A DNA stretch of 64,000 nucleotides from an uncultured Bacteroidales bacterium (GTDB lineage: Bacteria; Bacteroidota; Bacteroidia; Bacteroidales; ML635J-15), in NCBI GenBank assembly GCA_937982115.1, contig CALJNE010000031.1, positions 1-64,000 of the forward strand, in the 5' to 3' direction. Position numbers and translations under genes: made by a program. A model generated the notes under the pieces. It was not told where the DNA came from. It was given only the letters and a program-made list of their open reading frames with translations, and did no database searches. This document shows, one piece after another, positions 1 through 64,000 of the stretch; position 1 is the stretch's first letter; every line of letters begins with the position of its first letter.

Positions 1-527
1 AAATCTTTACTTATACTTTCTCCAACGTTAACAAACTTAAACTCTGTCAATCGGCTATCAGTAACGGAACACAAATTAACTTTTGGCAAATTTCTTTTGA
101 AGCTCCGAGTGGCTTGCTGACGTCCTTTTTCATTAAAATTAAAACTTACTTTATTGGCAATCGTTACCGACTCGTAATCTTGCTTGATCAATTGCAATGC
201 TAAAAAAATCTTATGTCGCCAGTCAAAGGCTGTTAAAATACTAATTCCAAATTTATTAGAAATATTTTTTATCGTCAAAACTTCTCCACTATTAAACATA
301 TCAAACAATTGCAAAAATTTCTCTTTCTTATTTATGTAATGAATGCTGCTCCCACTCGTAGGTATAAACGTGCGACGACATATTTTACATCTATACCTCG
401 ATACATTAACATATTTTCCAAACTTAACAAAATGCTTACTTCCACAATGAGGACATTCTTTGATTGGAAGATTAACAATCTCCTTCGGGAAAGGATTGCG
501 TTTTACTTTTTTGGCTGTTTGATTCAT
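1..527 (-). CDS. IS1595-like transposase, 3' part outside window (partial)
   Basis: An open frame of 175 codons runs from an ATG at 527 off the left edge of the window. The N-terminus has a zinc-ribbon (ECPHCGSK, then RYRCKICRRTF) followed by a helix-turn-helix-like stretch ending in a TAFDWRHKIFLAL motif. That order is typical of IS1595/ISXO2-family transposases. In these proteins the next conserved block normally carries the first catalytic Asp as A-D-E before an E-x-K-G motif. Here the equivalent reads IANKVSFNFNEKGRQ, so the Asp appears to be Asn. This could mean a decayed or inactive copy. The rest of the catalytic domain lies outside the window, so activity cannot be judged. An overlapping plus-strand frame at 309-533 is only its shadow. 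Family assignment is by motif recognition. Confidence 0.72.
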   Translation of the reverse strand, partial: MNQTAKKVKRNPFPKEIVNLPIKECPHCGSKHFVKFGKYVNVSRYRCKICRRTFIPTSGSSIHYINKKEKFLQLFDMFNSGEVLTIKNISNKFGISILTAFDWRHKIFLALQLIKQDYESVTIANKVSFNFNEKGRQQATRSFKRNLPKVNLCSVTDSRLTEFKFVNVGESISKD

Positions 528-1118
528 TTTTAATTATTTTTTAGATAAACAAATGTGAAAAAAAACATAAAATCAACACATATTTATAATATTTTATTAT
601 TTCTAAAATTTTTCCTCCTTTCATCAAGCAATTTTTCAAATTTCAATAAATTTACATCTCAATTATCTGAATTTTAATTGATTGATAGATAGTACCGTTT
701 ATCTTTGTTTTTTGGTAGCAATAACATTCAAATTTATTACTTGTATGATTCATTAAAAATTCCTTTTCTTTAACAATCCTATGCAAATTTACTAAATAAA
801 ACAAAATAACAACGAAGATTCTAAATATTTTATCTAATATCTTTCTTTCTTTATCAATTTAATGAATCACTTGTATTTTTTTATTTAGAATTTTTTGCCA
901 AAAATCATCAAGCATGGCAATGCCTGAAGCAAGTAAAGTTAGAAGTCAAAAGGGAGAAGGGGAAAGTATATACGTCAACTAAATGTTCTTTTCAGTACAA
1001 GGCCCATTAAATAATCGAAGATAATTTGCAGAATGCTCAAACAAGTTACTGTCAAATTCTGAATGAAGCATGTTATAAAAAAAGATAATCTCTTTCAATT
1101 AAAAAAATAAAACAAAAC
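528..1118. other. Noncoding accessory stretch upstream of transposase
   Basis: About 590 bases with no credible gene. It should contain the right end of the partial insertion sequence, but the terminal repeat cannot be placed because the left end is missing. It also holds the small inverted-repeat element at 739-876. The part from about 880 to 1118 contains purine-rich text (around 945-965) and no frame that I recognise. Confidence 0.6.
739..876. mobile_element. MITE-like element: 122 bp with 11-bp TIR and 8-bp target duplication
   Basis: The core at 747-868 begins GATTCATTAAA and ends with its exact reverse complement TTTAATGAATC. It is flanked on both sides by the identical octamer ACTTGTAT (739-746 and 869-876). 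An inverted repeat bounded by a perfect direct repeat is the signature of transposition. The core is AT-rich and codes for nothing, so it is a nonautonomous, MITE-like element. An 8-bp duplication is the length typical of IS1595-family elements, and an IS1595-like transposase lies about 210 bp away. The window does not show that this transposase uses these ends. Confidence 0.75.
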
Positions 1119-1149
1119 TTTGCCAATCCCTATAATAATATTATTTTTG
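1119..1149 (+). promoter_or_regulatory. Bacteroidota-type promoter of the 1171 lipoprotein gene
   Basis: TTTG at 1119-1122, a 19-base spacer, then TATTTTTG at 1142-1149 match the phylum consensus TTTG-N19-TAnnTTTG. Transcription would begin near 1155, which leaves almost no leader for an ATG at 1159 and favours the ATG at 1171. Confidence 0.55.
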
Positions 1150-1170
1150 GGATAAATAATGATTTTTAAA

Positions 1171-1470
1171 ATGAAAAGATTTTTTATTTACATTACACTC
1201 ATATCCATTGCTTTCTTAACTGCTTGCAGAGTTAAAGACAACTGCGAAGTTAACAATACAGGTAAGATTTCTGTTACAAACAATTCCTCACGTCAAATCG
1301 AAATTATTATTGACAACACAAAACTTTTTAATCTCGAACCGGGAGAAACAAAAACTACCGATAAGCCTGTAGGAAGTTACAACATCAAGGCTCTCAGTTT
1401 TCCTGATGAATGGAATTATCAAATTTCGATTAAACAATGCGAAACAACTCAAATCAATGTTCCTGAATAA
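1171..1470 (+). CDS. Small lipoprotein, function unknown
   Basis: The product begins MKRFFIYITLISIAFLTAC, a short signal peptide with a lipobox ending in Cys, so it is predicted to be lipidated and exported. The mature part is about 80 residues. It contains a short beta-rich stretch (NTGKISVTNNSSRQIEIII, later PGETKTTDKPVGSY) that reads like a small sandwich fold. An ATG at 1159 is also in frame and would add MIFK; 1171 is preferred because of promoter position and signal-peptide shape. The stop overlaps the next start by one base (TAATG), so it is translationally coupled to the helicase-nuclease gene. No family is recognised, and a role beside a recombination enzyme is not obvious. Confidence 0.75.
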   Translation: MKRFFIYITLISIAFLTACRVKDNCEVNNTGKISVTNNSSRQIEIIIDNTKLFNLEPGETKTTDKPVGSYNIKALSFPDEWNYQISIKQCETTQINVPE

Positions 1471-4400
1471 TGAACGACAATAAAACATTAAAAGTTTTTA
1501 CCGCCTCTGCAGGCTCCGGTAAAACTCAAAGCATTGCAAACGAATACATCCTTAACCTATTTGATGATAGCATCTCGCATCGTAACATCCTTGCCATAAC
1601 TTTCACCAACAAGGCAAGTGAAGAAATGAAAGAAAGGATCATCACGGAATTATTTAAACTAATTTGTGGTAAAAATTCTGAACTCGAACAAAGAATCAGT
1701 GCAGAATACAATTTAACTCCTGACCAAATAAAAGAAAAAGCCAGCCTGAAATTTTTCGGATTATTACACCAATATTCATTTTTCTCTGTTCAAACAATTG
1801 ACAGTTTTTTACTGAAAATTCTAAAGAGTTTCCTTTACGAAATAAGCATAAACTTCAACTTCGACATAGAATTCGATACTCGTTCTGTGATTTCTAAAGC
1901 TGTTGACAGAATTCTTGACACGGCAACCAACGACGAAAAATTAAAAAATATAATTCTCAGACTTGTCAACAAAAACATTGACGACTCCAAATACTGGGAT
2001 TTCCGTAATACGCTTGCTTCTTTCTTAAAACTGATATTTAAAGACGAATTTCGTAAAGCTCAAAAAGATTTTGAAGTTTTTTTCGATGATGAAAACAATG
2101 TTCAGAAATTAAAAGTCAAAATCAGAGATATTCTTGAAGACACTCATAATTTCGCAGAGGCATTTTTACGAGAAATTGAGAATCTTTTATTGAAATACAA
2201 TTTAGTAAAAGGAGATTTTAAAGGTGCATCAAAAGCTCCGATAATTAAATTCTGTAAAGAGCTTCAACTTCTTAAAGAAAATTCTGATTCGGTAAGTCTT
2301 GATATATACAACAAAGAAATTAATAACAGTTCATTCTGGATTAAACAGAGTGATTCAGGTAATACCTCTTTAATCAACGCTGCAGATGAAATAAAAAATT
2401 TATTGATAAAAAGAAAAGATGAACTGTTTTCAAAATTTAAAAATTTTTCGGAAGCACTCACAATACAAAAAAACTTTGATTACATCGCACTTGTCAATTA
2501 TGCCGACAGAGCCGTAAAGGATATATGCAATGATGAAAACATATTTTTAATTTGTGATGTTCCTGCAGTAATTTCCGAAATTGCCAATAATAACAGCAGT
2601 TCTTTCATTTTCGAAAAAGCCGGTGTAAACTTTGAGAGTTATTTGCTGGATGAATTTCAAGACACTTCCAGAATACAATGGGAATCTTTAGCTCCCTTAT
2701 TGCAGGAAAGCCTGTCCAAATCAAAGAATAAGAGCATAGTGGTGGGCGACCTCAAACAAGCAATTTATGCCTGGCGGAACGGAGATTGGAAAATCCTTGC
2801 CGAAGACTTACCAGAAAAATTTAAAGATTTTCTGCATAATGTTACCTTAAAAGAAAACTGGCGTAGCGGCGAACAGATTATAAAAATTAACAATGAATTT
2901 TTCAAAAAAGCAGCGGAAATTTCTGATAACATAATTTACGATATTGATAACAATCAGAAAAATATCCTACAAACAAAAATATACGCTGATTGTGAACAAG
3001 AATTTCCGAAACAGAAAAAAAACGATTTTAAATCAATAGTAAGAGTAAAAATATTTAAGATAATTAAAGGGAAAAATAAGGAAACAGAAAAAAAAACAAA
3101 ACTGAATTTCAAACCTATAATCATAAGTGATTTAATATCAAACATTGAAGAAATTCAAGAGAAGAAATATTCTGCAGGTGATATTATGATACTTTGCAGA
3201 AAAAACGAAGAAGCTTTCGAAATAGCACAAGAAATTATCAAATACGGACAAAGCCCCCAAGCAAAACCGGGAATTGTATATGACATAATTTCCCAGGATG
3301 CATTATATCTAAATTCTAATAATTCAGTTAAATTCATCATCTCTTGTCTTAATTATTTAATTAACCCCACAGAAAAACTTGCACAAACAGAGGCAGCATT
3401 TTATTATTACCTTGAAAAAAACACAAATTCAGATGAAATATATTTTGATTTTGAAAACTTCATTCAAGCAGTAGAAGATATTTTTGAGGATTTGCTTAAA
3501 AATTCCGAAAAGCTTTTGCTGAACGAACTTATAGAATTTATTATTATAAAAGCAGAGTTGAACAAAAAAACGGAAAACATTCCGTTCATAAATGCGTTGA
3601 GAGATTTAGTTCACGAATATCAAAAGAAAAATAATTCCGACCTTAATAATTTTCTGAAATTCTGGGACGAAAAATCCGATGATTTAAAAATTAAAGTTCC
3701 GGAAAAACAAAATGCCATAAAAATAATAACAATTCACAAAGCCAAAGGACTCGCCTCAGAGTTTGTTTTAATTCCCTTCTGTAATTGGAAATTTAATGAA
3801 ACCTCTGGCGGAAAACAAACCTGCTGGTTAAAAAACGAAAACTCTATTTTTAACGAACTCCCAATATGGCCTATTGATAAAAATGAAAAACTCAAAAATA
3901 CAGGTTTTGCAAAACACTACTATCAAATCAAAATTTCTGAATTCACCGAAGCTTTCAATTTACTATATGTTGCCTTTACAAGAGCAAAAAGAGGTCTATT
4001 TGTTTACTCCGCCGATAACGAGAACTCCGTTAACAATATAATTACTTCTGCATTAGAATTGATGAATGATAAATTTATTATTGAAACCCAACAATTCGAT
4101 GATTATTCTATTCAAACATATAAAACCGGTAGCTACGATGAAAATATAGCTGCACAACAGATAAATCAATATATAGAAGAATATCCGTTATATCTTCCAA
4201 ACAAAAAAATTAAAATAAAAACTTTCTTCGATAGCGATAAAAGAGACTTACTCGCTTATCAAAACATTCAAAAAGGAATTGTTTTGCATAAAATTCTCGA
4301 AAACACAATAAAAATTCAAGACCTTGATTTTGCAATAAAAAAACTTTATTTTAGGGGAATTATAAATAAAGAGCAACTTAACAGCTATTCAGATTTCTTA

Positions 4401-4724
4401 AAGACCCAACTCGAAAACGATTTTATCAAGAGCTGGTTTGATGGTTCTTATTCAGTTATGACCGAAACCGAAATTCTTATTCCGGAAAAATCGTCAAAAC
4501 GCCCTGACCGCCTTATGTTTTCAAAAGATAAAACAATAATTGTGGACTATAAATTTGGCACAAAGGAAAATCCCGAATATCTTGCTCAAATGGATAACTA
4601 TTTTAAAATATGTAATGAATTGGGATTTAAAAACATTGAAACTTATATTTGGTATGTAAGCCTCGAAACTGTTATCCGATATGTTCCGGAAAACAAAACA
4701 ACTAAACGCATTAAATTATTTTAA
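1470..4724 (+). CDS. UvrD-type helicase/PD-(D/E)XK nuclease, AddA/RecB-like
   Basis: This 1084-residue protein has all the superfamily 1 motifs in order: Walker A ASAGSGKT (12-19), AITFTNKAS, Walker B LLDEFQDT (Asp394-Glu395), VVGDLKQAIYAWR, LKENWRSG, ITIHKAKGL and YVAFTRAKRG (about 836). The C-terminus has the RecB-type nuclease signature: His940 in GIVLHKIL, Asp1013 in RPDR, and Asp1026 with Lys1028 in IVDYKFG. The family resects double-strand breaks with an AddB or RecC-like partner. No addB-like gene is visible in the window, which is unusual because the two are often adjacent. Length and layout fit the AddA-like enzymes of Bacteroidota. It is intact, so both helicase and nuclease activities are expected. 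Confidence 0.9.
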   Translation: MNDNKTLKVFTASAGSGKTQSIANEYILNLFDDSISHRNILAITFTNKASEEMKERIITELFKLICGKNSELEQRISAEYNLTPDQIKEKASLKFFGLLHQYSFFSVQTIDSFLLKILKSFLYEISINFNFDIEFDTRSVISKAVDRILDTATNDEKLKNIILRLVNKNIDDSKYWDFRNTLASFLKLIFKDEFRKAQKDFEVFFDDENNVQKLKVKIRDILEDTHNFAEAFLREIENLLLKYNLVKGDFKGASKAPIIKFCKELQLLKENSDSVSLDIYNKEINNSSFWIKQSDSGNTSLINAADEIKNLLIKRKDELFSKFKNFSEALTIQKNFDYIALVNYADRAVKDICNDENIFLICDVPAVISEIANNNSSSFIFEKAGVNFESYLLDEFQDTSRIQWESLAPLLQESLSKSKNKSIVVGDLKQAIYAWRNGDWKILAEDLPEKFKDFLHNVTLKENWRSGEQIIKINNEFFKKAAEISDNIIYDIDNNQKNILQTKIYADCEQEFPKQKKNDFKSIVRVKIFKIIKGKNKETEKKTKLNFKPIIISDLISNIEEIQEKKYSAGDIMILCRKNEEAFEIAQEIIKYGQSPQAKPGIVYDIISQDALYLNSNNSVKFIISCLNYLINPTEKLAQTEAAFYYYLEKNTNSDEIYFDFENFIQAVEDIFEDLLKNSEKLLLNELIEFIIIKAELNKKTENIPFINALRDLVHEYQKKNNSDLNNFLKFWDEKSDDLKIKVPEKQNAIKIITIHKAKGLASEFVLIPFCNWKFNETSGGKQTCWLKNENSIFNELPIWPIDKNEKLKNTGFAKHYYQIKISEFTEAFNLLYVAFTRAKRGLFVYSADNENSVNNIITSALELMNDKFIIETQQFDDYSIQTYKTGSYDENIAAQQINQYIEEYPLYLPNKKIKIKTFFDSDKRDLLAYQNIQKGIVLHKILENTIKIQDLDFAIKKLYFRGIINKEQLNSYSDFLKTQLENDFIKSWFDGSYSVMTETEILIPEKSSKRPDRLMFSKDKTIIVDYKFGTKENPEYLAQMDNYFKICNELGFKNIETYIWYVSLETVIRYVPENKTTKRIKLF

Positions 4725-4727
4725 ATT

Positions 4728-5510
4728 ATGATAAAGAATTTTATTAAATTTTTGGTCAGAAACGTACCTCGTCCATGGCTTATAAGGTTCAGTAAAATTT
4801 TTTCTTTTATTATACGTCCATTTTATATCGGCAAAAATGTTCACTGTCCTGTTTGTAATCACAGTTTCAGGAAGTTTTTACCTTATGGCAGCAAAGCAGG
4901 AGAAAACAGGCTATGTCCTAATTGTCTGTCATTAGAACGTCATCGCTTGCTGTGGATTTATCTGAGCAACTACTCCGATTTCTTTAAAAACAACATTAAA
5001 TTATTGCATATTGCACCGGAACAACCATTTTTAAAAAGATTTAAAAAATCCGGAAATATTGAATACATTACCGCCGACCTTGTGTCTCCAATTGCTGATT
5101 TGCATTTCGACATCATGCAAATTCCTTTGCCCGATAACAGCTACGACTGGATTATTTGCAATCACGTCCTCGAACATGTAGAAAACGACATCATTGCCAT
5201 GAAAGAGATTTATCGCATATTAAAACCCGGAGGTACTGCAATTATGCAAGTCCCCATAAATTATGACTATGCCGAAACTCTCGAAGATACAAGCATTACA
5301 GACCCAAAAATGAGAGAAAAAACATTCGGGCAATACGACCATGTTCGCTGGCATGGGCTTGATTATCCCCAAAGACTCAGAAATGCAGGTTTTGAAGTTA
5401 CCAAGTTTGATGTTAAAAAACATCTTTCACCCGAAAAAATTTCGCTTTACAGATTAGATGAAAGAGAAATTCTTTATGTTGCCACAAAATCAATTACAGT
5501 AAATAGTTAA
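4728..5510 (+). CDS. SAM-dependent methyltransferase with N-terminal zinc-finger-like motif
   Basis: The 260-residue protein starts with a basic, hydrophobic segment and then two Cys pairs (CPVC near residue 40 and CPNC near 63), likely a zinc-binding knuckle. A class I methyltransferase fold of the Methyltransf_11 type follows: LLHIAPEQ and ITADL, then ICNHVLEHVEND and a YRILKPGGTAIMQVP strand. The substrate is unknown; related proteins often sit in surface-polysaccharide clusters. It begins three bases after the helicase-nuclease stop and ends eight bases before cinA, so the genes are probably co-transcribed. The first glycine-rich SAM motif is less canonical (HIAPEQPFLKRF), as in several members of this group. 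Confidence 0.8.
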   Translation: MIKNFIKFLVRNVPRPWLIRFSKIFSFIIRPFYIGKNVHCPVCNHSFRKFLPYGSKAGENRLCPNCLSLERHRLLWIYLSNYSDFFKNNIKLLHIAPEQPFLKRFKKSGNIEYITADLVSPIADLHFDIMQIPLPDNSYDWIICNHVLEHVENDIIAMKEIYRILKPGGTAIMQVPINYDYAETLEDTSITDPKMREKTFGQYDHVRWHGLDYPQRLRNAGFEVTKFDVKKHLSPEKISLYRLDEREILYVATKSITVNS

Positions 5511-5518
5511 CAAAAACT

Positions 5519-6760
5519 ATGAACGCACAAATTATTACCATTGGAGACGAAATTCTTATTGGTCAAATTGTTGACACAAATTCAGCATGGATAGCTAAAG
5601 AATTAAATAAAATTGGAATTTGTGTTTCTAAAACTATAAGTATAGGTGATGATGCTTCGGAAATTCAACAAACAATCACAGAAGCCTTACACAGCAGTAA
5701 CATTGTAATAATAACCGGCGGTCTCGGACCTACTAATGACGATATTACTAAAAATGTATTATGCCGGATTTTTAACTCAGAACTCGTGTTAAATAATTGT
5801 GTCCTTGACAACATCAAATTTTTATTGAAACAAAGAAACATACCTTTAAACGAAAACAACAGAAGTCAGGCTCTGGTTCCCGACAAAGCAAAAGTGTTGA
5901 ACAATTCAATCGGAACAGCTCCGGGACTAATGTTTGAGATGAATGAAAAAATCCTGTTTTCACTACCAGGCGTTCCTTATGAAATGAAGCATATTTTTTC
6001 TGAACATGTCTTATTATTGTTACAAAACAAATATCACCTTTTATCAAATTTTCACAAAACCATTCTAACCGCCGGACTTCCGGAATCGGTTCTATCTGAA
6101 AAAATTCAAGAATGGGAAAACAGCATCCCCAAAACCATTAAATTGGCTTATCTCCCTTCAACCGGTTTTATCAGACTTAGATTAAGCAAAAATAACGCAG
6201 ATAAATCCGACATTGAAACTATAAATTTCCTAGTAGAAAAATTAAAAACAATAATCCCTGAAAACATTATTGCAACAGAAGATATACGCCTTGAAGAAGT
6301 TCTTGGAAATTTGCTAAAACAGAATAATAAAACTATAAGTACTGCAGAAAGTTGTACAGGAGGCAAAATAGCATCACTGATAACCGGGATTCCAGGCAGT
6401 TCGGCATATTTTAAAGGCAGTATAATTGCATATTCTAACGAAATCAAAGTGAAGGAATTGTCTGTTAATCCAGAAACTCTACAAATTTACGGAGCTGTGA
6501 GCGAACAAACTGTTATAGAGATGGCTGAAAACATTAGAAAAAAATTTAATACGGATTATTCGGTTGCAGTTAGCGGAATTGCCGGTCCGGACGGAGGGTC
6601 TGAGCAAAAACCTGTCGGAACAATTTGGATTGCCGTTTCGAATACAGAAAAAACTATTACTAAAAATCTTCTTTTCCCATTCGACAGAATTACTAACATT
6701 GAACGTACAGCTAATACAGCATTATTACTGCTAATAAATTATATCAGGCACGGAAGATGA
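5519..6760 (+). CDS. cinA: CinA family nicotinamide-nucleotide amidohydrolase
   Basis: This 413-residue protein has the usual two-domain CinA layout. Residues 1 to about 170 form a MoCF-biosynthesis-type domain (IITIGDEILIGQIVDTN, then VIITGGLGPTNDD). Residues about 255-410 form the CinA C-terminal amidase domain (TISTAESCTGGKIASL, then AVSGIAGPDGG and PVGTIWIAVS). In studied members the C-terminal domain deamidates NMN to NaMN for pyridine-nucleotide salvage and the N-terminal domain can act as an ADP-ribose pyrophosphatase. The Ser of AESCTGG, the catalytic residue in that domain, is present. It is the last gene of the 1171-6760 run. Confidence 0.93.
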   Translation: MNAQIITIGDEILIGQIVDTNSAWIAKELNKIGICVSKTISIGDDASEIQQTITEALHSSNIVIITGGLGPTNDDITKNVLCRIFNSELVLNNCVLDNIKFLLKQRNIPLNENNRSQALVPDKAKVLNNSIGTAPGLMFEMNEKILFSLPGVPYEMKHIFSEHVLLLLQNKYHLLSNFHKTILTAGLPESVLSEKIQEWENSIPKTIKLAYLPSTGFIRLRLSKNNADKSDIETINFLVEKLKTIIPENIIATEDIRLEEVLGNLLKQNNKTISTAESCTGGKIASLITGIPGSSAYFKGSIIAYSNEIKVKELSVNPETLQIYGAVSEQTVIEMAENIRKKFNTDYSVAVSGIAGPDGGSEQKPVGTIWIAVSNTEKTITKNLLFPFDRITNIERTANTALLLLINYIRHGR

Positions 6761-7012
6761 AAGGCGAAAGGCGAAAGGACAGAAGTTTATACTAAAAACC
6801 AAACAATCCACTTCAAACTCTATCTAAAATAGTAATTATTAGTAACTTGCACCAAAAATAAACACGCATTAATCTTAGAGAATATTATGTACAAATGTCC
6901 GGTGGTTACGTCTTAGCTCAACCACAGGTTAGATTTTCGGATTTACTGTTAACGGTAAACTGACTTTTAACACTTTTTAACATTATTATAAGATTATAGT
7001 AAAACATTTTTA
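6761..7012. other. Intergenic region with short repeat and weak hairpin
   Basis: The 313-base gap between cinA and the MoxR gene has no gene. It starts with a tandem GAAAGGC-type repeat (about 6768-6782) and carries a 6-bp hairpin, GTGGTT at 6902-6907 with AACCAC at 6920-6925. The hairpin has no T-run, so I do not call it a terminator. The promoter of the Bat operon occupies the right end. Confidence 0.5.
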
Positions 7013-7043
7013 TTGAAAGTAATTTTTCAAACATTTAATTTCG
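7013..7043 (+). promoter_or_regulatory. Candidate promoter of the Bat operon
   Basis: TTG at 7013-7015, a 20-base spacer, then TAATTTCG at 7036-7043 resemble the Bacteroidota -33/-7 elements with one mismatch in the -7 box. The predicted start would leave a leader of roughly 25 bases before the ATG at 7074. Confidence 0.35.
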
Positions 7044-7073
7044 TGTAAAATTTTTATCGAAAAATCATAAGCT

Positions 7074-8069
7074 ATGAATACAGGAATTGATATTAAAGAA
7101 TTAAACGAAAAAATTCAAATTGAAAGTGCTTTTGTTGATATCCTCAACATGGAATTAAAAAAAGTAATTGTTGGACAAAAACACTTACTCGAAGGACTGT
7201 TAATCGGATTACTTTCGGATGGACACATTTTATTGGAAGGAGTTCCGGGATTAGCCAAAACTCTGGCAATAAAAACTCTTGCCCAATCTATTGATGCAAA
7301 TTTTGCGAGAATACAATTTACCCCCGATTTGTTGCCTGCCGATTTAATTGGTACAATGATTTACAGTCAAAAGAAAGAAGAATTTATTGTTAAAAAAGGT
7401 CCAATTTTTACAAATTTCATTCTTGCCGACGAAATTAACCGTGCTCCTGCAAAAGTTCAATCTGCTTTACTCGAAGCTATGCAAGAACGACAGGTAACCA
7501 TTGGAGAATCAACATATAAACTTCCTGAGCCATTTTTGGTGATGGCAACACAAAACCCAATAGAACAAGAAGGTACATACCCCCTTCCCGAAGCTCAGGT
7601 TGACAGATTTATGCTAAAAATTAAAATTGATTATCCAAACTACGATGAAGAAAAACTTATTATAAGAGAAAACCTTGAAAAAAGCCTTCCTCAGGTAAAT
7701 GCAGTGATAAAACCTGAAGATATTTTAAAAGCTCGTGATGTTGTCAGAGAAGTTTATCTTGACGAAAAAATTGAAAAATACATACTTGATATTGTTTTTG
7801 CAAGCAGATATCCGGAAAAATACAATCTGCCTAAACTATCAAGCCTAATTTCGTACGGAGGTTCTCCACGTGCTTCAATCAATCTGGCATTGGCATCAAA
7901 AGCTTATGCTTTCATTAAACGCAGAGGATATGTTATCCCCGAAGATGTTAGAGCTGTTTGTCATGATGTATTACGCCATCGTATCGGATTAACCTACGAA
8001 GCAGAAGCAGAAAATATTACTTCCGAAGAAATTGTAAGCACAATTCTTAACAGCGTTGAAGTTCCATAA
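7074..8069 (+). CDS. MoxR-family AAA+ ATPase
   Basis: The 331-residue protein has the MoxR hallmarks: Walker A GVPGLAKT, Walker B ILADEINRAPAKVQ, and the ATQNPIEQEGTYPLPEAQ sensor block, followed by the C-terminal lid (YGGSPRASINLALASKAYA). MoxR ATPases act as chaperones that remodel or insert cofactors into partners, typically with von Willebrand A domain proteins. Here it heads a run of DUF58 and VWA proteins, the standard Bat (Bacteroides aerotolerance) arrangement. No membrane segment is seen, so it is cytoplasmic. Confidence 0.93.
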   Translation: MNTGIDIKELNEKIQIESAFVDILNMELKKVIVGQKHLLEGLLIGLLSDGHILLEGVPGLAKTLAIKTLAQSIDANFARIQFTPDLLPADLIGTMIYSQKKEEFIVKKGPIFTNFILADEINRAPAKVQSALLEAMQERQVTIGESTYKLPEPFLVMATQNPIEQEGTYPLPEAQVDRFMLKIKIDYPNYDEEKLIIRENLEKSLPQVNAVIKPEDILKARDVVREVYLDEKIEKYILDIVFASRYPEKYNLPKLSSLISYGGSPRASINLALASKAYAFIKRRGYVIPEDVRAVCHDVLRHRIGLTYEAEAENITSEEIVSTILNSVEVP

Positions 8070-8109
8070 AATTTAAAAAAATTCTTTTCTGAAACAAAAT
8101 ACATGTTTT

Positions 8110-8973
8110 ATGGAAGCAACCGAACTGCTAAAAAAAGTAAGAAAAATAGAAATTAAATCCAAAGGTCTCACACGGCAAATTTTTGCCGGAGAATACCATT
8201 CTGCTTTTAAAGGAAAGGGAATGACTTTTAGCGAAGTGCGAGAATATCAATACGGAGACCCCGTTAAAGATATTGATTGGCATGTTACGGCTCGCTTTAA
8301 TCATCCCTACGTTAAAGTATTTGAAGAAGAACGCGAACTCACCGTAATGCTCCTGATTGATGTCAGTGCTTCTAAATCCTTTGGAACGGTTAACAATTTC
8401 AAAAAGGACATTATTACTGAAATTGCTGCTGTGTTATCTTTTTCTGCAATTACAAATAATGATAAAATCGGCGTTATACTTTTCAGCGACAAAATCGAAA
8501 AATTCATTCCACCCAAAAAGGGACGAAAGCATATTCTGAGAATTATTCTCGAATTGTTAAATTTTGAACCGGAAAGTAAAGGTTCTGATTTAAACGTTGC
8601 TTTGATATTTTTAACCAATGCAATCAAAAAAAGAAGTACAGCTTTTATAATGTCAGATTTTATAGTTGCAGATTTTACCGATGCTCTAAAAATTGCAGCA
8701 AACAAACACGACATTGTTGCACTAAGAATTTTTGATAATTTCGAAAAAGAATTACCCAATATTGGTCTCGCTTACTTCAACGACCTTGAAACCGGCAAAA
8801 TGCAATGGATTGATACCGGTAAAAAAGCTGTAAGAGAGAAATATCGAAACTGGTGGAACAATCATTACCAGAATACAAAAACTATTTTCAAAAAACTTAA
8901 AATTGATAATGCAGATATAAGCACGTCTGATGATTATGTAAAACCACTGGTAGCTTTATTCAAAAACAGATAA
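8110..8973 (+). CDS. DUF58 domain protein of the Bat operon
   Basis: This 287-residue protein contains the DUF58 signature (FAGEYHSAFKGKGMTFSEVR, then YGDPVKDIDWHVTARF). A VWA-like core follows with LLIDVSASKSFG, which keeps the D-x-S-x-S metal-site pattern. It has no signal peptide or membrane helix and should be cytoplasmic. DUF58 proteins are encoded next to MoxR ATPases and are thought to link the ATPase to the membrane-anchored VWA proteins. It starts 40 bases after moxR and ends two bases before the next gene. Confidence 0.9.
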   Translation: MEATELLKKVRKIEIKSKGLTRQIFAGEYHSAFKGKGMTFSEVREYQYGDPVKDIDWHVTARFNHPYVKVFEEERELTVMLLIDVSASKSFGTVNNFKKDIITEIAAVLSFSAITNNDKIGVILFSDKIEKFIPPKKGRKHILRIILELLNFEPESKGSDLNVALIFLTNAIKKRSTAFIMSDFIVADFTDALKIAANKHDIVALRIFDNFEKELPNIGLAYFNDLETGKMQWIDTGKKAVREKYRNWWNNHYQNTKTIFKKLKIDNADISTSDDYVKPLVALFKNR

Positions 8974-8975
8974 TT

Positions 8976-10379
8976 ATGAAAGCATCACGTTTTTTTCAAA
9001 TACTATTTTTTCTTTTAATCGGATTAATCTCTCAGGCTCAGCAAAATATCAAACTATATCTGAGCAAGGATTCTATTATCGTTGGCGAACAAATTCAACT
9101 TAAAATCAAAGTTCCTAAACTTGCCAATAAACAAATAATTTTCCCTGCTTTTAAAGACACAATAAACTCAAATATTGAAATTATTGCTGATAAAAAAGAG
9201 CTGGAAACAGAAGAAAACGGAATTAAATTTATAGAAAAAACTTATCTTATTACCAGCTTCGATACCGGTATTGTAAAAATCAATCCAATTATTATAAAAA
9301 TTGTAAACAATGGTGATACAAATAATTTTGAAACAAACGAGGCTATACTTAAAGTAAAACCATTTGTTTTAATTGACACCATTCCACGCGATACAATTTA
9401 TGCAAACAGAGCCGGTTATATAGTATTTGGAAAAAACGGATTCAAAAAAGAAATAGAACAGTATATTCCCGATTCTTTAAAGCAATCGTTGCCCGCCGAC
9501 AGCCTTCAAAAAATCAGCGAAAAAATCAAAGAACAACTAGTAAATGTTTTTTCATCTCAACTAACACAAAACACAGGCATAATTAATCAAAACGATATTT
9601 TAAAAATTGTTGAAGCCTCTGAATTAAAAATGTTTATTGTTGATAGAGAAGGCATACTTGAAGAACATACTGTTCCGGGCAGTGTAGATACTGTTTTTGT
9701 TAAAGAATTCGACAGAGTTATACAAAATCAACCTCTATTCACAGTTTTCAGAATCAAAGACATCGAAGAAAATCTACTCAATACACCCTTCAATTTCAAA
9801 GAATTTCAATATTATCTGAAAAAATACTTAAAACAATACTGGTGGATTATATTATTGATAATTATAGCTATTGTAGGCATAGTTTATCTGATAAAAAAAC
9901 AATCCGGAAAAATAAAAACTCAAATTTTGAGGATAAAACCCGAAGAACCTGCACATATTATAGCTTTACGTAAACTCGAAGAAATTCGTAAAGAAAAACT
10001 TTGGGCTAAAGGTCAGATTAAAGAATATCACACTATGCTTTCGGACACCATACGTGAATATATTGATAAACGCTTTGGAATTAACTCCCCGGAAATGACA
10101 ACTACCGAAACTTTAGAGGCTTTGGAAAAACTAAAATCAATCTCAAGCGACAATATACTAATTTTAAAACAAATACTTGAATTGGCAGATGCGGTAAAGT
10201 TTGCAAAATATCAAGCCATGCAACACGAAAATGACCTCTCACTTGACAATGCCTTTAATTTTGTTAATAATACCAAAGAAATAGAAGAAATTTCCGAAAA
10301 CATAAAAAAACTGGAAGCTGAAATCGAGGTAGAAATTAACGAAACAAAAGAAACTAAAGATAACAAAGAAAATGAATAA
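8976..10379 (+). CDS. BatD-like membrane protein of the Bat operon
   Basis: The 467-residue product has a signal peptide ending ...GLISQAQQ. A beta-rich periplasmic domain follows (LYLSKDSIIVGEQIQLKIKV), resembling the repeated unit of BatD. There is a single membrane helix at about 288-306 (YWWIILLIIIAIVGIVYLI), then a cytoplasmic helical tail (KLWAKGQIKEYHTMLSDTIR) like that of DUF4381 proteins. In Bacteroidota Bat operons a protein of this type sits between DUF58 and BatA. It is shorter than classical BatD, which usually follows BatC; no such gene follows here, so this protein may cover that role. It overlaps batA by eight bases. Confidence 0.75.
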   Translation: MKASRFFQILFFLLIGLISQAQQNIKLYLSKDSIIVGEQIQLKIKVPKLANKQIIFPAFKDTINSNIEIIADKKELETEENGIKFIEKTYLITSFDTGIVKINPIIIKIVNNGDTNNFETNEAILKVKPFVLIDTIPRDTIYANRAGYIVFGKNGFKKEIEQYIPDSLKQSLPADSLQKISEKIKEQLVNVFSSQLTQNTGIINQNDILKIVEASELKMFIVDREGILEEHTVPGSVDTVFVKEFDRVIQNQPLFTVFRIKDIEENLLNTPFNFKEFQYYLKKYLKQYWWIILLIIIAIVGIVYLIKKQSGKIKTQILRIKPEEPAHIIALRKLEEIRKEKLWAKGQIKEYHTMLSDTIREYIDKRFGINSPEMTTTETLEALEKLKSISSDNILILKQILELADAVKFAKYQAMQHENDLSLDNAFNFVNNTKEIEEISENIKKLEAEIEVEINETKETKDNKENE

Positions 10380-11364
10380 CATTGAATTTGCAAATAAAAA
10401 TTATTTATGGTTGTTGTTGCTACTTATACCAATAATAGCATGGTATATTTGGAGGCTTAAAAAGTCTGTTGCTGCGATGAATATTAGTAGTCTAAGTGCA
10501 TTCAACACCAAAGGACAGGCTTTAAAATATCATCTCAGGCATATTTTGTTTATTTTAAAAATTTCTGCTTTATCATTATTGATAATAGCTTTAGCACGAC
10601 CGCAACGTACCGATAGATGGGAAACCCGTAAAATCGAGGGCGTTGATATTGTAATAGCTCTTGACATAAGCGGGAGTATGCTTGCCGAAGACTTCAAGCC
10701 TAACCGCATCGAAGCTAGTAAGCAAATTGCAATGGAATTTATCAGTGGACGGCCAAATGACCGAATCGGTCTGGTAATATTTTCAGGAGAAGCTTTTACA
10801 CAGTGTCCTTTAACTATTGACCACGCAGTTTTGATGAATCTTTTTTCTCAGGTAAAAAGCGGAATGATTGAAGACGGTACGGCTATAGGACTCGGTCTTG
10901 CAACGGCAGTTAACAGATTAAAAGAATCAAATGCGGCAAGTAAAGTTGTAATTTTATTAACTGACGGAGTAAACAATATGGGAAACATCTCCCCCCTCGC
11001 TGCTGCAGAATTTGCCAAAGAATTTGGAATAAGAGTTTATACTATAGGTGTCGGAAAAATGGGAATGGCTCCATATCCGTTTAAGACTCCTTTCGGAATT
11101 CAGTATCAAAATGTAGAAGTTAAAATTGATGAAGATATTCTTAAAAAAATCTCCGAAATAACCGGAGGCAAATATTTCAGAGCTACCAATAACGAAAAGA
11201 TGAGAGAAATTTACAAAGAAATTGACTCAATGGAAAAAACACAACTCGAAGTAAAGTCATTTTCAAAACCTGTTGAGGAGTTTAATCTTTTTGCTCTAAT
11301 TGCTCTTTTACTGTTAGTTGTTGAAAGATTATTAGGTTTAACGGTATTAAAAAACACATTTTAG
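10372..11364 (+). CDS. batA: BatA, membrane-anchored VWA protein
   Basis: The 330-residue protein has an N-terminal hydrophobic helix (YLWLLLLLIPIIAWYIW), a second helix near residues 60-75, a VWA domain and a C-terminal helix (LFALIALLLLVVERLLGL). The VWA metal-ion site is intact: DIVIALDISGSM gives D-x-S-x-S, and VILLTDGVNN supplies the later Asp. Two helices at the start and one at the end place the VWA domain in the periplasm. It is followed two bases later by batB, a close paralogue. In Bacteroides fragilis this group is tied to aerotolerance and oxidative stress. Confidence 0.9.
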   Translation: MNNIEFANKNYLWLLLLLIPIIAWYIWRLKKSVAAMNISSLSAFNTKGQALKYHLRHILFILKISALSLLIIALARPQRTDRWETRKIEGVDIVIALDISGSMLAEDFKPNRIEASKQIAMEFISGRPNDRIGLVIFSGEAFTQCPLTIDHAVLMNLFSQVKSGMIEDGTAIGLGLATAVNRLKESNAASKVVILLTDGVNNMGNISPLAAAEFAKEFGIRVYTIGVGKMGMAPYPFKTPFGIQYQNVEVKIDEDILKKISEITGGKYFRATNNEKMREIYKEIDSMEKTQLEVKSFSKPVEEFNLFALIALLLLVVERLLGLTVLKNTF

Positions 11365-11366
11365 CT

Positions 11367-12389
11367 ATGTTCAGATTTTATGCCCCGCAATATCTCTGGT
11401 TAATGGCACTAATAAGTGTCCCAATTATACTTTTTATCTTCGCACAACTTTCAAGGCGTAACAAAATTAAAAAAATCGGAGATAAAAATCTTGTTGAAAA
11501 ACTAATTCCTGATTACAGCTACACTCGAAGACTATGGAAATTGATTCTTATTTCTCTGACTATTATAATGATTTCATTAGCTCTGGCACGCCCTCAAACT
11601 GGTAGTAAATATGCCGAAGTAACAAAAAAAGGCATTGAACTCATTGTTGCACTCGACGTTTCAAATTCAATGCTTGCTCAGGATTTAAAGCCAAACAGAC
11701 TCGAAAATTCCAAAAGATTTATTGAAAGACTTATCACAAAACTTTCAAACGATAAACTTGGAATTGTCGTTTTTGCAGGCGAAGCCTTTATTCAGATGCC
11801 ATTAACCTCCGATGTAAAAGCAGCCAGATTGTTTTTGAGTTCAATCAGCCCTGAAATGATAAATGTTCAAGGGACTGCTATTGGTGCAGCACTTGATCTT
11901 GCCTCTAAATCATTCTCCGGCGAAGAAGATATTTCTAATGTCATTTTATTAATTACTGATGGTGAAAGTCACGAAGATAATCCTATCGAAATTGCTTCGA
12001 TGTTAAAAGAAAAAGGAATTAAAGTTTTTTGTGTGGGAATCGGTAGTCCCGACGGAGCTCCTATTCCTGATAGAAGAGGCGGGTTCAAAAAAGACCGTCA
12101 AGGAAATGTTGTAATGACAAAACTTGACGAAGAAACACTAAAACAAATTGCAAAAGTTACAGATGGAATTTATGTTCGTGCAACTAATTCAGCTGATGCC
12201 TCGGATAAAATAATCAGCGAAATATCAACTCTCCAAAAAGGTGCAGTTGTTGACCAAATATTCTCGGAATACGATGATAAATACCAGTGGTTTATACTTG
12301 CTGCGATAATTTTATTATGTATAGACCTTATTGTCGCTGAACGAAAAAATGATTGGTTAAAGAAAATTAATTTATTTAAAACAAAATGA
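11367..12389 (+). CDS. batB: BatB, membrane-anchored VWA protein
   Basis: The 340-residue protein repeats the BatA plan: N-terminal helix (YLWLMALISVPIILFIFA), second helix (LILISLTIIMISLALARP), VWA domain with ELIVALDVSNSM and VILLITDGESHEDN, and a C-terminal helix (WFILAAIILLCIDLIVA). The MIDAS pattern D-x-S-x-S is present. It differs from BatA in the loop after the final strand (PDGAPIPDRRGGFKKDRQG), as BatB proteins do. Its stop overlaps the start of batC by four bases (ATGA), implying coupled translation. Confidence 0.9.
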   Translation: MFRFYAPQYLWLMALISVPIILFIFAQLSRRNKIKKIGDKNLVEKLIPDYSYTRRLWKLILISLTIIMISLALARPQTGSKYAEVTKKGIELIVALDVSNSMLAQDLKPNRLENSKRFIERLITKLSNDKLGIVVFAGEAFIQMPLTSDVKAARLFLSSISPEMINVQGTAIGAALDLASKSFSGEEDISNVILLITDGESHEDNPIEIASMLKEKGIKVFCVGIGSPDGAPIPDRRGGFKKDRQGNVVMTKLDEETLKQIAKVTDGIYVRATNSADASDKIISEISTLQKGAVVDQIFSEYDDKYQWFILAAIILLCIDLIVAERKNDWLKKINLFKTK

Positions 12390-13144
12390 TATCAAGTATG
12401 AAATCATTTAACAAAATAGTGTTACAAAGCTTGCCTGCCCTTATGCTTATATTGGCTATTAATATAACCTATGCTCAAGAAGAAAGAAAAATAATAAGGC
12501 AAGGAAACAAAAATTTCAAAGAAAAAAACTTTGACCATGCATTGTTAAACTATAAAAAAGCTACTGAAATTAATCCGGATTTATTGGAGCTTAATAATAA
12601 TATAGGTATTGCTAATTACCGCAGTGATAATTTTAACGATGCAGCTTCTTCTTTTGATGTATATCTTAAAAATATTACGGACAACAAACAAAAAGCCGAA
12701 GCATTTTATAACCTTGGCAATTCCTATCTGCAGGCAAAAGAATATGATAAAAGTATTCAGTCCTACAAAAACGCTTTGAGGTTAGACCCAACCCACGATA
12801 AAAGCAGGTACAATATGGCTGTTGCAACAAAAATTCAACAGCAACAACAAAACCAAAACAATCAAAATCAAAATCAACAACAAAATCAGCAAAACCAACA
12901 AAATAATCAAAATAAAGATAATAAGAAACAGGATAAAAACAAGGACAATAATCAAAATGAAAACGACAACAAAGACAGAAACAATAAGCAACAAAGCTCT
13001 CCTCAACAACAAGACAATAAAATGAGCAGAGAAGAAATGGAAAGATTTCTGGAGTCGTTACAACAAAAAGAAAGAGATTTACAAGAAAAATTAAATAAAG
13101 AAAAATTTAAAATTCAAAAACGAAACATTGAAAAAGACTGGTAG
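12386..13144 (+). CDS. batC: BatC, TPR protein with Q/N-rich tail
   Basis: The 252-residue product has a signal peptide (LQSLPALMLILAINITYAQ), about three TPR units (NFKEKNFDHALLNYKKATEI, AFYNLGNSYLQAKEYDKSIQ), then a low-complexity Gln/Asn/Lys-rich stretch of roughly 60 residues (about 150-210) and a charged C-terminus. TPR plus a Q/N-rich linker is typical of BatC. An internal ATG at 12398 (MKSFNK) would also give a good signal peptide. It is the last gene of the operon here; the batD and batE genes normally found next are missing. Confidence 0.87.
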   Translation: MISSMKSFNKIVLQSLPALMLILAINITYAQEERKIIRQGNKNFKEKNFDHALLNYKKATEINPDLLELNNNIGIANYRSDNFNDAASSFDVYLKNITDNKQKAEAFYNLGNSYLQAKEYDKSIQSYKNALRLDPTHDKSRYNMAVATKIQQQQQNQNNQNQNQQQNQQNQQNNQNKDNKKQDKNKDNNQNENDNKDRNNKQQSSPQQQDNKMSREEMERFLESLQQKERDLQEKLNKEKFKIQKRNIEKDW

Positions 13145-13311
13145 TTTATTTCCATGAAAAATATTTACTTATAAAAATTCGTCAAATCCGTGTCATCCGT
13201 ACACCATCAAAAAAAAATTATAATAAGCAAAATTTTAAACTTAAATCATTAACGATTTAATGCATAAAGACCTGAATATCTGAATAATAGAATCATTAAT
13301 TTAATTTTAAT
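13145..13311. other. Noncoding stretch after the Bat operon
   Basis: No gene is visible. The text CAAATCCGTGTCATCCGT at about 13184-13201 has internal repetition (ATCCGTG/ATCCGT) of the kind often seen in Bacteroidota intergenic debris. The stretch leads directly into the decayed GxxExxY gene, so it may be part of the same inserted and decaying segment. Confidence 0.45.
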
Positions 13312-13633
13312 AAAGTGAACAATACGCTAGGTTTTGGGATCCTTAAAAAAGTTTACGAAAATCCCCAATTATAGAATTAAGAAAAAACGGTTTGAAAGCT
13401 GTAAAACAAAGACCTATAAAAGACCTATAAAAGTGTATTATTTCGACGATATAATAGGAGAATGTTATGCAGATATAATAGTAAAAACACCATTATTCCT
13501 GAATTAAAATCCAACGAATAAAAAATTTGAACTATTATTAAACTTTTTGAAAAAAACCGAAATTAGAAGAAAAATATTTACTATTAACAAAAAAATAGCC
13601 AAAAACAAAAATAATATGAATATACGAATATGA
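13312..13633 (+). pseudogene. Decayed GxxExxY (PDDEXK_3-like) gene
   Basis: Read across frames, this stretch spells the family's conserved blocks in order. From 13312 comes KVNNTLGFGILKKVYEN. From 13374 comes ELRKNGLKAVKQRPIKVYYF, continuing DDIIGECYADIIV, then a shifted PELKSNE, then LLLNFLKKTEIRRKIFT up to a TGA at 13631. Intact relatives read NTLGFGFLEKVYENA, ELRKxGL, KVYY, GEYYADIIV, IELK and VGLLLNFG. Damage includes a stop and frame loss after YENPQL (about 13370), an 11-bp tandem duplication of AGACCTATAAA at 13410-13431 that changes frame, a second frameshift near 13490, and loss of roughly 20 codons after the ELKSNE block. The family is predicted to be nuclease-like, but its function is not established. 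Confidence 0.8.
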
Positions 13634-13659
13634 CACATTAGAGTCAATATTGTCCTAAT

Positions 13660-13690
13660 AAAAAAAGCAGCCCGAATGAGCTGCTTTTCT
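13660..13690 (-). terminator. Terminator of the 13707 lipoprotein gene
   Basis: AAAAGCAGC (13663-13671) pairs perfectly with GCTGCTTTT (13680-13688) around an 8-base loop. On the minus strand the stem runs into a T-run just downstream of the stop at 13707. Confidence 0.85.
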
Positions 13691-13706
13691 TGTTCAAATA
13701 AATTTC

Positions 13707-14072
13707 TTATTCTAATTTGTCAGCACCTTCACATTCGTAAAGAGCCATCATAGCTTTGAAGAATTCTTCATAAACTTTTTCTAATTTTTCTTTGTTGTCT
13801 TGGAAATACTTGTCAATTTTTTTCTTTTCTTCTTCTTTTCCTTCATATTTCTTGTTCATTTCTTTTTCGAATTCTTCGAGGTCTTTTGATAATTTTTTCA
13901 ATTCTTCAGCTTCTTTGTCATCAATTTTTTTGTCTTCAGCAATTTTGTTTGCTACTTTGGTGTAGTTTTCAATTTTTTTAACCATTTTTTTTGCATCGGC
14001 TTCAGGTCCGCCACAAGATGCTAAAGCTAAAATAAAAGCTGCAAGGCTTAATAAAATCGCAATCTTCTTCAT
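13707..14072 (-). CDS. Small charged lipoprotein (paralogue 1)
   Basis: The 121-residue product starts with a lipoprotein signal peptide (MKKIAILLSLAAFILALASC). The mature part is almost entirely charged helix, rich in Lys and Glu, with heptad-like spacing that suggests a coiled coil. After the lipid-bearing Cys comes GGP, and the C-terminus ends ECEGADKLE. The next upstream gene encodes a paralogue with the same plan: CGGP after the lipobox, then a K-(K/M)-(V/L)-K-x-I-(E/K)-x-Y-T region, and an EG-x-(D/E)-KL end. Function is unknown. It has its own good terminator. Confidence 0.85.
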   Translation of the reverse strand: MKKIAILLSLAAFILALASCGGPEADAKKMVKKIENYTKVANKIAEDKKIDDKEAEELKKLSKDLEEFEKEMNKKYEGKEEEKKKIDKYFQDNKEKLEKVYEEFFKAMMALYECEGADKLE

Positions 14073-14163
14073 AAATTTAAATTTAAATTAGTAATTAAAC
14101 AATCAATTTTGTGTAAATTAAAACAATTTTTTTTGAAACAAAAAATTTTTTTTGATTTTTTTT

Positions 14164-14523
14164 TTAATTAAGTTTTTCTTTACCTTCAATATTCCACAAT
14201 CGCATTAGAATTTCAGTATAATTCAACATAATTTTTCTATTTTCATCCAAATTCAAAAGCTCCTGAATAACTTTCTGAGCCTCAACGTCTTCAGAGTATT
14301 TATTATCTAATTTTGATGAATACTTTTCTATTTTTGATTTTATTTCATTTAACTCTTCAGCTTCTTTATCTGTAATCGTTCTATCCTTAATTGCTTTCTC
14401 AGCAACTTCGGTATATTCTTTAATATATTTAAGCATCTTCTTTGTATCGCTCTTTGGACCTCCACATGATATTAAAAATAAAATAGAAAAAGTAAAAACT
14501 AAAATCTTATAAACTCGCTTCAT
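14164..14523 (-). CDS. Small charged lipoprotein (paralogue 2)
   Basis: The 119-residue protein has a lipobox signal (MKRVYKILVFTFSILFLISC) followed by GGPKSDTKKML and a charged helical body. It is clearly related to the 13707 product: both have D-x-KKM, K-x-I-(E/K)-x-YT-(K/E)-VA and DKEAEELxx(I/L)-type segments at matching positions. The pair is a tandem duplication that has diverged. The gap between them is about 90 bases and very AT-rich, without a clear terminator, so they may share a transcript. No function can be assigned. Confidence 0.83.
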   Translation of the reverse strand: MKRVYKILVFTFSILFLISCGGPKSDTKKMLKYIKEYTEVAEKAIKDRTITDKEAEELNEIKSKIEKYSSKLDNKYSEDVEAQKVIQELLNLDENRKIMLNYTEILMRLWNIEGKEKLN

Positions 14524-14567
14524 ATCTAAAAATTTTTTTGTGCAAAAATAAATAAAAACCCGATATA

Positions 14568-16217
14568 TTAAAATTTTGCCACAATGGGAATTCTCCTACC
14601 GAATCCAAAAGCTTTACTGCTGATTCTTAATATAGGAGGAGCTTGAAAACGCTTAAATTCAGACTTATTTACCATTCTCACCACTTCATTAATGGTTTTA
14701 ATATCTATATCGCTTTTTGCAATTAATTCAGGGCATTGTCTTAATTCGATGTATGAAAATAAAATTCTGTCAAGAATATCATATTCCGGAAGACTGTCAC
14801 TATCTTTTTGGTCGGGTCGTAATTCGGCGGATGGAGCTTTTATGATAATATTTTTAGGGATTAAATTCCCGTATCTTTCATTTATATATTCCGCAAGTTT
14901 ATAGACATCAGTTTTATAAATATCACCCAAGACAGACAAAGCTCCGTTCATATCACCATACATCGTTGAATATCCTACCGCGAACTCACTTTTATTGGAT
15001 GTATTAAGAACAATATGTCCGAATTTATTGGAATATGCCATTAAAATTGTTCCGCGAATTCTAGCTTGAATATTTTCTTCTGTAATATCCTTTAGAGTAC
15101 CGTGGAATATAGATGAAAATGTTTCCTCAAAACTAAGTCGGATTTGTTCGATATTAATAATTTCATATTTAACCCCACATTTCTCAGCCATTTCAACAGA
15201 ATCGGTAATTGAATGTTCGGAGGAATATATACTTGGCATTAAAAGAGCTACCACATTTTCAGCCCCTAGAGCTTTTACAGCTAAAGCCAGAGTTACTGCC
15301 GAATCTATTCCACCTGATAATCCTAAAACTGCTTTTTTAAATCCTTGTTTTGAAAAAAAATCTTTTATCCCCAGAATTAAAGCATTGTATATCAAACAAT
15401 ATTTATCGTGAATCACACTATCGTGAAATTGATTATTCTCTTTTTCAAGGTCAAAATCTAAAATTTCTTCTTCAAAATACTTGCATTTTGCTAGAAGATA
15501 GCCTCCTCGTCCAATTACACAACTGCCTCCGTCAAATATCAACTCTGTATTTGCTCCTACTTGATTTACATAAACAATTGGCAAAGAATATTTTATAACA
15601 TTTTTTATAAGTATATCTCGGCGATTTTGGGCTTGATTGTATGAAAATGGTGAACCGGCGATATTTATAATAAAGTCGGGATTAAACTTTATTAATTTAT
15701 CCATCGGAGCGGTTTTATAAAGCATTTCGCGATCAAAAATTCCATAAGTCATTTGTTCATCCCAAAGATCTTCACATATTGTAAGAGCTATTTTCTTCCC
15801 TTTAAACTCTATAATATCAAATACATCGTTAGATTCAAAATATCTATACTCATCAAATACATCATATGTAGGCAGTAAAGTTTTATTTACGATTTTTTGT
15901 ATTTGTCCGTCATTGATGAATACAGCAGAATTATATAAGTTTTTACCCCTGTCATTGGTGTTTAGTGTAGGTAAACCAACAATTACAGCAATACCCTCCA
16001 ACTCGCTTACAATTTTATCAAGACCTTCCTTACATTTAAGGATAAAGCTCTTGTATTCGAGTAAATCCAATGGAGAATACCCACAAATGCAAAGCTCCGA
16101 AAAAACAACTAAATCTACTGAATGTTGTTTGGCATCAAAAATTACTTCAATAATTTTTTTTACATTATAATCTACATCGCCAACAACATAATTTAATTGA
16201 GCAAGTCTTATTTTCAT
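14568..16217 (-). CDS. nadE: Glutamine-dependent NAD+ synthetase
   Basis: The enzyme makes NAD+ from deamido-NAD+ using ammonia from glutamine. The N-terminal nitrilase-type glutaminase domain has its triad: Glu in VVFSELCICGYSP, Lys in NKTLLPTYDVF, and Cys in IALTICEDLWDE. The C-terminal synthetase domain carries the PP-loop LGLSGGIDSAV, plus NTSNKSEFAVGYSTMYGD and AELRPDQKDSDSLPEYD. An upstream in-frame ATG at 16241 would add MLGNKSIF, which is unlike the family, so the ATG at 16217 (MKIRLAQLNY) is chosen; the product is then about 549 residues, normal for the long NadE type. Confidence 0.95.
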   Translation of the reverse strand: MKIRLAQLNYVVGDVDYNVKKIIEVIFDAKQHSVDLVVFSELCICGYSPLDLLEYKSFILKCKEGLDKIVSELEGIAVIVGLPTLNTNDRGKNLYNSAVFINDGQIQKIVNKTLLPTYDVFDEYRYFESNDVFDIIEFKGKKIALTICEDLWDEQMTYGIFDREMLYKTAPMDKLIKFNPDFIINIAGSPFSYNQAQNRRDILIKNVIKYSLPIVYVNQVGANTELIFDGGSCVIGRGGYLLAKCKYFEEEILDFDLEKENNQFHDSVIHDKYCLIYNALILGIKDFFSKQGFKKAVLGLSGGIDSAVTLALAVKALGAENVVALLMPSIYSSEHSITDSVEMAEKCGVKYEIINIEQIRLSFEETFSSIFHGTLKDITEENIQARIRGTILMAYSNKFGHIVLNTSNKSEFAVGYSTMYGDMNGALSVLGDIYKTDVYKLAEYINERYGNLIPKNIIIKAPSAELRPDQKDSDSLPEYDILDRILFSYIELRQCPELIAKSDIDIKTINEVVRMVNKSEFKRFQAPPILRISSKAFGFGRRIPIVAKF

Positions 16218-16241
16218 AAAAATACTTTTATTACCAAGCAA

Positions 16242-16275
16242 AAATAAAAAATCCGACTTGAATTAAGCCGGATTT
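16242..16275 (-). terminator. Terminator of the 16294 outer-membrane gene
   Basis: AAATCCGACTT (16249-16259) pairs with AAGCCGGATTT (16265-16275) with one position that becomes a G-U pair on the minus-strand RNA. A T-rich run follows on that strand. It lies between the stop at 16294 and the start of nadE. Confidence 0.82.
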
Positions 16276-16293
16276 AAAATATAAAAATTTTTA

Positions 16294-16983
16294 TTAGAAC
16301 AAAATCCCAACCTTTAGATGAACATCATTGATAACAGTTTTAGGTTTAATAACATTTACCTGAGTAGGTTCAGTGAAAATTTCCGTTTTGTCGAAATCCA
16401 ACAATCCTCCCATATAAACAATTTCTAACATTAATCTGGTGTTTCCTACCAAAGAATATTCAGCACCACCACCGATGTTCCAACCTATATTAAATAAGTT
16501 AATTTCTTTGTTTACAACCTCATTTTCATAAATACCGAAACTTGCCTTTGCTTTTGCTCGTATCATAGGAGTAGCTCCGGCTGTTAAATAATACTTAAAA
16601 TATCCTATCTCGTTTGTTTTACCTTTAATTCCTACGGGTATGGCAAGGTAATTTAGATTATAATTAATCTTTGTATTGACCGGAAGTTTTTCTGGAATAA
16701 CAGTTTCTTCTGCTTCGAACTTATAAAGCCCGTTTGGATAATTTGCAGCACCTCCGGTATTATTCAATCTAACTCCTAAAGTAAAAGCAAAGTTATCTGT
16801 AAGATTAAGATCCAAAACGGCTCCATAAGTATAACCGAATTTTACTCCTTGAGGTTCTACCATCTTACTGTCAGTACTTAACCAGGATAGTGTAGTTCCA
16901 CCAAACAAACCTCCTGAAAACTTTTGAGCAAAAATATTAACACTCAAGACCAAAAAGAATATTACAGCTAAATTTTTTTTCAT
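16294..16983 (-). CDS. Outer-membrane beta-barrel protein
   Basis: The 229-residue product has a signal peptide (MKKNLAVIFFLVLSVNIFAQ). It then shows alternating strands of the small-barrel OMP_b-brl type (FSGGLFGGTTLSWLST, LTDNFAFTLGVRLNNTGG, YFKYYLTAGATPMIRAK, VHLKVGILF at the end). The final residue is Phe, as common for proteins inserted by the BAM complex. Such small barrels of Bacteroidota are poorly characterised. It has its own promoter and terminator, so it is a single-gene unit between nadE and gldB. Confidence 0.85.
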   Translation of the reverse strand: MKKNLAVIFFLVLSVNIFAQKFSGGLFGGTTLSWLSTDSKMVEPQGVKFGYTYGAVLDLNLTDNFAFTLGVRLNNTGGAANYPNGLYKFEAEETVIPEKLPVNTKINYNLNYLAIPVGIKGKTNEIGYFKYYLTAGATPMIRAKAKASFGIYENEVVNKEINLFNIGWNIGGGAEYSLVGNTRLMLEIVYMGGLLDFDKTEIFTEPTQVNVIKPKTVINDVHLKVGILF

Positions 16984-17004
16984 AATTTTACGTTTTAATT
17001 TTTA

Positions 17005-17035
17005 CAAATATAATTAGTTTTAATATTATAACAAA
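17005..17035 (-). promoter_or_regulatory. Promoter of the outer-membrane beta-barrel gene
   Basis: On the minus strand TTTG (17035-17032), a 19-base spacer and TATATTTG (17012-17005) match the Bacteroidota consensus exactly. The -33 element ends one base before the gldB start codon on the other strand. Confidence 0.65.
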
Positions 17036-18073
17036 ATGAAAAGTAAATTTGTTTATAGTTTAGGTGCATTTTTTTTAACAATCCTTGGAATTTTTATAAT
17101 TTTTAAATATGTTATTAATCGAAATCCACTAAATGTAAATGTTTCAAAAATTCAAATAGAAACTAAATTAGAAAGATTTGACAAAGATTTACTGCTTGTA
17201 TCCAAAGAAGACCCATATAAGGTAATTACGGAATTGCAAAACAAATACGGATATTTCTTTGAATTATACAATAGTGAAATTATTCGAATAGGTAGTGTCG
17301 AAAATTCATCATATTTAGTTTATCTAAACACTTTTTTAAGTGATTATGCCGTTTATGAAGCCTATAAAGAAGTAAACAGAGTTTTTAAAAATACCGATAA
17401 CCTCGAAAAAACAATAATTGAAGGTTTTAAACATATAAAATACTATTTCCCGGAAAAAAGACTCCCAAGAGTTGTAACTTTTGTTGCCGGATTCAATCAA
17501 TCCATTGTAATTGATGAAGGTTTTATTGGTATAGGATTAGATAAATATCTCGGAACAGATTGTAAAATCTACGATATGCTTCAAATCCCCGATTATTTAA
17601 GAATAGAAATGACTCCCGAACAAATCCCGATTGATGTTGTTAGAGCCTGGGTGGAATATGAATTTCCTTATGAATCAGAAACAAACTACTTAATTGAATA
17701 TATGATTTATAACGGACGAACGCTATATTTTTTAGATGCTTGCTATCCAAACATTAAAGAGGAAATTAAACATAAATACACAAAAAAGCAACTCGATTAT
17801 TGTTATCTTTACGAAAGAGAAATGTGGACCCGAATGGTAGAACAGAAACTTATTTTCAATACTGATAACCTGACTATAAAAAAATTTATTGAAAGTGCTC
17901 CCTTTACCTCAGAATTCGGACCGGAAAGTACACCACGAGTAGGTAATTGGATAGGTTATCAAATTGTTAAAAACTATGTCAAAAACAATAAAATAAAAAT
18001 TGACGACCTGATGAAAGAAAAAGATATGATGAAAATTTTAAATAAATCCGGCTATAACCCAAAATACAGATAG
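17036..18073 (+). CDS. gldB: GldB-like gliding/T9SS-associated protein
   Basis: The 345-residue protein matches the GldB family throughout: an N-terminal membrane segment, then FNQSIVIDEGFIGIGLDKYLG, IPDYLRIEMTPEQIPIDVVRAW, EYMIYNGRTLYFLDACYP and a RVGNWIGYQIVKNYV block near the end. In Flavobacterium johnsoniae GldB is a lipoprotein needed for gliding and is linked to type IX secretion. Here the N-terminus (FVYSLGAFFLTILGIFIIF) has no cysteine, so it is probably anchored by an uncleaved helix instead. The usual neighbour gldC is not found downstream; the next gene is convergent, five bases away. Orthology is inferred from motif order. Confidence 0.83.
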   Translation: MKSKFVYSLGAFFLTILGIFIIFKYVINRNPLNVNVSKIQIETKLERFDKDLLLVSKEDPYKVITELQNKYGYFFELYNSEIIRIGSVENSSYLVYLNTFLSDYAVYEAYKEVNRVFKNTDNLEKTIIEGFKHIKYYFPEKRLPRVVTFVAGFNQSIVIDEGFIGIGLDKYLGTDCKIYDMLQIPDYLRIEMTPEQIPIDVVRAWVEYEFPYESETNYLIEYMIYNGRTLYFLDACYPNIKEEIKHKYTKKQLDYCYLYEREMWTRMVEQKLIFNTDNLTIKKFIESAPFTSEFGPESTPRVGNWIGYQIVKNYVKNNKIKIDDLMKEKDMMKILNKSGYNPKYR

Positions 18074-18078
18074 TTTAT

Positions 18079-18603
18079 TTATTCAATTCCGTGATATTTT
18101 CGAGCTATATAAGTAAGAAGATTAATAAAAGTTTGCATTGCCTGCATAGTTTCTTCTGAAATTGGTTTCTTTTGTAATTTCAAAAGGAAAAGACTGTAAA
18201 CTGCATCTATACATACCTCAACATCACTTTTGTGCTGCGATCTGCTTAAAGTTCTGAATTTAGCAATATTAGGTTCTGCCCATTTGTACAGTTCTTTATG
18301 TTTGTGTTCCTGTGGATCTTTAAGCAGTTTTTGATGCAAATCTTCCAGCAAGGCAATCGTATTTTTAATTTCATCAATATCTCCGACAGCAACAAAATTT
18401 TTATCAGTCAACTCTTTTGAAATATTTCTGTACCAATTCTCAATTCTTATTTTTGTTTCATAATCGGTATTATAATTAGCAACAAGTTCATTTTTTATTT
18501 TAGCGAAATCAAAATTCATGGATCTTAATAAATCCTGAATCTGACGCAAGTATATAATGTATTCAACAATATTTTCTTTTTTCTTTTGTTCAGCAATAAT
18601 CAT
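18079..18603 (-). CDS. DUF4924 family protein
   Basis: The 174-residue, mainly helical protein begins IIAEQKKKENIVEYIIYLRQIQ and fits the Bacteroidota-specific DUF4924 family in length and in this opening. There is no signal peptide or membrane helix, so it is cytoplasmic. Function is unknown. Its start codon overlaps the stop of the upstream S4-domain gene by four bases (ATGA), suggesting coupled translation and perhaps a shared link to ribosome or RNA handling, which is only inference. Confidence 0.75.
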   Translation of the reverse strand: MIIAEQKKKENIVEYIIYLRQIQDLLRSMNFDFAKIKNELVANYNTDYETKIRIENWYRNISKELTDKNFVAVGDIDEIKNTIALLEDLHQKLLKDPQEHKHKELYKWAEPNIAKFRTLSRSQHKSDVEVCIDAVYSLFLLKLQKKPISEETMQAMQTFINLLTYIARKYHGIE

Positions 18604-18980
18604 TGTTCATTCCCCAAAAATTTATTAATCATTCTTCGATCTCTTTTAGTAGGTCTTCCGCTACCAGGTTTAAAGCTTACAAAATTAATCTTTTTTTCAA
18701 ATAATTTTTTCAGTTCGGGTTCGGGAGTAAGTTCAATAATATATTCGGGAACAAGTTTGGCTCCTACTCTATTTCCTAATAGTTTTAAAACCTGATATTT
18801 TCTAACAATTGGTGGCACTTTAATTTCTATAATATCTCCTTCGCTCACACTTTTGGATGGTTTTGCTTCTACTCCATTTAACAAAACTTGAGATTTCCGG
18901 CATTTTTCGCTCGACAAACTACGGGTTTTATAAATTCTTACAGCCCATAAAAACTTGTCTATTCTAATGTTAATACTCAT
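18600..18980 (-). CDS. S4 domain RNA-binding protein, Hsp15 (HslR)-like
   Basis: The 126-residue protein starts with an S4 domain (INIRIDKFLWAVRIYKTRSL, then VLLNGVEAKPSKSVSEGDII) and ends in a basic tail (SGRPTKRDRRMINKF). This is the layout of Hsp15, which binds stalled 50S subunits carrying peptidyl-tRNA and helps recycle them. The tail G-R-P-T-K-(R/K)-(D/E)-R-R is a strong family marker. It is the first gene of a two-gene unit with DUF4924. Confidence 0.9.
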   Translation of the reverse strand: MSINIRIDKFLWAVRIYKTRSLSSEKCRKSQVLLNGVEAKPSKSVSEGDIIEIKVPPIVRKYQVLKLLGNRVGAKLVPEYIIELTPEPELKKLFEKKINFVSFKPGSGRPTKRDRRMINKFLGNEQ

Positions 18981-19015
18981 AGTTAAAAAAAAGTTAATTC
19001 AATTTTTGAAAATTA

Positions 19016-19046
19016 TTGTTTTCAATTAAAAAATATTATTATTTTG
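19016..19046 (+). promoter_or_regulatory. Candidate promoter of the 19081 gene
   Basis: TTG at 19016-19018, a 20-base spacer and TTATTTTG at 19039-19046 resemble the phylum promoter with one mismatch in the -7 box, giving a leader of about 28 bases before the ATG at 19081. Confidence 0.4.
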
Positions 19047-19080
19047 GCAAAAATAATATTAACTAAACAAAGCAAAGCAA

Positions 19081-21501
19081 ATGAGACGAATTTTTACTAT
19101 TCTGATTATTGGATTTACTGCAATCAGTTTTAGTTTACAAGCACAAAAAGTATTTTTCGACGGCAGTATTTACAGCACAGATCCTATTGATCCAAAAAAT
19201 TTCAATGAAAAACTTTTCCAGGATGTAATGCTTCATAAAATTAATAGGTATATGGATTCATTGGGGCTCGAAGGTTTTGAAGCCCATGAATTTTTTATTA
19301 AACCTGCCAGAGAACATGCAATTATGATGGCTGAATCACAAGATGCTTCTCTGGAAGGGAGAGGAGCTTACAGAACAGTTAGAGACAGATTAATCGCCGC
19401 AGGTGGTACTGGAATCGGAGCTGAATTAGTTTCTCGAATGACTATAAGGGTATCAAACGAATATTTAACTTATGATGCCCTTGCCTCACAAGTAATGGAC
19501 AGGTGGGTAACAGGTAAATTTTCAAAAGATTTATTCTCCCAAAAATATTTTTTCGCAGGCATAAGTGGAAAAGTTGATGATAGCGAAAAGAAGATTTTTA
19601 TTTCGATGTACATGGGTAATTACGCATCATTTAAGCCATCAACTAACCTCGCAACAGCCGGATTGTCTGTTCCAATTACAACTAAAACATCCGGACTTAA
19701 ACCTTATGATGAAAGCATTTGTAAAAAAACCGGACGCAGAATGCCAAATATTGTTGACTTGCAATCCGGATTATCCATTAACGACCAAGGACAAATTATT
19801 TTTAAATACAACGATTTGAAAAAATTCCGTAAATTCATAAAAGACAGTAAAGACGGGCTTGCTGTTGATATTATTCAAAAAGAACAATTTAACAATTGCC
19901 GAGGCGAAAATATTGCTGATTACACAACTGTTAATCAAGGTGTTTTAACAAAAAGAATTTATTCAAAAAAACTTTACAAATCTAACATCGCTCAGGGTGA
20001 AGGAAAAAGAAATAAAGTTACAAAACTCGAAGTAGTACTTGGTAATTTACCGGTTAATTTACGTCCTGAAGATGTTGAATTAAATTTGGTTATAATTAAA
20101 AATAAGTCAGTTTGTCATAATATTCCACAGTCTTGGGTTGATAAAAAGATTTATGATTTTGTTCCTAAACTTGGCTTATTACCTGACACAATTTTACCGG
20201 CAGGCGTTCCTGAATATGCCCCTACAGCAACTTCAACCGAATTGCGTTTCAGAATTCCCTTTGAGCAAGGAAAATACGACTACAAACCGGAAGATATGAA
20301 ACCGGTATTAGCTGCTTTGAACGAACCGCATTTCATTATCAATAAAATATTCATCACTGCATATTCGTCTATTGAAGGATCAATTGCAGAAAACGCTGCA
20401 CTTCAGAAAAAACGTGCTCAAAGTATTGTTAAAGCACTCGAACAAAATCAAAATGCCAGTATAGTTGACTCCATTGTAACTCAACACAACCTCAAAGATC
20501 TTCAAAACGATGCTAGAGGAACAATTTACGATGCAGTATGCACAATGAACCTTGAAGAAGCTGTAAGATATGTTAATGCAAGAGCAAAAGAAATGGAATT
20601 TCTTCTGGCGTACCACAGATACGCAGATATTGTTATGTGGGTTACTTACGATATCGAAGGCAATAAAGAACAAAAATATGTTGTTGACCAATTCAATAAA
20701 GCCGTAGCTGCTAATCAATTAAATCTGGCTCTTTCCATCCAGAAATATATTCTGAAGCGTGTTGTCGAAGGAAGATACAACGAAACTGCCGTTACCGAAA
20801 TGCGTATCCCTCAAGGTAAACAATACGTTGGACTTAACATGAATAAAATCTGGTTAACGCAATTCATTTATATGGATCCTCTTGATGAAGAATATCAATC
20901 GAAAATTAACGATTTATACAAATTAGACAATCAAAACTTTTATGTTGATTTTAATGATATTCTTTGCAGCGTAATGCTTAGCGATCTTGACAAGTCCGGA
21001 GTTTATGACAATCTTCAAAGACGAATTGACAGATTATATAACACTCCGATAAGAGTTGAACAAGTTGACAGATTAAATATTGAACTACAGTTCCAGATCA
21101 TGACTATATATAAAGACTCTTTAGGCATTGATCATCCTGTTGTTACAAGAAGTCTCGATAAAATCAAAGAAATTGTAAAGATTGATAAAGTTAATTGGGA
21201 AACTGCTCTCAAACTTGCCAGCATATTTATTAATCAAGGAGATTATCAGTTTGCAATTTATCTTTTAGAACCATTTATGAGTGAAGAAAAATTACCTTTG
21301 GTATTCTACACAACTTATGCAACAGTTTGTTCAAAAATTCCATACAAAACACATTCTAATAATTTCTTACTGGCTCTTGAAAAAATTAAAAAAGAAGATC
21401 CTAAATATTTCTGCGAATTATTTAAAGGAGATAAATTATCGGTTCAAACTTTTGTTAATACTAGAGCTAAAGACCTTTACTGCAAAACTTGCAAAAAATA
21501 A
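19081..21501 (+). CDS. Large secreted protein with CAP-like and OmpA-like regions
   Basis: The 806-residue product has a signal peptide ending ...SFSLQAQ. Residues about 45-185 resemble a CAP/SCP domain: a helix with HKINRYMDSLGLEGF, an Ala-rich PAREHAIMMAES segment, GIGAELVSRM, a W-containing VMDRWVTGKFSKDLF helix and a closing IFISMYMGNY strand. Residues about 395-450 read as an OmpA-like fold (KIFITAYSSIEGS, then ENAALQKKRAQSIVKALE). The last third is helical and repeat-like. Two short Cys motifs occur, one at the very end (LYCKTCKK). I do not know a characterised protein with this order. The family calls are from weak motif similarity, and the second CAP histidine is not evident. A terminator follows. 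Confidence 0.7.
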   Translation: MRRIFTILIIGFTAISFSLQAQKVFFDGSIYSTDPIDPKNFNEKLFQDVMLHKINRYMDSLGLEGFEAHEFFIKPAREHAIMMAESQDASLEGRGAYRTVRDRLIAAGGTGIGAELVSRMTIRVSNEYLTYDALASQVMDRWVTGKFSKDLFSQKYFFAGISGKVDDSEKKIFISMYMGNYASFKPSTNLATAGLSVPITTKTSGLKPYDESICKKTGRRMPNIVDLQSGLSINDQGQIIFKYNDLKKFRKFIKDSKDGLAVDIIQKEQFNNCRGENIADYTTVNQGVLTKRIYSKKLYKSNIAQGEGKRNKVTKLEVVLGNLPVNLRPEDVELNLVIIKNKSVCHNIPQSWVDKKIYDFVPKLGLLPDTILPAGVPEYAPTATSTELRFRIPFEQGKYDYKPEDMKPVLAALNEPHFIINKIFITAYSSIEGSIAENAALQKKRAQSIVKALEQNQNASIVDSIVTQHNLKDLQNDARGTIYDAVCTMNLEEAVRYVNARAKEMEFLLAYHRYADIVMWVTYDIEGNKEQKYVVDQFNKAVAANQLNLALSIQKYILKRVVEGRYNETAVTEMRIPQGKQYVGLNMNKIWLTQFIYMDPLDEEYQSKINDLYKLDNQNFYVDFNDILCSVMLSDLDKSGVYDNLQRRIDRLYNTPIRVEQVDRLNIELQFQIMTIYKDSLGIDHPVVTRSLDKIKEIVKIDKVNWETALKLASIFINQGDYQFAIYLLEPFMSEEKLPLVFYTTYATVCSKIPYKTHSNNFLLALEKIKKEDPKYFCELFKGDKLSVQTFVNTRAKDLYCKTCKK

Positions 21502-21526
21502 ACTCAAAGTTTAAATCTATAAACAA

Positions 21527-21566
21527 AAAACTGCATAAATTTCTTAAATTTGTGCAGTTTTTATTT
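21527..21566 (+). terminator. Terminator of the 19081 gene
   Basis: AAAACTGCATAAATTT (21527-21542) pairs with AAATTTGTGCAGTTTT (from 21546) with one mismatch and runs into a T-run. It ends only about nine bases before the next start codon. Confidence 0.85.
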
Positions 21567-21574
21567 TTAATATC

Positions 21575-22918
21575 ATGAAATTGAAATCTTTACAGATAAT
21601 AATTTATCTATTTTTTAGTATTGCTCCTTTATTTTCACAAGTTTACCTAAACGGAAGAATTGAAGGTTACATTAACAGAGAAGTAATTTTATGTACTCAA
21701 TTTGGAGATAATAGTAAAATTATTGCTTCCATAAAAACAAATCAAAACTCGGCATTCAGTTTTAAATTGGAAGAATATGATAAAGGACTTTATCGCGTTT
21801 ATCTCGACAATGATGAACATTTTGATTTAATTGTAACAAACCAGAACATTGATTTCTCGACAAAACCGGAAAATCCGATGTATAACATGCTCATTTTCAG
21901 TTCAGACGAAAATGTTCAGCTTTATAATTTTTATGTCGAGAATTTTATTCTGGATTATAAAATAAAAATTCTAAATCAACTTTTAGAAATATATCCCGAA
22001 GGTAATTTTCAAAAACAAATCCAAAAAGAACTGAAAAAAGAAATTGAAAATAAAAACAAGAATCTTCAAAAAGCCATTAAGCAGAATAAAAACAGTTTTG
22101 CTGGCAGGTATCTTACTTATTACTATGAACCTGTTCCAAATAAGAAAATGAATGAAGCAGAAAAATTAGAATTTTTAAGGAATAATTATTTAAGTTACTT
22201 TAATTTCAATGATCCTGAAATGCTTAATTCTGATGCATACACTCGAGTTATTTTCAATTATTTCAAACTATACAGGTCGAATAAAGCCGAAAATATGTTA
22301 AAAGCCTCAAGGAATATTTTGAATCATCTCACAGATAACAACCCTAAAATATTTTCCTTCATTTTTGAATATATTCTCGAAGGACTTGAAAGCATAGGTC
22401 TTTCGGAACAAGTTGCTCAACTGAGCATAGAATTTGGAAACAGATGCTCGGACAATGACGACAATTTAAACCTTAGAATTCAAAATAGCATCAACTTGAG
22501 TGTGGGGAAAAAAGCTCCGGATTTTACGGACATAACAATCTCCGGACAAGAAATAAAACTTTCCGAAATAAAAAATGAAAACATACTCCTGATATTCTGG
22601 GCATCATGGTGCGACCATTGCAAACAAATAATACCAAAATTACTCACAGCTGAAAATCTTTTCAAGCAAGCAGATGTTTTTGTTATAACAGTGAGTCTTG
22701 ATACCGACAGGGAGAGTTTAAACAGCTATATTGCACAATCAGGAATGGATTGGCCGGTGATCTGCGACTACAAATCATGGGACAATGAAATCGTCAAAAA
22801 ATATTCGATATATGCAACTCCCATGATGTTTGTTCTTGATAAAGATTTAAATATTAAATTTAAACCATATAACGAAGACGCATTATTCAGTTACATGGGA
22901 ACACTTTTAAATAAATAG
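21575..22918 (+). CDS. Secreted thioredoxin-like (TlpA/ResA-type) protein
   Basis: The 447-residue protein has a signal peptide (LQIIIYLFFSIAPLFSQ). An N-terminal beta domain of the DUF4369 kind follows (YLNGRIEGYINREVILCTQF), then a long helical middle, then a thioredoxin-fold domain from about residue 308 (VGKKAPDFTDITISGQEIKL). The active-site motif is WCDHC, a C-x-x-C within the FWASWC context, and a cis-Pro region ATPMMFVLD is present. Such proteins catalyse disulfide exchange in the periplasm. The middle region matches DUF5106-like helical linkers of Bacteroidota. Two bases separate its stop from engB. Confidence 0.88.
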   Translation: MKLKSLQIIIYLFFSIAPLFSQVYLNGRIEGYINREVILCTQFGDNSKIIASIKTNQNSAFSFKLEEYDKGLYRVYLDNDEHFDLIVTNQNIDFSTKPENPMYNMLIFSSDENVQLYNFYVENFILDYKIKILNQLLEIYPEGNFQKQIQKELKKEIENKNKNLQKAIKQNKNSFAGRYLTYYYEPVPNKKMNEAEKLEFLRNNYLSYFNFNDPEMLNSDAYTRVIFNYFKLYRSNKAENMLKASRNILNHLTDNNPKIFSFIFEYILEGLESIGLSEQVAQLSIEFGNRCSDNDDNLNLRIQNSINLSVGKKAPDFTDITISGQEIKLSEIKNENILLIFWASWCDHCKQIIPKLLTAENLFKQADVFVITVSLDTDRESLNSYIAQSGMDWPVICDYKSWDNEIVKKYSIYATPMMFVLDKDLNIKFKPYNEDALFSYMGTLLNK

Positions 22919-22920
22919 AT

Positions 22921-23514
22921 ATGATTATAAAAAGTGCTGAATTTAAGTTTGCTACAGATGAATTTAAAAAGTTACCACGAACAGAACTTAAGGAAATAGC
23001 ATTTATTGGTCGATCAAATGTAGGAAAATCTTCATTAATAAATTTTCTAACGAATAATTCTAAATTAGCAAAAACATCGTCAAATCCCGGAAAAACTAAG
23101 CAAATAGTTCATTTTTTAATAAATAATTCATGGTATCTTGTTGATTTACCCGGTTACGGGTTCGCAAAAGTAAGTAAAACCCAAAGAGAAAAATTTAATA
23201 AATTAATAAACTATTATATATTAAAAAGAGATAATCTTCATTGTTTGTTTGTATTAATAGATTCACGCATTCCACCTCAGGAAATTGACATAGAATTTAT
23301 CAACAATCTGGGATTTAATGGTATTCCCTTTAGTATAATATTTACTAAAACGGATAAAGTTTCTCAATCAAAACTAAATGATAATGTGAAAGCTTTCGCA
23401 GATAGGCTTCTGCAAAATTGGGAAACATTACCGAAAATGTTTATGAGTTCGACTGTTAAAAAAACCGGCAAAGAAGAAATTTTGAAATATATTGAAGAAA
23501 TTCTGAATTTATAG
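22921..23514 (+). CDS. engB: Ribosome biogenesis GTPase EngB (YsxC/YihA)
   Basis: The 197-residue GTPase has all G motifs: G1 GRSNVGKSS, G2 region TSSNPGKTKQ, G3 LVDLPGYGFAK, G4 FTKTDK and a G5-like MSSTVKKTG. EngB helps late 50S subunit assembly. The length is normal. It is probably co-transcribed with the thioredoxin-like gene two bases upstream. The next gene is convergent. Confidence 0.96.
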   Translation: MIIKSAEFKFATDEFKKLPRTELKEIAFIGRSNVGKSSLINFLTNNSKLAKTSSNPGKTKQIVHFLINNSWYLVDLPGYGFAKVSKTQREKFNKLINYYILKRDNLHCLFVLIDSRIPPQEIDIEFINNLGFNGIPFSIIFTKTDKVSQSKLNDNVKAFADRLLQNWETLPKMFMSSTVKKTGKEEILKYIEEILNL

Positions 23515-23544
23515 AAAACTATAACTCAAACTATTACTAACCTA

Positions 23545-24462
23545 TTAGAAGAATGATCTTGATCTTCTAACATTTTCGCCAATATTCATTCCAAATATTA
23601 TTTCTTGCGATCCGATTGTATATGCTGATAAATCACTAAAAGTAAAGTCGTAAGCGTAACCGAAATAATATTGATTGTGTTTAAATCCTAAACAAGCTAC
23701 AAAAGAATCACCGGGACGAATAGACATTCCAAACCAATAATCTTTGTCATAAAATATTTTTAAGTTAATATCGAATTGAGGTGGAGTAACTTCAGTTGTT
23801 TTCATTAAGAAAGATGGTTCAATTTCGAATTGTGGTGAATTTGGAAATAAAAACCTGTAACCTGCCATTGCAAAATAGTGGCGAACCATTTTATTTTCGT
23901 CAACATTTCTGTTAATTTTCAGTTTTGATTGGAATAAGTGAGAAGCTGTAATACCTCCCCAATATCTTTTACCGTACGCATAGGCTCCAAAAGTAGCATC
24001 GGGAACGATAGTTTTTTCAACCATATAAGTAATTGCCGGATCATCATAAACTGTTAAGTGGAAAAATCGTTGATCCATTTTATACTGAAAAGCTATTGCA
24101 GATAGTCCGAGGGAAATTTTATTTAATCTGTCAATATGGAAGTGATAAGAATAAATTGCCATTAATCCTAGATGGCTTTCCGGACCAAAGTCGTCATTAA
24201 AAATAATAGCACCCAGACCGACATTATTGTTTGATAACATTGTATGTCCGCTTAATGTTTGAGTGGAAGGAGAGTCATTAATTCCTACCCATTGTTTGTG
24301 AATACTCAGCAAAACCGGAGAATATTGCTTAGAACCCGCAATTGCAGGATTTATAAAAAAGTCATTGAGCATGTATTGTGAATACAATGGTAACTGTTGT
24401 GAATAAACATTTCCTGCAAGGATTGTTACCAGAACAACAAGCGAAACTAAAACTTTTCTCAT
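23545..24462 (-). CDS. PorP/SprF family type IX secretion membrane protein (copy 1)
   Basis: The protein is about 305 residues with signal peptide MRKVLVSLVVLVTILAGNVYSQ. The family hallmark follows at once: QQLPLYSQYMLNDFFINPAIAGS, SPVLLSIHKQWVG, then repeated strands and a closing SRSFF. PorP/SprF proteins are outer-membrane barrels that work with the T9SS; F. johnsoniae SprF is needed to display the adhesin SprB. An ATG at 24531 would prepend 23 residues with no signal-peptide character, so 24462 is used. A consensus promoter precedes it. It closely resembles copy 2. Confidence 0.92.
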   Translation of the reverse strand: MRKVLVSLVVLVTILAGNVYSQQLPLYSQYMLNDFFINPAIAGSKQYSPVLLSIHKQWVGINDSPSTQTLSGHTMLSNNNVGLGAIIFNDDFGPESHLGLMAIYSYHFHIDRLNKISLGLSAIAFQYKMDQRFFHLTVYDDPAITYMVEKTIVPDATFGAYAYGKRYWGGITASHLFQSKLKINRNVDENKMVRHYFAMAGYRFLFPNSPQFEIEPSFLMKTTEVTPPQFDINLKIFYDKDYWFGMSIRPGDSFVACLGFKHNQYYFGYAYDFTFSDLSAYTIGSQEIIFGMNIGENVRRSRSFF

Positions 24463-24502
24463 AATATGGCGATTACAAAATTGCTTAATTTTTGACCTTG
24501 TA

Positions 24503-24532
24503 CAAATATACGATATTTTTTTAATAAACAAA
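24503..24532 (-). promoter_or_regulatory. Promoter of PorP/SprF copy 1
   Basis: On the minus strand TTTG (24532-24529), an 18-base spacer and a perfect TATATTTG (24510-24503) precede the start at 24462 by about 40 bases. Its position downstream of 24531 supports the shorter reading frame. Confidence 0.6.
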
Positions 24533-24557
24533 CATTTTTTTCAAAAAAATAAAAATT

Positions 24558-25475
24558 TTATTGGAAAGAATATCCTTTTCGAGTTTTAAATCCTAATTTC
24601 CATCCAAAAATAAGTTCTTGAGATCCTATTGTATGAACAGCTAAATCGCTGAATGTAAAATCATGAGAAATTGCAAAGAAATAGTCTTCGAAATTTAGAC
24701 CAAACATTAACACATACGAATCACCGCCACGAACAGATGCCCCCAAAAATACTTGTTTATTAATATACATTTTAACATTAACATCTACTTGTAGGGGAGT
24801 AGTTTCAGTAAATTTTAATAATGCAGAAGGTTCAAAATCCAGGGTATAATAAGCCGGAAAACTAAACTTATATCCGCCCATAAGAAAATAATGTCTAACC
24901 ATTTTGTTTGTATTGTCAAGCCAGGTTCCGGTTATTTTCAATCTGGACTGAACAAGATGTAAGACAGATAAACCCGCCCAATACTTATTACTATAAGCAT
25001 AAAATCCCACACTTGCATCCGGAACGGTTACGCTGTTTCGTTCACGCGTTAAAACAGGTTCGTATCCATAAAAATCGTCCTGCGAAAGTTTTATAACGTA
25101 TTGCATTAATATAGCATTGAGCCCCATTGAAACATACAAATCTCTGTTAACTTTAAGATGATAGGCATAAGTTGACTGTATTCCAAGCATTCTGACAGGA
25201 CCGAATGAATCGTGAAAAACCATTCCTCCCACTCCCATCACATTATTTGCAAGCCGATGATGCAATGAAAGATATTGTGTAGAAGGAGATTGGTCAATGC
25301 CTATCCATTGTTTATGTACACTCAACTTCAATGGTGAAAACATTTTTTCAGAACCTGCAACACCCGGATTTAAAATGTAATTATTCTCAAGGTATTGACT
25401 ATATAATGGCAATTGCTGAGCTTTTAAGTCGGCAAAACATAAAACAGCAAAATATAAAATAAAAATTTTCTTCAT
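24558..25475 (-). CDS. PorP/SprF family type IX secretion membrane protein (copy 2)
   Basis: The product is about 305 residues with signal peptide KKIFILYFAVLCFADLKAQ. It then has QQLPLYSQYLENNYILNPGV, LSVHKQWIGIDQSPSTQYLS and a final YSF(Q) end. It is a close paralogue of copy 1; both share the HKQWxGIxxSPSTQ block and the (F/H)TIGSQE(I/L)IFG block near the C-terminus. The start at 25475 (MKKIF) is preferred over 25484 (MLCMKK). It likely forms a barrel in the outer membrane that assists export or anchoring of a CHU_C or SprB-like partner. Confidence 0.92.
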   Translation of the reverse strand: MKKIFILYFAVLCFADLKAQQLPLYSQYLENNYILNPGVAGSEKMFSPLKLSVHKQWIGIDQSPSTQYLSLHHRLANNVMGVGGMVFHDSFGPVRMLGIQSTYAYHLKVNRDLYVSMGLNAILMQYVIKLSQDDFYGYEPVLTRERNSVTVPDASVGFYAYSNKYWAGLSVLHLVQSRLKITGTWLDNTNKMVRHYFLMGGYKFSFPAYYTLDFEPSALLKFTETTPLQVDVNVKMYINKQVFLGASVRGGDSYVLMFGLNFEDYFFAISHDFTFSDLAVHTIGSQELIFGWKLGFKTRKGYSFQ

Positions 25476-25566
25476 ACACAACATTTAAACGGAAAGAATC
25501 TTTAAAGGTTTCAAAAATAAGATAATCTTTTCTGTTTATGCATAAATCTTCTGAAAATTAAGAAAT

Positions 25567-26499
25567 TTAAAACATCGGTGCGGAACCGGTTTTGCTTGTT
25601 TTTTTATCAAATAAATACACTCCCAGACAAATTTCGTGAGCTCCGCTGCCGGCATTCCTTATTCTGGAAACTAAAATATCAAAAGAATAAGAAATGGAAT
25701 ATCTTTCGTATATATATCCAAAGGTAAAACTAATTGCATCGCCTTTGTTAACCATCAAGGCTGCCTGAAATTTATTATTATATAAATAAGAAATTCCTAA
25801 ATCAAATTTAAAAGGAGTTCCTTTAGCAAAATATAAATTAGTAAATGGTTGTAAAAGATTTTGTTCGTCACCAAGTTCTAATTGATATAGTCCGGTTATA
25901 AAATAATGTCTTGTATCTTTTATTATTCCGGGAATTTCTCCATCTGTTCCAAAGAATTTGTATTTAGTCTGAAACATTTGTAATACTGAGAAGCCAACAT
26001 AAAAATCTTTTCCGGAAAACAATATTCCGGCATTTGCATCAGGCTTCCAACTTTTATCGTCAATTGTTGTATTAATAATATTGTCGTTGAGGTCGTATAT
26101 GCGGATTCTGGTTCCTGCGAGCCTATATTGGGATACAGACCAGCTTAATCCAAACGAAATATTAAAATCATCTGTTTTTATCAAGTAGGAATATCCAAGA
26201 TTTATATCCGTTTTTTGAGAAATCCCGTGAGAATCGCTCATTAAAAAAAGACCTAAGCCCATTTCGGGACGAAACATGTTACGTCCTGCCAGAGTTGACA
26301 TTCTTGGAGCTCCTTCATAACCTAACCATTGACTCCTGTGATTTAGAAAAATATCGGGGATCACATTACTGGATATTGCAGATGGATTCAGAATAAAAGT
26401 ATTAAATTCCCTGTTTCTGAAAGCAGGTAATTGCTGAGAAAACAATTCCCCTGCCATTAAAAATATCAAAACTGATATAAGTATCTTTAATCTTCTCAT
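25567..26499 (-). CDS. PorP/SprF family protein (copy 3), partner of the adjacent CHU_C protein
   Basis: The 310-residue product has signal peptide RLKILISVLIFLMAGELFSQ, then QQLPAFRNREFNTFILNPSA and FLNHRSQWLGYEGAPR, a more diverged form of the family opening. It starts ten bases after the stop of the SprB-repeat gene, so the two are one transcript. In F. johnsoniae sprF lies just after sprB, and SprF is specifically needed for SprB display. By analogy this copy is the likely dedicated partner of the 1304-residue protein. It is clearly more distant from copies 1 and 2 than they are from each other. Confidence 0.88.
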   Translation of the reverse strand: MRRLKILISVLIFLMAGELFSQQLPAFRNREFNTFILNPSAISSNVIPDIFLNHRSQWLGYEGAPRMSTLAGRNMFRPEMGLGLFLMSDSHGISQKTDINLGYSYLIKTDDFNISFGLSWSVSQYRLAGTRIRIYDLNDNIINTTIDDKSWKPDANAGILFSGKDFYVGFSVLQMFQTKYKFFGTDGEIPGIIKDTRHYFITGLYQLELGDEQNLLQPFTNLYFAKGTPFKFDLGISYLYNNKFQAALMVNKGDAISFTFGYIYERYSISYSFDILVSRIRNAGSGAHEICLGVYLFDKKTSKTGSAPMF

Positions 26500-26509
26500 C
26501 TCAAAATAA

Positions 26510-29500
26510 TTATCTAATAATTGTTAAATGACCTTTAATCGGGTCTTTTCCTGTTCCTAAATCTATTATAAAATAATAAGTACCTTCGGGTAATGGTTTA
26601 CCGTTATATGTTCCATCCCAATCATTATTATAACCTTCGGCAGAGTAAACAAGATTTCCAAGACGATTGTACACAAAAACTTTATTAAACCTGAACTCTT
26701 CTATTTTTTCGATTATCCAGGTATCATTTGCTCCATCACCATTTGGAGTTATGGTATTATAAACTATAACACAGAACTGTTCTTCTGTTAAATTGGCTTC
26801 GAACACAAAAATACAATTATTTGCATCGGTGATAGTCAAATAATACAAGCCATCTCGTAAACCGCTTACTTCATCTGTTGTATTGTTATTAAACCACAGG
26901 AACGAGTAATCCGGAGTTCCGCCTGTAGGAACAGATTTAATTGCTCCATCATAAACTCCCGAACAAGATGGGCGTGTGAACACAAATCCGGCTTGAACTG
27001 AATCAGGTTCAGGTACTATTACCTCAATTATGCCATTACAATTATATCTGTCGGTGGCTGTAACATAATAAGTTCCGGCAGCTAAACTTTGTACGGTATC
27101 ACCTGTACGCTGATTATCCCATGCGAAAAATACCGGATTGTATGGGTTATTTATATAAACAGTAGCTATAGCAATGGAATCTCCATAACAAAGATTTGGT
27201 TCCAAAATATCATATCCGCCGGAAATATTACCAACTGATCCAACAGACAGTTCGAGAATTTTAATACATAATTTACTGTCGGTTATAGTTACAATAGCAG
27301 TACCAGCAGGCAGGTCAACAGGATTCTGTAATGTTTCACCATTCGACCAGAGATAGGAATAAGGAGGAGTTCCTCCCGTTACTGTAATACTTGCACTACC
27401 GGGAGTTTGAGCACAATTTACAGGATTGGTTGTTCCGCTAGCATTTAGTAATGGTGGCTGAGTGAATTTGATACTGTCGAAATAAACACAATTGTTAGCA
27501 TCGGTTAAAGTAATGCTATAGAATGTATTTGCAAGCATACCTGTACCTCTGAAACCATCCTGGATAACTCCATCCTCCCAGATAACGGTATAAGGAGGTG
27601 TTCCACCGTGCGGCAAAACATTAGCAGAGGCATCATTTCCGCCAAAGCACGACACCTGATTAATTTCATAGAAAGAAGAAGTTAAAACGTATTCAGGTTC
27701 GGTTATTGTAACAGTTTGAATTTTTTCACAGCCGTTAGCATCTCTTACTGTTACGGTAAATGTTCCAACACTTAGGTTATTTATGCTGTTAGAAAAATAT
27801 CCGTTACTCCATTGTATAAAATAATTGGGTACACCACCGGATGGATTTACTGAAATATAAGCATCATTGCCATACTTACAACTAACATTTTGATAAACTA
27901 AATTTATTTGAAGTTCATCAGGTTCGTTAATATAAGCACTTGCAGTATCGGAGCATCCGTTTGCATCAACAACCGAAACAAAATAATATCCAGGATGCAT
28001 GTTTGTTAAAATAGGAGAATTATTATTCAAATCGTGGAACCAATTATAAGTATATGGTGGAGTTCCGCCGGAAACCTGAGCTTGAAGAATCCCGTTATTT
28101 AATCCAAAACAAGGAATGTTTGTTGAATTTACATGAGCAATAAGAGTATCGGGTTCAATAATAGTATAAGATTCGCTCCATGTACAGCCCAGAGCATCAG
28201 TAACAGAAATAGTATAAGTTCCGGCTGTTAGATTGTACAAGTTTTGATAGACCTGCCCGGTACTCCATTGTACACTGTAAGGAGGAGTTGCTCCGCTCAA
28301 AGATATGTTTATCCTACCATCATCAGTACCATGACAACGGACATGCTGAATTGACTCTGTAATGGTAACAGCAGTAGGAGGTTCGGCGATGAATATAGAA
28401 TCTGTAATTTCACAATGTACGAAATCTTCTACGGTTACATAATACCATCCACTTGCAAGATTTGAAGGATTTTGAGCTATGCTTCCGTTAGACCAATGGA
28501 AAAAATAAGGTGGCGTACCGCCCGAAATATTGGTTTGGATTTGTCCGGTAAAAAACCCGTGACAATCCACATCAGTAGCTGATAAACTGAGGATTAAAGG
28601 AGGATTTACGGCAACAGATAAGGTATCGTAAGCTTCACAGTTATTAGAATCAATAATAGTTACAGAATATAATCCGGGAGGTGCAAAAATACTGTCAGTA
28701 TCGTAATATGAGTTTGGAGTAACGTGGCCTGTTGACCAAATGAAGGTAAAGGGTTCTACACCATTTTGTGCCTCTGCATAAACATAATCAAAAGGTTGAC
28801 CGTAACAATAAGCCCCATCTAAAAACAATAGAGCATTGACCTCAGATTTATCATAAGGTTTGATATACGTACCGGGAAATACCAAATCCTCCTGAAAGTG
28901 CATTAAATCCCAGGTTTGATCAAACCAAGTAACAGGTACATACCCCAGAGAAACCGTCCACTCAAACAAAGGTCCTATATGAAAAGGTCCAATATCTTTA
29001 GCTTCCGGATCATCAGCAGCATCATCATTATAATACCCTGCATAAGCTATAGGAGGAGATTTTGGTGGATTTTCTCCAGGTAAAGGAAGTACAAATTCCG
29101 GCATTTCTGCAGGAGCAATTGAGGATTTAAACGGAGTGACTATTGTAATATTTGCACTTAAAGCCTGAATTAAAAAAGAAAAAGCTAAACTATCCCATGT
29201 ATGATTCCGTATGGTCGGCTTAATGTTATACCGCACACCTACGTACATAGAATCCCAATCATGACAGGGATATGTTATTGTTAAATCATGTCCTACTGCA
29301 AAAGTAATTGTGTCTCCAAATCCTTGAGAAACCAATGCATCTCCATTTGATGGATCGGTAACTATGTATGGCATTTCAACTGGAAATTCAAGAGTTACCC
29401 AAATTGTAGGACAAAAATAAATATCCTGATGCAAAGTATTAGTAATAAGAAAATCTACACTCAATAGCGAATATTCTATTTGAAAAACTATATTTCCAAG

Positions 29501-30424
29501 AGGAGTAGAAATAGGATAATAAACTGTATCATTAAGAAAATCGAGAGCAGCTTGTATTTGAGGCCCATCAGGAGGTGGAATATAGCCTGCCATAACGTAT
29601 AAAAATCCGATAACATCGAGTATAACTTCCATATAAGGATCTTCGCCCTTTGCAATTAAGCAATTTGTTCCTTCCTCAATGTATGCAGTAGTTTGAACAT
29701 TAGGTAAATCAACATGAGCTTCAAAGTTAAACCCCACTAAATCTGTAAAAGAAATATCTATAGGCAATTCGTAATCATGACAAAAAGTAAACTGGTTTCC
29801 AACATAACAAGGATAAATACAGTATTCTGTTTCAGCATTTATATGAAAAAGAGTATCAAGAGTATGTGGAACCTGAACACTTGGAGGAATAAAGTAAATT
29901 GTATCGCAACTAAATACACACACAACCATATTTAAGGAAGGCGTAAACTGATATTCCAAATCAAGGGTAATTACCCCAACAGGTGGAAAAACTGTTTCTA
30001 ATGCCCAACCATCAACAACCTCGTAGGATGTTTTTATCGTTGCAGGACCGCCGTAATTAAAGGTAAAATCTTCGGGGAAATCCAGAGTTACTTCTATCGG
30101 ATAATCGAGGCTAAAACTACCTGTATAAAAGCCATGAGCTTCGAAAGTTGATCTTAATAAGGCTTGAATACCCATGTTAACTCCAACACCGAATTGTTGA
30201 CCAAAAACACTTTCAATCTGACTAAAGCCATAGTTTTCGTTAATATTAACATTAAAGAATGTATGTTCAACATCAATTCCATAGGCAGAATCAGGTCCCC
30301 ACATATTTTGGTCGTGTGAAAAATAATACATGGGATGAACTAAGTCGTTTTGAGCATTTAGCCTTACCGTAAAATTTACGGAAAGTAAATAAACTAATAT
30401 AAACAAACATAAGAATCTTTTCAT
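26510..30424 (-). CDS. SprB-repeat surface protein with CHU_C gliding-associated tail
   Basis: The 1304-residue protein has a signal peptide (RFLCLFILVYLLSVNFTVRLNAQ) and a unique beta-rich N-terminal half to about residue 540. About nine SprB-type repeats follow, each near 75 residues, with the pattern (V/I)-x-C-x-G-x-(N/D)-G, GGTPPY, W-S-(N/T)-G, L-x-(A/P)-G-x-Y, (V/T)-x-D-x-x-x-C and EP. The C-terminus (about 1215-1304) is a CHU_C/type B domain: TPNGDGANDTWII, VFVYNRLGNLVY and PLPEGTYYFIIDL. CHU_C proteins go through the T9SS to the surface, usually with a PorP/SprF partner, and one follows ten bases later. The start overlaps the upstream gene by four bases (ATGA). It is likely an adhesin. 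Confidence 0.9.
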   Translation of the reverse strand: MKRFLCLFILVYLLSVNFTVRLNAQNDLVHPMYYFSHDQNMWGPDSAYGIDVEHTFFNVNINENYGFSQIESVFGQQFGVGVNMGIQALLRSTFEAHGFYTGSFSLDYPIEVTLDFPEDFTFNYGGPATIKTSYEVVDGWALETVFPPVGVITLDLEYQFTPSLNMVVCVFSCDTIYFIPPSVQVPHTLDTLFHINAETEYCIYPCYVGNQFTFCHDYELPIDISFTDLVGFNFEAHVDLPNVQTTAYIEEGTNCLIAKGEDPYMEVILDVIGFLYVMAGYIPPPDGPQIQAALDFLNDTVYYPISTPLGNIVFQIEYSLLSVDFLITNTLHQDIYFCPTIWVTLEFPVEMPYIVTDPSNGDALVSQGFGDTITFAVGHDLTITYPCHDWDSMYVGVRYNIKPTIRNHTWDSLAFSFLIQALSANITIVTPFKSSIAPAEMPEFVLPLPGENPPKSPPIAYAGYYNDDAADDPEAKDIGPFHIGPLFEWTVSLGYVPVTWFDQTWDLMHFQEDLVFPGTYIKPYDKSEVNALLFLDGAYCYGQPFDYVYAEAQNGVEPFTFIWSTGHVTPNSYYDTDSIFAPPGLYSVTIIDSNNCEAYDTLSVAVNPPLILSLSATDVDCHGFFTGQIQTNISGGTPPYFFHWSNGSIAQNPSNLASGWYYVTVEDFVHCEITDSIFIAEPPTAVTITESIQHVRCHGTDDGRINISLSGATPPYSVQWSTGQVYQNLYNLTAGTYTISVTDALGCTWSESYTIIEPDTLIAHVNSTNIPCFGLNNGILQAQVSGGTPPYTYNWFHDLNNNSPILTNMHPGYYFVSVVDANGCSDTASAYINEPDELQINLVYQNVSCKYGNDAYISVNPSGGVPNYFIQWSNGYFSNSINNLSVGTFTVTVRDANGCEKIQTVTITEPEYVLTSSFYEINQVSCFGGNDASANVLPHGGTPPYTVIWEDGVIQDGFRGTGMLANTFYSITLTDANNCVYFDSIKFTQPPLLNASGTTNPVNCAQTPGSASITVTGGTPPYSYLWSNGETLQNPVDLPAGTAIVTITDSKLCIKILELSVGSVGNISGGYDILEPNLCYGDSIAIATVYINNPYNPVFFAWDNQRTGDTVQSLAAGTYYVTATDRYNCNGIIEVIVPEPDSVQAGFVFTRPSCSGVYDGAIKSVPTGGTPDYSFLWFNNNTTDEVSGLRDGLYYLTITDANNCIFVFEANLTEEQFCVIVYNTITPNGDGANDTWIIEKIEEFRFNKVFVYNRLGNLVYSAEGYNNDWDGTYNGKPLPEGTYYFIIDLGTGKDPIKGHLTIIR

Positions 30425-30978
30425 CTTTGTATGGTATTTATTTCGTTTGTATTGGCAGATTCACTTACTGAAAACAAAAAGGCTTCAATTTGTGGGAAAA
30501 GCAATTTTTTCATGCTTACCGGATAATTCACATTAACCCATATTGTTTTTGAATTTCCAGTAAAAAACATACAGCGTTCGTATTCAATATCGTTGGATTC
30601 AAATTGTAAAAAATAAATTATTCCCGGCAAATTATCAACCGTTGAAAACTCTTGCTTACCTACATAAATAAATCCTTGCGAAGCAATATATTCAGGCGTC
30701 ATCCCTTTTTCGATATCCTTGTATGAATATCCTTCAACTTCCAAAATTTGTATAGTGGTTGCCGAACCGGGATGAACATACCCATTTATGGAAGGATCTT
30801 CTTCAAAATATTCAGGAGGAATCACGAACACATTTAAGTTGGGAACTTTCTGTAATTTTGACTCATCATATACCAATTTGGCTTGCTGCGAATCAACAAA
30901 TTCCGCTAACTTATCAGTTTGTGAATATGAAAAACTATGCACAAACAGCACAATAAAAACTAAATAGATTAACCTCAT
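30421..30978 (-). CDS. Small secreted protein, first gene of the SprB-like operon
   Basis: From the ATG at 30978 the product is about 185 residues with signal peptide RLIYLVFIVLFVHSFSYSQ. The mature part is a single small mixed domain (KVPNLNVFVIPPEYFEED, GIIYFLQFESND, TIWVNVNYPVSMKK). An ATG at 31056 would add 26 residues and a second hydrophobic stretch, which is unlikely. The family is not recognised. Because it overlaps the CHU_C gene by four bases, it may be a chaperone or accessory for that protein, but this is inference from position only. Confidence 0.8.
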   Translation of the reverse strand: MRLIYLVFIVLFVHSFSYSQTDKLAEFVDSQQAKLVYDESKLQKVPNLNVFVIPPEYFEEDPSINGYVHPGSATTIQILEVEGYSYKDIEKGMTPEYIASQGFIYVGKQEFSTVDNLPGIIYFLQFESNDIEYERCMFFTGNSKTIWVNVNYPVSMKKLLFPQIEAFLFSVSESANTNEINTIQR

Positions 30979-31180
30979 AACAATGCAAGAATTTGAAAGT
31001 GTAAATATAATAAATAATCTAAATAGAAAGAAAAAAAAATTTTTATAGGAAATCAAAAATCTTATCTTAGCCCAGATTCCACATTATAAAATACGGAATT
31101 GCCTAAAGTCCGAAATTGGCAATGGTTGGCAGCATCGAAAACACCGAATGTTAGATAATTATATTTCTTATACTTGAGGA

Positions 31181-33154
31181 TTAATTTTCTATAATTTTAA
31201 ATTCCACTCTCCTATTTAGTTGTCTTCCTTCATCGGTATCGTTGGTAGAAATTGGTTTATCGAAAGCATAGCCCTTATACGTCAGACGGTTAGGATTTAT
31301 CCCCTTACTAATTAAATATTCTACAACGGACTTAGCACGTTCAGATGATAGTCTGAGATTATAATCATAACTGCCTCGATTATCGGTATGACCGGAAATT
31401 TCAATCTTTAATTTTGGTTGTTTATTAAGAATCTCAACAACTCTGTTTAATTCCGGATATGATTCCGGACGTAGAGTTGCTTTATCGTAATCAAAGAATA
31501 TATTTTTCAATACAATTGATGTACCTATTTCAATTTTTTGCAACAATACTTCAATTACATATTCCTGATAATCGGCAGTGTCGGCTAAATTGAAGTTTTC
31601 GCTGTGGAATAAATAACCTTCTTTACTAACATTCAATCCATAATTTTTCCCTGAGGGTAAATTAACAAGGTAAGCTCCTGTTTGTGAGTTTGTTGTAAAT
31701 GTTGCCACAACTTCATCACTGGAATTGTCAATTATTTCAATTTTTGCTTCGAGGGGATATCCTGTTGTTTTATCTTTTACCGTACCTTTAACAAGAGTAA
31801 CAAGGAATTTTTCTTCCAATGCAACAGGTTTATCTTCATCTACTTTAAATCTTAATTCATAAATATCGTGCAAGCCAAAACCTTCGGGACGTACAGAGGC
31901 AAAAAATGCAATTTTTCCGCTGGCAGTAGTAACAAAAAAGGCATCATCAAGGGGAGTGTTTATGGGATATCCGAGATTAACCGGAGTTGACCAATTTCCA
32001 TTTGCATCTCGAACAGTTTTAAAAATATCAAAACCGCCCATTGTATTATGACCGTTGCTACTGAAATACAAGGTTCTACCGTCCGGATGCAAGAAAATAT
32101 CAACTTCGTCGTAAATTGTGTTTACAGTTCTACCTAAATTTTTAGGTTGCGACCATTTCCCATCCGGTCCTAATGTTGAATACAAAATATCTCTACCTCC
32201 AATAGACCAGTTAGGATTATCAGAAATAAAATACAAAGTTTTATTATCATAAGATATGCAAGCCTTAGATTCATGATATGGACTATTTATGTTTTCACTA
32301 ATGCTTATGGGTTTTGACCATCTGCTGCCTTTAAGCGATGATACGTAAATATCCCCCCCATTATCATCCATATAAACGAACATTGTTTGCCCATCTGGAG
32401 ATAACCCCACAACGGCATCGTGCAATTTTGTATTTAGAGGCGAACCTACATTGCGAGCTTTGGTCCAACCGGTTTCTGTTTTTTCTGTTTCGTAAATATC
32501 TTCATAATACATTCCGTCGGCTGCAACTGCATTTCCGGTAGTTCCTTTACGTCTGGATGTAAAATAAATTTTAGAACCGTCGGCTGTTACCATTGGCCCG
32601 TATTCTCTAAATTCAGTATTTACATTAGCTCCCAGATTTATTATTTCAACTTTCGTTGTGTCCTTAATTAATTCCTTTCCGTTTCTACATTCGGTTATGA
32701 ATTTTCCTATTGCTTGAATTTCTTTTGAGTCTTTGAGGTTAGCAGTATATTTATTATAAAAGCTAATCGCCTCATCAAATCTATAATTAAGATGATAACC
32801 GCGACCTAAATAAAATTCAATTTTTTTATCAACTTTTGGATTAAGTTTATAAGCTTTTTCGAAATATTGTAAACAGTCATATTTGAATATTGTATTATAA
32901 TAACAAAGTCCGATTTTAAAGTTCAGTTCGGAATTATCAGGATTGAATTCATAAGCCTTTTTATAATATTTTAAAGCCTCATCATATTTTTTTTCATTAA
33001 AAGCCAAAATATCTGCTGTTTGGATTTGTTTTTTGGCAGAGGCCAATTCACCGGGCTTATCGGGAAAATTTGATTTTGTAAATTTTAAATCTTCTTGCGA
33101 AAAGGCATTAAGAATTAAATTAAAAAAGAATAAAACAAGAACAATCTTTTTCAT
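31181..33154 (-). CDS. PorE-like TPR-propeller-CRD-OmpA protein (copy 1)
   Basis: The 657-residue protein follows the architecture described for PorE of the T9SS: signal peptide; TPR units (about 45-150, EKKYDEALKYYKKAYEFNP); WD40-like PD40 propeller blades (about 170-430, repeated DGxT(L/M)(Y/F) motifs such as PDGRTLYFSSNGHN); a carboxypeptidase-regulatory-like domain (TVKDKTTGYPLEAKIEI); and an OmpA C-terminal domain (EISGHTDNRGSYDYNLRLSS, then RRVEFKI) that binds peptidoglycan. PorE-type proteins tie the secretion machinery to the cell wall. There is no lipobox. A paralogue lies just upstream, with a terminator between them, so this gene has its own transcript. Confidence 0.87.
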   Translation of the reverse strand: MKKIVLVLFFFNLILNAFSQEDLKFTKSNFPDKPGELASAKKQIQTADILAFNEKKYDEALKYYKKAYEFNPDNSELNFKIGLCYYNTIFKYDCLQYFEKAYKLNPKVDKKIEFYLGRGYHLNYRFDEAISFYNKYTANLKDSKEIQAIGKFITECRNGKELIKDTTKVEIINLGANVNTEFREYGPMVTADGSKIYFTSRRKGTTGNAVAADGMYYEDIYETEKTETGWTKARNVGSPLNTKLHDAVVGLSPDGQTMFVYMDDNGGDIYVSSLKGSRWSKPISISENINSPYHESKACISYDNKTLYFISDNPNWSIGGRDILYSTLGPDGKWSQPKNLGRTVNTIYDEVDIFLHPDGRTLYFSSNGHNTMGGFDIFKTVRDANGNWSTPVNLGYPINTPLDDAFFVTTASGKIAFFASVRPEGFGLHDIYELRFKVDEDKPVALEEKFLVTLVKGTVKDKTTGYPLEAKIEIIDNSSDEVVATFTTNSQTGAYLVNLPSGKNYGLNVSKEGYLFHSENFNLADTADYQEYVIEVLLQKIEIGTSIVLKNIFFDYDKATLRPESYPELNRVVEILNKQPKLKIEISGHTDNRGSYDYNLRLSSERAKSVVEYLISKGINPNRLTYKGYAFDKPISTNDTDEGRQLNRRVEFKIIEN

Positions 33155-33187
33155 TTTTATAATATTTACTTATTGATAATCACAAAA

Positions 33188-33224
33188 ATAAAAAAAGTTA
33201 CCAAAAAATGGTAACTTTTTTTAA
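33188..33224 (-). terminator. Terminator of the 33242 PorE-like gene
   Basis: AAAAAAGTTACC (33191-33202) and GGTAACTTTTTT (33210-33221) form a perfect stem around a 7-base loop. T-rich tails on both strands could make it bidirectional, but only the minus-strand gene ends here. Confidence 0.85.
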
Positions 33225-33241
33225 AAAGCTATCAACAAGGA

Positions 33242-35347
33242 TTATTTAATAGAAATGACTTTAAACTCAACACGTCTGTTTTGTTGACGACCTTCTTCTG
33301 TATCATTTGTTGCTATTGGTTGCAAATAAGCGTAGCCTTTGTATGATAATCTTGTTTTGCTGATACCTTTATCAATTAGATAATCAACAACAGCTTTTGC
33401 ACGTGCTTCGGAGAGGTCGGTATTAAATTTTAATGAACCAACATTATCGGTATGTCCGCCAATTTCAATTGTCATATTAGGATAAGCATTCAATAAAGAA
33501 ACCAATCTTTCTAATTCCGGGAAAGAAGTTTCACGCAAAGTGGCTTTTCCAAAATCGAAGAAAATGTTTTTCAAAACTATCTTAGAGCCAACTCCAACCT
33601 TTGAAAGGACGATATCTTTGGTAACTTCCTGATAACCTGTTGCTTCGGGGATATCGAAATTTTCACTGTAGAAAAGGTATCCATCAGCTTTTACTGCAAT
33701 ACCATAGTTTTTACCGGATGGTAGTGATACTAAATATTTACCGGTTTTAGCATTTGAAGTAAAAGTTGCAACAAGCTCGTTCTTTTCGTTATCAACAACC
33801 TCAATAGTAGCTTCAATGGACTGTCCGCTTAAAGCATCTGTAACGGTACCTTTCATAACAGTAAGGCGGACTTTCTTAACTTCAACGGTTTCATGTTTAA
33901 CTTTTTGTTCGATAGTTTCGGTAGAACTTGCTATAAGAATATCTTCGGTACCCATAACCATAAGTCTTTCCGGACCTAAGAATGTGATACGATAAATATC
34001 CTGCAGTCCATATCCACCTTCACGATCGCTTGAATAGTAAGCATATCTGGCATTTCCTGCAACAACAAAAAACACATCATCATCCGGAGTATTTACGGGA
34101 TAACCTATATTAATTGGCTCTTTCCAATTTCCTGCACCATCATTTTCGCTATAAAAAATATCATATCCACCCATTGAGCCTTCTCTTTTAGATGAAAAAT
34201 ATATTGTTACACCATCGGGATGAATGAATACTCCTTCTTCATCGTATTTTGTATTTATTGGAGCTCCCACATTTTTAGCCGGACCCCATTTCCCGTTTTT
34301 TTGTTTTTCGGAAACAAAAATATCCAAACCGCCAAAGCTTGGTGTGCCAAAATCATCTTTAGGGCGATTACTTACTAAATATAAATACTTACCATCAAAA
34401 GAGATTGAGGCAGAAGTTTCGTGATATTTGGTATTTATTGTTGATACTTCACGAGGTTTAGTCCAATTATCACCTTTTAGAACGCTTTCAAACAAAGTAC
34501 CATCAGGTACGCCTTTATATGTAAACAAAATTTGACCATCGGGAGATAAACCTACTGAAGCGTCATGTGCCTCAGTATTAAGACTTTTCATATTCATTGC
34601 TTGTGTCCATCCTTTTTTATCTTCATTATATGAAATATATAGATCTTCATAAGGCATCAAATCATTAGGATCTATTTCTCCACCTGTGCTTCCGTCACGT
34701 CGCGAAGTAAAAATCAAAACAGATTCATCTGTACTAATTACCGGTGCATAATCAGGAAATTTCGAGTTTACTGCAGGTCCTAAATTGTCAATAAAAACAC
34801 GTATTGGATTTGCAATAAGATTTTTGCCGGTTTCACATTCTCTGATTTTTTTATCAACATCAAGAATAGGTCCTGTGGATTTTTTAGATTTTTTCCCGCC
34901 GGATTCTACAGACTCGTTTTTATATTTACGATAATAATTTATAGCCTCATCAAATTCGCAATTAATATGATAAGCCCATCCTAAAAGATAATAAATATCC
35001 GAAGCAACTCCGGGCTTTGCATTATAGGCTTTTTTAAGGAAGCCGAGAGCTTTTGATTTATCTGTAGAATAAAGATAGCATGCTCCAATCTTATAATTTA
35101 ATTCCGGATTGTTTTGATTATACTCATAAGCTTTTAAATACTGGGTTAACGCCAATCGGTAACCTCCGGCACTTCCTAAAGCATAATAAGTATCACCATA
35201 TTTTATTGCATTCATGGCATCACGAAATCCTTCCTTTGAAATTTTAAACTCCTTTTTGTTAATCTCAACCGGAACCTGCCCATTAGTAACATTTATTATT
35301 AAGGAGAGCGCTATTATTGTTAATAATGCAATTATTATATTTTTCAT
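33242..35347 (-). CDS. PorE-like TPR-propeller-CRD-OmpA protein (copy 2)
   Basis: The 701-residue paralogue of the 31181 product has the same order of domains: signal peptide (IIIALLTIIALSLIINVTNG), TPR region, propeller with HPDGVTIYFSSKREGSMGGY blades, CRD (TVTDALSGQSIEATIEV) and OmpA domain (EIGGHTDNVGSLKFNTDLSE, RRVEFKVI). It has a basic Ser/Lys insertion (ESGGKKSKKS) between TPRs and propeller and a short linker (ILIASSTETIEQKVKHE) before the CRD that copy 1 lacks. It starts 12 bases after the TPR gene, so the two are co-transcribed. Which copy is the true PorE cannot be decided from sequence. Confidence 0.87.
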   Translation of the reverse strand: MKNIIIALLTIIALSLIINVTNGQVPVEINKKEFKISKEGFRDAMNAIKYGDTYYALGSAGGYRLALTQYLKAYEYNQNNPELNYKIGACYLYSTDKSKALGFLKKAYNAKPGVASDIYYLLGWAYHINCEFDEAINYYRKYKNESVESGGKKSKKSTGPILDVDKKIRECETGKNLIANPIRVFIDNLGPAVNSKFPDYAPVISTDESVLIFTSRRDGSTGGEIDPNDLMPYEDLYISYNEDKKGWTQAMNMKSLNTEAHDASVGLSPDGQILFTYKGVPDGTLFESVLKGDNWTKPREVSTINTKYHETSASISFDGKYLYLVSNRPKDDFGTPSFGGLDIFVSEKQKNGKWGPAKNVGAPINTKYDEEGVFIHPDGVTIYFSSKREGSMGGYDIFYSENDGAGNWKEPINIGYPVNTPDDDVFFVVAGNARYAYYSSDREGGYGLQDIYRITFLGPERLMVMGTEDILIASSTETIEQKVKHETVEVKKVRLTVMKGTVTDALSGQSIEATIEVVDNEKNELVATFTSNAKTGKYLVSLPSGKNYGIAVKADGYLFYSENFDIPEATGYQEVTKDIVLSKVGVGSKIVLKNIFFDFGKATLRETSFPELERLVSLLNAYPNMTIEIGGHTDNVGSLKFNTDLSEARAKAVVDYLIDKGISKTRLSYKGYAYLQPIATNDTEEGRQQNRRVEFKVISIK

Positions 35348-35359
35348 AATTCTCTTGTT

Positions 35360-36484
35360 TTATTTTTTATATTCAATACAAACACTAAGATAATCTTCAG
35401 CAAGAGGATGCCCTAATTCCTTGGCTTTTTGCCAATCTGCACATGCTCCAACAAAATCTCTTTTCATTTCTTTTGCACTTCCTCTGTGAATATATGCCTG
35501 AGCATAATCAGGATTCATGTTTATCGCTGTTGAATAAGCTTCAATTGCTGAATCATATTCTTTCTTTTTATAATAACACAAACCCATATTATTATAAGCG
35601 TAAGCGTAATCTTTCTTTAATTTAATAACTTCTCTGAATGTTTGAATGGCTTCATCATATTTTCCTTTTTCGTAAAGAACAATCCCCTTATTGTTTAAAG
35701 CCATGTAATTATTTTTATCAAGTTTCAGTGCTTCATCATAGGCAGCTAATGCTCCGTCGTAATCTTTTTTAAGCCTTTTTGCACTGCCAAGATTATTGTA
35801 CAACAAAGAACTTTTGGGATTTAATTCAATTGCTTTATTATAATCAAAAATTGCATTATCATAAGACTCAATCATTCTAAAGGTAGAACCTCTGTCGTTG
35901 TAAGAAAAATAATGATTTGGATCTATTTTAATTGCTTCATTAAGATATTCAATTGCATCATTATAGTTAGCATTTTTAAAGCTCATTACACCTAAGAAAT
36001 AGTATAAATTCACATCCTTATGACCTTTTTGATGAGCCATCGTCAAATATTTTTTAGCATCGTCAAATTTGTTCAAATAATAATAGGAATATCCCAACAA
36101 ATAAAGAACTTCAGGATTTTCAGGATATTTAGACTGATATTTTAATAAATCTTTTACAGCAGAATCAAAATCTTTTAACTGCATATAAGTAGTTGCTCTA
36201 CCATAATATGCTTTAAACATGTCCGGATCAATCTGAATAGCCCGATTAAAACTATTTATGGCTGATTGATAATCCCCTCTGGAATAAAATTCTACTCCAT
36301 CATTAAAAGCAAGATTAGCTTCCTGATCTTCTGCGATAACTAGTGTACTGCTAGTGTCGGCAATTGCAGCCTGTCCATCAAAGCCGATTTTTAGCGGAAT
36401 TATAATCTGTTCCGTGTCTGTTTCCTGCCCAAAAACAAATAGTGCAGAAATTACTGTGATAAATAAAATAAGTCCTTTTTTCAT
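35360..36484 (-). CDS. Secreted nine-TPR protein
   Basis: The 374-residue product has signal peptide MKKGLILFITVISALFVFGQ and then nearly nothing but TPR motifs; nine units can be counted from about residue 55 to the end (for example YDNAIFDYNKAIELNP, YDEAIQTFREVIKL and YDSAIEAYSTAINMNP). TPR superhelices bind partner proteins. It lies directly upstream of the PorE-like gene in the same transcript and may be a periplasmic scaffold for that complex, which is inference. The -7-like sequence TAACTTTG lies between this gene and secA. Confidence 0.87.
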   Translation of the reverse strand: MKKGLILFITVISALFVFGQETDTEQIIIPLKIGFDGQAAIADTSSTLVIAEDQEANLAFNDGVEFYSRGDYQSAINSFNRAIQIDPDMFKAYYGRATTYMQLKDFDSAVKDLLKYQSKYPENPEVLYLLGYSYYYLNKFDDAKKYLTMAHQKGHKDVNLYYFLGVMSFKNANYNDAIEYLNEAIKIDPNHYFSYNDRGSTFRMIESYDNAIFDYNKAIELNPKSSLLYNNLGSAKRLKKDYDGALAAYDEALKLDKNNYMALNNKGIVLYEKGKYDEAIQTFREVIKLKKDYAYAYNNMGLCYYKKKEYDSAIEAYSTAINMNPDYAQAYIHRGSAKEMKRDFVGACADWQKAKELGHPLAEDYLSVCIEYKK

Positions 36485-36542
36485 AGTTATTTGTTTTATT
36501 AAATGCTACAAAGTTAAAATCTTTTTTGATTTTAGAAATTTT

Positions 36543-39500
36543 TTAATTAGAAGAATTCATTCCGTGACAATTTTTGTATTTTTTACCGCTACCACATGGA
36601 CAAGGATCATTTCTGCCCACCTTTTTCTCAACACGAACAGGCTCTGATTTTGTTTTTCCCTTACTTGGATCATTATATCCGGGAGCTTCGCGTTGTGTTT
36701 TCATATTACTCAAGTCAAGTTTGCGGCGAGCATGAGCCTCTTTAACTTCGTCAGGTTCGTTAACAGGAATATATCCCTTCATCAACGAAGCAACAACACT
36801 CTTATTAATTTTGTCGAGCATTGTTTTAAACAAATTGAATGATTCGAATTTGTAAACCAGCAATGGATCTTTCTGTTCGTAACTTGCAGATTGAACTGAT
36901 TGTCTCAAATCATCCATTTCGCGTAAATGCTCTTTCCACAAGTCATCAATAGTTTTGAGAACAACTGTTTTATTGTATGCCTCAACAATTTCACGACCTT
37001 GAGTATGATATGCTTTTTCAAAATTCACAATCACATTAAACATCTTTGTTCCATCGGTTACCGGAACAAGGATATTTTCATATTTGGCAGCATTATTTTC
37101 ATAAATGGTCTTTATAACAGGATATGCCTGATTTGCAATATTTTCAGTTCTGAATTTATGTTTTTCAAGAAGTTTATGGTATAAATAATCAATAAACTTT
37201 TGTTCTGTCATATCTCTGAATTGTTCCTCAGTAAGCTCAATATCTATCGAAAGCAGGCGGAATATTTCGAGTTTCAGATTTTCGAAATCTCCGTTATCGA
37301 AGTGTTCTTCCGCTAAGCTCACACAAACATCATACATCATATTGGCAATGTCTGCACCAAGTCTTTCGCCATCAAGAGCATTGCGTCTTTTGCGGTAAAT
37401 AACAGTACGTTGAGCATTCATTACGTCGTCATACTCGAGCAAACGTTTACGAATACCGAAGTTATTTTCTTCAACTTTTTTCTGTGCTCTTTCGATAGAT
37501 TTTGAAATCATGGAGTGTTGAATAACTTCTCCTTCTTTCAATCCCATTCTGTCCATGAGCTTTGCAATACGATCGGATCCGAATAAACGCATCAAATCAT
37601 CTTCCAATGAGACAAAGAATTGAGAAGTACCCGGATCGCCCTGACGGCCGGCACGTCCTCTTAACTGGCGGTCAACACGACGGGATTCATGTCGTTCTGT
37701 ACCGATAATTGCCAGACCACCGGCTTTACGAACTTCTTCGCTAAGTTTAATGTCGGTACCACGACCAGCCATATTTGTAGCTATAGTAACCACAGAGGTT
37801 TTTCCGGCTTCAGCAACTATGTCGGCTTCTTTTTTATGCAATTTTGCATTCAGCACATTATGCTTAATCCCTTTACGGGTGAGAATTTTACTAAGCAACT
37901 CCGAAACCTCAACCGATGTTGTTCCAACCAAAACCGGTCGTCCGGCTTTTATCAACCTTTCTATTTCATTGACTACGGCAGCATATTTTTCACGAGTAGT
38001 TTTATATACAAGATCTTCATAATCTATTCTTATAACAGGCTTATTGGTAGGAATAACAACAACATCAAGTTTATATATGTCCCAAAACTCTCCTGCTTCG
38101 GTTTCGGCTGTACCTGTCATACCGGCAAGTTTACGGTACATCCTGAAATAATTCTGTAAGGTAATTGTTGCATAAGTTTGAGTGGCAGCCTCAATCTTCA
38201 CATTTTCTTTTGCTTCAATTGCCTGGTGTAAGCCATCGGAATAACGACGACCTTCCATAATACGGCCTGTTTGTTCGTCAACAATTTTTACTTTATTGTC
38301 AATCACAACGTATTCCACATCTTTTTCAAATAATGTATATGCTTTAAGTAATTGATTTATGGTGTGAATACGTTCCGATTTAATTGAAAAATCTCTGAAC
38401 AATTCGTCTTTTTTTCTTAATTTTTCTTTTTCGGTAAGATTTTCCTTATCAAGAGTTGCAAGCTCACTTGCTAAGTCTGGAATAACAAAGAAATTGGAAT
38501 CAGAGTTACTGCTTGCCAAGAGTTCAAATCCTTTATCGGTTAATTCTATGGAATTTAGTTTTTCATCAATAACAAAATATAAATCATCTGTTACAAGATG
38601 CATATTTTTATTGTTATCGGCCATGTAATAATTTTCTGTTTTGAGTAACAGGGATTTCATACCTTGTTCACTCAGGAATTTTATAAGAGCCTTAGTTTTT
38701 GGCAAGGCTTTGAAAGCTTGCAACAATTTAAAGCCTCCATCTTTTTCGTTACCTTCGGCAATTAATCTTTTTGCATCATTAAATACCTGATTAAAAACTG
38801 CCTTTTGAGCATTTACTAACTTAACTACATGAGGTTTTAATTCATCGAATAGCTGGTCTTCGCCTTTAGGAGTTGGTCCGGAAATAATCAAAGGAGTTCT
38901 GGCATCGTCAATCAAAACGGAGTCAACCTCGTCAACAATTGCATAGTTATGTTTGCGTTGTACAAGGTCTAATGTACTCAATGCCATGTTATCTCTCAGG
39001 TAATCGAAGCCAAATTCGTTGTTTGTACCGTAAGTAATATCTGCTTGATATGCTCTACGACGAGCATCGCTATTAGGTTCGTGCTTATCAATACAATCTA
39101 CAGATAATCCATGAAACATAAATAGCGGAGCATTCCATTCGGAGTCACGTTTTGCAAGATAATCATTAACTGTAACAACATGAACACCTCGACCGGGTAA
39201 AGCATTTAAAAATACAGGCAGAGTAGCTACAAGAGTTTTACCTTCACCAGTTGCCATTTCGGCAATTTTTCCCTGATGTAAAACGACCCCACCGATTATC
39301 TGAACATCATAATGAACCATATCCCATACAACCCGATTACCTCCGGCCATCCACGAATTTTTATATACGGCTTTGTCCCCGCGAATATCAACGAAATCAA
39401 CCTGTATAGCTAAATTTCTGTCAAAATCGTTTGCTGTTACAATTATTTCTTCGTTTTCTTTAAATCTTCTGGCAGTATCTTTTACAATTGCAAAAACCTC

Positions 39501-39821
39501 GGGCAAAATTTTATCAAGATAATCTTCCAGCTTTTTAGCAATTTCATCTTCTATTTTATCAATTTCATTAAAAACTTCTTCCTTTTCCCAAATATCGAGC
39601 AACTCGGCTTTTTTTCTTAATTCTTCAATTTTATTTGTTTCTTCTTTTATGTACTCTTTTATCGAAACTCTGATATCTGCAACCCTTTTTCTTAATTCAT
39701 CATGACTCAGCTTTTTAATTTCGGGTTCTATTGCAAGAACTTTTTCTAAATATGGCTTTATTGCCTGAAAGTCTCTTTCTGATTTAGTTTTAAAAAACTT
39801 TCCTAATATTCCTAATCCCAT
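36543..39821 (-). CDS. secA: Preprotein translocase ATPase SecA
   Basis: SecA drives Sec-dependent export, the first step for T9SS cargo. The motifs are clear: [15 protein letters not shown] (Walker A), [15 protein letters not shown] (DEAD-type), [12 protein letters not shown] and [18 protein letters not shown], and a C-terminal zinc finger [19 protein letters not shown]. The product is about 1092 residues, long as in Bacteroidota, because of insertions in the first half. An ATG at 39884 would add 21 basic residues; 39821 ([10 protein letters not shown]) fits the family better, and TATATTTG at 39854-39847 on the minus strand supports a start downstream of it. Confidence 0.97.
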
Positions 39822-39953
39822 TTTTTTAGTTTTTGAAAATAATTTACAAATATAAGTTTTAATTTTGAAAATAATGTTTTTCAAAAGCTTAAATTTTTCA
39901 TCTTTGTTTTAACATAATAATCAAAATAATTTATTTTTGAAAAAAATAAAGTT

Positions 39954-40217
39954 ATGGTTAAAATTGAAAAATTAACTCCGGAACAACTAAATAAGAAAGC
40001 CGTATTTTCGTGGCCAATCTGGGAAAAAGAAATTTCGGAATTTGAATGGTATTACGATAGCGAAGAACATTGTTATTTTATCGAGGGCGAAGTTGAAGTA
40101 ATTACCAAAGACAGTGTATATAAAATACAAAAAGAAGACTATGTAATTTTTCCGCAAGGATTATCCTGCACCTGGCGAGTTCTTAAACCTGTTTATAAAC
40201 ATTACAGGTTTTTGTGA
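39954..40217 (+). CDS. Small cupin domain protein
   Basis: The 87-residue protein is a single cupin of the DUF861 (Cupin_3) kind: a W-P-I-W-E-K opening, EHCYFIEGEVEVITKD with the strand-turn-strand GEVEV block, and EDYVIFPQGLSCTWRV. The length is normal for these small cupins. Related proteins bind small ligands or metals, but the His/Glu ligand set is incomplete here. It is divergent from secA and converges on the SGNH gene, with six bases between the two stops. Function is unknown. Confidence 0.85.
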   Translation: MVKIEKLTPEQLNKKAVFSWPIWEKEISEFEWYYDSEEHCYFIEGEVEVITKDSVYKIQKEDYVIFPQGLSCTWRVLKPVYKHYRFL

Positions 40218-40223
40218 AAATTT

Positions 40224-41726
40224 TTAACGAAATTTTGTAATTACATTCATCAAACTATCGGCAATAATTTGATTTCCTTTTTCGCTACAATGCCCATCGG
40301 GGAGATATAAACTTTCGTCGTTATTAAAATATTTAATAAAGATTCTTTCATTATCTTGTAATATCAATCTGTTTTCAAGTGCTATATCTCGCAAAACTGC
40401 ATTAACTCCTCCAAAAACAACATCTTTATTTTGCAATGGATAAGTCATAATTAAAACAGGAATTGAATTTTTTCTACACATTTCAATAATTGCATTAATA
40501 TCATCCCGAACCCATTCATCAACTTTATCTTTGACCGGATTTGAATTATAATTTTCCTCAATTAAAACTTCGTCTTTATCGAAATTTCTTTTCGATGTTA
40601 CACCTGCTCCAAACAATTCCTGCCAGAGAAGCTTCATAAGTTTAAAAACTCTTAAATTATATAAAAATCCTGTTTGCTTTTTGAACCCGTAATAATTCCA
40701 ATAATTAGCAGAACCTGCCATTATAATTACCAGACCTGGAGTGCTATTTGTCAAATAATTCTCGAATTCGGACCTGATTTGAAAAGTATTCTTTCCTGAC
40801 CTGCCATAGTTTAGAACAGAAATTTCGTTTCCGTAAAAATCCCTGACGAGTTTATTTAAAATTCCCGGATAACTAAGGCTGTCGGCAACTCCAAATCCCT
40901 CGGTATAACTATCACCTAAACATAAAACTTGCGTTTTGTCCCCTGAAATCCGTGAATAATCGTATGCAACAGTTTTTTGTTTGTGATAATGCCCCAAAAT
41001 TCTCAACCCGACCTCCAAAAGTAACAGAACAAAAACAAACCCCAATAAGAAACTTAAAAATTTTGAATAAATATTCTTATTTCTTAAAAAATGCTCTCTT
41101 AATTTTACTCTAAACTCTACAATTCTTGGTCGAAACAATATTGAAATCAGTAGTAATATTAAAAAAACTTCAACAATTATAGTAGCATAAAGAATCAAAC
41201 GGTACGAAATAAAACCATAGATTTTTGAATCTAAGAGGATATCAAAACCATCGTTTATGCTTTTGGGTTTTATATGATTATTAGAATTTCTAAAAATTAT
41301 TTTACAATCGGTTTTTTGATAATTCCAATCACTTTCAAATTTATTACGCGTATAAGAAAAAATTTTGTCATCATTTTTGAACCATATATGCTCAACTTTT
41401 TTCCAGGTTGCTGTGTCAACTTCAAGAAAAATTTCCGAAATATTTTTTCTAAAAATCTCATCATATCTCCAGCTTCGGTAAATGTACAGTGTATCCAATC
41501 GAAAATGCTGTTTACAATGAATATCTTCTTTTATACCGGAGTAATAATTAATACCATAAGCATCAAAATTCTTCATTTCCCTGATATTCGGACCATAAAT
41601 ATAAAAACCGACGGTTTCCGGGAAAGGAATTTTAGTACGAGACTTTGATTTTACAAATAATAATGCAGCTGCGACAACTGCAATAAATAAGAAGACAACA
41701 GATATAAGAAATATTTTTTTTCTCAT
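40224..41726 (-). CDS. Membrane-anchored SGNH/GDSL hydrolase
   Basis: From the ATG at 41726 the protein is about 500 residues. It has an N-terminal membrane helix (KIFLISVVFLFIAVVAAALLF), a soluble domain, a middle helical pair (near 185-205, LILYATIIVEVFLILLLISI, and near 230-250), then an SGNH domain. The domain has the catalytic Ser block VLCLGDSYTEGFGV, the Asn block AGSANYWNY and the D-x-H block LPDGHCSEKGNQI. SGNH enzymes of this type add or remove acyl groups on glycans. The start overlaps the carbamoyltransferase stop by four bases (ATGA), which decides against the longer frame starting at 41762. It is the last gene of the operon. Confidence 0.85.
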   Translation of the reverse strand: MRKKIFLISVVFLFIAVVAAALLFVKSKSRTKIPFPETVGFYIYGPNIREMKNFDAYGINYYSGIKEDIHCKQHFRLDTLYIYRSWRYDEIFRKNISEIFLEVDTATWKKVEHIWFKNDDKIFSYTRNKFESDWNYQKTDCKIIFRNSNNHIKPKSINDGFDILLDSKIYGFISYRLILYATIIVEVFLILLLISILFRPRIVEFRVKLREHFLRNKNIYSKFLSFLLGFVFVLLLLEVGLRILGHYHKQKTVAYDYSRISGDKTQVLCLGDSYTEGFGVADSLSYPGILNKLVRDFYGNEISVLNYGRSGKNTFQIRSEFENYLTNSTPGLVIIMAGSANYWNYYGFKKQTGFLYNLRVFKLMKLLWQELFGAGVTSKRNFDKDEVLIEENYNSNPVKDKVDEWVRDDINAIIEMCRKNSIPVLIMTYPLQNKDVVFGGVNAVLRDIALENRLILQDNERIFIKYFNNDESLYLPDGHCSEKGNQIIADSLMNVITKFR

Positions 41727-43405
41727 TGCTTTTCGATAAAGTAATTTCCAAGAACAAGGCAATCCATATCGGATTTTAGAAAATCATTTATCGCTTCTTG
41801 AGGAGAACAAACAATAGGTTCGGCTTTTAGATTAAATGAAGTATTGATAATAACCGGAATTCCGGTATGTTTTTCGTGTGTATCAAGTAATTTCCATAAT
41901 TTAGGATTATACTCTTTTTCAACAGTTTGAACCCGAGCTGTTCCGTCAATATGAGTTACTGCAGGGATTAAAGCCTTTTTTTCTTCCAGAACCTGTGGTG
42001 CCAGAAGCATAAACGGAGAATCATTCAACATCTTAAAATATTCATCAGCTTTTTCTTTATTAACGATAGGAGCAAATGGTCTGAACCACTCTCGATGTTT
42101 TATACGGGAATTCAAAATATCAACCATTTCGGGATACATTGCCGAAGCAAGGATTGAACGATTTCCCAGAGCTCTTGGTCCGAATTCCAGTCGTCCTTGC
42201 ATCCAACCAACTGTTTTTTTATCAATTATTTTTCGAGTAACAATTTCGCATAACCCATCATCAGAGTATTTAATAGCATTAAGATTATTGTATTTTATTG
42301 CTATTTCATAATCTTTATCACTAAATTCCGGTCCCCAATAAGAGTGATTAAATGTGAATTTTCTGTCGTTTTGTAAAATCTGATTATACAAATAAAATGC
42401 AGCTCCAATTGCTGCTCCGGCATCTCCGGCTCCGGGCTGTATAAAAAGTTTTTTTACATTTGTATTTTCAAGGATTTTTTGATTCGCCACACAATTCAAA
42501 AACACACCTCCAGCTAAAGCTAAATTTTGAGTTTCGTATCTTTCGCTTACGTAGCGTGCTTGTTTTATCAAAATCTCTTCAATAACCGCCTGTAAACTTG
42601 CAGCAATGTCTTTGTGTCTTTTGTCATAATCTTCATTTGGGTTTCGAGGTTGTCCCAGCAAGTCAATCATTTTTTTAGAGTACATTTTTTTTCCTTTGTT
42701 CAAAGAGAAATATTTATCGTTGAGTCTGTAGCTGCCATCATCTTTTATATCTATGATTTTTCTGAAATGTTCATAATAATTAGGTTCACCAAAGCTTGCA
42801 AGAGCCATTGTTGTACCCTCACCGCTATTAGCTTTAAAACCCAAAAATGTAGTTATGCAAGTATAAAGTAATCCAAGAGAATCGGGATAGGAGATTTGAT
42901 TCTCAAGGAAAATATTTTTTCCATCGCCATAGCCCACTGAAGATGTTGCCCACTCTCCCACTCCATCGTTAATAATAATACCTGCTTTTTCGAATTCCGA
43001 GACAAAAAAACTACTTGCAGCATGAGCATGGTGATGCGGAATAAAAACAACTTTAGATTTATATGAAATTTCACGTCGTAAAACTTCAGGAAAAATCAAT
43101 CTATCCTGTAACCATTGAGGAGTATTTCTGAGAAATGATGTATATGAAAGAGGAAATTTTTCAATAATATCGTGAATGTACCGACTAAATTTAAGGTAGG
43201 GTTTTTCATAAAATGCAATATAGTCAATTTCGGCAAAACTAATTTCACCTTGCTGAACGCAAAAATTTATAGCATTGATAGGAAAGTCAGAGGAATTTTT
43301 CACGCGATTAAATCTCTCTTCCTGAACCGCAGCAACCAACACTCCGTCTTTAACCAGACAAGCCGCCGAATCGTGATAATAACAAGATATTCCGAGTATA
43401 TTCAT
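41723..43405 (-). CDS. NodU/CmcH-family carbamoyltransferase
   Basis: The 560-residue enzyme has the N-terminal Kae1-like ATP/carbamoyl-adenylate domain (ILGISCYYHDSAACLV, VAAVQEERFNRVK, PHHHAHAASSFFVS) and the C-terminal carbamoyltransferase domain (GWMQGRLEFGPRALGNRSIL, EWFRPFAPIV, INTSFNLKAEPIV). The metal-binding His residues of the HHHAHA block are present. These enzymes transfer carbamoyl from carbamoyl phosphate to hydroxyl groups of sugars, antibiotics or toxins. Both flanks overlap by four bases. Together with the GT2, methyltransferase-like and SGNH genes, this points to decoration of a surface glycan or lipid. The acceptor is unknown. Confidence 0.92.
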   Translation of the reverse strand: MNILGISCYYHDSAACLVKDGVLVAAVQEERFNRVKNSSDFPINAINFCVQQGEISFAEIDYIAFYEKPYLKFSRYIHDIIEKFPLSYTSFLRNTPQWLQDRLIFPEVLRREISYKSKVVFIPHHHAHAASSFFVSEFEKAGIIINDGVGEWATSSVGYGDGKNIFLENQISYPDSLGLLYTCITTFLGFKANSGEGTTMALASFGEPNYYEHFRKIIDIKDDGSYRLNDKYFSLNKGKKMYSKKMIDLLGQPRNPNEDYDKRHKDIAASLQAVIEEILIKQARYVSERYETQNLALAGGVFLNCVANQKILENTNVKKLFIQPGAGDAGAAIGAAFYLYNQILQNDRKFTFNHSYWGPEFSDKDYEIAIKYNNLNAIKYSDDGLCEIVTRKIIDKKTVGWMQGRLEFGPRALGNRSILASAMYPEMVDILNSRIKHREWFRPFAPIVNKEKADEYFKMLNDSPFMLLAPQVLEEKKALIPAVTHIDGTARVQTVEKEYNPKLWKLLDTHEKHTGIPVIINTSFNLKAEPIVCSPQEAINDFLKSDMDCLVLGNYFIEKQ

Positions 43406-44007
43406 GCTTCAATTTTTTTTTCTGTCCAATTTGAATAGTATTCATTCTTAACACAAACTGCATCGGGAATAAAATCGTTTTTTAACAACATGTTCTTGTA
43501 TTCCGCAATTTGAGCCGGTCTTCCTAATAAATCAGGGCTTGCTATGCAAACTTTAAAATTGTTCTCACGAGCAGTTTTCAGATTTTCAATTTCTTTATAA
43601 ATGTCGTCGAAACAATCAACCCAAACCCATTCGGCTTTATTTTTAAGTTTAAGAACGTTTTCTATGTTCTCGTAATTTGATAATCTTACGGCAAAATTTT
43701 TATTCCCCATTTTCACAAACTCATGTATTCCGGAATAGGATAAGTCCAAAAAACAATAATTTTCAATTCGGTAATACTTAAGAATTTTGAGTATTTCGTT
43801 TTCAAAGCCGAATTCTTTGATGTTGATAATAATAAATTCATGTTTAAAATTTTTCAAAAAATCCTTCAGCCGCTCACCTTTCTCAAAAGCTTCGTGATTC
43901 AAAATTATTTCTTTTTTATAAGCTCGCACATCTATTTCTACGCCATGGATAGACGGAATTTTCACTAATTGTTCAGTACTATTTACCCTATGATTTATTA
44001 TTAACAT
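43402..44007 (-). CDS. GDPD-like (PI-PLC superfamily) TIM-barrel protein
   Basis: The 201-residue protein resembles the first half and core of glycerophosphodiester phosphodiesterases: INHRVNS at the start, GVEIDVRAYKKEIILNHE with the E-x-D pair and a following His, then EFIIINIKE and a closing PDAVCVKNEY. The signature E-x-D and His metal ligands seem present, but the usual H-R-G-x-x-x-x-x-P-E-N-T opening is altered to HRVNSTEQ. It may act on a phosphodiester in a lipid or glycan, or have lost that activity. It overlaps the GT2 gene by 20 bases and the carbamoyltransferase gene by four. Confidence 0.65.
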   Translation of the reverse strand: MLIINHRVNSTEQLVKIPSIHGVEIDVRAYKKEIILNHEAFEKGERLKDFLKNFKHEFIIINIKEFGFENEILKILKYYRIENYCFLDLSYSGIHEFVKMGNKNFAVRLSNYENIENVLKLKNKAEWVWVDCFDDIYKEIENLKTARENNFKVCIASPDLLGRPAQIAEYKNMLLKNDFIPDAVCVKNEYYSNWTEKKIEA

Positions 44008-44701
44008 AGCTCTGCTTTCGTAAATAAATGCAATATTTTAAAAATTTCAACGAAAATAATATTTTTGATATAAATCCTGTATTCCATTTAGAATTTCCGT
44101 GTTTCCTTTCGGGAAAGAACACATCTATTTCTTTAACTGTACAACCGTTCTTTAATGCTGTATAATATGCATACAAATCTAATCCCCAATGTTCAGGCGG
44201 ATTTAAAAATTTATCCATCAACGACCTGTTGAATAGCTTTGGTTGAGCATTTATTTCGAACAATTTAACTTTTAGAATTATTCTAACTAAAAACTCTAGT
44301 CCTCTGCTGAAAATTCGCTCCGAAAATTTTCTACCCAAGCGATTCCCTTTAATAAAAATATTTTTATCATTACAATTTTTAATCTGCTCAATAGCTTTAA
44401 AGACATCGGCAGGGTCTGTTTGTAAATCGGCATGAGTCCAACCTACCCATTCTCCAATGGCAGTTTTCAGTCCGGTAATTATTCCATGTCCATATCCAAT
44501 ATTTTTTTCGATATGGATTAATTTTAAATTCTTTTTCCCTTCAAGAAGTTTAGATAAGATTTCTGAAGTATTATCTGTTGAACCGTTGTTTACAAAAATA
44601 ATTTCAACTTCATCAGTTACCAATTTTGAAAAGGCAATAACCAATTCATTCAGATTTTCAGACTCGTTATAACAAGGTAATACAATCGAAAACATAACCA
44701 T
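43988..44701 (-). CDS. Family 2 glycosyltransferase
   Basis: The 237-residue enzyme has a GT-A fold of the dolichyl-phosphate-mannose-synthase type: FSIVLPCYNESENL, EIIFVNNGSTDNTSEIL, GYGHGIITGLK and a THADLQTDP metal site. There is no membrane helix, unlike many in the family. It likely moves a sugar from a nucleotide donor to a lipid or glycan. The start codon overlaps the upstream stop by one base (TAATG at 44701); an ATG six bases later is also possible. It sits in the middle of the five-gene modification operon. Confidence 0.88.
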   Translation of the reverse strand: MVMFSIVLPCYNESENLNELVIAFSKLVTDEVEIIFVNNGSTDNTSEILSKLLEGKKNLKLIHIEKNIGYGHGIITGLKTAIGEWVGWTHADLQTDPADVFKAIEQIKNCNDKNIFIKGNRLGRKFSERIFSRGLEFLVRIILKVKLFEINAQPKLFNRSLMDKFLNPPEHWGLDLYAYYTALKNGCTVKEIDVFFPERKHGNSKWNTGFISKILFSLKFLKYCIYLRKQSYVNNKS

Positions 44702-45561
44702 TATTTTATTTCCTCCAAACGTCTTTGTAAATCAACAAATTCTCCGGACAACTCATAGCCTTGAAAAAGATAACGACACCACAAATCAAATGCTTTATTT
44801 TTATCTTTTCGGTAAATGTATGCCATAACATGAGCAGCAGCAATACCTTTATGCTTTTTTTTGTTTGAAATTTTTAATGCCCAGCGAAAAGCATTATCAA
44901 TAACATTTTTGGGTATAGTTTGAAAATGAATCCGTAACAATTCATCGGGAATAGTTTTTTTATAAAAGAACCAAATTCCTCCACCGTTTTTAATGTCGTT
45001 ATAAACAATAAAATAATTTCGATGTAAATATGAAATCACCTGAACCCACGGCGTAAGATAGTGATCAAAATCCTGTTGATACACAAAGGATTTTCCGGGA
45101 ATTAAGGCTCTGTAATATTTTTCGAGAACTAATTGAGCCGCTTCTTCGGATTTCATCACATCAACAATCAAAAATTCAACTGAAGTTTGAATATTTGAAT
45201 TTCTTATATCAACAATAATTTCAATGTCTTCGATAAATTCCGACAGATTATTCCTAAACAAAGCAAGGTAGCCGTTATTTTTAAAGTATTCTTTATATGG
45301 ATGGTCTTTTAACTGGGTTTCGCATTCTTCATCCCATCTAAATGTATCGCAAGCTATCAGTTTTTGTTTTGCCTTGACAAGCTTAAGTGCCTCAAAAATA
45401 ACTAAAGTTGTTGCACCAAATCTACAACCTAAATCGGCAATAATTCCGGTTCCTGTATATTTATTTTTAACTAAATAAAATAAAAACTTAAGTTCCTCAT
45501 CACTTACCATGTGAGGAATGCCTTGTAAAAAACTAAAACTGAAATCTACTTTTTTTGACAC
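44701..45561 (-). CDS. Class I SAM-dependent methyltransferase-like protein
   Basis: The 286-residue protein is the first gene of the operon. Its N-terminal half has a Rossmann core: GIIADLGCRFGATTLVIFEA with a glycine-poor motif I, LIACDTF for the acidic strand 2, and VEFLIVDVM for strand 4. This fits Methyltransf_24-like proteins. The C-terminal third (about 195-286) is helical and has no clear relatives. Substrate is unknown; the operon suggests a sugar or lipid moiety. A near-consensus -7 sequence (TATATTTA) lies upstream on the minus strand. Confidence 0.7.
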   Translation of the reverse strand: MSKKVDFSFSFLQGIPHMVSDEELKFLFYLVKNKYTGTGIIADLGCRFGATTLVIFEALKLVKAKQKLIACDTFRWDEECETQLKDHPYKEYFKNNGYLALFRNNLSEFIEDIEIIVDIRNSNIQTSVEFLIVDVMKSEEAAQLVLEKYYRALIPGKSFVYQQDFDHYLTPWVQVISYLHRNYFIVYNDIKNGGGIWFFYKKTIPDELLRIHFQTIPKNVIDNAFRWALKISNKKKHKGIAAAHVMAYIYRKDKNKAFDLWCRYLFQGYELSGEFVDLQRRLEEIK

Positions 45562-45644
45562 CTAATAAATGCTTATTAAAGTTGTAAATATACAATTTTA
45601 ACTAATTAAAAAAATCAAAAAGTAATTCGTTCTAAATTATAGTT

Positions 45645-47762
45645 TTAAATCACGAAAGCTCCTTGAATCGGCACAATATGCATTTTAAATCCAAATTTTT
45701 CATTTATTGCTACCCATTTATGGATATTTTCAAGAGAATTTGATGAGTCTATAATAAGCATTATGAATTCAAATCTGTTTTTAAGTTTTTCAAAATCAAT
45801 ATCCGGATTATCACTTACTATAATATAATCAACTGCAATTCTGGATGTGTTTTTTGTGTCGAATAAAAAATCTTTGTCCAGAATAAAAATTCGCTTATCG
45901 TAAAAACCAATAAATTTATTTTTATAAAAAATATCTTCACCAGCATTTATTATATTTCCAAGCATACTTGCTGAACCTGAATCGAGATTAATGTATTTTT
46001 CTTTCTGAACTCCTTTGTTTAGCCAAAAGTTTTTTGCAAGTTTTTCGACATTGGTCTTTTTTAATCCGGAAAGATTAGCAAATATTACATTTCTTCTGCC
46101 GTCAATTAAATTTATAGCAGTGCTCTTGTCAATATTGTAAACAACAATGTGTTTTTGTCTGCTCAAGTTATACTGTTCAACTAATCCTACAAAATTATAA
46201 ATTATAATAAAAATAATCGCCCAAACCAGATGCCTGTATTCTTTGCTTAAGAAAAAGAAAATAAAAAATGACAGTAATATCAGATAAATCAAGGCTAATT
46301 TAATTTCATCAATATAAATATCTTTAGTAACCGAAAATGGCAGAGATTCAATCCCAACAACAGCATTATTCATTGACTTGACAATAAAACCCAGAATTTT
46401 ACCAATAGTAATTGTTCCAAAACCAAATACAGAAAAAACAAATACTGCTAAGGTTAACCATATTGCAATTGTAGCTAAAGGGATTAAGCAGTAATTTGTT
46501 ATTAGAAAATAATTTGAGAATTGATTAAAATAATATAATACAAGAGGGAAAGTAGCTAATTGAGCAGCAATAGAAACAACAGTAAGCGACCATATTTTAT
46601 CGAGAATTTTGTTTTTGATGCTAAACAATTCATATATACGAGGATAAAACAACAATATTCCCAAAACAGCAACAAACGAAAATTGAAATCCTAAATCAAA
46701 CAAAGTATAAGGTTTTATAATCAAAATAATAAAAGCAGCCAACAATAAAGAATTAATGGAATTAGAATGTTTACTGATACTTTCGCCTAAAGAAAAAACA
46801 CTAATCATCAGAGCGGCTCGTGTTATAGAAGGACTTCCGCCTGCGAGCAAAGCATAAAACCAAACTGATGATACTACAATAATAAATTTAACTATTTTTA
46901 AATTATTCAACCTAAACAAAGACAATAAAAACACGATAATTCCGTAAATAATACCAACATGAAGTCCTGATACTGCAAGAATATGCATAGCACCGGAAGA
47001 AGAATAACTACGCTTAAGACTTTCATTAATTTTGTCTTTATAACCTAATGTCAAAGCCGAAGCAACTGCCAATTCATCATCATTCAAACCGGTCTCTTTC
47101 AGTATTCCGATAAGCCTGTCGCGGAATCGCAAGAATTTTTGTTTAGTACCAATTGGCAAGTCGGAATCTATTTTCTGCCATTCGTCGCTGCTTAAAAAAT
47201 CGGTAGAGAGAATTAAATTATAAGTTAGATATTTTTTTAAATCAAATTCTTCAGGATTGCCTTTATTTTTAATTTCAGAAAAATCAGGAGTAAAAACAAT
47301 TTTATCGCCTGGTTTTAGAGACAAAGACTTTTCGTTTTTTCCTAAATACAGCAGCACTTTTCCGTCAGCCTCCAACCAGTTTTTGCCGGAATTTATTGCT
47401 AACATACGAACAGTTAATGAAACATTTCGTAATCGTTCTTTCGGCATTTCGAGAATTTCCGCAACGATATAACCACCTTTGTAATCCGATAGATTTATGT
47501 TGTCTTTGCGAGAAAAAACAGATGTATAAGTTATTCCAAAACAAAGAAAAAATATACTGGTTATAACTCCGGCAGTAATGATAAATTTATGGGAATAAAA
47601 ATAAACAGTTAACAAAAACATTAAAAAAACCGGAATGAAAATTATAAAAATTAATTGAAAGTCTATATTGAATTTTGCTTGAATAATAATTCCAATAATA
47701 AACGGAATAAATATTCTGAGAAGAGGAATTTTGCGAATTTCTTCAACAAAACCGTAATACAT
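45645..47762 (-). CDS. comEC: ComEC/Rec2 family DNA uptake channel protein
   Basis: The 705-residue polytopic membrane protein has an N-terminal DUF4131-type region (two or three helices, then a beta domain up to about 200) and the Competence domain (about 230-500) with the hallmark GAMHILAVSGLHVGIIYGI and SPSITRAALM. The C-terminal part continues with soluble strands but lacks the H-x-H-x-D-H metallo-beta-lactamase motif seen in many ComEC proteins. In transformable bacteria ComEC carries single-stranded DNA across the inner membrane. It follows the TPR lipoprotein gene with a one-base overlap. Confidence 0.9.
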   Translation of the reverse strand: MYYGFVEEIRKIPLLRIFIPFIIGIIIQAKFNIDFQLIFIIFIPVFLMFLLTVYFYSHKFIITAGVITSIFFLCFGITYTSVFSRKDNINLSDYKGGYIVAEILEMPKERLRNVSLTVRMLAINSGKNWLEADGKVLLYLGKNEKSLSLKPGDKIVFTPDFSEIKNKGNPEEFDLKKYLTYNLILSTDFLSSDEWQKIDSDLPIGTKQKFLRFRDRLIGILKETGLNDDELAVASALTLGYKDKINESLKRSYSSSGAMHILAVSGLHVGIIYGIIVFLLSLFRLNNLKIVKFIIVVSSVWFYALLAGGSPSITRAALMISVFSLGESISKHSNSINSLLLAAFIILIIKPYTLFDLGFQFSFVAVLGILLFYPRIYELFSIKNKILDKIWSLTVVSIAAQLATFPLVLYYFNQFSNYFLITNYCLIPLATIAIWLTLAVFVFSVFGFGTITIGKILGFIVKSMNNAVVGIESLPFSVTKDIYIDEIKLALIYLILLSFFIFFFLSKEYRHLVWAIIFIIIYNFVGLVEQYNLSRQKHIVVYNIDKSTAINLIDGRRNVIFANLSGLKKTNVEKLAKNFWLNKGVQKEKYINLDSGSASMLGNIINAGEDIFYKNKFIGFYDKRIFILDKDFLFDTKNTSRIAVDYIIVSDNPDIDFEKLKNRFEFIMLIIDSSNSLENIHKWVAINEKFGFKMHIVPIQGAFVI

Positions 47763-48298
47763 TACTTTTTGTTATAACGGTTCATTTCAGTAAAAAGGTC
47801 AATAAGTTGCTCGTCTGTCATTCCAAGAAACATTAGGGCAGATTTTGCACTTTCGGCAAGTTTATGGTCGGGATATTCTTCCAAAAATTTTTTATAATAA
47901 AATTCAGCCTTATCAAGTTGTTTTAAATAGTTTTCATAAACGAATGCTTTTAAAAAGATAACTTCGGGATATTTATCAAACTTTGGATAATTTTCTTCTA
48001 TTCTCGTGAGATAGCGAATAGAATTATTTGGTTGATTAAAGTTCATTGCTATTTCAGAAGCTTTAAAGAGATATTCGGGGGTATTCTCGGAATCTGCATA
48101 TTTATCAGCATAGGCAACATACAAACCGATAATTTTCTTTGCAAGCTCAGCATCAGGTTCTTCAGTTTTATAAAGCAGACTTTCGGTTTCGGCAATTTCC
48201 TTTTCGGCTTTTGCTTTTTCGTCAAGTTCATTGTTTTTTCCCTTACATGCTGCTAACAAAAAAAACAATGACAAACCATAAATTACAGATTTATTCAT
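47762..48298 (-). CDS. TPR lipoprotein
   Basis: The 178-residue product has a lipobox signal (KSVIYGLSLFFLLAAC) and then helical repeats of the BamD/TPR kind (YLFKASEIAMNFNQPNNSIR, KAEFYYKKFLEEYPDHKLAE). It is shorter than BamD. A gene of this sort often lies after peptide deformylase and ruvX in Bacteroidota. It is 11 bases downstream of def and overlaps comEC by one base. Role unknown. Confidence 0.85.
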   Translation of the reverse strand: MNKSVIYGLSLFFLLAACKGKNNELDEKAKAEKEIAETESLLYKTEEPDAELAKKIIGLYVAYADKYADSENTPEYLFKASEIAMNFNQPNNSIRYLTRIEENYPKFDKYPEVIFLKAFVYENYLKQLDKAEFYYKKFLEEYPDHKLAESAKSALMFLGMTDEQLIDLFTEMNRYNKK

Positions 48299-48309
48299 AA
48301 CACCATAAA

Positions 48310-48858
48310 TTAAATTTTCACTTTATAATCTACATCCACTTTACCTCTTGAAATATTATTAAGTTTACTTTGCAATAAGCGTCTTCTCAAAGGAGATATT
48401 TTGTCAACAAATAAAACTCCATTAAGATGGTCGTATTCATGCTGAATAACGATGGCTCTATAATCACTATAAACTTCGGTAACAGGTTCAAACTTTTCGT
48501 TCAAATACGATATTGATAATTCCTTTGGTCTTTGTACAAATTCATGAATATTTGGAATACTAAGACAGCCCTCTTCTATTCCTATACTTTCATCGGTAAG
48601 GAAAGTGATTTTAGGATTTATAAAAACTCTTTTAAAATCTTTTAATTCAGGTCTTTCGTCGGCAAGACGAGAAGCATCTACAATAAAAAGATTTATGTTT
48701 TTTCCTATTTGAGGAGCTGCAAGTCCTACACCATCGGCACGATACATTGTCTCAAACATATCACTGATTAACTTTTCAATATCTGGATAATCTTTGGTTA
48801 TATCCACGGATTGTTTTCGTAATATTGGATTTCCGTATAAGTAAATTGGTAATATCAT
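48310..48858 (-). CDS. def: Peptide deformylase
   Basis: The 182-residue metalloenzyme removes the formyl group from new proteins. All three motifs are present: GVGLAAPQIG, EEGCLSIP with the metal Cys, and QHEYDHLNG with the H-E-x-x-H ligands and catalytic Glu. Its start overlaps the stop of ruvX by four bases. Confidence 0.97.
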   Translation of the reverse strand: MILPIYLYGNPILRKQSVDITKDYPDIEKLISDMFETMYRADGVGLAAPQIGKNINLFIVDASRLADERPELKDFKRVFINPKITFLTDESIGIEEGCLSIPNIHEFVQRPKELSISYLNEKFEPVTEVYSDYRAIVIQHEYDHLNGVLFVDKISPLRRRLLQSKLNNISRGKVDVDYKVKI

Positions 48859-49274
48859 AAATTGTATTTTTCGCGTTCAAGATATGATTGCAAAATTAAA
48901 GTCGCACTAATTTTATCAACAAGGCTTTTATCACGTCTTTGCATTTTTTTTGTTCCAACATCAATCATTGTTTGAAAAGCCATTTTAGAAGTAAACCTCT
49001 CATCGAATGGAATAAATTCGATATTTTTTAATACCTTCTTCAAACGATTTATTACAGGTTGTATGTATTTAACAGCTTCGGATGGAGTATTGTTCATTTG
49101 AACAGGCATACCATAAATTATTTTTACCACCTCATTGTGTTGTAAATAATTCTTTAAAAATTCCTCAAGATTATTTGTTGGAACAGTTTCCAAAGCCGTT
49201 GCAATAATACGGTTTGGGTCTGTTACAGCAATACCTATTCTTTTCTTTCCAATATCAAGGGCTAAATATCTCAT
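48855..49274 (-). CDS. ruvX: Putative pre-16S rRNA nuclease / Holliday junction resolvase RuvX (YqgF)
   Basis: The 139-residue protein has the RNase H-like fold signatures LALDIGKKRIGIAVTD (first Asp), KIIYGMPVQMN, FIPFDERFTSKMA and VDKISATLILQSYL (last Asp). YqgF matures the 5' end of 16S rRNA in E. coli, and a resolvase role is also proposed. It heads the ruvX-def-TPR lipoprotein-comEC run, divergent from the 49398 gene. Confidence 0.95.
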   Translation of the reverse strand: MRYLALDIGKKRIGIAVTDPNRIIATALETVPTNNLEEFLKNYLQHNEVVKIIYGMPVQMNNTPSEAVKYIQPVINRLKKVLKNIEFIPFDERFTSKMAFQTMIDVGTKKMQRRDKSLVDKISATLILQSYLEREKYNL

Positions 49275-49336
49275 GATGCAAAGATATTAAAATAGAGTGT
49301 TTCAGGCAACTTTTTTATAAATTTTTAGTCTTAATA

Positions 49337-49366
49337 TTGTTGATATAAAAAAAATATGTATATTTG
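49337..49366 (+). promoter_or_regulatory. Promoter of the choice-of-anchor L protein gene
   Basis: TTG at 49337-49339, a 19-base spacer and a perfect TATATTTG at 49359-49366 match the Bacteroidota consensus, about 30 bases before the ATG at 49398. Confidence 0.65.
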
Positions 49367-49397
49367 AATTCTAAAGTAAAATGTTAAATTTTCCAAT

Positions 49398-51755
49398 ATG
49401 AAAAGAGTTTTAATTTTTCTATGTTCAATAGTTTTTAGTTTTTCTTTGATAAATGCACAATCAATTACGACAAATGCAAATGTCCCGTTGCAGTCTTTAA
49501 TCGCAGATACTCTTGTAAACGGATGTATTCAGGTGTCGAGTATAACAGCCAACAACGGAGCAAAAGGCTATTTTAGAAAAGGGAATTCGCAATTTCCGTT
49601 TAATTCGGGAATAATTCTTGCCACCGGAAATATCAGTAATGCACAGGGTCCAAATAGTTCAGGAAGTGCAGGAAATTCCATCGGAAGTGGTTCCGACCCT
49701 GACCTTCAGGCTTTAATCCCCGGATATACTATCAACGATGCCAGCGTTATTCAATTTGATTTCATCCCGGCAGAAAACGTGGTAACATTCAGATATATCT
49801 TTGGATCCGAAGAATTTCCAGAATACGCTAATACTAGTTTTAATGATGTATTTGGATTCTTTCTTTCGGGACCTGGTATAAACGGACCTTATTCAAATAA
49901 TGCCATAAACATAGCTATATTGCCAAACAATCAACCTGTTACTATAAACAATGTTCATAATTTTAATTATTATACTGCATATCCTACTTCAGCCTCGAAT
50001 TCTCCAGGTTCATATTATGGTGCTGTACAATATGACGGTAACACAATTGTACTAACAGCCACAGCCACAGTAATTCCTTGTCAAACCTATCATATTAAAT
50101 TAGCAATCGGAGATGCCGGAGATTCTGCATATGACTCGGGAGTTTTCATTGAATCCGGCAGCTTTATTTCAGGCGAAAGCATTTCTATAAGCAACATAGC
50201 TCAGGTTGGTAGCGAAGCTGACCTGTGGGAAGGCTGTACCAATTATTACGTTATATCCAGAGAAGAGGGGTCCGATGCACAACAAGATCTTACTATTTCA
50301 GTTGGAATTGCTCCAAATTCTACCGCTATCCAAGGGGTTGATTTTTCACCATTCCCTACTACAGTATTTATTCCTGCAGGACAAATGACTGATACAATTT
50401 GGTACACAGCCTACAACGACGGAATCGAAGAAGGTAACGAAACAATAATTGTAATGTTCTATACTGCTTGTCCGTGTGGAAACTACTCAACAGCAATATA
50501 TGATACCATCTGGATTTATGATGCAGAATTTATTAAAGGCGGTATTCAGGATATCACAACACATTATTGCGGTCAAGATCCTCCATCAACAATAACCCTT
50601 ACAGGAGAATGCAATATTGATCCTCACGTAGGATATTACTGGAGCACAGGAGCTACAACAAACAGTATTCAAATTACTCCTCAGCCCGGTGCAACTACTT
50701 ATTATGTTACAATGGTAGATCAATGTGGAAACGAAGTATATGATTCAATTACCATTAGAATTTCTAATTTGCGATTAAATTCGTATGATGTTACAGAACC
50801 TTCATGTTTTAATGCTTGCAACGCTACCATTTCTCTTAATGTCACATCCGAATTTCAACCTGTACAATATCGTTATGTTCATAGCCTATATCAGTACATT
50901 CCGGATAGTATAAGAACTTCATATTCAAGCACTTTTACAGGATTATGCCCCGGCACATATAAAATTACTGCGACTGATAATATAGGATGCTTCCAAAGAT
51001 TTGAAATTGCTGTTCCAAATCCGCCATCAATTCAGTTAGCTTATGGAATATTAGAATCTGACCAGGAATACTGTGAACGACCTGAATCAATATCCTTCAC
51101 TGCAGCATCAAATCAAAACAATCCTCAATTCCTCTGGAGCAACAATCAAACCGGAGCAACAATGACCGTACAAAACCCACCCGTTGGGGAACACACTTAT
51201 TGGGTAAAAATGTTCGACGGATGCGGCAATTTTAAACAAGATTTCGTTACAGTTAAAATTTCTGATATTAATATTCAAACTCAATCCGTAATGGATATGG
51301 GGACTTGCAACGGTTCTGTTGCTGCATTTGCATCTAATGGATTTTATCCGTACAACTATTATTGGCACAACCCAATTAACGGTTTCGGCAACATGTTCAC
51401 AAATCTTTGTGCAGGTACATATCAAGTGTTAGTTACTGATGCTATAAACTGTCAAAAAACTACAACAGTAGAGGTCCCATTGTATAACAATAATTCTGTA
51501 AATCAAACTCTTTACGATAATATATTTACAGTATTTCCTAATCCTACAAACGGCAGCTTTGTTTTAAATTTCAAAGAAAATAATCCGAATGAGATTATTG
51601 TTAAAATTACAGACGTAAAAGGCAAACTAATTTATGAATCTCAACTGCAATTTCATCAAACAACATTCGACAACTTTGTTCCGGGAGTATATTTTATAAG
51701 CCTGTATAAAAATGATGGAATTTATGCCGTTCAAAAATTAGTTGTTACTGAATAA
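49398..51755 (+). CDS. T9SS cargo with choice-of-anchor L domain
   Basis: The 785-residue product has signal peptide KRVLIFLCSIVFSFSLINAQ. Residues about 25-250 match the choice-of-anchor L family: GIILATGNISNAQGPNSSG, SVIQFDFIPAENVVTFRYIF, GSEEFPEY and DVFGFFLSGPGI. Then come a Calx-beta-like stretch (ISREEGSDAQQDLTISVGIA, DGIEEGNETIIV) and Ig/SprB-like repeats with paired Cys. It ends with a type A sorting tail (VFPNPTNGSFVLNF, then PGVYFISLYKNDG and KLVVTE). Type A tails direct export by the T9SS and anchoring to the surface. It is a single-gene unit with promoter and terminator. Confidence 0.9.
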   Translation: MKRVLIFLCSIVFSFSLINAQSITTNANVPLQSLIADTLVNGCIQVSSITANNGAKGYFRKGNSQFPFNSGIILATGNISNAQGPNSSGSAGNSIGSGSDPDLQALIPGYTINDASVIQFDFIPAENVVTFRYIFGSEEFPEYANTSFNDVFGFFLSGPGINGPYSNNAINIAILPNNQPVTINNVHNFNYYTAYPTSASNSPGSYYGAVQYDGNTIVLTATATVIPCQTYHIKLAIGDAGDSAYDSGVFIESGSFISGESISISNIAQVGSEADLWEGCTNYYVISREEGSDAQQDLTISVGIAPNSTAIQGVDFSPFPTTVFIPAGQMTDTIWYTAYNDGIEEGNETIIVMFYTACPCGNYSTAIYDTIWIYDAEFIKGGIQDITTHYCGQDPPSTITLTGECNIDPHVGYYWSTGATTNSIQITPQPGATTYYVTMVDQCGNEVYDSITIRISNLRLNSYDVTEPSCFNACNATISLNVTSEFQPVQYRYVHSLYQYIPDSIRTSYSSTFTGLCPGTYKITATDNIGCFQRFEIAVPNPPSIQLAYGILESDQEYCERPESISFTAASNQNNPQFLWSNNQTGATMTVQNPPVGEHTYWVKMFDGCGNFKQDFVTVKISDINIQTQSVMDMGTCNGSVAAFASNGFYPYNYYWHNPINGFGNMFTNLCAGTYQVLVTDAINCQKTTTVEVPLYNNNSVNQTLYDNIFTVFPNPTNGSFVLNFKENNPNEIIVKITDVKGKLIYESQLQFHQTTFDNFVPGVYFISLYKNDGIYAVQKLVVTE

Positions 51756-51784
51756 ACCGACGTTGGTATAATATTCAATAATTT

Positions 51785-51820
51785 AATCACGTTTATCAAA
51801 GCATAAACGTGATTTTTTTT
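51785..51820 (+). terminator. Terminator of the choice-of-anchor L gene
   Basis: AATCACGTTTAT (51785-51796) and ATAAACGTGATT (51803-51814) form a perfect 12-bp stem with a 6-base loop followed by eight T. Confidence 0.92.
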
Positions 51821-51874
51821 GTTCAATATTTTAAAAAAATATATTTTTAAAAAAATTTGAAATTTTAATTTTTT

Positions 51875-53629
51875 ATGGCAAAAGAGATAAAATTTAGTTT
51901 AGTTTACAGAGACATGTGGCAGTCTAGCGGAAAATATGTACCTCGACTTGATCAATTAAAAAAGATTGCCCCTGTAATTATTGATATGAGATGCTTCTCC
52001 AGAATAGAGACCAATGGCGGAGCATTTGAGCAAGTAAACTTACTTTTTGGCGAAAATCCGAATCAGGTAGTTAAAGAATGGACAAAACCTTTTAACGAGT
52101 CAGGAATTCAAACTCACATGCTCGAAAGAGCACTTAACGGAATTAGAATGTATCCTGTTCCTGCTGATGTTCGTCGGTTAATGTATAAAGTTAAAAAAGC
52201 TCAAGGTGTGGATATCGCAAGGTCGTTCTGTGGGCTAAACGATCCGCGAAATCTCGAACTTTCGGTTAAATATGCCAAAGAAGCAGGAATGATTTCACAA
52301 GGAACATTAAGTATAACTCATTCCGAGATTCATTCCGTAAACTATTACATGGAAATAGTTGACCAGATAATGGCATTCGGAGCAGATGAAATTTGCCTAA
52401 AAGATATGGCTGGAATTGGTCGTCCTGTAAGTTTAGGCAAGCTTGTAAAAGAAATAAAAGCAAACTATCCGAATGTAATAGTTCAGTATCATGGGCACTC
52501 CGGACCGGGCTTTTCGGTTGCTTCAATGCTGGAAGTTGCAAAAGCGGGAGCCGATTACATTGACGTTGCTATGGAACCGCTGTCATGGGGAACTGTTCAT
52601 CCTGATATTATAACCATTCAGGCTATGTTGAAAGATGCCGGTTTTATTGTTCCCGAAATTAATATGAAGGCATACATGCAAGCCAGAACACTAAATCAGG
52701 AATTTATTGATGATTTTCTCGGATATTGGATAAATCCCAAAAACAGAGAAATGTCATCATTGCTTATTGGTTGCGGATTACCAGGCGGAATGATGGGAAG
52801 TATGATGGCCGATCTCGAAAATGTTCATCAAGGAATAAATCAAACCTTAATTTCAACAGGAAAAGAACCTCTCACAATTGACGAACTCCTTGTAATGCTT
52901 TTCGAAGAAGTACAATTTGTTTGGCCAAAACTTGGTTATCCGCCACTGGTAACTCCTTTCAGCCAATATGTAAAAAACATTGCACTTGTTAACGTAATGC
53001 TTTTGTTACAAGGCAAAAAACGCTGGGAAATGATTGACAAAAACAGTTGGGATATGATTCTCGGTAAAGCAGGCAAACTTCCCGGACCTCTTGCTGATGA
53101 AATTATTGAACTTGCTAAAAAAGAAAATAAAGAATTTTACGAAGGTAATCCTCAAGATGCTTATCCCGATGAATTAGATAAATATCGTCAGGAAATGATT
53201 CAAAACGGTTGGGAATTTGGAGAAAATGATGAAGAATTGTTTGAATTTGCTATGCATGACCGTCAATATAGAGATTACAAGAGCGGAATAGCAAAACAAA
53301 GATTTGAAGAAGAACTTAATACCCTAAAAACAAAACAAAACACTAAATTACAAAAACCGCTAACTCCTGCTGCAAACAATCCCAAAATTAAAGAAATTAG
53401 AGCTCCCTATATGGGAAAACTCTATCTAGACCTAACACTTGAAATGGAACCTAATTACATAAAAGAAGGTGATACGGTGAATATTGGTAAAAGATTATGC
53501 TATCTGGAATCATACCATAATTATCAGGAAATTGTTTCCGACGTTAACGGTCGCATCAAAGAGGTATTGGTAGAACACGGTGACTTTGTGAATAAAGATG
53601 ACATTATTGCTCTTGTTGAAATTGAATAA
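51875..53629 (+). CDS. Pyruvate carboxylase B/oxaloacetate decarboxylase-like carboxyltransferase lacking the biotinyl lysine
   Basis: The 584-residue protein has an HMGL-type carboxyltransferase barrel (about 5-300). Asp13 lies in YRDMWQSS, the carboxylated-type Lys176 in EICLKDMAG, and the metal histidines His206 and His208 in YHGHSGPG. The PYC_OADA helical region follows (about 320-470) and then a biotinyl/lipoyl-like domain (about 515-584, APYMGKLYLDL to DIIALVEIE). In biotin carriers the tip is E-A-M-K-M; here residues 545-549 read E-S-Y-H-N, so the biotinylated lysine is His548. The barrel also diverges at the substrate loop (MRCFSRIETNGGAFEQ). It may act without bound biotin or with a separate carrier. 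It is a single gene with no biotin carboxylase nearby. Confidence 0.85.
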   Translation: MAKEIKFSLVYRDMWQSSGKYVPRLDQLKKIAPVIIDMRCFSRIETNGGAFEQVNLLFGENPNQVVKEWTKPFNESGIQTHMLERALNGIRMYPVPADVRRLMYKVKKAQGVDIARSFCGLNDPRNLELSVKYAKEAGMISQGTLSITHSEIHSVNYYMEIVDQIMAFGADEICLKDMAGIGRPVSLGKLVKEIKANYPNVIVQYHGHSGPGFSVASMLEVAKAGADYIDVAMEPLSWGTVHPDIITIQAMLKDAGFIVPEINMKAYMQARTLNQEFIDDFLGYWINPKNREMSSLLIGCGLPGGMMGSMMADLENVHQGINQTLISTGKEPLTIDELLVMLFEEVQFVWPKLGYPPLVTPFSQYVKNIALVNVMLLLQGKKRWEMIDKNSWDMILGKAGKLPGPLADEIIELAKKENKEFYEGNPQDAYPDELDKYRQEMIQNGWEFGENDEELFEFAMHDRQYRDYKSGIAKQRFEEELNTLKTKQNTKLQKPLTPAANNPKIKEIRAPYMGKLYLDLTLEMEPNYIKEGDTVNIGKRLCYLESYHNYQEIVSDVNGRIKEVLVEHGDFVNKDDIIALVEIE

Positions 53630-53650
53630 ATCAAAGTCGTAAAAGAAAAT

Positions 53651-53682
53651 AAAAACTCAGGGGATTTTACTGAGTTTTTTTA
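53651..53682 (+). terminator. Terminator of the carboxyltransferase gene
   Basis: AAACTCAG (53653-53660) pairs with CTGAGTTT (53670-53677) around a 9-base loop and runs into a T-run. The next gene starts only about 25 bases later, so its promoter must overlap this region; TAATTTTG at 53681-53688 fits a -7 box but no good -33 is seen. Confidence 0.85.
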
Positions 53683-53706
53683 ATTTTGTTTTTTAATTTT
53701 TGAAAA

Positions 53707-56700
53707 TTGATTGAGGAAATAATCAAAAATATAAAATTTGAAAAGGCTTATTTTGTTATAGGTATTGACGGACCGACAGCTTCGGGAAAAACCTGTTTGG
53801 CAAAAAATATCTGTAAAAAACTTTCAGGTTTAGAAATTCCATGCTTCATTTATCAAATGGATTGGACTCTAATCGAAAGGACTAAGCGAGAAAAAGAATT
53901 CTATATTTTCAAAACTCATGAATCGGAATTTCCTTATGAATCCAATCTCCACATGAACCTTGAAAAAGCAGCGGAGTTTTTGAATAAGCTTTCACAAAAT
54001 TTCATTCCTGGTAATATTATTAAACTCGAAAATTTATACAGCCGTAATGATAATGGAAGATGTACCGGAAAGGAAACTTTTGAGCTAAAACAAAATATGG
54101 TGATAATAGTCGAAGGACATTATACTCACCATCCCGAAATTCACAATCACATTGACCTTAACATTCTTTTATATGCTGACGACGAAGAACTCATAAAAAG
54201 AAAAATCTCCCGCAGCAATTCATACCGCAATCCACAAGATGTTAGAGATTATTATTATTTAATTGATAAACCATCATTTTCACATTACTTAAAAGAAAAT
54301 TTATCCCGAATTGATTTTATAATCAATAACAATGATTATTTAAATCCTTTTCAAATCAAAAAGTCTGAATTATTTCACATACTTCAAAAACCCGATTTTT
54401 ATGTTGAAAATCCTGTAAAAGATTACTTTTCATTATCTGAGTTAAGAGATAAACAAGCGGAAGAAATCTTGGAAGAAATTTTTAATGCAATTCTTGACTT
54501 CGACAATGAAGCTGCTTATATGTGGGGAATTGCCGAAGAAATCAGAAAAAAAAGTTTTTATGAATTACTCAAAGAGAAACTAACAGGAATTGATTGCAAA
54601 ATAGTTTATAAAAATTTTAAAAATCTATATTATTCTGATATTCAATACAGCTATTCAATTGAAGTTAAAAACTATATTCACTTTAACTTAATTGCCGATA
54701 ACAAAAGTATTCTAGTTTGCGTAAAATCAAATTTTACTACTGAGCAATACATTGCTTACAGAACATTTGCTGAAAAATCAGTTAAAAGACGTGTTAAATT
54801 CACAAAAAAAGGTTTCAATCCATCAACACAACCAATACTAATTGCACCAACCGATTTTTATTCTAAAGCTTATAATTTTACGAATATACTCATTAATAAC
54901 AACAAAAATCCAATTTATTACATAAATCATCTGCAGGAAAGACCTTGCTGCATTTTATATAAAACATTCAACAGCGAGGAAGAAGCCTTTTTGATTAGAT
55001 TTTTCACGAAAAATTTTAATGTTAAGTATTCAAGGCAATACCTATTAATATATAATTCAGACTTTGACTTTAAAATATTACCAAATCAAAATTTTCACAA
55101 AATCTTCAAACCCGCGAAAGAGTTTGAATCTTCAAGTTACAATATTCCGGAAGATTTTTGCGGTTTAAAATTTAAAGACGGAGTTTACACAGGCATTTTG
55201 TGCGACAAAGAAAATTTTGCAGAAGAATTTCAGAAAACAAATACACACACAAAAAAAATATTACTTGAATATTTCCTGAGACTATACGGAGAAATTGAAA
55301 TTTTTGAAAATATAAATTTGAAAAAATTACTAAGTTTTCTACCCTCCTATTTCTCAGACCTTTATCTTGCATTGAATTTTGTGAATAATTCCGCAATAAG
55401 TTTTCTTAGTCTTTATGATTTTACTGAACATATTGACTCTAAAACATATTTAAAATTTGCCTCCCACAAAAAAATTCCGATTGGACTTCAAGTAAGTCGA
55501 AATGCACTTGATAAAAACTTAGGCTACTTAAAATTAGACGACCCTTCGAAATTTGCGGAAAGTTTATTTAATACCGTTTTATCGCATTTGCAAACTGATG
55601 AAATAAATTCAAAATTACTCTGGAATATCGGAATTGACCACATAAAACATTTTGATAATGAAACTGTTTTCAGTGAAAACGATTTTATTACGGAAATCAC
55701 TAAAAATGGATTGATTACATCTGTTTGCATTGATTTTGAACATCTGTTGAATACAAACCTTAATAATATCACTGAATATATTCTGAATTGTTTAAATAAA
55801 TTAACTTATCCGGCAGATATTGAAATTACCGGAGGAGAGAACTGTAATTTAACTCCTGAACAATGGGCGTATATTTTAAAAGAAATCCAAAAATCCGAAC
55901 CATATAAAAACCCATTATATTTGCTTGGTCCTGCATTGGGAACAAAACATCACAGTCCAGGAGAAAATTCCGAATTTCAAAAGTCGAAAGAAATTGCAGA
56001 AATATGCTCAATCAACAACTTTGCCGGAAATGTTCTGCACGGGACATCTTATACTAATGATAATGACATTAGAGAATTTGTAAAAAATAATTGCATAAGA
56101 ATAAATTTTGCCGGAAAATATCTGAATGTTTTTACAGAAAATCTTCCCTATGAGCTAAAATCTAATTTCGGTAATAATCAGGACGAAAGAAAAAAAGCGT
56201 TTGCAACAAAAAGGGAAATCCTTTCAAGACTCAATAAAGATGAAAAAGAAAAAATAGAGATAGAACTCCAAAATCTCCTCGAAAAACACCGTAATATTAT
56301 AAATACACATCAGTTAAGTGAGTTTGATTATGAATTTTTCTACAATCCGGTGTGTGATTTACCTCAGTGGTTAATTACACATATTGTTGAAAAATGCTTT
56401 CCACAAGTTGAATACAAGCAAAAATCAAATAATAAAGCATTACTTTTAGCTTCGATGATAGAGGTCCCGGACGATGACTTTATCAACGGATTAGCTAAAA
56501 GAGTATACAACAGCGGCATAAGGAATTTTCACATTGATGTTTCCTCAGAAGATTTTACTGGAAGAAATATTTGTGCTCAAAACAAATTTCAATTCTTGCA
56601 AAACTTTGATGATATAAATATTCACGTTCACATAATGGCTTTTAATCCGCATTTATCCAGTAAAGATGATTCTTCTTTGATTCAAAAATATTTATCTCCA

Positions 56701-57132
56701 AAAACTAAAGTCATTTATATTTATCGAGAAAGTTTTGATGATGAAATAGATTTTATCAAAGCATTAAATATCATAAGGTCGGCTGATGTTTTGCCGGGAA
56801 TTGTTATTGAAAACTCAAAAAAAATTACTGATTATATTCTTAATACTTTAAAAACATTAAATATAAACAATGTATTGTTGATGGCTGTTCCTGCAGGAAA
56901 AGGAGGACAAAAATTCAATCCCGTTATTTTTGAAAAAATATCACAGCTAAAGATTTTTGCAAATCAAGAACAATTTTCAATTAAAATAGAAATTGACGGT
57001 GGTATAAATCCGGAGAATGCAAAAATATGTTCAGGTTTAGGAGCAGACTACATTTCCGGATGGTCTGTTTTTATTGCCGAAGGACTCGATAAACTTGAAG
57101 ATAGAATTAAATTTTTGCTAAATGAAATTTAA
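53707..57132 (+). CDS. Kinase-aldolase-epimerase fusion enzyme
   Basis: The 1141-residue protein joins three recognisable enzyme folds. Residues 1 to about 225 are a uridine-kinase/phosphoribulokinase-like P-loop domain (Walker A GPTASGKT, 22-29; VIIVEGHYTHHP). Residues about 230-560 are not recognised. Residues about 580-880 look like a class II aldolase with zinc and catalytic residues kept: Asp644-His645 in GIDHIKH, His748 in ALGTKHHSPGE and His778 in VLHGTSYTN. Residues about 915-1141 resemble ribulose-phosphate 3-epimerase: His942 and Asp944 in FHIDV, His975 in VHIMAFNP, VPAGKGGQKFNP, and Asp1097 in EIDGGINPENA. An in-frame stop at 53701 leaves TTG at 53707 as the start. It overlaps the nucleotidyltransferase gene by 11 bases. 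Probably multistep sugar-phosphate synthesis; substrates unknown. Confidence 0.85.
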   Translation: MIEEIIKNIKFEKAYFVIGIDGPTASGKTCLAKNICKKLSGLEIPCFIYQMDWTLIERTKREKEFYIFKTHESEFPYESNLHMNLEKAAEFLNKLSQNFIPGNIIKLENLYSRNDNGRCTGKETFELKQNMVIIVEGHYTHHPEIHNHIDLNILLYADDEELIKRKISRSNSYRNPQDVRDYYYLIDKPSFSHYLKENLSRIDFIINNNDYLNPFQIKKSELFHILQKPDFYVENPVKDYFSLSELRDKQAEEILEEIFNAILDFDNEAAYMWGIAEEIRKKSFYELLKEKLTGIDCKIVYKNFKNLYYSDIQYSYSIEVKNYIHFNLIADNKSILVCVKSNFTTEQYIAYRTFAEKSVKRRVKFTKKGFNPSTQPILIAPTDFYSKAYNFTNILINNNKNPIYYINHLQERPCCILYKTFNSEEEAFLIRFFTKNFNVKYSRQYLLIYNSDFDFKILPNQNFHKIFKPAKEFESSSYNIPEDFCGLKFKDGVYTGILCDKENFAEEFQKTNTHTKKILLEYFLRLYGEIEIFENINLKKLLSFLPSYFSDLYLALNFVNNSAISFLSLYDFTEHIDSKTYLKFASHKKIPIGLQVSRNALDKNLGYLKLDDPSKFAESLFNTVLSHLQTDEINSKLLWNIGIDHIKHFDNETVFSENDFITEITKNGLITSVCIDFEHLLNTNLNNITEYILNCLNKLTYPADIEITGGENCNLTPEQWAYILKEIQKSEPYKNPLYLLGPALGTKHHSPGENSEFQKSKEIAEICSINNFAGNVLHGTSYTNDNDIREFVKNNCIRINFAGKYLNVFTENLPYELKSNFGNNQDERKKAFATKREILSRLNKDEKEKIEIELQNLLEKHRNIINTHQLSEFDYEFFYNPVCDLPQWLITHIVEKCFPQVEYKQKSNNKALLLASMIEVPDDDFINGLAKRVYNSGIRNFHIDVSSEDFTGRNICAQNKFQFLQNFDDINIHVHIMAFNPHLSSKDDSSLIQKYLSPKTKVIYIYRESFDDEIDFIKALNIIRSADVLPGIVIENSKKITDYILNTLKTLNINNVLLMAVPAGKGGQKFNPVIFEKISQLKIFANQEQFSIKIEIDGGINPENAKICSGLGADYISGWSVFIAEGLDKLEDRIKFLLNEI

Positions 57133-58588
57133 TCTTATTATACCGTCAGCAGGTAAGGGCAAAAGATTTTTAAACGCCGGATATAATGTCCATAAGGCAT
57201 TTATTGAGATTTTGAACAAAAAAATGATAAATCACGTAATTGATAAGTTTGAAAATAAAACAAATGTTTATGTAATCTGCTCAGAGTCTGAATTTTATAA
57301 TTATAAAAATGAGTTGAATACCAATATCAATATTATACCAATCAAAGAACACTTTTTAGGGCCAGCCTGGTCAATTCATTCAATAAAAGACTTCATAAAA
57401 CCAGACGAAGCTTATTTTGTCGCATACAACGATATTGTCTGGGATTGGAACTTTGAAAATTTGATAGATTTTATTCATTTTGAAAATCCCGATGGTATAA
57501 TTTTTACACACTCTGGATTTCATCCTCACTTATATAAAAATAATTTCTCAGCATTTTGTAAATGTTCAGATAATAAAGTAGTTGAAATTCGAGAAAAGCA
57601 AAGTTTTACCTCTGATTGGATGAATGAAGATTTAAGCATTGGAGTTTTCTATTTTAAAACAGGAGAAATTTTAAATAATTCCATAAATCACATTATAAAG
57701 CACGAGATAAAGGCTGCGGAAGAATTTTTTCCCAGTGTCGCATTCAATAAATTAATTTCCGATAATCTTAAAGTACTGAAATATCCTGTAAAGAATTTTA
57801 TACATTGTGGAATACCGGAACAATTTGAAGACACAATAAGATGGCAGAAAATTTTTCGGACTGAAAACCGGAATAATTCACTGACAACTTGTTTAATGAT
57901 GTGCGGAAAAGGAGAAAGAATGAAAGAATTATTCAACGAAAACAAGTCTTTCATTGAAATTGACAAAATGCCACTTTATAAGTTCGTATTAAAAAAATAC
58001 AATTCAGATAAATCTTGTTGTATTGTTAATAATAATACAATAAAACATTTAGATAAAAACATAAATTTTTACAATATCGGAGAAGAAACATCTTCACAAA
58101 CCGAAAGCATAAAAAAAGCAGTGAACTATCTGAAAAAACTGCAAAATACGATTTTAAGCTCTAATGATTGCTATGCTCTATTTGATATTAATAAATTATT
58201 ATCTGTGTCAAAAAATGCAGACATTGTAATTTTTGGTTTTATTCCGAGTCTGTTGCAATCAAAGCAAGAAAATGCCCATACATCATTCACTATAGATAAT
58301 GACGAAAATGTGAGAGAAATACATTTCAAAAAGTTTGTACAGAATACTTATGGTTTTGGCGGGATGGTATTTTTCAGAGACGGGAAAATTTTTGGAAACA
58401 TATTAAATATTGATACCAGGACATCACCAAGCCTCGACCATTTTGTTGAATATTTGATTGAAAATAAATATATAGTAAAATATATTTTATGTGATTATTA
58501 TGTACATTTAGGGACTCCAGAAGAATTTAAAGAATATTTATATTGGAAAGATTTTTTTAACTCAACAAAAAAAGGCTGTCAAAATTGA
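57122..58588 (+). CDS. Tandem double nucleotidyltransferase
   Basis: The 488-residue protein holds two sugar-nucleotidyltransferase-like domains in a row. The first (1 to about 240) starts with IIPSAGKGKRFLNAGYNVHK, the G-x-G-x-R-F nucleotide loop with its following Lys, and has a VAYNDIVWDW metal-site strand. The second (about 253-485) starts CLMMCGKGERMKELFNENK and is more diverged; its metal-site region reads DCYALFDIN. Each domain ends with a similar segment (HCGIPEQFEDTIRWQKIF and HLGTPEEFKEYLYWKDFF), so the protein arose by internal duplication. Such enzymes activate sugar or alcohol phosphates with NTP. The gene overlaps the fusion enzyme by 11 bases, so its substrate is probably that enzyme's product. 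The stop lies inside the terminator stem. Confidence 0.85.
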   Translation: MKFNLIIPSAGKGKRFLNAGYNVHKAFIEILNKKMINHVIDKFENKTNVYVICSESEFYNYKNELNTNINIIPIKEHFLGPAWSIHSIKDFIKPDEAYFVAYNDIVWDWNFENLIDFIHFENPDGIIFTHSGFHPHLYKNNFSAFCKCSDNKVVEIREKQSFTSDWMNEDLSIGVFYFKTGEILNNSINHIIKHEIKAAEEFFPSVAFNKLISDNLKVLKYPVKNFIHCGIPEQFEDTIRWQKIFRTENRNNSLTTCLMMCGKGERMKELFNENKSFIEIDKMPLYKFVLKKYNSDKSCCIVNNNTIKHLDKNINFYNIGEETSSQTESIKKAVNYLKKLQNTILSSNDCYALFDINKLLSVSKNADIVIFGFIPSLLQSKQENAHTSFTIDNDENVREIHFKKFVQNTYGFGGMVFFRDGKIFGNILNIDTRTSPSLDHFVEYLIENKYIVKYILCDYYVHLGTPEEFKEYLYWKDFFNSTKKGCQN

Positions 58589-58600
58589 CAGCCTTTTTAT
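58567..58600. terminator. Bidirectional terminator between convergent genes
   Basis: GGCTGTCAA (58574-58582) and TTGACAGCC (58585-58593) form a perfect stem flanked by an A-run on the left and a T-run on the right. It serves the nucleotidyltransferase gene on the plus strand and the 58617 gene on the minus strand. The TGA of the plus-strand gene (58586-58588) is within the stem. Confidence 0.92.
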
Positions 58601-58616
58601 TTTTATTTTTTACAAA

Positions 58617-61600
58617 TTATTCTTTAACAAATTTAATAATTGCATATTGGTCATCTTTTATAACTTTAACAAAATACATACCTGCAGATAATTTGCTGAT
58701 GTTAATAGAAACATTTTCAGAGTCGTAGGTATTATCAATAATAACTTTACCGGAAATCTCCATAACAGTTACTCTGTCAATACCATCAGGTAAGTTAACA
58801 TTAATAATATCCGAAGCAGGATTTGGATAAACTGATAATTTTTCAGCAAAATTATCCTGAACAGAGCTAACCACCACAACGTCGCTTTCACGACGGTAAT
58901 TCAAGGTATAAGCACCATAAGAATAATGCATTACACCAATTATGTTATAAACAGCATTTAATTGTTCATCGAAACTGAAAGCCCCATTATCTTTACATAA
59001 TAAATCTCCGCTGCCATCGTTTACTCTCCACTGACCATAAGCCATATTAGCTTCGATACAAGTAGCATTTTCAACTTTTACAAGACAAGCTTCATATTTT
59101 TCAGCACTTACTTCACCTGTTGGAACAAGCACTGGAGCAGCAACAATACCATCTGGAGCAACAACCGAAAAATAAGTAATATCTTTGATTTCGGTCATTC
59201 CAAAGTTTTCGTTAACTTTACCTGCAATTACAACAGAATCACCAATAGCAGGAGAATTAGTTAAATCATAAACATAAATACTCTTCCATTCACCTCCGCC
59301 TTGTTGAACATAATAACCTTTATGATAAGGAGTTCCGTTGAAATTTGCAGATACAACACCACGAATCCAAACATTTTGTCCGTTTAATGGAGAATTACCA
59401 TTTGTATTTGTAGTATATTGAATATCGTATATATCAGTATATGTTGGACCTGATAAATCAACAGTAAAATTAAGAATTACAAGAACAGGATTAGCAAGAG
59501 GATTATTAGACATATCAACAAGTTCCAATCTCAGCGAATGAGGACCTGCAGTGAGACCGGTTAATAAAATCGGACTGGCAGTAACATAAGAAGTTTCACC
59601 ACCATCAAGCGACCAGGCAACTTTACCGTCGGTTCCTAAGGTGAAATTAGTTACAGTAAATTCAACATTCAAATTGTCAACATAAACGGTGGAATTGTTA
59701 GCAGGAGAATTAACTGTTAACATTGGAGAAGTAGAAGGTCCGTTATTAACAATATCATCAGCACTTCTCGGTAAAATTTTCCATTCGCTGTAGGAATAAT
59801 ACAATATACCTGTAACAGTGTAAGAATTATTTGCAGTAGGAGTTGGATAAGAATAAAGAACATCGTCAACAAGAATTTCGCCACTGCCATCGTTTAAAAC
59901 AAACATTCCATAACCTGCATTTGGATTAGTGCAAACACCTGTTACTCTTACAAGAGTACTTTCGTGTTGTTCCTGACCAACAGAACCGGTTTGTAAAACT
60001 GTAGGATTAGCAACAGGATTACCGGAACTCAATATTTCTAATGAATAAACAGGACTAATTTCAGTTAGATTGAAATACTCAACAACTTTACCATTAACTA
60101 TTACAGAATCTCCAATTTGCGGTCCTGGAGTTACAGTATAATACACATAAATACCATTCCAAGGTCCGTAACCATCTTGCAACCAGAATTTATCGCCGTA
60201 AACAGCTGAAACAACACCACGAGTTGTAACAATTTGATTTACTAAAGGAGAATTTCCGTTTGGATCTTCAGTATATTGAATTTCATAAATTGTTGTTATT
60301 GTTGGCAAGGCAATTGTAAAACTTACAGAAGCAGTAACATCCGGATTAAGTGGTTGATCAGACATATCAACAAGCTGAAGAGTTACTGTGTAGTTACCTT
60401 CTGCCAATCCTGTTAAAGAAATTGGTGAACTTGTAGTAAACTGAGCTGCATCACCATTTACCTGATATTTAACTTTTCCGTCGGTACCGAGATTAAAATT
60501 GACAACATTAAACACAATGTTAACATCTTGAGAACTTAATGTAGAACCATTAGCAGGTGCTGTAATTGATATAAAAGGATCTGTTCCTAAGTATCCTGTC
60601 CATGAAATATCATCAATAGTAACTTGACGATTTGTTTCAGTAGTGCTAACAGGTTTTATCATCATAACAAAATCACCGGGAATATTGATATCCTGAACGG
60701 AGAAAGTATAAATAGTTTCATCAGCACCTGTGAATGCACCAAATTCCTGAGAGGTAGCAATAAGATTTCCATTAATATATAATTCCAATTGACGAGGAGT
60801 AGATCCTGTAAATGCTTTACGCATTTTTAGTTGAAAACTGCCAATACCTCCTGAAATTGGAGCTGATTGCAATTTACTGTCGCTACCTCTACGTAACATC
60901 AAACCTTTACCGTTGATTGGATAATCGCCCTCATTTCTTGAATGAAAGTAATTCCAAACAATGTCATTATTTCCGACAAAACTTCCATCGGCATAAGAAG
61001 CAGTTGCATTGCAGTTATCAAATGTTTCCATACCTCCCGGAGCAGGCTCAACACAAGTAAATGTTACAGAGGCACTAACATCAGGAGTAAGAGGATTATT
61101 TGACATATTTACCAATTGAAGTTCAACAGTATGTGAGGCGTAAGAAAGTCCTGTTAATAAAATAGGATTGTTAATTAAATGATACTCTGCCGCACCGCCG
61201 TCAACAGTGTATTTAATTTTTCCGTCAGTTCCTAAAATAAAGTTTGTAACAGCAAAATTAATAGCAACATCCTGCGAATATACATTAGCTCCGTTTGCAG
61301 GAGAAATTATGGTTAATTCGGGATCGGTACTCAGAACGACGAAGTTAACAATTCTTGTAACAACTACTGCCGGATCAAGAGCTTGATTACTCATATCAAC
61401 AAGCTGCATATTGATTGTGTTAGATCCTTCTACGAGTCCGGTAAGATTATAAGGAGAAGTTGTGGTATAAACAGGAGCCCCTCCGTTTAGAACAATTTCC
61501 AATTTACCATCTGTACCTAAATTAAAGTTTGTTGTAGAAAATACAATATTAACATTATCTTCATTTACTTCGAGATTATTTACGGGAGCAGAAACGTTTA

Positions 61601-62159
61601 ATGTTGGTGTTCCTCCTGATACAGGATACCAAGTAAAATTATCTACCATTATTCTTTCAGTAGTACCTGTATTTCTGATTCTAATTTGCAAATCTACTGC
61701 GGCACTATTTATTGATGCAGAATAAGTGTACCAATCGCTTGTTTGCAATAATGTTCCATCAATGGATGGCAAAGCAGTCCAATCTGTTCCGTTTTCGGAA
61801 TATTCCACAACGAAATTCGGCATAGGGTCACCATCCCAACGACGAACTTTAAATTCAAAATTAGAAACTCCACCTGCTGCTATTTGAATGGTTAAAGATG
61901 CATTTGCCACATTTCTGATTCTAAATGCATACTCTCCGAAAGTTTTTGGATAACCATCCTGATCGCCGGCAGTTTCTCTTAGAACATTGCTACCTTGAAA
62001 ATAAATTCCGGGACCTTGATAAGCATGTGTGCCATAAGCGGTAAAAGCAACACTTGGGTCTTTTACCCAATTTTCGACTGTTTCAAAGTCAACAGTTGTC
62101 TGAGAATAGCCTAAAATTCCGAGACAAACAAATGCAATTAAAAAATACAATTTTTTCAT
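58617..62159 (-). CDS. Modular T9SS cargo with Ig-like repeats and OB-like domains
   Basis: The product is about 1180 residues with signal peptide KKLYFLIAFVCLGILGYSQ; ATG 62159 is preferred to 62165. Modules in order: a jelly-roll domain (VDFETVENWVKDPSVAF); two Ig-like repeats; a second jelly-roll (METFDNCNATASYADGSF); a third Ig-like repeat; an OB-like domain (VVSAVYGDKFWLQDG, VNDGSGE-type end); a fourth Ig-like repeat; a second OB-like domain (VVSANFNGTPYHKGYYVQQG); and a type A sorting tail (LSVYPNPASDIINVNL, LSAGMYFVKVIKD). Every Ig repeat carries an N-F-x-L-G-T-D-G-K signature. The OB-like pair resembles domains in secreted nucleases of Bacteroidota, but no nuclease catalytic domain is present. 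Likely a surface-exposed binding protein. Confidence 0.88.
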   Translation of the reverse strand: MKKLYFLIAFVCLGILGYSQTTVDFETVENWVKDPSVAFTAYGTHAYQGPGIYFQGSNVLRETAGDQDGYPKTFGEYAFRIRNVANASLTIQIAAGGVSNFEFKVRRWDGDPMPNFVVEYSENGTDWTALPSIDGTLLQTSDWYTYSASINSAAVDLQIRIRNTGTTERIMVDNFTWYPVSGGTPTLNVSAPVNNLEVNEDNVNIVFSTTNFNLGTDGKLEIVLNGGAPVYTTTSPYNLTGLVEGSNTINMQLVDMSNQALDPAVVVTRIVNFVVLSTDPELTIISPANGANVYSQDVAINFAVTNFILGTDGKIKYTVDGGAAEYHLINNPILLTGLSYASHTVELQLVNMSNNPLTPDVSASVTFTCVEPAPGGMETFDNCNATASYADGSFVGNNDIVWNYFHSRNEGDYPINGKGLMLRRGSDSKLQSAPISGGIGSFQLKMRKAFTGSTPRQLELYINGNLIATSQEFGAFTGADETIYTFSVQDINIPGDFVMMIKPVSTTETNRQVTIDDISWTGYLGTDPFISITAPANGSTLSSQDVNIVFNVVNFNLGTDGKVKYQVNGDAAQFTTSSPISLTGLAEGNYTVTLQLVDMSDQPLNPDVTASVSFTIALPTITTIYEIQYTEDPNGNSPLVNQIVTTRGVVSAVYGDKFWLQDGYGPWNGIYVYYTVTPGPQIGDSVIVNGKVVEYFNLTEISPVYSLEILSSGNPVANPTVLQTGSVGQEQHESTLVRVTGVCTNPNAGYGMFVLNDGSGEILVDDVLYSYPTPTANNSYTVTGILYYSYSEWKILPRSADDIVNNGPSTSPMLTVNSPANNSTVYVDNLNVEFTVTNFTLGTDGKVAWSLDGGETSYVTASPILLTGLTAGPHSLRLELVDMSNNPLANPVLVILNFTVDLSGPTYTDIYDIQYTTNTNGNSPLNGQNVWIRGVVSANFNGTPYHKGYYVQQGGGEWKSIYVYDLTNSPAIGDSVVIAGKVNENFGMTEIKDITYFSVVAPDGIVAAPVLVPTGEVSAEKYEACLVKVENATCIEANMAYGQWRVNDGSGDLLCKDNGAFSFDEQLNAVYNIIGVMHYSYGAYTLNYRRESDVVVVSSVQDNFAEKLSVYPNPASDIINVNLPDGIDRVTVMEISGKVIIDNTYDSENVSINISKLSAGMYFVKVIKDDQYAIIKFVKE

Positions 62160-62276
62160 AAACATTTAATTTAATTTTTTTGTAAAAATACATCAATTTC
62201 TTTTAAGTTAACGTTAAAAAAACAAAAAAAATGATGAGGAAAATATTCTCAATTTTTGAATATTACAAATATATTA

Positions 62277-63038
62277 CTATTTTTCCATAATATCCGAATC
62301 AACAAGTATTCTGCCACAGTATTCACAAGGTATTATTTTGCGACTGGATTTAATATCAAGCTGTCGCTGCGGTGGAATTTTATTATAACAGCCACCGCAA
62401 GCATCTCTTTGAATTGGAACAACGGCTAATTTATTTCTTACATTATTCCTAATTCTATTATATGCATACAATAAGCGCTGTTCTATCAGAACTGAAACTT
62501 CTTCCCGTTGTGCCAATAATTTTTCTTCTTCAGCTTTTGTTTCGGCAATAATTGTTTCTAATTCTTCTTTTTTTGCTTGTAAATCCTTCTTCTTTTCTTC
62601 AAGCCTTTCGGCTGATTCTTTGAGCAGAATTTCTTTTTGTTCGATTTGAGCTTTGAAATCTTTTATCTTTTTATTGCATAACTCAATTTCGAGATTCTGG
62701 AATTCAATTTCTTTGGTCAGAGCATCATACTCACGGTTATTTCTAACATTGTTTTGTTGCTCGGTATATTTTTTAACTAATGTTTCCGCATTTTTTTTTG
62801 CAATTTCTCGAGTTTTAATTTGAGAATGCAGGCTTTCGATTTCTGCTTTTAATTTTTGTATTCTGGTTTCTAATCCGGCAACTTCATCTTCCAAATCACG
62901 CACCTCAAGAGGCAATTCTCCACGAAGAGTTTTAATTCTATCTATTTCTATATCAATCAATTGTAACTTATACAGAGTCTTTAATTTTTCTACTACACTC
63001 TGACTTACATTTTCAACTTTTTTATCTTTACCTGTCAT
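62277..63038 (-). CDS. Coiled-coil zinc-ribbon protein (C4-type, CdsZ-like)
   Basis: The 253-residue protein is a long coiled coil (about 25-195, highly charged, RIQKLKAEIESLHSQIKTRE) followed by a C-terminal zinc ribbon with four cysteines: CGGCYNKIPPQRQLDIK and IIPCEYCGRILV. This matches the C4-type zinc-ribbon family (zf-RING_7) that is widely paired with Nif3-like proteins. Its start lies one base after the Nif3-like stop, so they are co-transcribed. Function is poorly defined; nucleic-acid or ribosome-related roles have been proposed. Confidence 0.9.
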   Translation of the reverse strand: MTGKDKKVENVSQSVVEKLKTLYKLQLIDIEIDRIKTLRGELPLEVRDLEDEVAGLETRIQKLKAEIESLHSQIKTREIAKKNAETLVKKYTEQQNNVRNNREYDALTKEIEFQNLEIELCNKKIKDFKAQIEQKEILLKESAERLEEKKKDLQAKKEELETIIAETKAEEEKLLAQREEVSVLIEQRLLYAYNRIRNNVRNKLAVVPIQRDACGGCYNKIPPQRQLDIKSSRKIIPCEYCGRILVDSDIMEK

Positions 63039-63039
63039 C

Positions 63040-64000
63040 TTAAAAAGTATTTATCGGATTCGTATTTATTTTTGTAAAACGGACTGCAAAATTAGGATTT
63101 TTTTTCATAATTTCATCATAAAATTTTTCAAGAATAAAAATTTCGCTTTCATAATGTCCAATATCCACTAAAAGTAATTGTTTTTCGATTAAAAAATAAT
63201 CATGATATTTTATGTCGCCGGTAATATAAGCATCAACTCCCGTAAGTTGTGCATGCCTGATAAAAGAAGCCCCGCTGCCTCCGCAAACAGCTATTTTTTT
63301 AACGATTCTATTTGTAAATAAAGAATGTCGTAAATATTTAACATTCAATTTTTCTTTAACATATAAAAGAAAATCTTTTTCATTTAATTCCCGGGATAAT
63401 TCTCCAACTATACCTAATCCAACATTATTCCAATTGTTATCGAGCTTATAAATATCATAAGCTACCTCTTCATAAGGATGAGAGGATAACATTGCCATTA
63501 TTATTTTATTTTGCAGATATTCCGGAAAAATTGTTTCAACACGTATTTCGGGTTCGTAATGAATTTTACCTTTTTCGCCTACAAAAGGATTTGCCTCCAC
63601 CCCTGCTCTGAAACTACCAAAACCATTAACATTGTACGAACAGCAGTCATAATTTCCTATATGTCCTGCTCCAGCATTAAAAATTGCTTTTCTTACAACT
63701 TCTGCGTGAGATTCGGGTACAAATACTACCAATTTCTTCAGGCTATTTTCTTTAGGAACTAAAACTTGTCTGTTACTTAGAAGTAATTTATCCGCAATTT
63801 TTCCGCTCACTCCTTCCGTCACAGAATCAATGTTAGTGTGTAAACATAAAATGTTTATATCATTTTTTATTGCCAGAATAATAGACTTTTCTATATAGTT
63901 TTTTCCTGTTATTGACTTCAATCCGCTAAAAATAAGAGGATGATGAGAAATTATCAAATTACAATTTTCTGATATTGCTTCTTCAACAACTTCGGGTATT
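63040..64000 (-). CDS. Nif3-like dinuclear metal protein, 5' end outside window (partial)
   Basis: The frame is open through the right edge: upstream of the first in-window ATG (63957) it continues with IPEVVEEAISENCNL, matching the normal N-terminal part of the family, so the true start is outside. Metal-site motifs are seen: IISHHPLIFSGLK, LHTNIDSV, and near the end DIGHYESE. A middle insertion (about residues 85-195 of the visible part, LVVFVPESHAEVVRKAIF to MLSSHPYEEVAYDIY) is the PII/CutA-like domain found in long Nif3 proteins. The molecular function of Nif3/YbgI proteins is not settled. Co-transcribed with the zinc-ribbon gene. Confidence 0.93.
   Translation of the reverse strand, partial: IPEVVEEAISENCNLIISHHPLIFSGLKSITGKNYIEKSIILAIKNDINILCLHTNIDSVTEGVSGKIADKLLLSNRQVLVPKENSLKKLVVFVPESHAEVVRKAIFNAGAGHIGNYDCCSYNVNGFGSFRAGVEANPFVGEKGKIHYEPEIRVETIFPEYLQNKIIMAMLSSHPYEEVAYDIYKLDNNWNNVGLGIVGELSRELNEKDFLLYVKEKLNVKYLRHSLFTNRIVKKIAVCGGSGASFIRHAQLTGVDAYITGDIKYHDYFLIEKQLLLVDIGHYESEIFILEKFYDEIMKKNPNFAVRFTKINTNPINTF

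Follow-up and report, generated by a model that had tools for sequence, protein, structure and literature searches.

In the 64,000-nucleotide window analyzed here, which comes from a contig of an uncultured Bacteroidales bacterium, one plus-strand reading frame of 1141 amino acids (53707..57132) fuses a kinase domain, a segment of about 300 residues, a class II aldolase domain and a domain resembling ribulose-phosphate 3-epimerase (RPE). It runs into the gene of a double nucleotidyltransferase (NT) of 488 amino acids (57122..58588, plus strand, ATG start). On balance, we favor the reading that the two genes encode a fused pathway that acts on ketose phosphates, probably pentulose phosphates, and feeds a nucleotide-activated precursor of a surface glycan; the activities, substrates, direction, nucleotide and sugar in this reading are all predicted. 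Among the papers listed, as compared by titles and abstract openings, none described a kinase-aldolase-epimerase fusion.

The fusion gene starts with a TTG codon, and its three domains exceed the Pfam gathering scores. The PRK/uridine-kinase-like domain (residues 17–207, 53755..54327, plus strand) matched PF00485 with an E-value of 1.8e-9 (38.1 bits, gathering cut-off 22). The class II FBA-type aldolase domain (residues 579–841, 55441..56229, plus strand) matched PF01116 (E 3.1e-11; 43.7 bits, gathering cut-off 25.5), and the RPE-like domain (residues 930–1116, 56494..57054, plus strand) matched PF00834 (E 8.5e-24; 84.5 bits, gathering cut-off 21.1). Pfam thus bore out the initial annotation, which had read a P-loop kinase, a class II aldolase and an RPE-like domain in one 1141-residue frame. 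The aldolase and RPE residues that it named (D644, H645, H748, H778, H942, D944, H975 and D1097) were confirmed letter by letter and are unchanged in 6/6 aligned sequences. The 11-bp overlap that it described with a gene of two nucleotidyltransferase domains was recovered from the reading frames and Pfam at 57122–57132. Its domain calls stood, but two features were missing from its account: the roughly 300-residue segment between kinase and aldolase, and the companion genes found at 40224–45561.

The fusion is not an accident of frame or assembly, because five other genomes have the same fusion; a frame-shift or assembly artefact was thereby ruled out as its origin. PF00834 and PF01116 were matched in all six members (E ≤ 0.1 for PF01116) and PF00485 in five, the sixth missing its N-terminus at a contig end. 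The homologues are 36–82% identical to the window protein, four of them 36–37%. The gene is full length in G003, G011, G014 and G018, while the G020 copy ends at a contig edge. The 11-bp overlap with the NT gene is kept in 5/6 genomes (the window's own, G003, G014, G018 and G020); in G011, two further reading frames separate the two genes. Nor is the fusion a housekeeping copy, since the genome encodes a separate ordinary FBA and, as judged by sequence, an ordinary RPE and an ordinary uridine kinase. A role as the housekeeping FBA or RPE was ruled out on these grounds.

The kinase domain resembles the PRK/uridine kinase family in its Walker A motif (GIDGPTASGKT), D52 and E136-G137. Walker A (S26 excepted), D52 and E136 are unchanged in the five members that reach this far. 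The domain differs from uridine kinase as modeled in NCBIfam (45.2 bits against a cut-off of 180), and its score against the phosphoribulokinase model PRK07429 was 13.6 bits, below the NCBIfam cut-off of 236. Among PDB sequences, the best solved relative of the kinase profile was 1rz3, deposited as a hypothetical protein. The segment that follows (about residues 211–510, 54337..55236, plus strand) belongs to no family recognized in the PDB and Pfam searches. Residues ~205–512 had no PDB-sequence match up to E 10, and the segments of five members gave nothing better against Pfam than E 0.038, a value that one member reached with the model of a P-loop NTPase. Among 198 genomes of the phylum, its profile matched only the genome of origin. 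An AlphaFold model of residues 196–895 had a pLDDT of 35.0 and was set aside.

Against the NCBIfam ketose-bisphosphate aldolase model TIGR00167, the aldolase domain scored 27.4 bits, below the cut-off of 215.6. A single-sequence PDB search with the fusion matched RPEs and kinases and gave no aldolase at E ≤ 1, and a search of PDB sequences with the aldolase profile gave no aldolase and only two chance matches. When aligned by hhalign with the genome's own FBA, the domain reached a probability of only 1.6%, yet the ligands were paired: D644, H645, H748 and H778 fell on the TDH, NVHG and FHGGS motifs of the FBA. We take these residues to be the catalytic Asp and the three Zn-ligand His of class II FBA. 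With class II FBA/TBA (PF01116) the domain shares an Asp-His pair and two more His in ligand positions, whereas it has HGTS where the genome's own FBA has HGGS and it sits between the segment of about 300 residues and the RPE domain. Confidence in the structural model of the domain is low (mean pLDDT 43.8). Searched with this model, Foldseek returned 14 PDB chains at E ≤ 0.001 (best E 7.1e-5), and 14/14 were class II fructose-/tagatose-bisphosphate aldolases. In VIA-align, the same low-confidence model gave class II FBAs in rows 1–20, where Z fell from 8.7 (218 aligned at an rmsd of 4.6) to 7.8; the next row, 21, was a DHDPS, tied with class II FBAs at Z 7.8, and other TIM barrels lay within 1 Z unit. 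The fold of this poor model points to the class II aldolase family. This fold comparison, the kind of check that the initial annotation had named, covered the aldolase domain, while the RPE-like domain was checked by sequence profile.

The sequence profile of the RPE-like domain (A6) matched solved RPEs with E-values down to 9.9e-24. Its score against the equivalog TIGR01163 was 82.3 bits, below the cut-off of 212.6. The domain shares with RPE (PF00834) the residues H942, D944, H975 and D1097, presumably the metal ligands and catalytic acids, as well as the GxGGQ loop and D-G-G. However, the Met that follows H-x-D-[VI] in RPE is Gly or Ser in the fusion, and the late loop reads GWS, as against GSS in the genome's own RPE. 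Because of these replacements, the substrate of the domain may be other than Ru5P.

The NT protein consists of two domains (residues ~5–237 and ~255–480), and it matched NTP_transf_3 (PF12804) in two stretches (E 1.5e-11; 45.2 bits, gathering cut-off 27). In NCBIfam, the domains resemble sugar-1-phosphate nucleotidyltransferases. The companion genes of the window lie 8–13 kb from the pair, with unrelated genes between, and all are on the minus strand: a GDSL-like lipase/acylhydrolase (40224..41762, PF13472, E 1.3e-12), a NodU-type carbamoyltransferase (41723..43405, PF02543, E 1e-81), a companion protein of 201 amino acids (43402..44007), a GT2 glycosyltransferase resembling polyprenyl-phosphate-sugar synthases (43988..44701, PF00535, E 6.2e-23) and a methyltransferase-like protein (MT; 44701..45561, PF13578, below the cut-off), which is a conserved neighbor of the module. 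The companion protein had no Pfam match in the window or in the relatives' loci scanned; by eye, we take it to be GDPD-like. The best PDB match of the GT2 profile (A9) was dolichol-phosphate mannose synthase (3.4e-21). Beside the fusion/NT pair in the window, no phosphatase, reductase or aminotransferase was recognized, and among the 13 proteins of the window that were compared with Pfam there was no HAD as a candidate RuBP phosphatase.

The fusion occurs in 6/31 genomes of the family, within a single genus, and the NT pair and the companion gene of about 200 amino acids occur in the same six. The order fusion, NT, lipoprotein, MT, GT2 and companion is kept in G003 (on two contigs), G018 and G020; G011 has the genes of the fusion locus with insertions and a companion copy broken by two in-frame stops. 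Around the fusion, the relatives have genes for GT2, asparagine synthase, radical SAM, aminotransferase and carbamoyltransferase proteins. The gene names lipoprotein, def, ruvX, rhamnose and polymerase/flippase in these loci are tentative assignments of our own. No further fusion was found in a sample of 393 genomes of the order; the five known carriers, each of which this search would have picked up, were not part of the sample, and three RPE-only matches (G040, G502 and G526) were left out of the count. A search of genome contigs by strict single-sequence patterns found the fusion in one relative, and viral contigs gave no confirmed match to the fusion and NT profiles. The fusion matched 38 plasmid records, none with 80% cover, and among the matches listed (20/38) through the RPE part only; residues 205–895 had no match in plasmids. 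Nine phage records matched, also through the RPE part only, and none held a kinase-aldolase-RPE fusion. In four loci (L042, L043, L057 and L058), NT genes are accompanied by a HAD and by a gene like the companion but by neither kinase nor aldolase, so the NT step does not need the chemistry of these two domains.

Homologous NT pairs occur with other enzymes in more distant genomes; G860 and G960 were not counted here, as each encodes its two NT domains in separate genes and has no fused pair. In four genomes of another family (G229, G332, G907 and G1041), the pair is found with GT2, the companion gene, an aldolase of PF00596 and a HAD (identified presumptively, by eye, in G907 and G1041), and beside it lies a phosphoribulokinase-like PRK domain in one chain with a hydrophobic region. 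Both window NT domains align with the NT-NT protein of G229 (E 6e-49). The NCBIfam comparison, made for G229 alone among these loci, gave 231.2 bits for its kinase against phosphoribulokinase PRK07429, just under the cut-off of 236, and RuBP 5-phosphatase as the best model for its HAD (175.1 bits, cut-off 330). The window kinase is barely alignable with that of G229 (BLASTP E 0.092). As it is far from both phosphoribulokinase and the G229 kinase, the parallel between the loci is one of supposed function and not of descent. Two cyanophages, Bellamy (gp209) and S-SM2 (SSM2_204), have a tandem NT at 27–28% identity and 98% cover, to which both window NT domains align (E 1e-53). In both phages the NT pair lies two genes before an aldolase that resembles the G229 aldolase (5.6e-10 and 6.4e-11). 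The phage matches are alike in both NT domains but have no kinase-aldolase-RPE fusion. Neither phage locus contains a PRK kinase. In Bellamy, a kinase of the GHMP type was recognized, along with a weak match to PfkB.

In the pathway that we favor, the fusion and NT genes would provide the first steps of an accessory locus for a surface glycan. The RPE-like domain would epimerize a ketose phosphate (Ru5P/Xu5P or a related compound) at C3, the kinase domain would add a phosphate, and the FBA-type aldolase domain would form or cleave the C3–C4 bond, DHAP being one of the partners. The two-domain NT would then convert the resulting phosphate into an NDP derivative, and the DPM-like GT2 (43988–44701) may hand the NDP-activated unit to a polyprenyl-phosphate carrier. 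CDP-ethanolamine- or CDP-polyol-type compounds are candidate products of the pair. A more specific route, from Xu5P/Ru5P to a pentulose 1,5-bisphosphate that would be cleaved to DHAP and glycolaldehyde phosphate, is put forward tentatively, because in the sister loci a homologous NT is accompanied by a domain like phosphoribulokinase, a HAD like RuBP 5-phosphatase and an aldolase of the DHAP type. By analogy, these loci suggest cleavage of pentulose phosphates as readily as sugar formation. Sato et al. (2022; PMC9700705) demonstrated a haloarchaeal operon of a HAD and a FucA-like enzyme that takes RuBP to Ru1P and on to DHAP and glycolaldehyde. The window pathway is like this non-carboxylating pentose bisphosphate pathway in its proposed pentulose phosphate chemistry, and the G229 locus in its RuBP-phosphatase-like HAD adjoining a PF00596 aldolase. 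The haloarchaeal pathway, however, is degradative and archaeal, includes an R15P isomerase and is encoded by separate genes, whereas the window has an FBA-type aldolase and an RPE, with no phosphatase recognized. Of the initial annotation, the idea of a compact pathway to an activated glycan unit is supported by neighborhood and co-occurrence, and its order of steps, C-C bond formation before epimerization, is one candidate order.

The aldolase might instead work in the synthetic direction, condensing DHAP with glyceraldehyde phosphate, erythrose phosphate or some other aldehyde; the product, a hexulose or heptulose phosphate, would then be epimerized by the RPE-like domain and activated by the NT. 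(This order of steps is close to that of the initial annotation.) Aldol reactions are reversible, the aldolase domain resembles bisphosphate aldolases, and the NT domains are like sugar-1-phosphate nucleotidyltransferases. We nevertheless hold this direction to be unlikely, as the phosphoribulokinase-like and RuBP-phosphatase-like enzymes of G229 point to pentulose phosphates, and no isomerase or mutase that yields a sugar 1-phosphate was recognized among the window genes scanned. A somewhat less probable explanation is that at least one domain is inactive and serves as a scaffold or binding module, the true function lying in the kinase or the segment of about 300 residues. It would account for scores that are all well under the NCBIfam cut-offs and for the changes in those loops of the RPE and aldolase domains that bind phosphate in related enzymes, but not for metal ligands and catalytic acids that are unchanged in 6/6 sequences, four of them at 36–37% identity to the window protein.

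The least probable reading, which we consider improbable indeed, is catabolism or salvage of pentose phosphates with no link to glycans, the NT gene being adjacent by chance. An RPE, a pentulose kinase and an aldolase would together deliver substrates to glycolysis, much as the haloarchaeal pathway does (PMC9700705), and the nearest gene upstream of the fusion in the window is pyruvate carboxylase subunit B-like. Yet the fusion is restricted to 6/31 family genomes and is always accompanied by the NT pair and the companion gene, its neighbors in the relatives are the GT2 and other genes named above, and the genome already has a separate FBA and RPE.

Beyond the favored pathway of the window itself, we raise a broader and speculative possibility, which we think has perhaps one chance among several of being right. 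On more than one occasion, bacteria and cyanophages may have built a dedicated pathway to a nucleotide-activated surface-glycan unit, drawing on two different families of aldolase and on different kinases. In it, a pentulose (bis)phosphate would be cleaved to DHAP plus a C2 aldehyde, or the reaction would run in reverse. The Bacteroidales version would be a single polypeptide, with a new domain of about 300 residues holding or channeling intermediates, and the unit would be an undescribed glycan precursor. If so, the pentose phosphate pool would be the starting point of a route to a novel activated glycan unit, and the RuBP/Ru1P-type chemistry of haloarchaeal nucleoside degradation (PMC9700705) would have been recruited for making surface glycans. 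The fused enzyme would lend itself to use as a catalyst for ketose chemistry in several steps, and the NT pair with the companion gene is a marker for finding such loci in bacteria and cyanophages.

ORF calling recovered the 1141-aa fusion protein (53707-57132, + strand) and the 488-aa double nucleotidyltransferase (NT) gene (57122-58588, + strand) where the initial annotation had placed them, with an 11-bp overlap at 57122-57132. Its kinase, aldolase, epimerase and double NT calls were all matched by Pfam above gathering scores: a PRK/uridine kinase domain at fusion residues 17-207, a class II fructose-bisphosphate-type aldolase (FBA) domain at residues 579-841, a ribulose-phosphate 3-epimerase (RPE) domain at residues 930-1116, and two stretches of NTP_transf_3 in the 488-aa protein. 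The eight residues it had named were present at their positions and were invariant in all six aligned sequences. About 300 residues (~210-510) separate the kinase and aldolase domains. For this segment, a PDB sequence search to E 10 gave no match, Pfam gave no match better than E 0.038 in five members scanned, and a profile matched this genome alone among 198 genomes of the phylum.

Directly 5' of the fusion, within 53653-53707, lies a hairpin resembling a terminator (AAACTCAG...CTGAGTTT, followed by a run of T). After the hairpin, TAATTTTG at 53681-53688 is similar to TAnnTTTG, the Bacteroidetes promoter motif; a transcript from this promoter-like sequence would begin very close to the fusion's TTG codon. 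The gene pair is flanked by large secreted proteins (49398-51755 and 58617-62165), whose C-termini resemble, by eye, type IX secretion sorting segments. A 162-aa ORF, HAD-like by eye, lies ~6.5 kb beyond the NT gene on the same contig (L017 1103-1591).

The aldolase domain scored 43.7 bits against a Pfam cut-off of 25.5, and the match was found in all six fusion members. When it was aligned by hhalign with the FBA of its own genome, the probability was low (1.6%), yet the D-H, H and H ligands were paired. Neither the whole fusion protein nor the aldolase-domain profile matched an aldolase among PDB sequences. An AlphaFold model of the domain, built from two sequences, was poor (pLDDT 43.8, pTM 0.42). 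With this poor model, all 14 PDB chains found by Foldseek at E <= 0.001 were class II fructose-/tagatose-bisphosphate aldolases, and rows 1-20 of VIA-align were class II FBAs (Z 8.7 to 7.8), while other TIM barrels started at row 21 with a tied Z of 7.8. The fold test agrees with a class II aldolase but is not by itself decisive; the assignment is supported by the Pfam match and the residues.

In a search with the protein, six of 100 genomes, this one included, carried the fusion, and all six belong to one genus. A sample of 393 genomes of the order yielded no additional fusion and three RPE matches only, and the aldolase profile matched this genome alone among 198 of the phylum. A search of genome contigs found one relative (L009; LUZK01000050.1, Bacteroidales bacterium Bact_19), positioned as in the match of G014, another family genome with the fusion. 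An artefact was rejected, as six genomes carry the fusion. A housekeeping role was also rejected: the genome separately encodes an ordinary class II FBA and, judged by sequence, an ordinary RPE and an ordinary uridine kinase.

Among 31 family genomes, the fusion, the NT pair and a companion gene (196-201 aa) occur in the same six carriers and in no others; because the genes are linked in most carriers, this co-occurrence does not represent three independent tests. In the window, the companion gene (43402-44007, - strand) ends 9.7 kb before the fusion, with comEC and, by eye, def and ruvX between them. The gene order in G003 (on two contigs), G018 (neighbors identified by Pfam) and G020 is fusion, NT pair, a ~490-aa lipoprotein, a methyltransferase, a GT2 glycosyltransferase and the companion, followed on the opposite strand by a ~400-aa protein, a radical SAM/SPASM protein and an asparagine synthase. 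G011 has the same neighbors with insertions, and its companion gene (L035, G011:C12:101633-102217) holds two in-frame stops. Two ORFs also stand between the fusion and the NT gene at this locus. Against solved structures, the profile of GT2 (43988-44701, - strand, in the window) matched dolichol-phosphate mannose synthase best, with ArnC-type transferases also among the best. Near the fusion in G018 (L015) and, by eye, G011 (L013) are a beta-ketoacyl synthase, a FabA-like dehydratase, radical SAM/SPASM, asparagine synthase and a DegT aminotransferase; these neighborhoods perhaps hint at an acylated or lipid-linked glycan.

Related loci were found in another family. The NT-pair profile matched only G229 and G332 among 395 phylum genomes at E <= 1e-30, and six of the 249 genomes of their family at E <= 1e-25. 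Four of the six (G229, G332, G907 and G1041) have a two-domain NT protein, while G860 and G960 have the NT domains as separate single-domain genes. Both domains of the G229 protein aligned with the window NT pair (E 6e-49). The companion profile, searched in 390 phylum genomes, gave strong matches in G229 and G332 and weak ones in G178 and G390. Each of the four two-domain loci has GT2 and the companion gene; by Pfam, each also encodes a PF00596 aldolase, matched at E 7.4e-12 to 4.5e-15, and a protein in which a PRK domain (E 1.2e-38 to 9.1e-45) is fused to a hydrophobic part (L021 6024-8123, L022 5459-7555, L055 6800-8929 and L056 4648-6747). In three of the four, this part matched a GT87 or ALG-type glycosyltransferase, one below its cut-off. 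NCBIfam models were compared with the enzymes of one of the four loci, G229: the kinase reached 231.2 bits with the phosphoribulokinase model (cut-off 236), the HAD protein next to it 175.1 bits with its best model, RuBP 5-phosphatase (cut-off 330), and the aldolase 70.3 bits with its best, the RhaD-type bifunctional aldolase/dehydrogenase (cut-off 931). Sato et al. 2022 (PMC9700705) demonstrated a haloarchaeal operon, of a HAD and a FucA-like protein, that converts RuBP via Ru1P to DHAP and glycolaldehyde. Together with the G229 matches, this operon suggests that a G229-type glycan locus may hold a route from Ru5P through RuBP and Ru1P to DHAP and glycolaldehyde.

Matches to the NT pair were also found in 17 Synechococcus phage records out of 50,697, four of them (two phages with two records each) with at least 80% query cover. 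In cyanophages Bellamy and S-SM2, a single gene, GT61 in Bellamy, separates the NT pair from a downstream PF00596-type aldolase similar to that of G229. The Bellamy aldolase matched models weakly: L-ribulose-5-phosphate 4-epimerase (62.7 bits), RhaD-type (49.5) and haloarchaeal Ru1P aldolase (47.8). Upstream of its NT pair, Bellamy encodes a KdsC-like phosphatase, a fusion of NT and ribose-5-phosphate isomerase B (gp206; L061 6770-7927) and a protein that matches PfkB weakly. The kinase annotated in Bellamy belongs to the GHMP family. Cyanophage S-CAM9 has a HAD-NT fusion (L063 6344-7729). Simpler modules, in polysaccharide loci by eye, combine a companion-like gene and a HAD gene with one or two NT genes (L042, L043, L057, L058); the one HAD compared with models was closest to beta-phosphoglucomutase. 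Kinase and aldolase are absent from these four modules, which argues against NTs serving an aldolase product exclusively.

In the mechanism we propose, every activity of which is inferred, Ru5P and Xu5P (or an analogue) would be interconverted by the RPE domain, and the kinase domain would produce a bisphosphate. The aldolase, of the bisphosphate type, would cleave this product to DHAP and glycolaldehyde phosphate with no dephosphorylation step beforehand, and a phosphate would then be activated by the NT pair. Neither the G229 kinase (E 0.092) nor phosphoribulokinase (13.6 bits) is closely related to the window kinase, and positions near the active site of the fusion RPE domain differ from those of the genome's own RPE, so a ketose other than Ru5P or Xu5P is quite possible as substrate.

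None of the component families of the fusion and NT pair is new. No description of a kinase-FBA-RPE fusion was found in the titles and abstract openings of open-licence papers, a literature restricted enough to make this weak evidence of absence. The theme common to the window and the G229 type is a kinase, a DHAP-type aldolase and an NT pair. The novel reading, which we advance tentatively and regard as rather unlikely, is that a pentulose-splitting route may be dedicated to glycan synthesis and may have been reached more than once.
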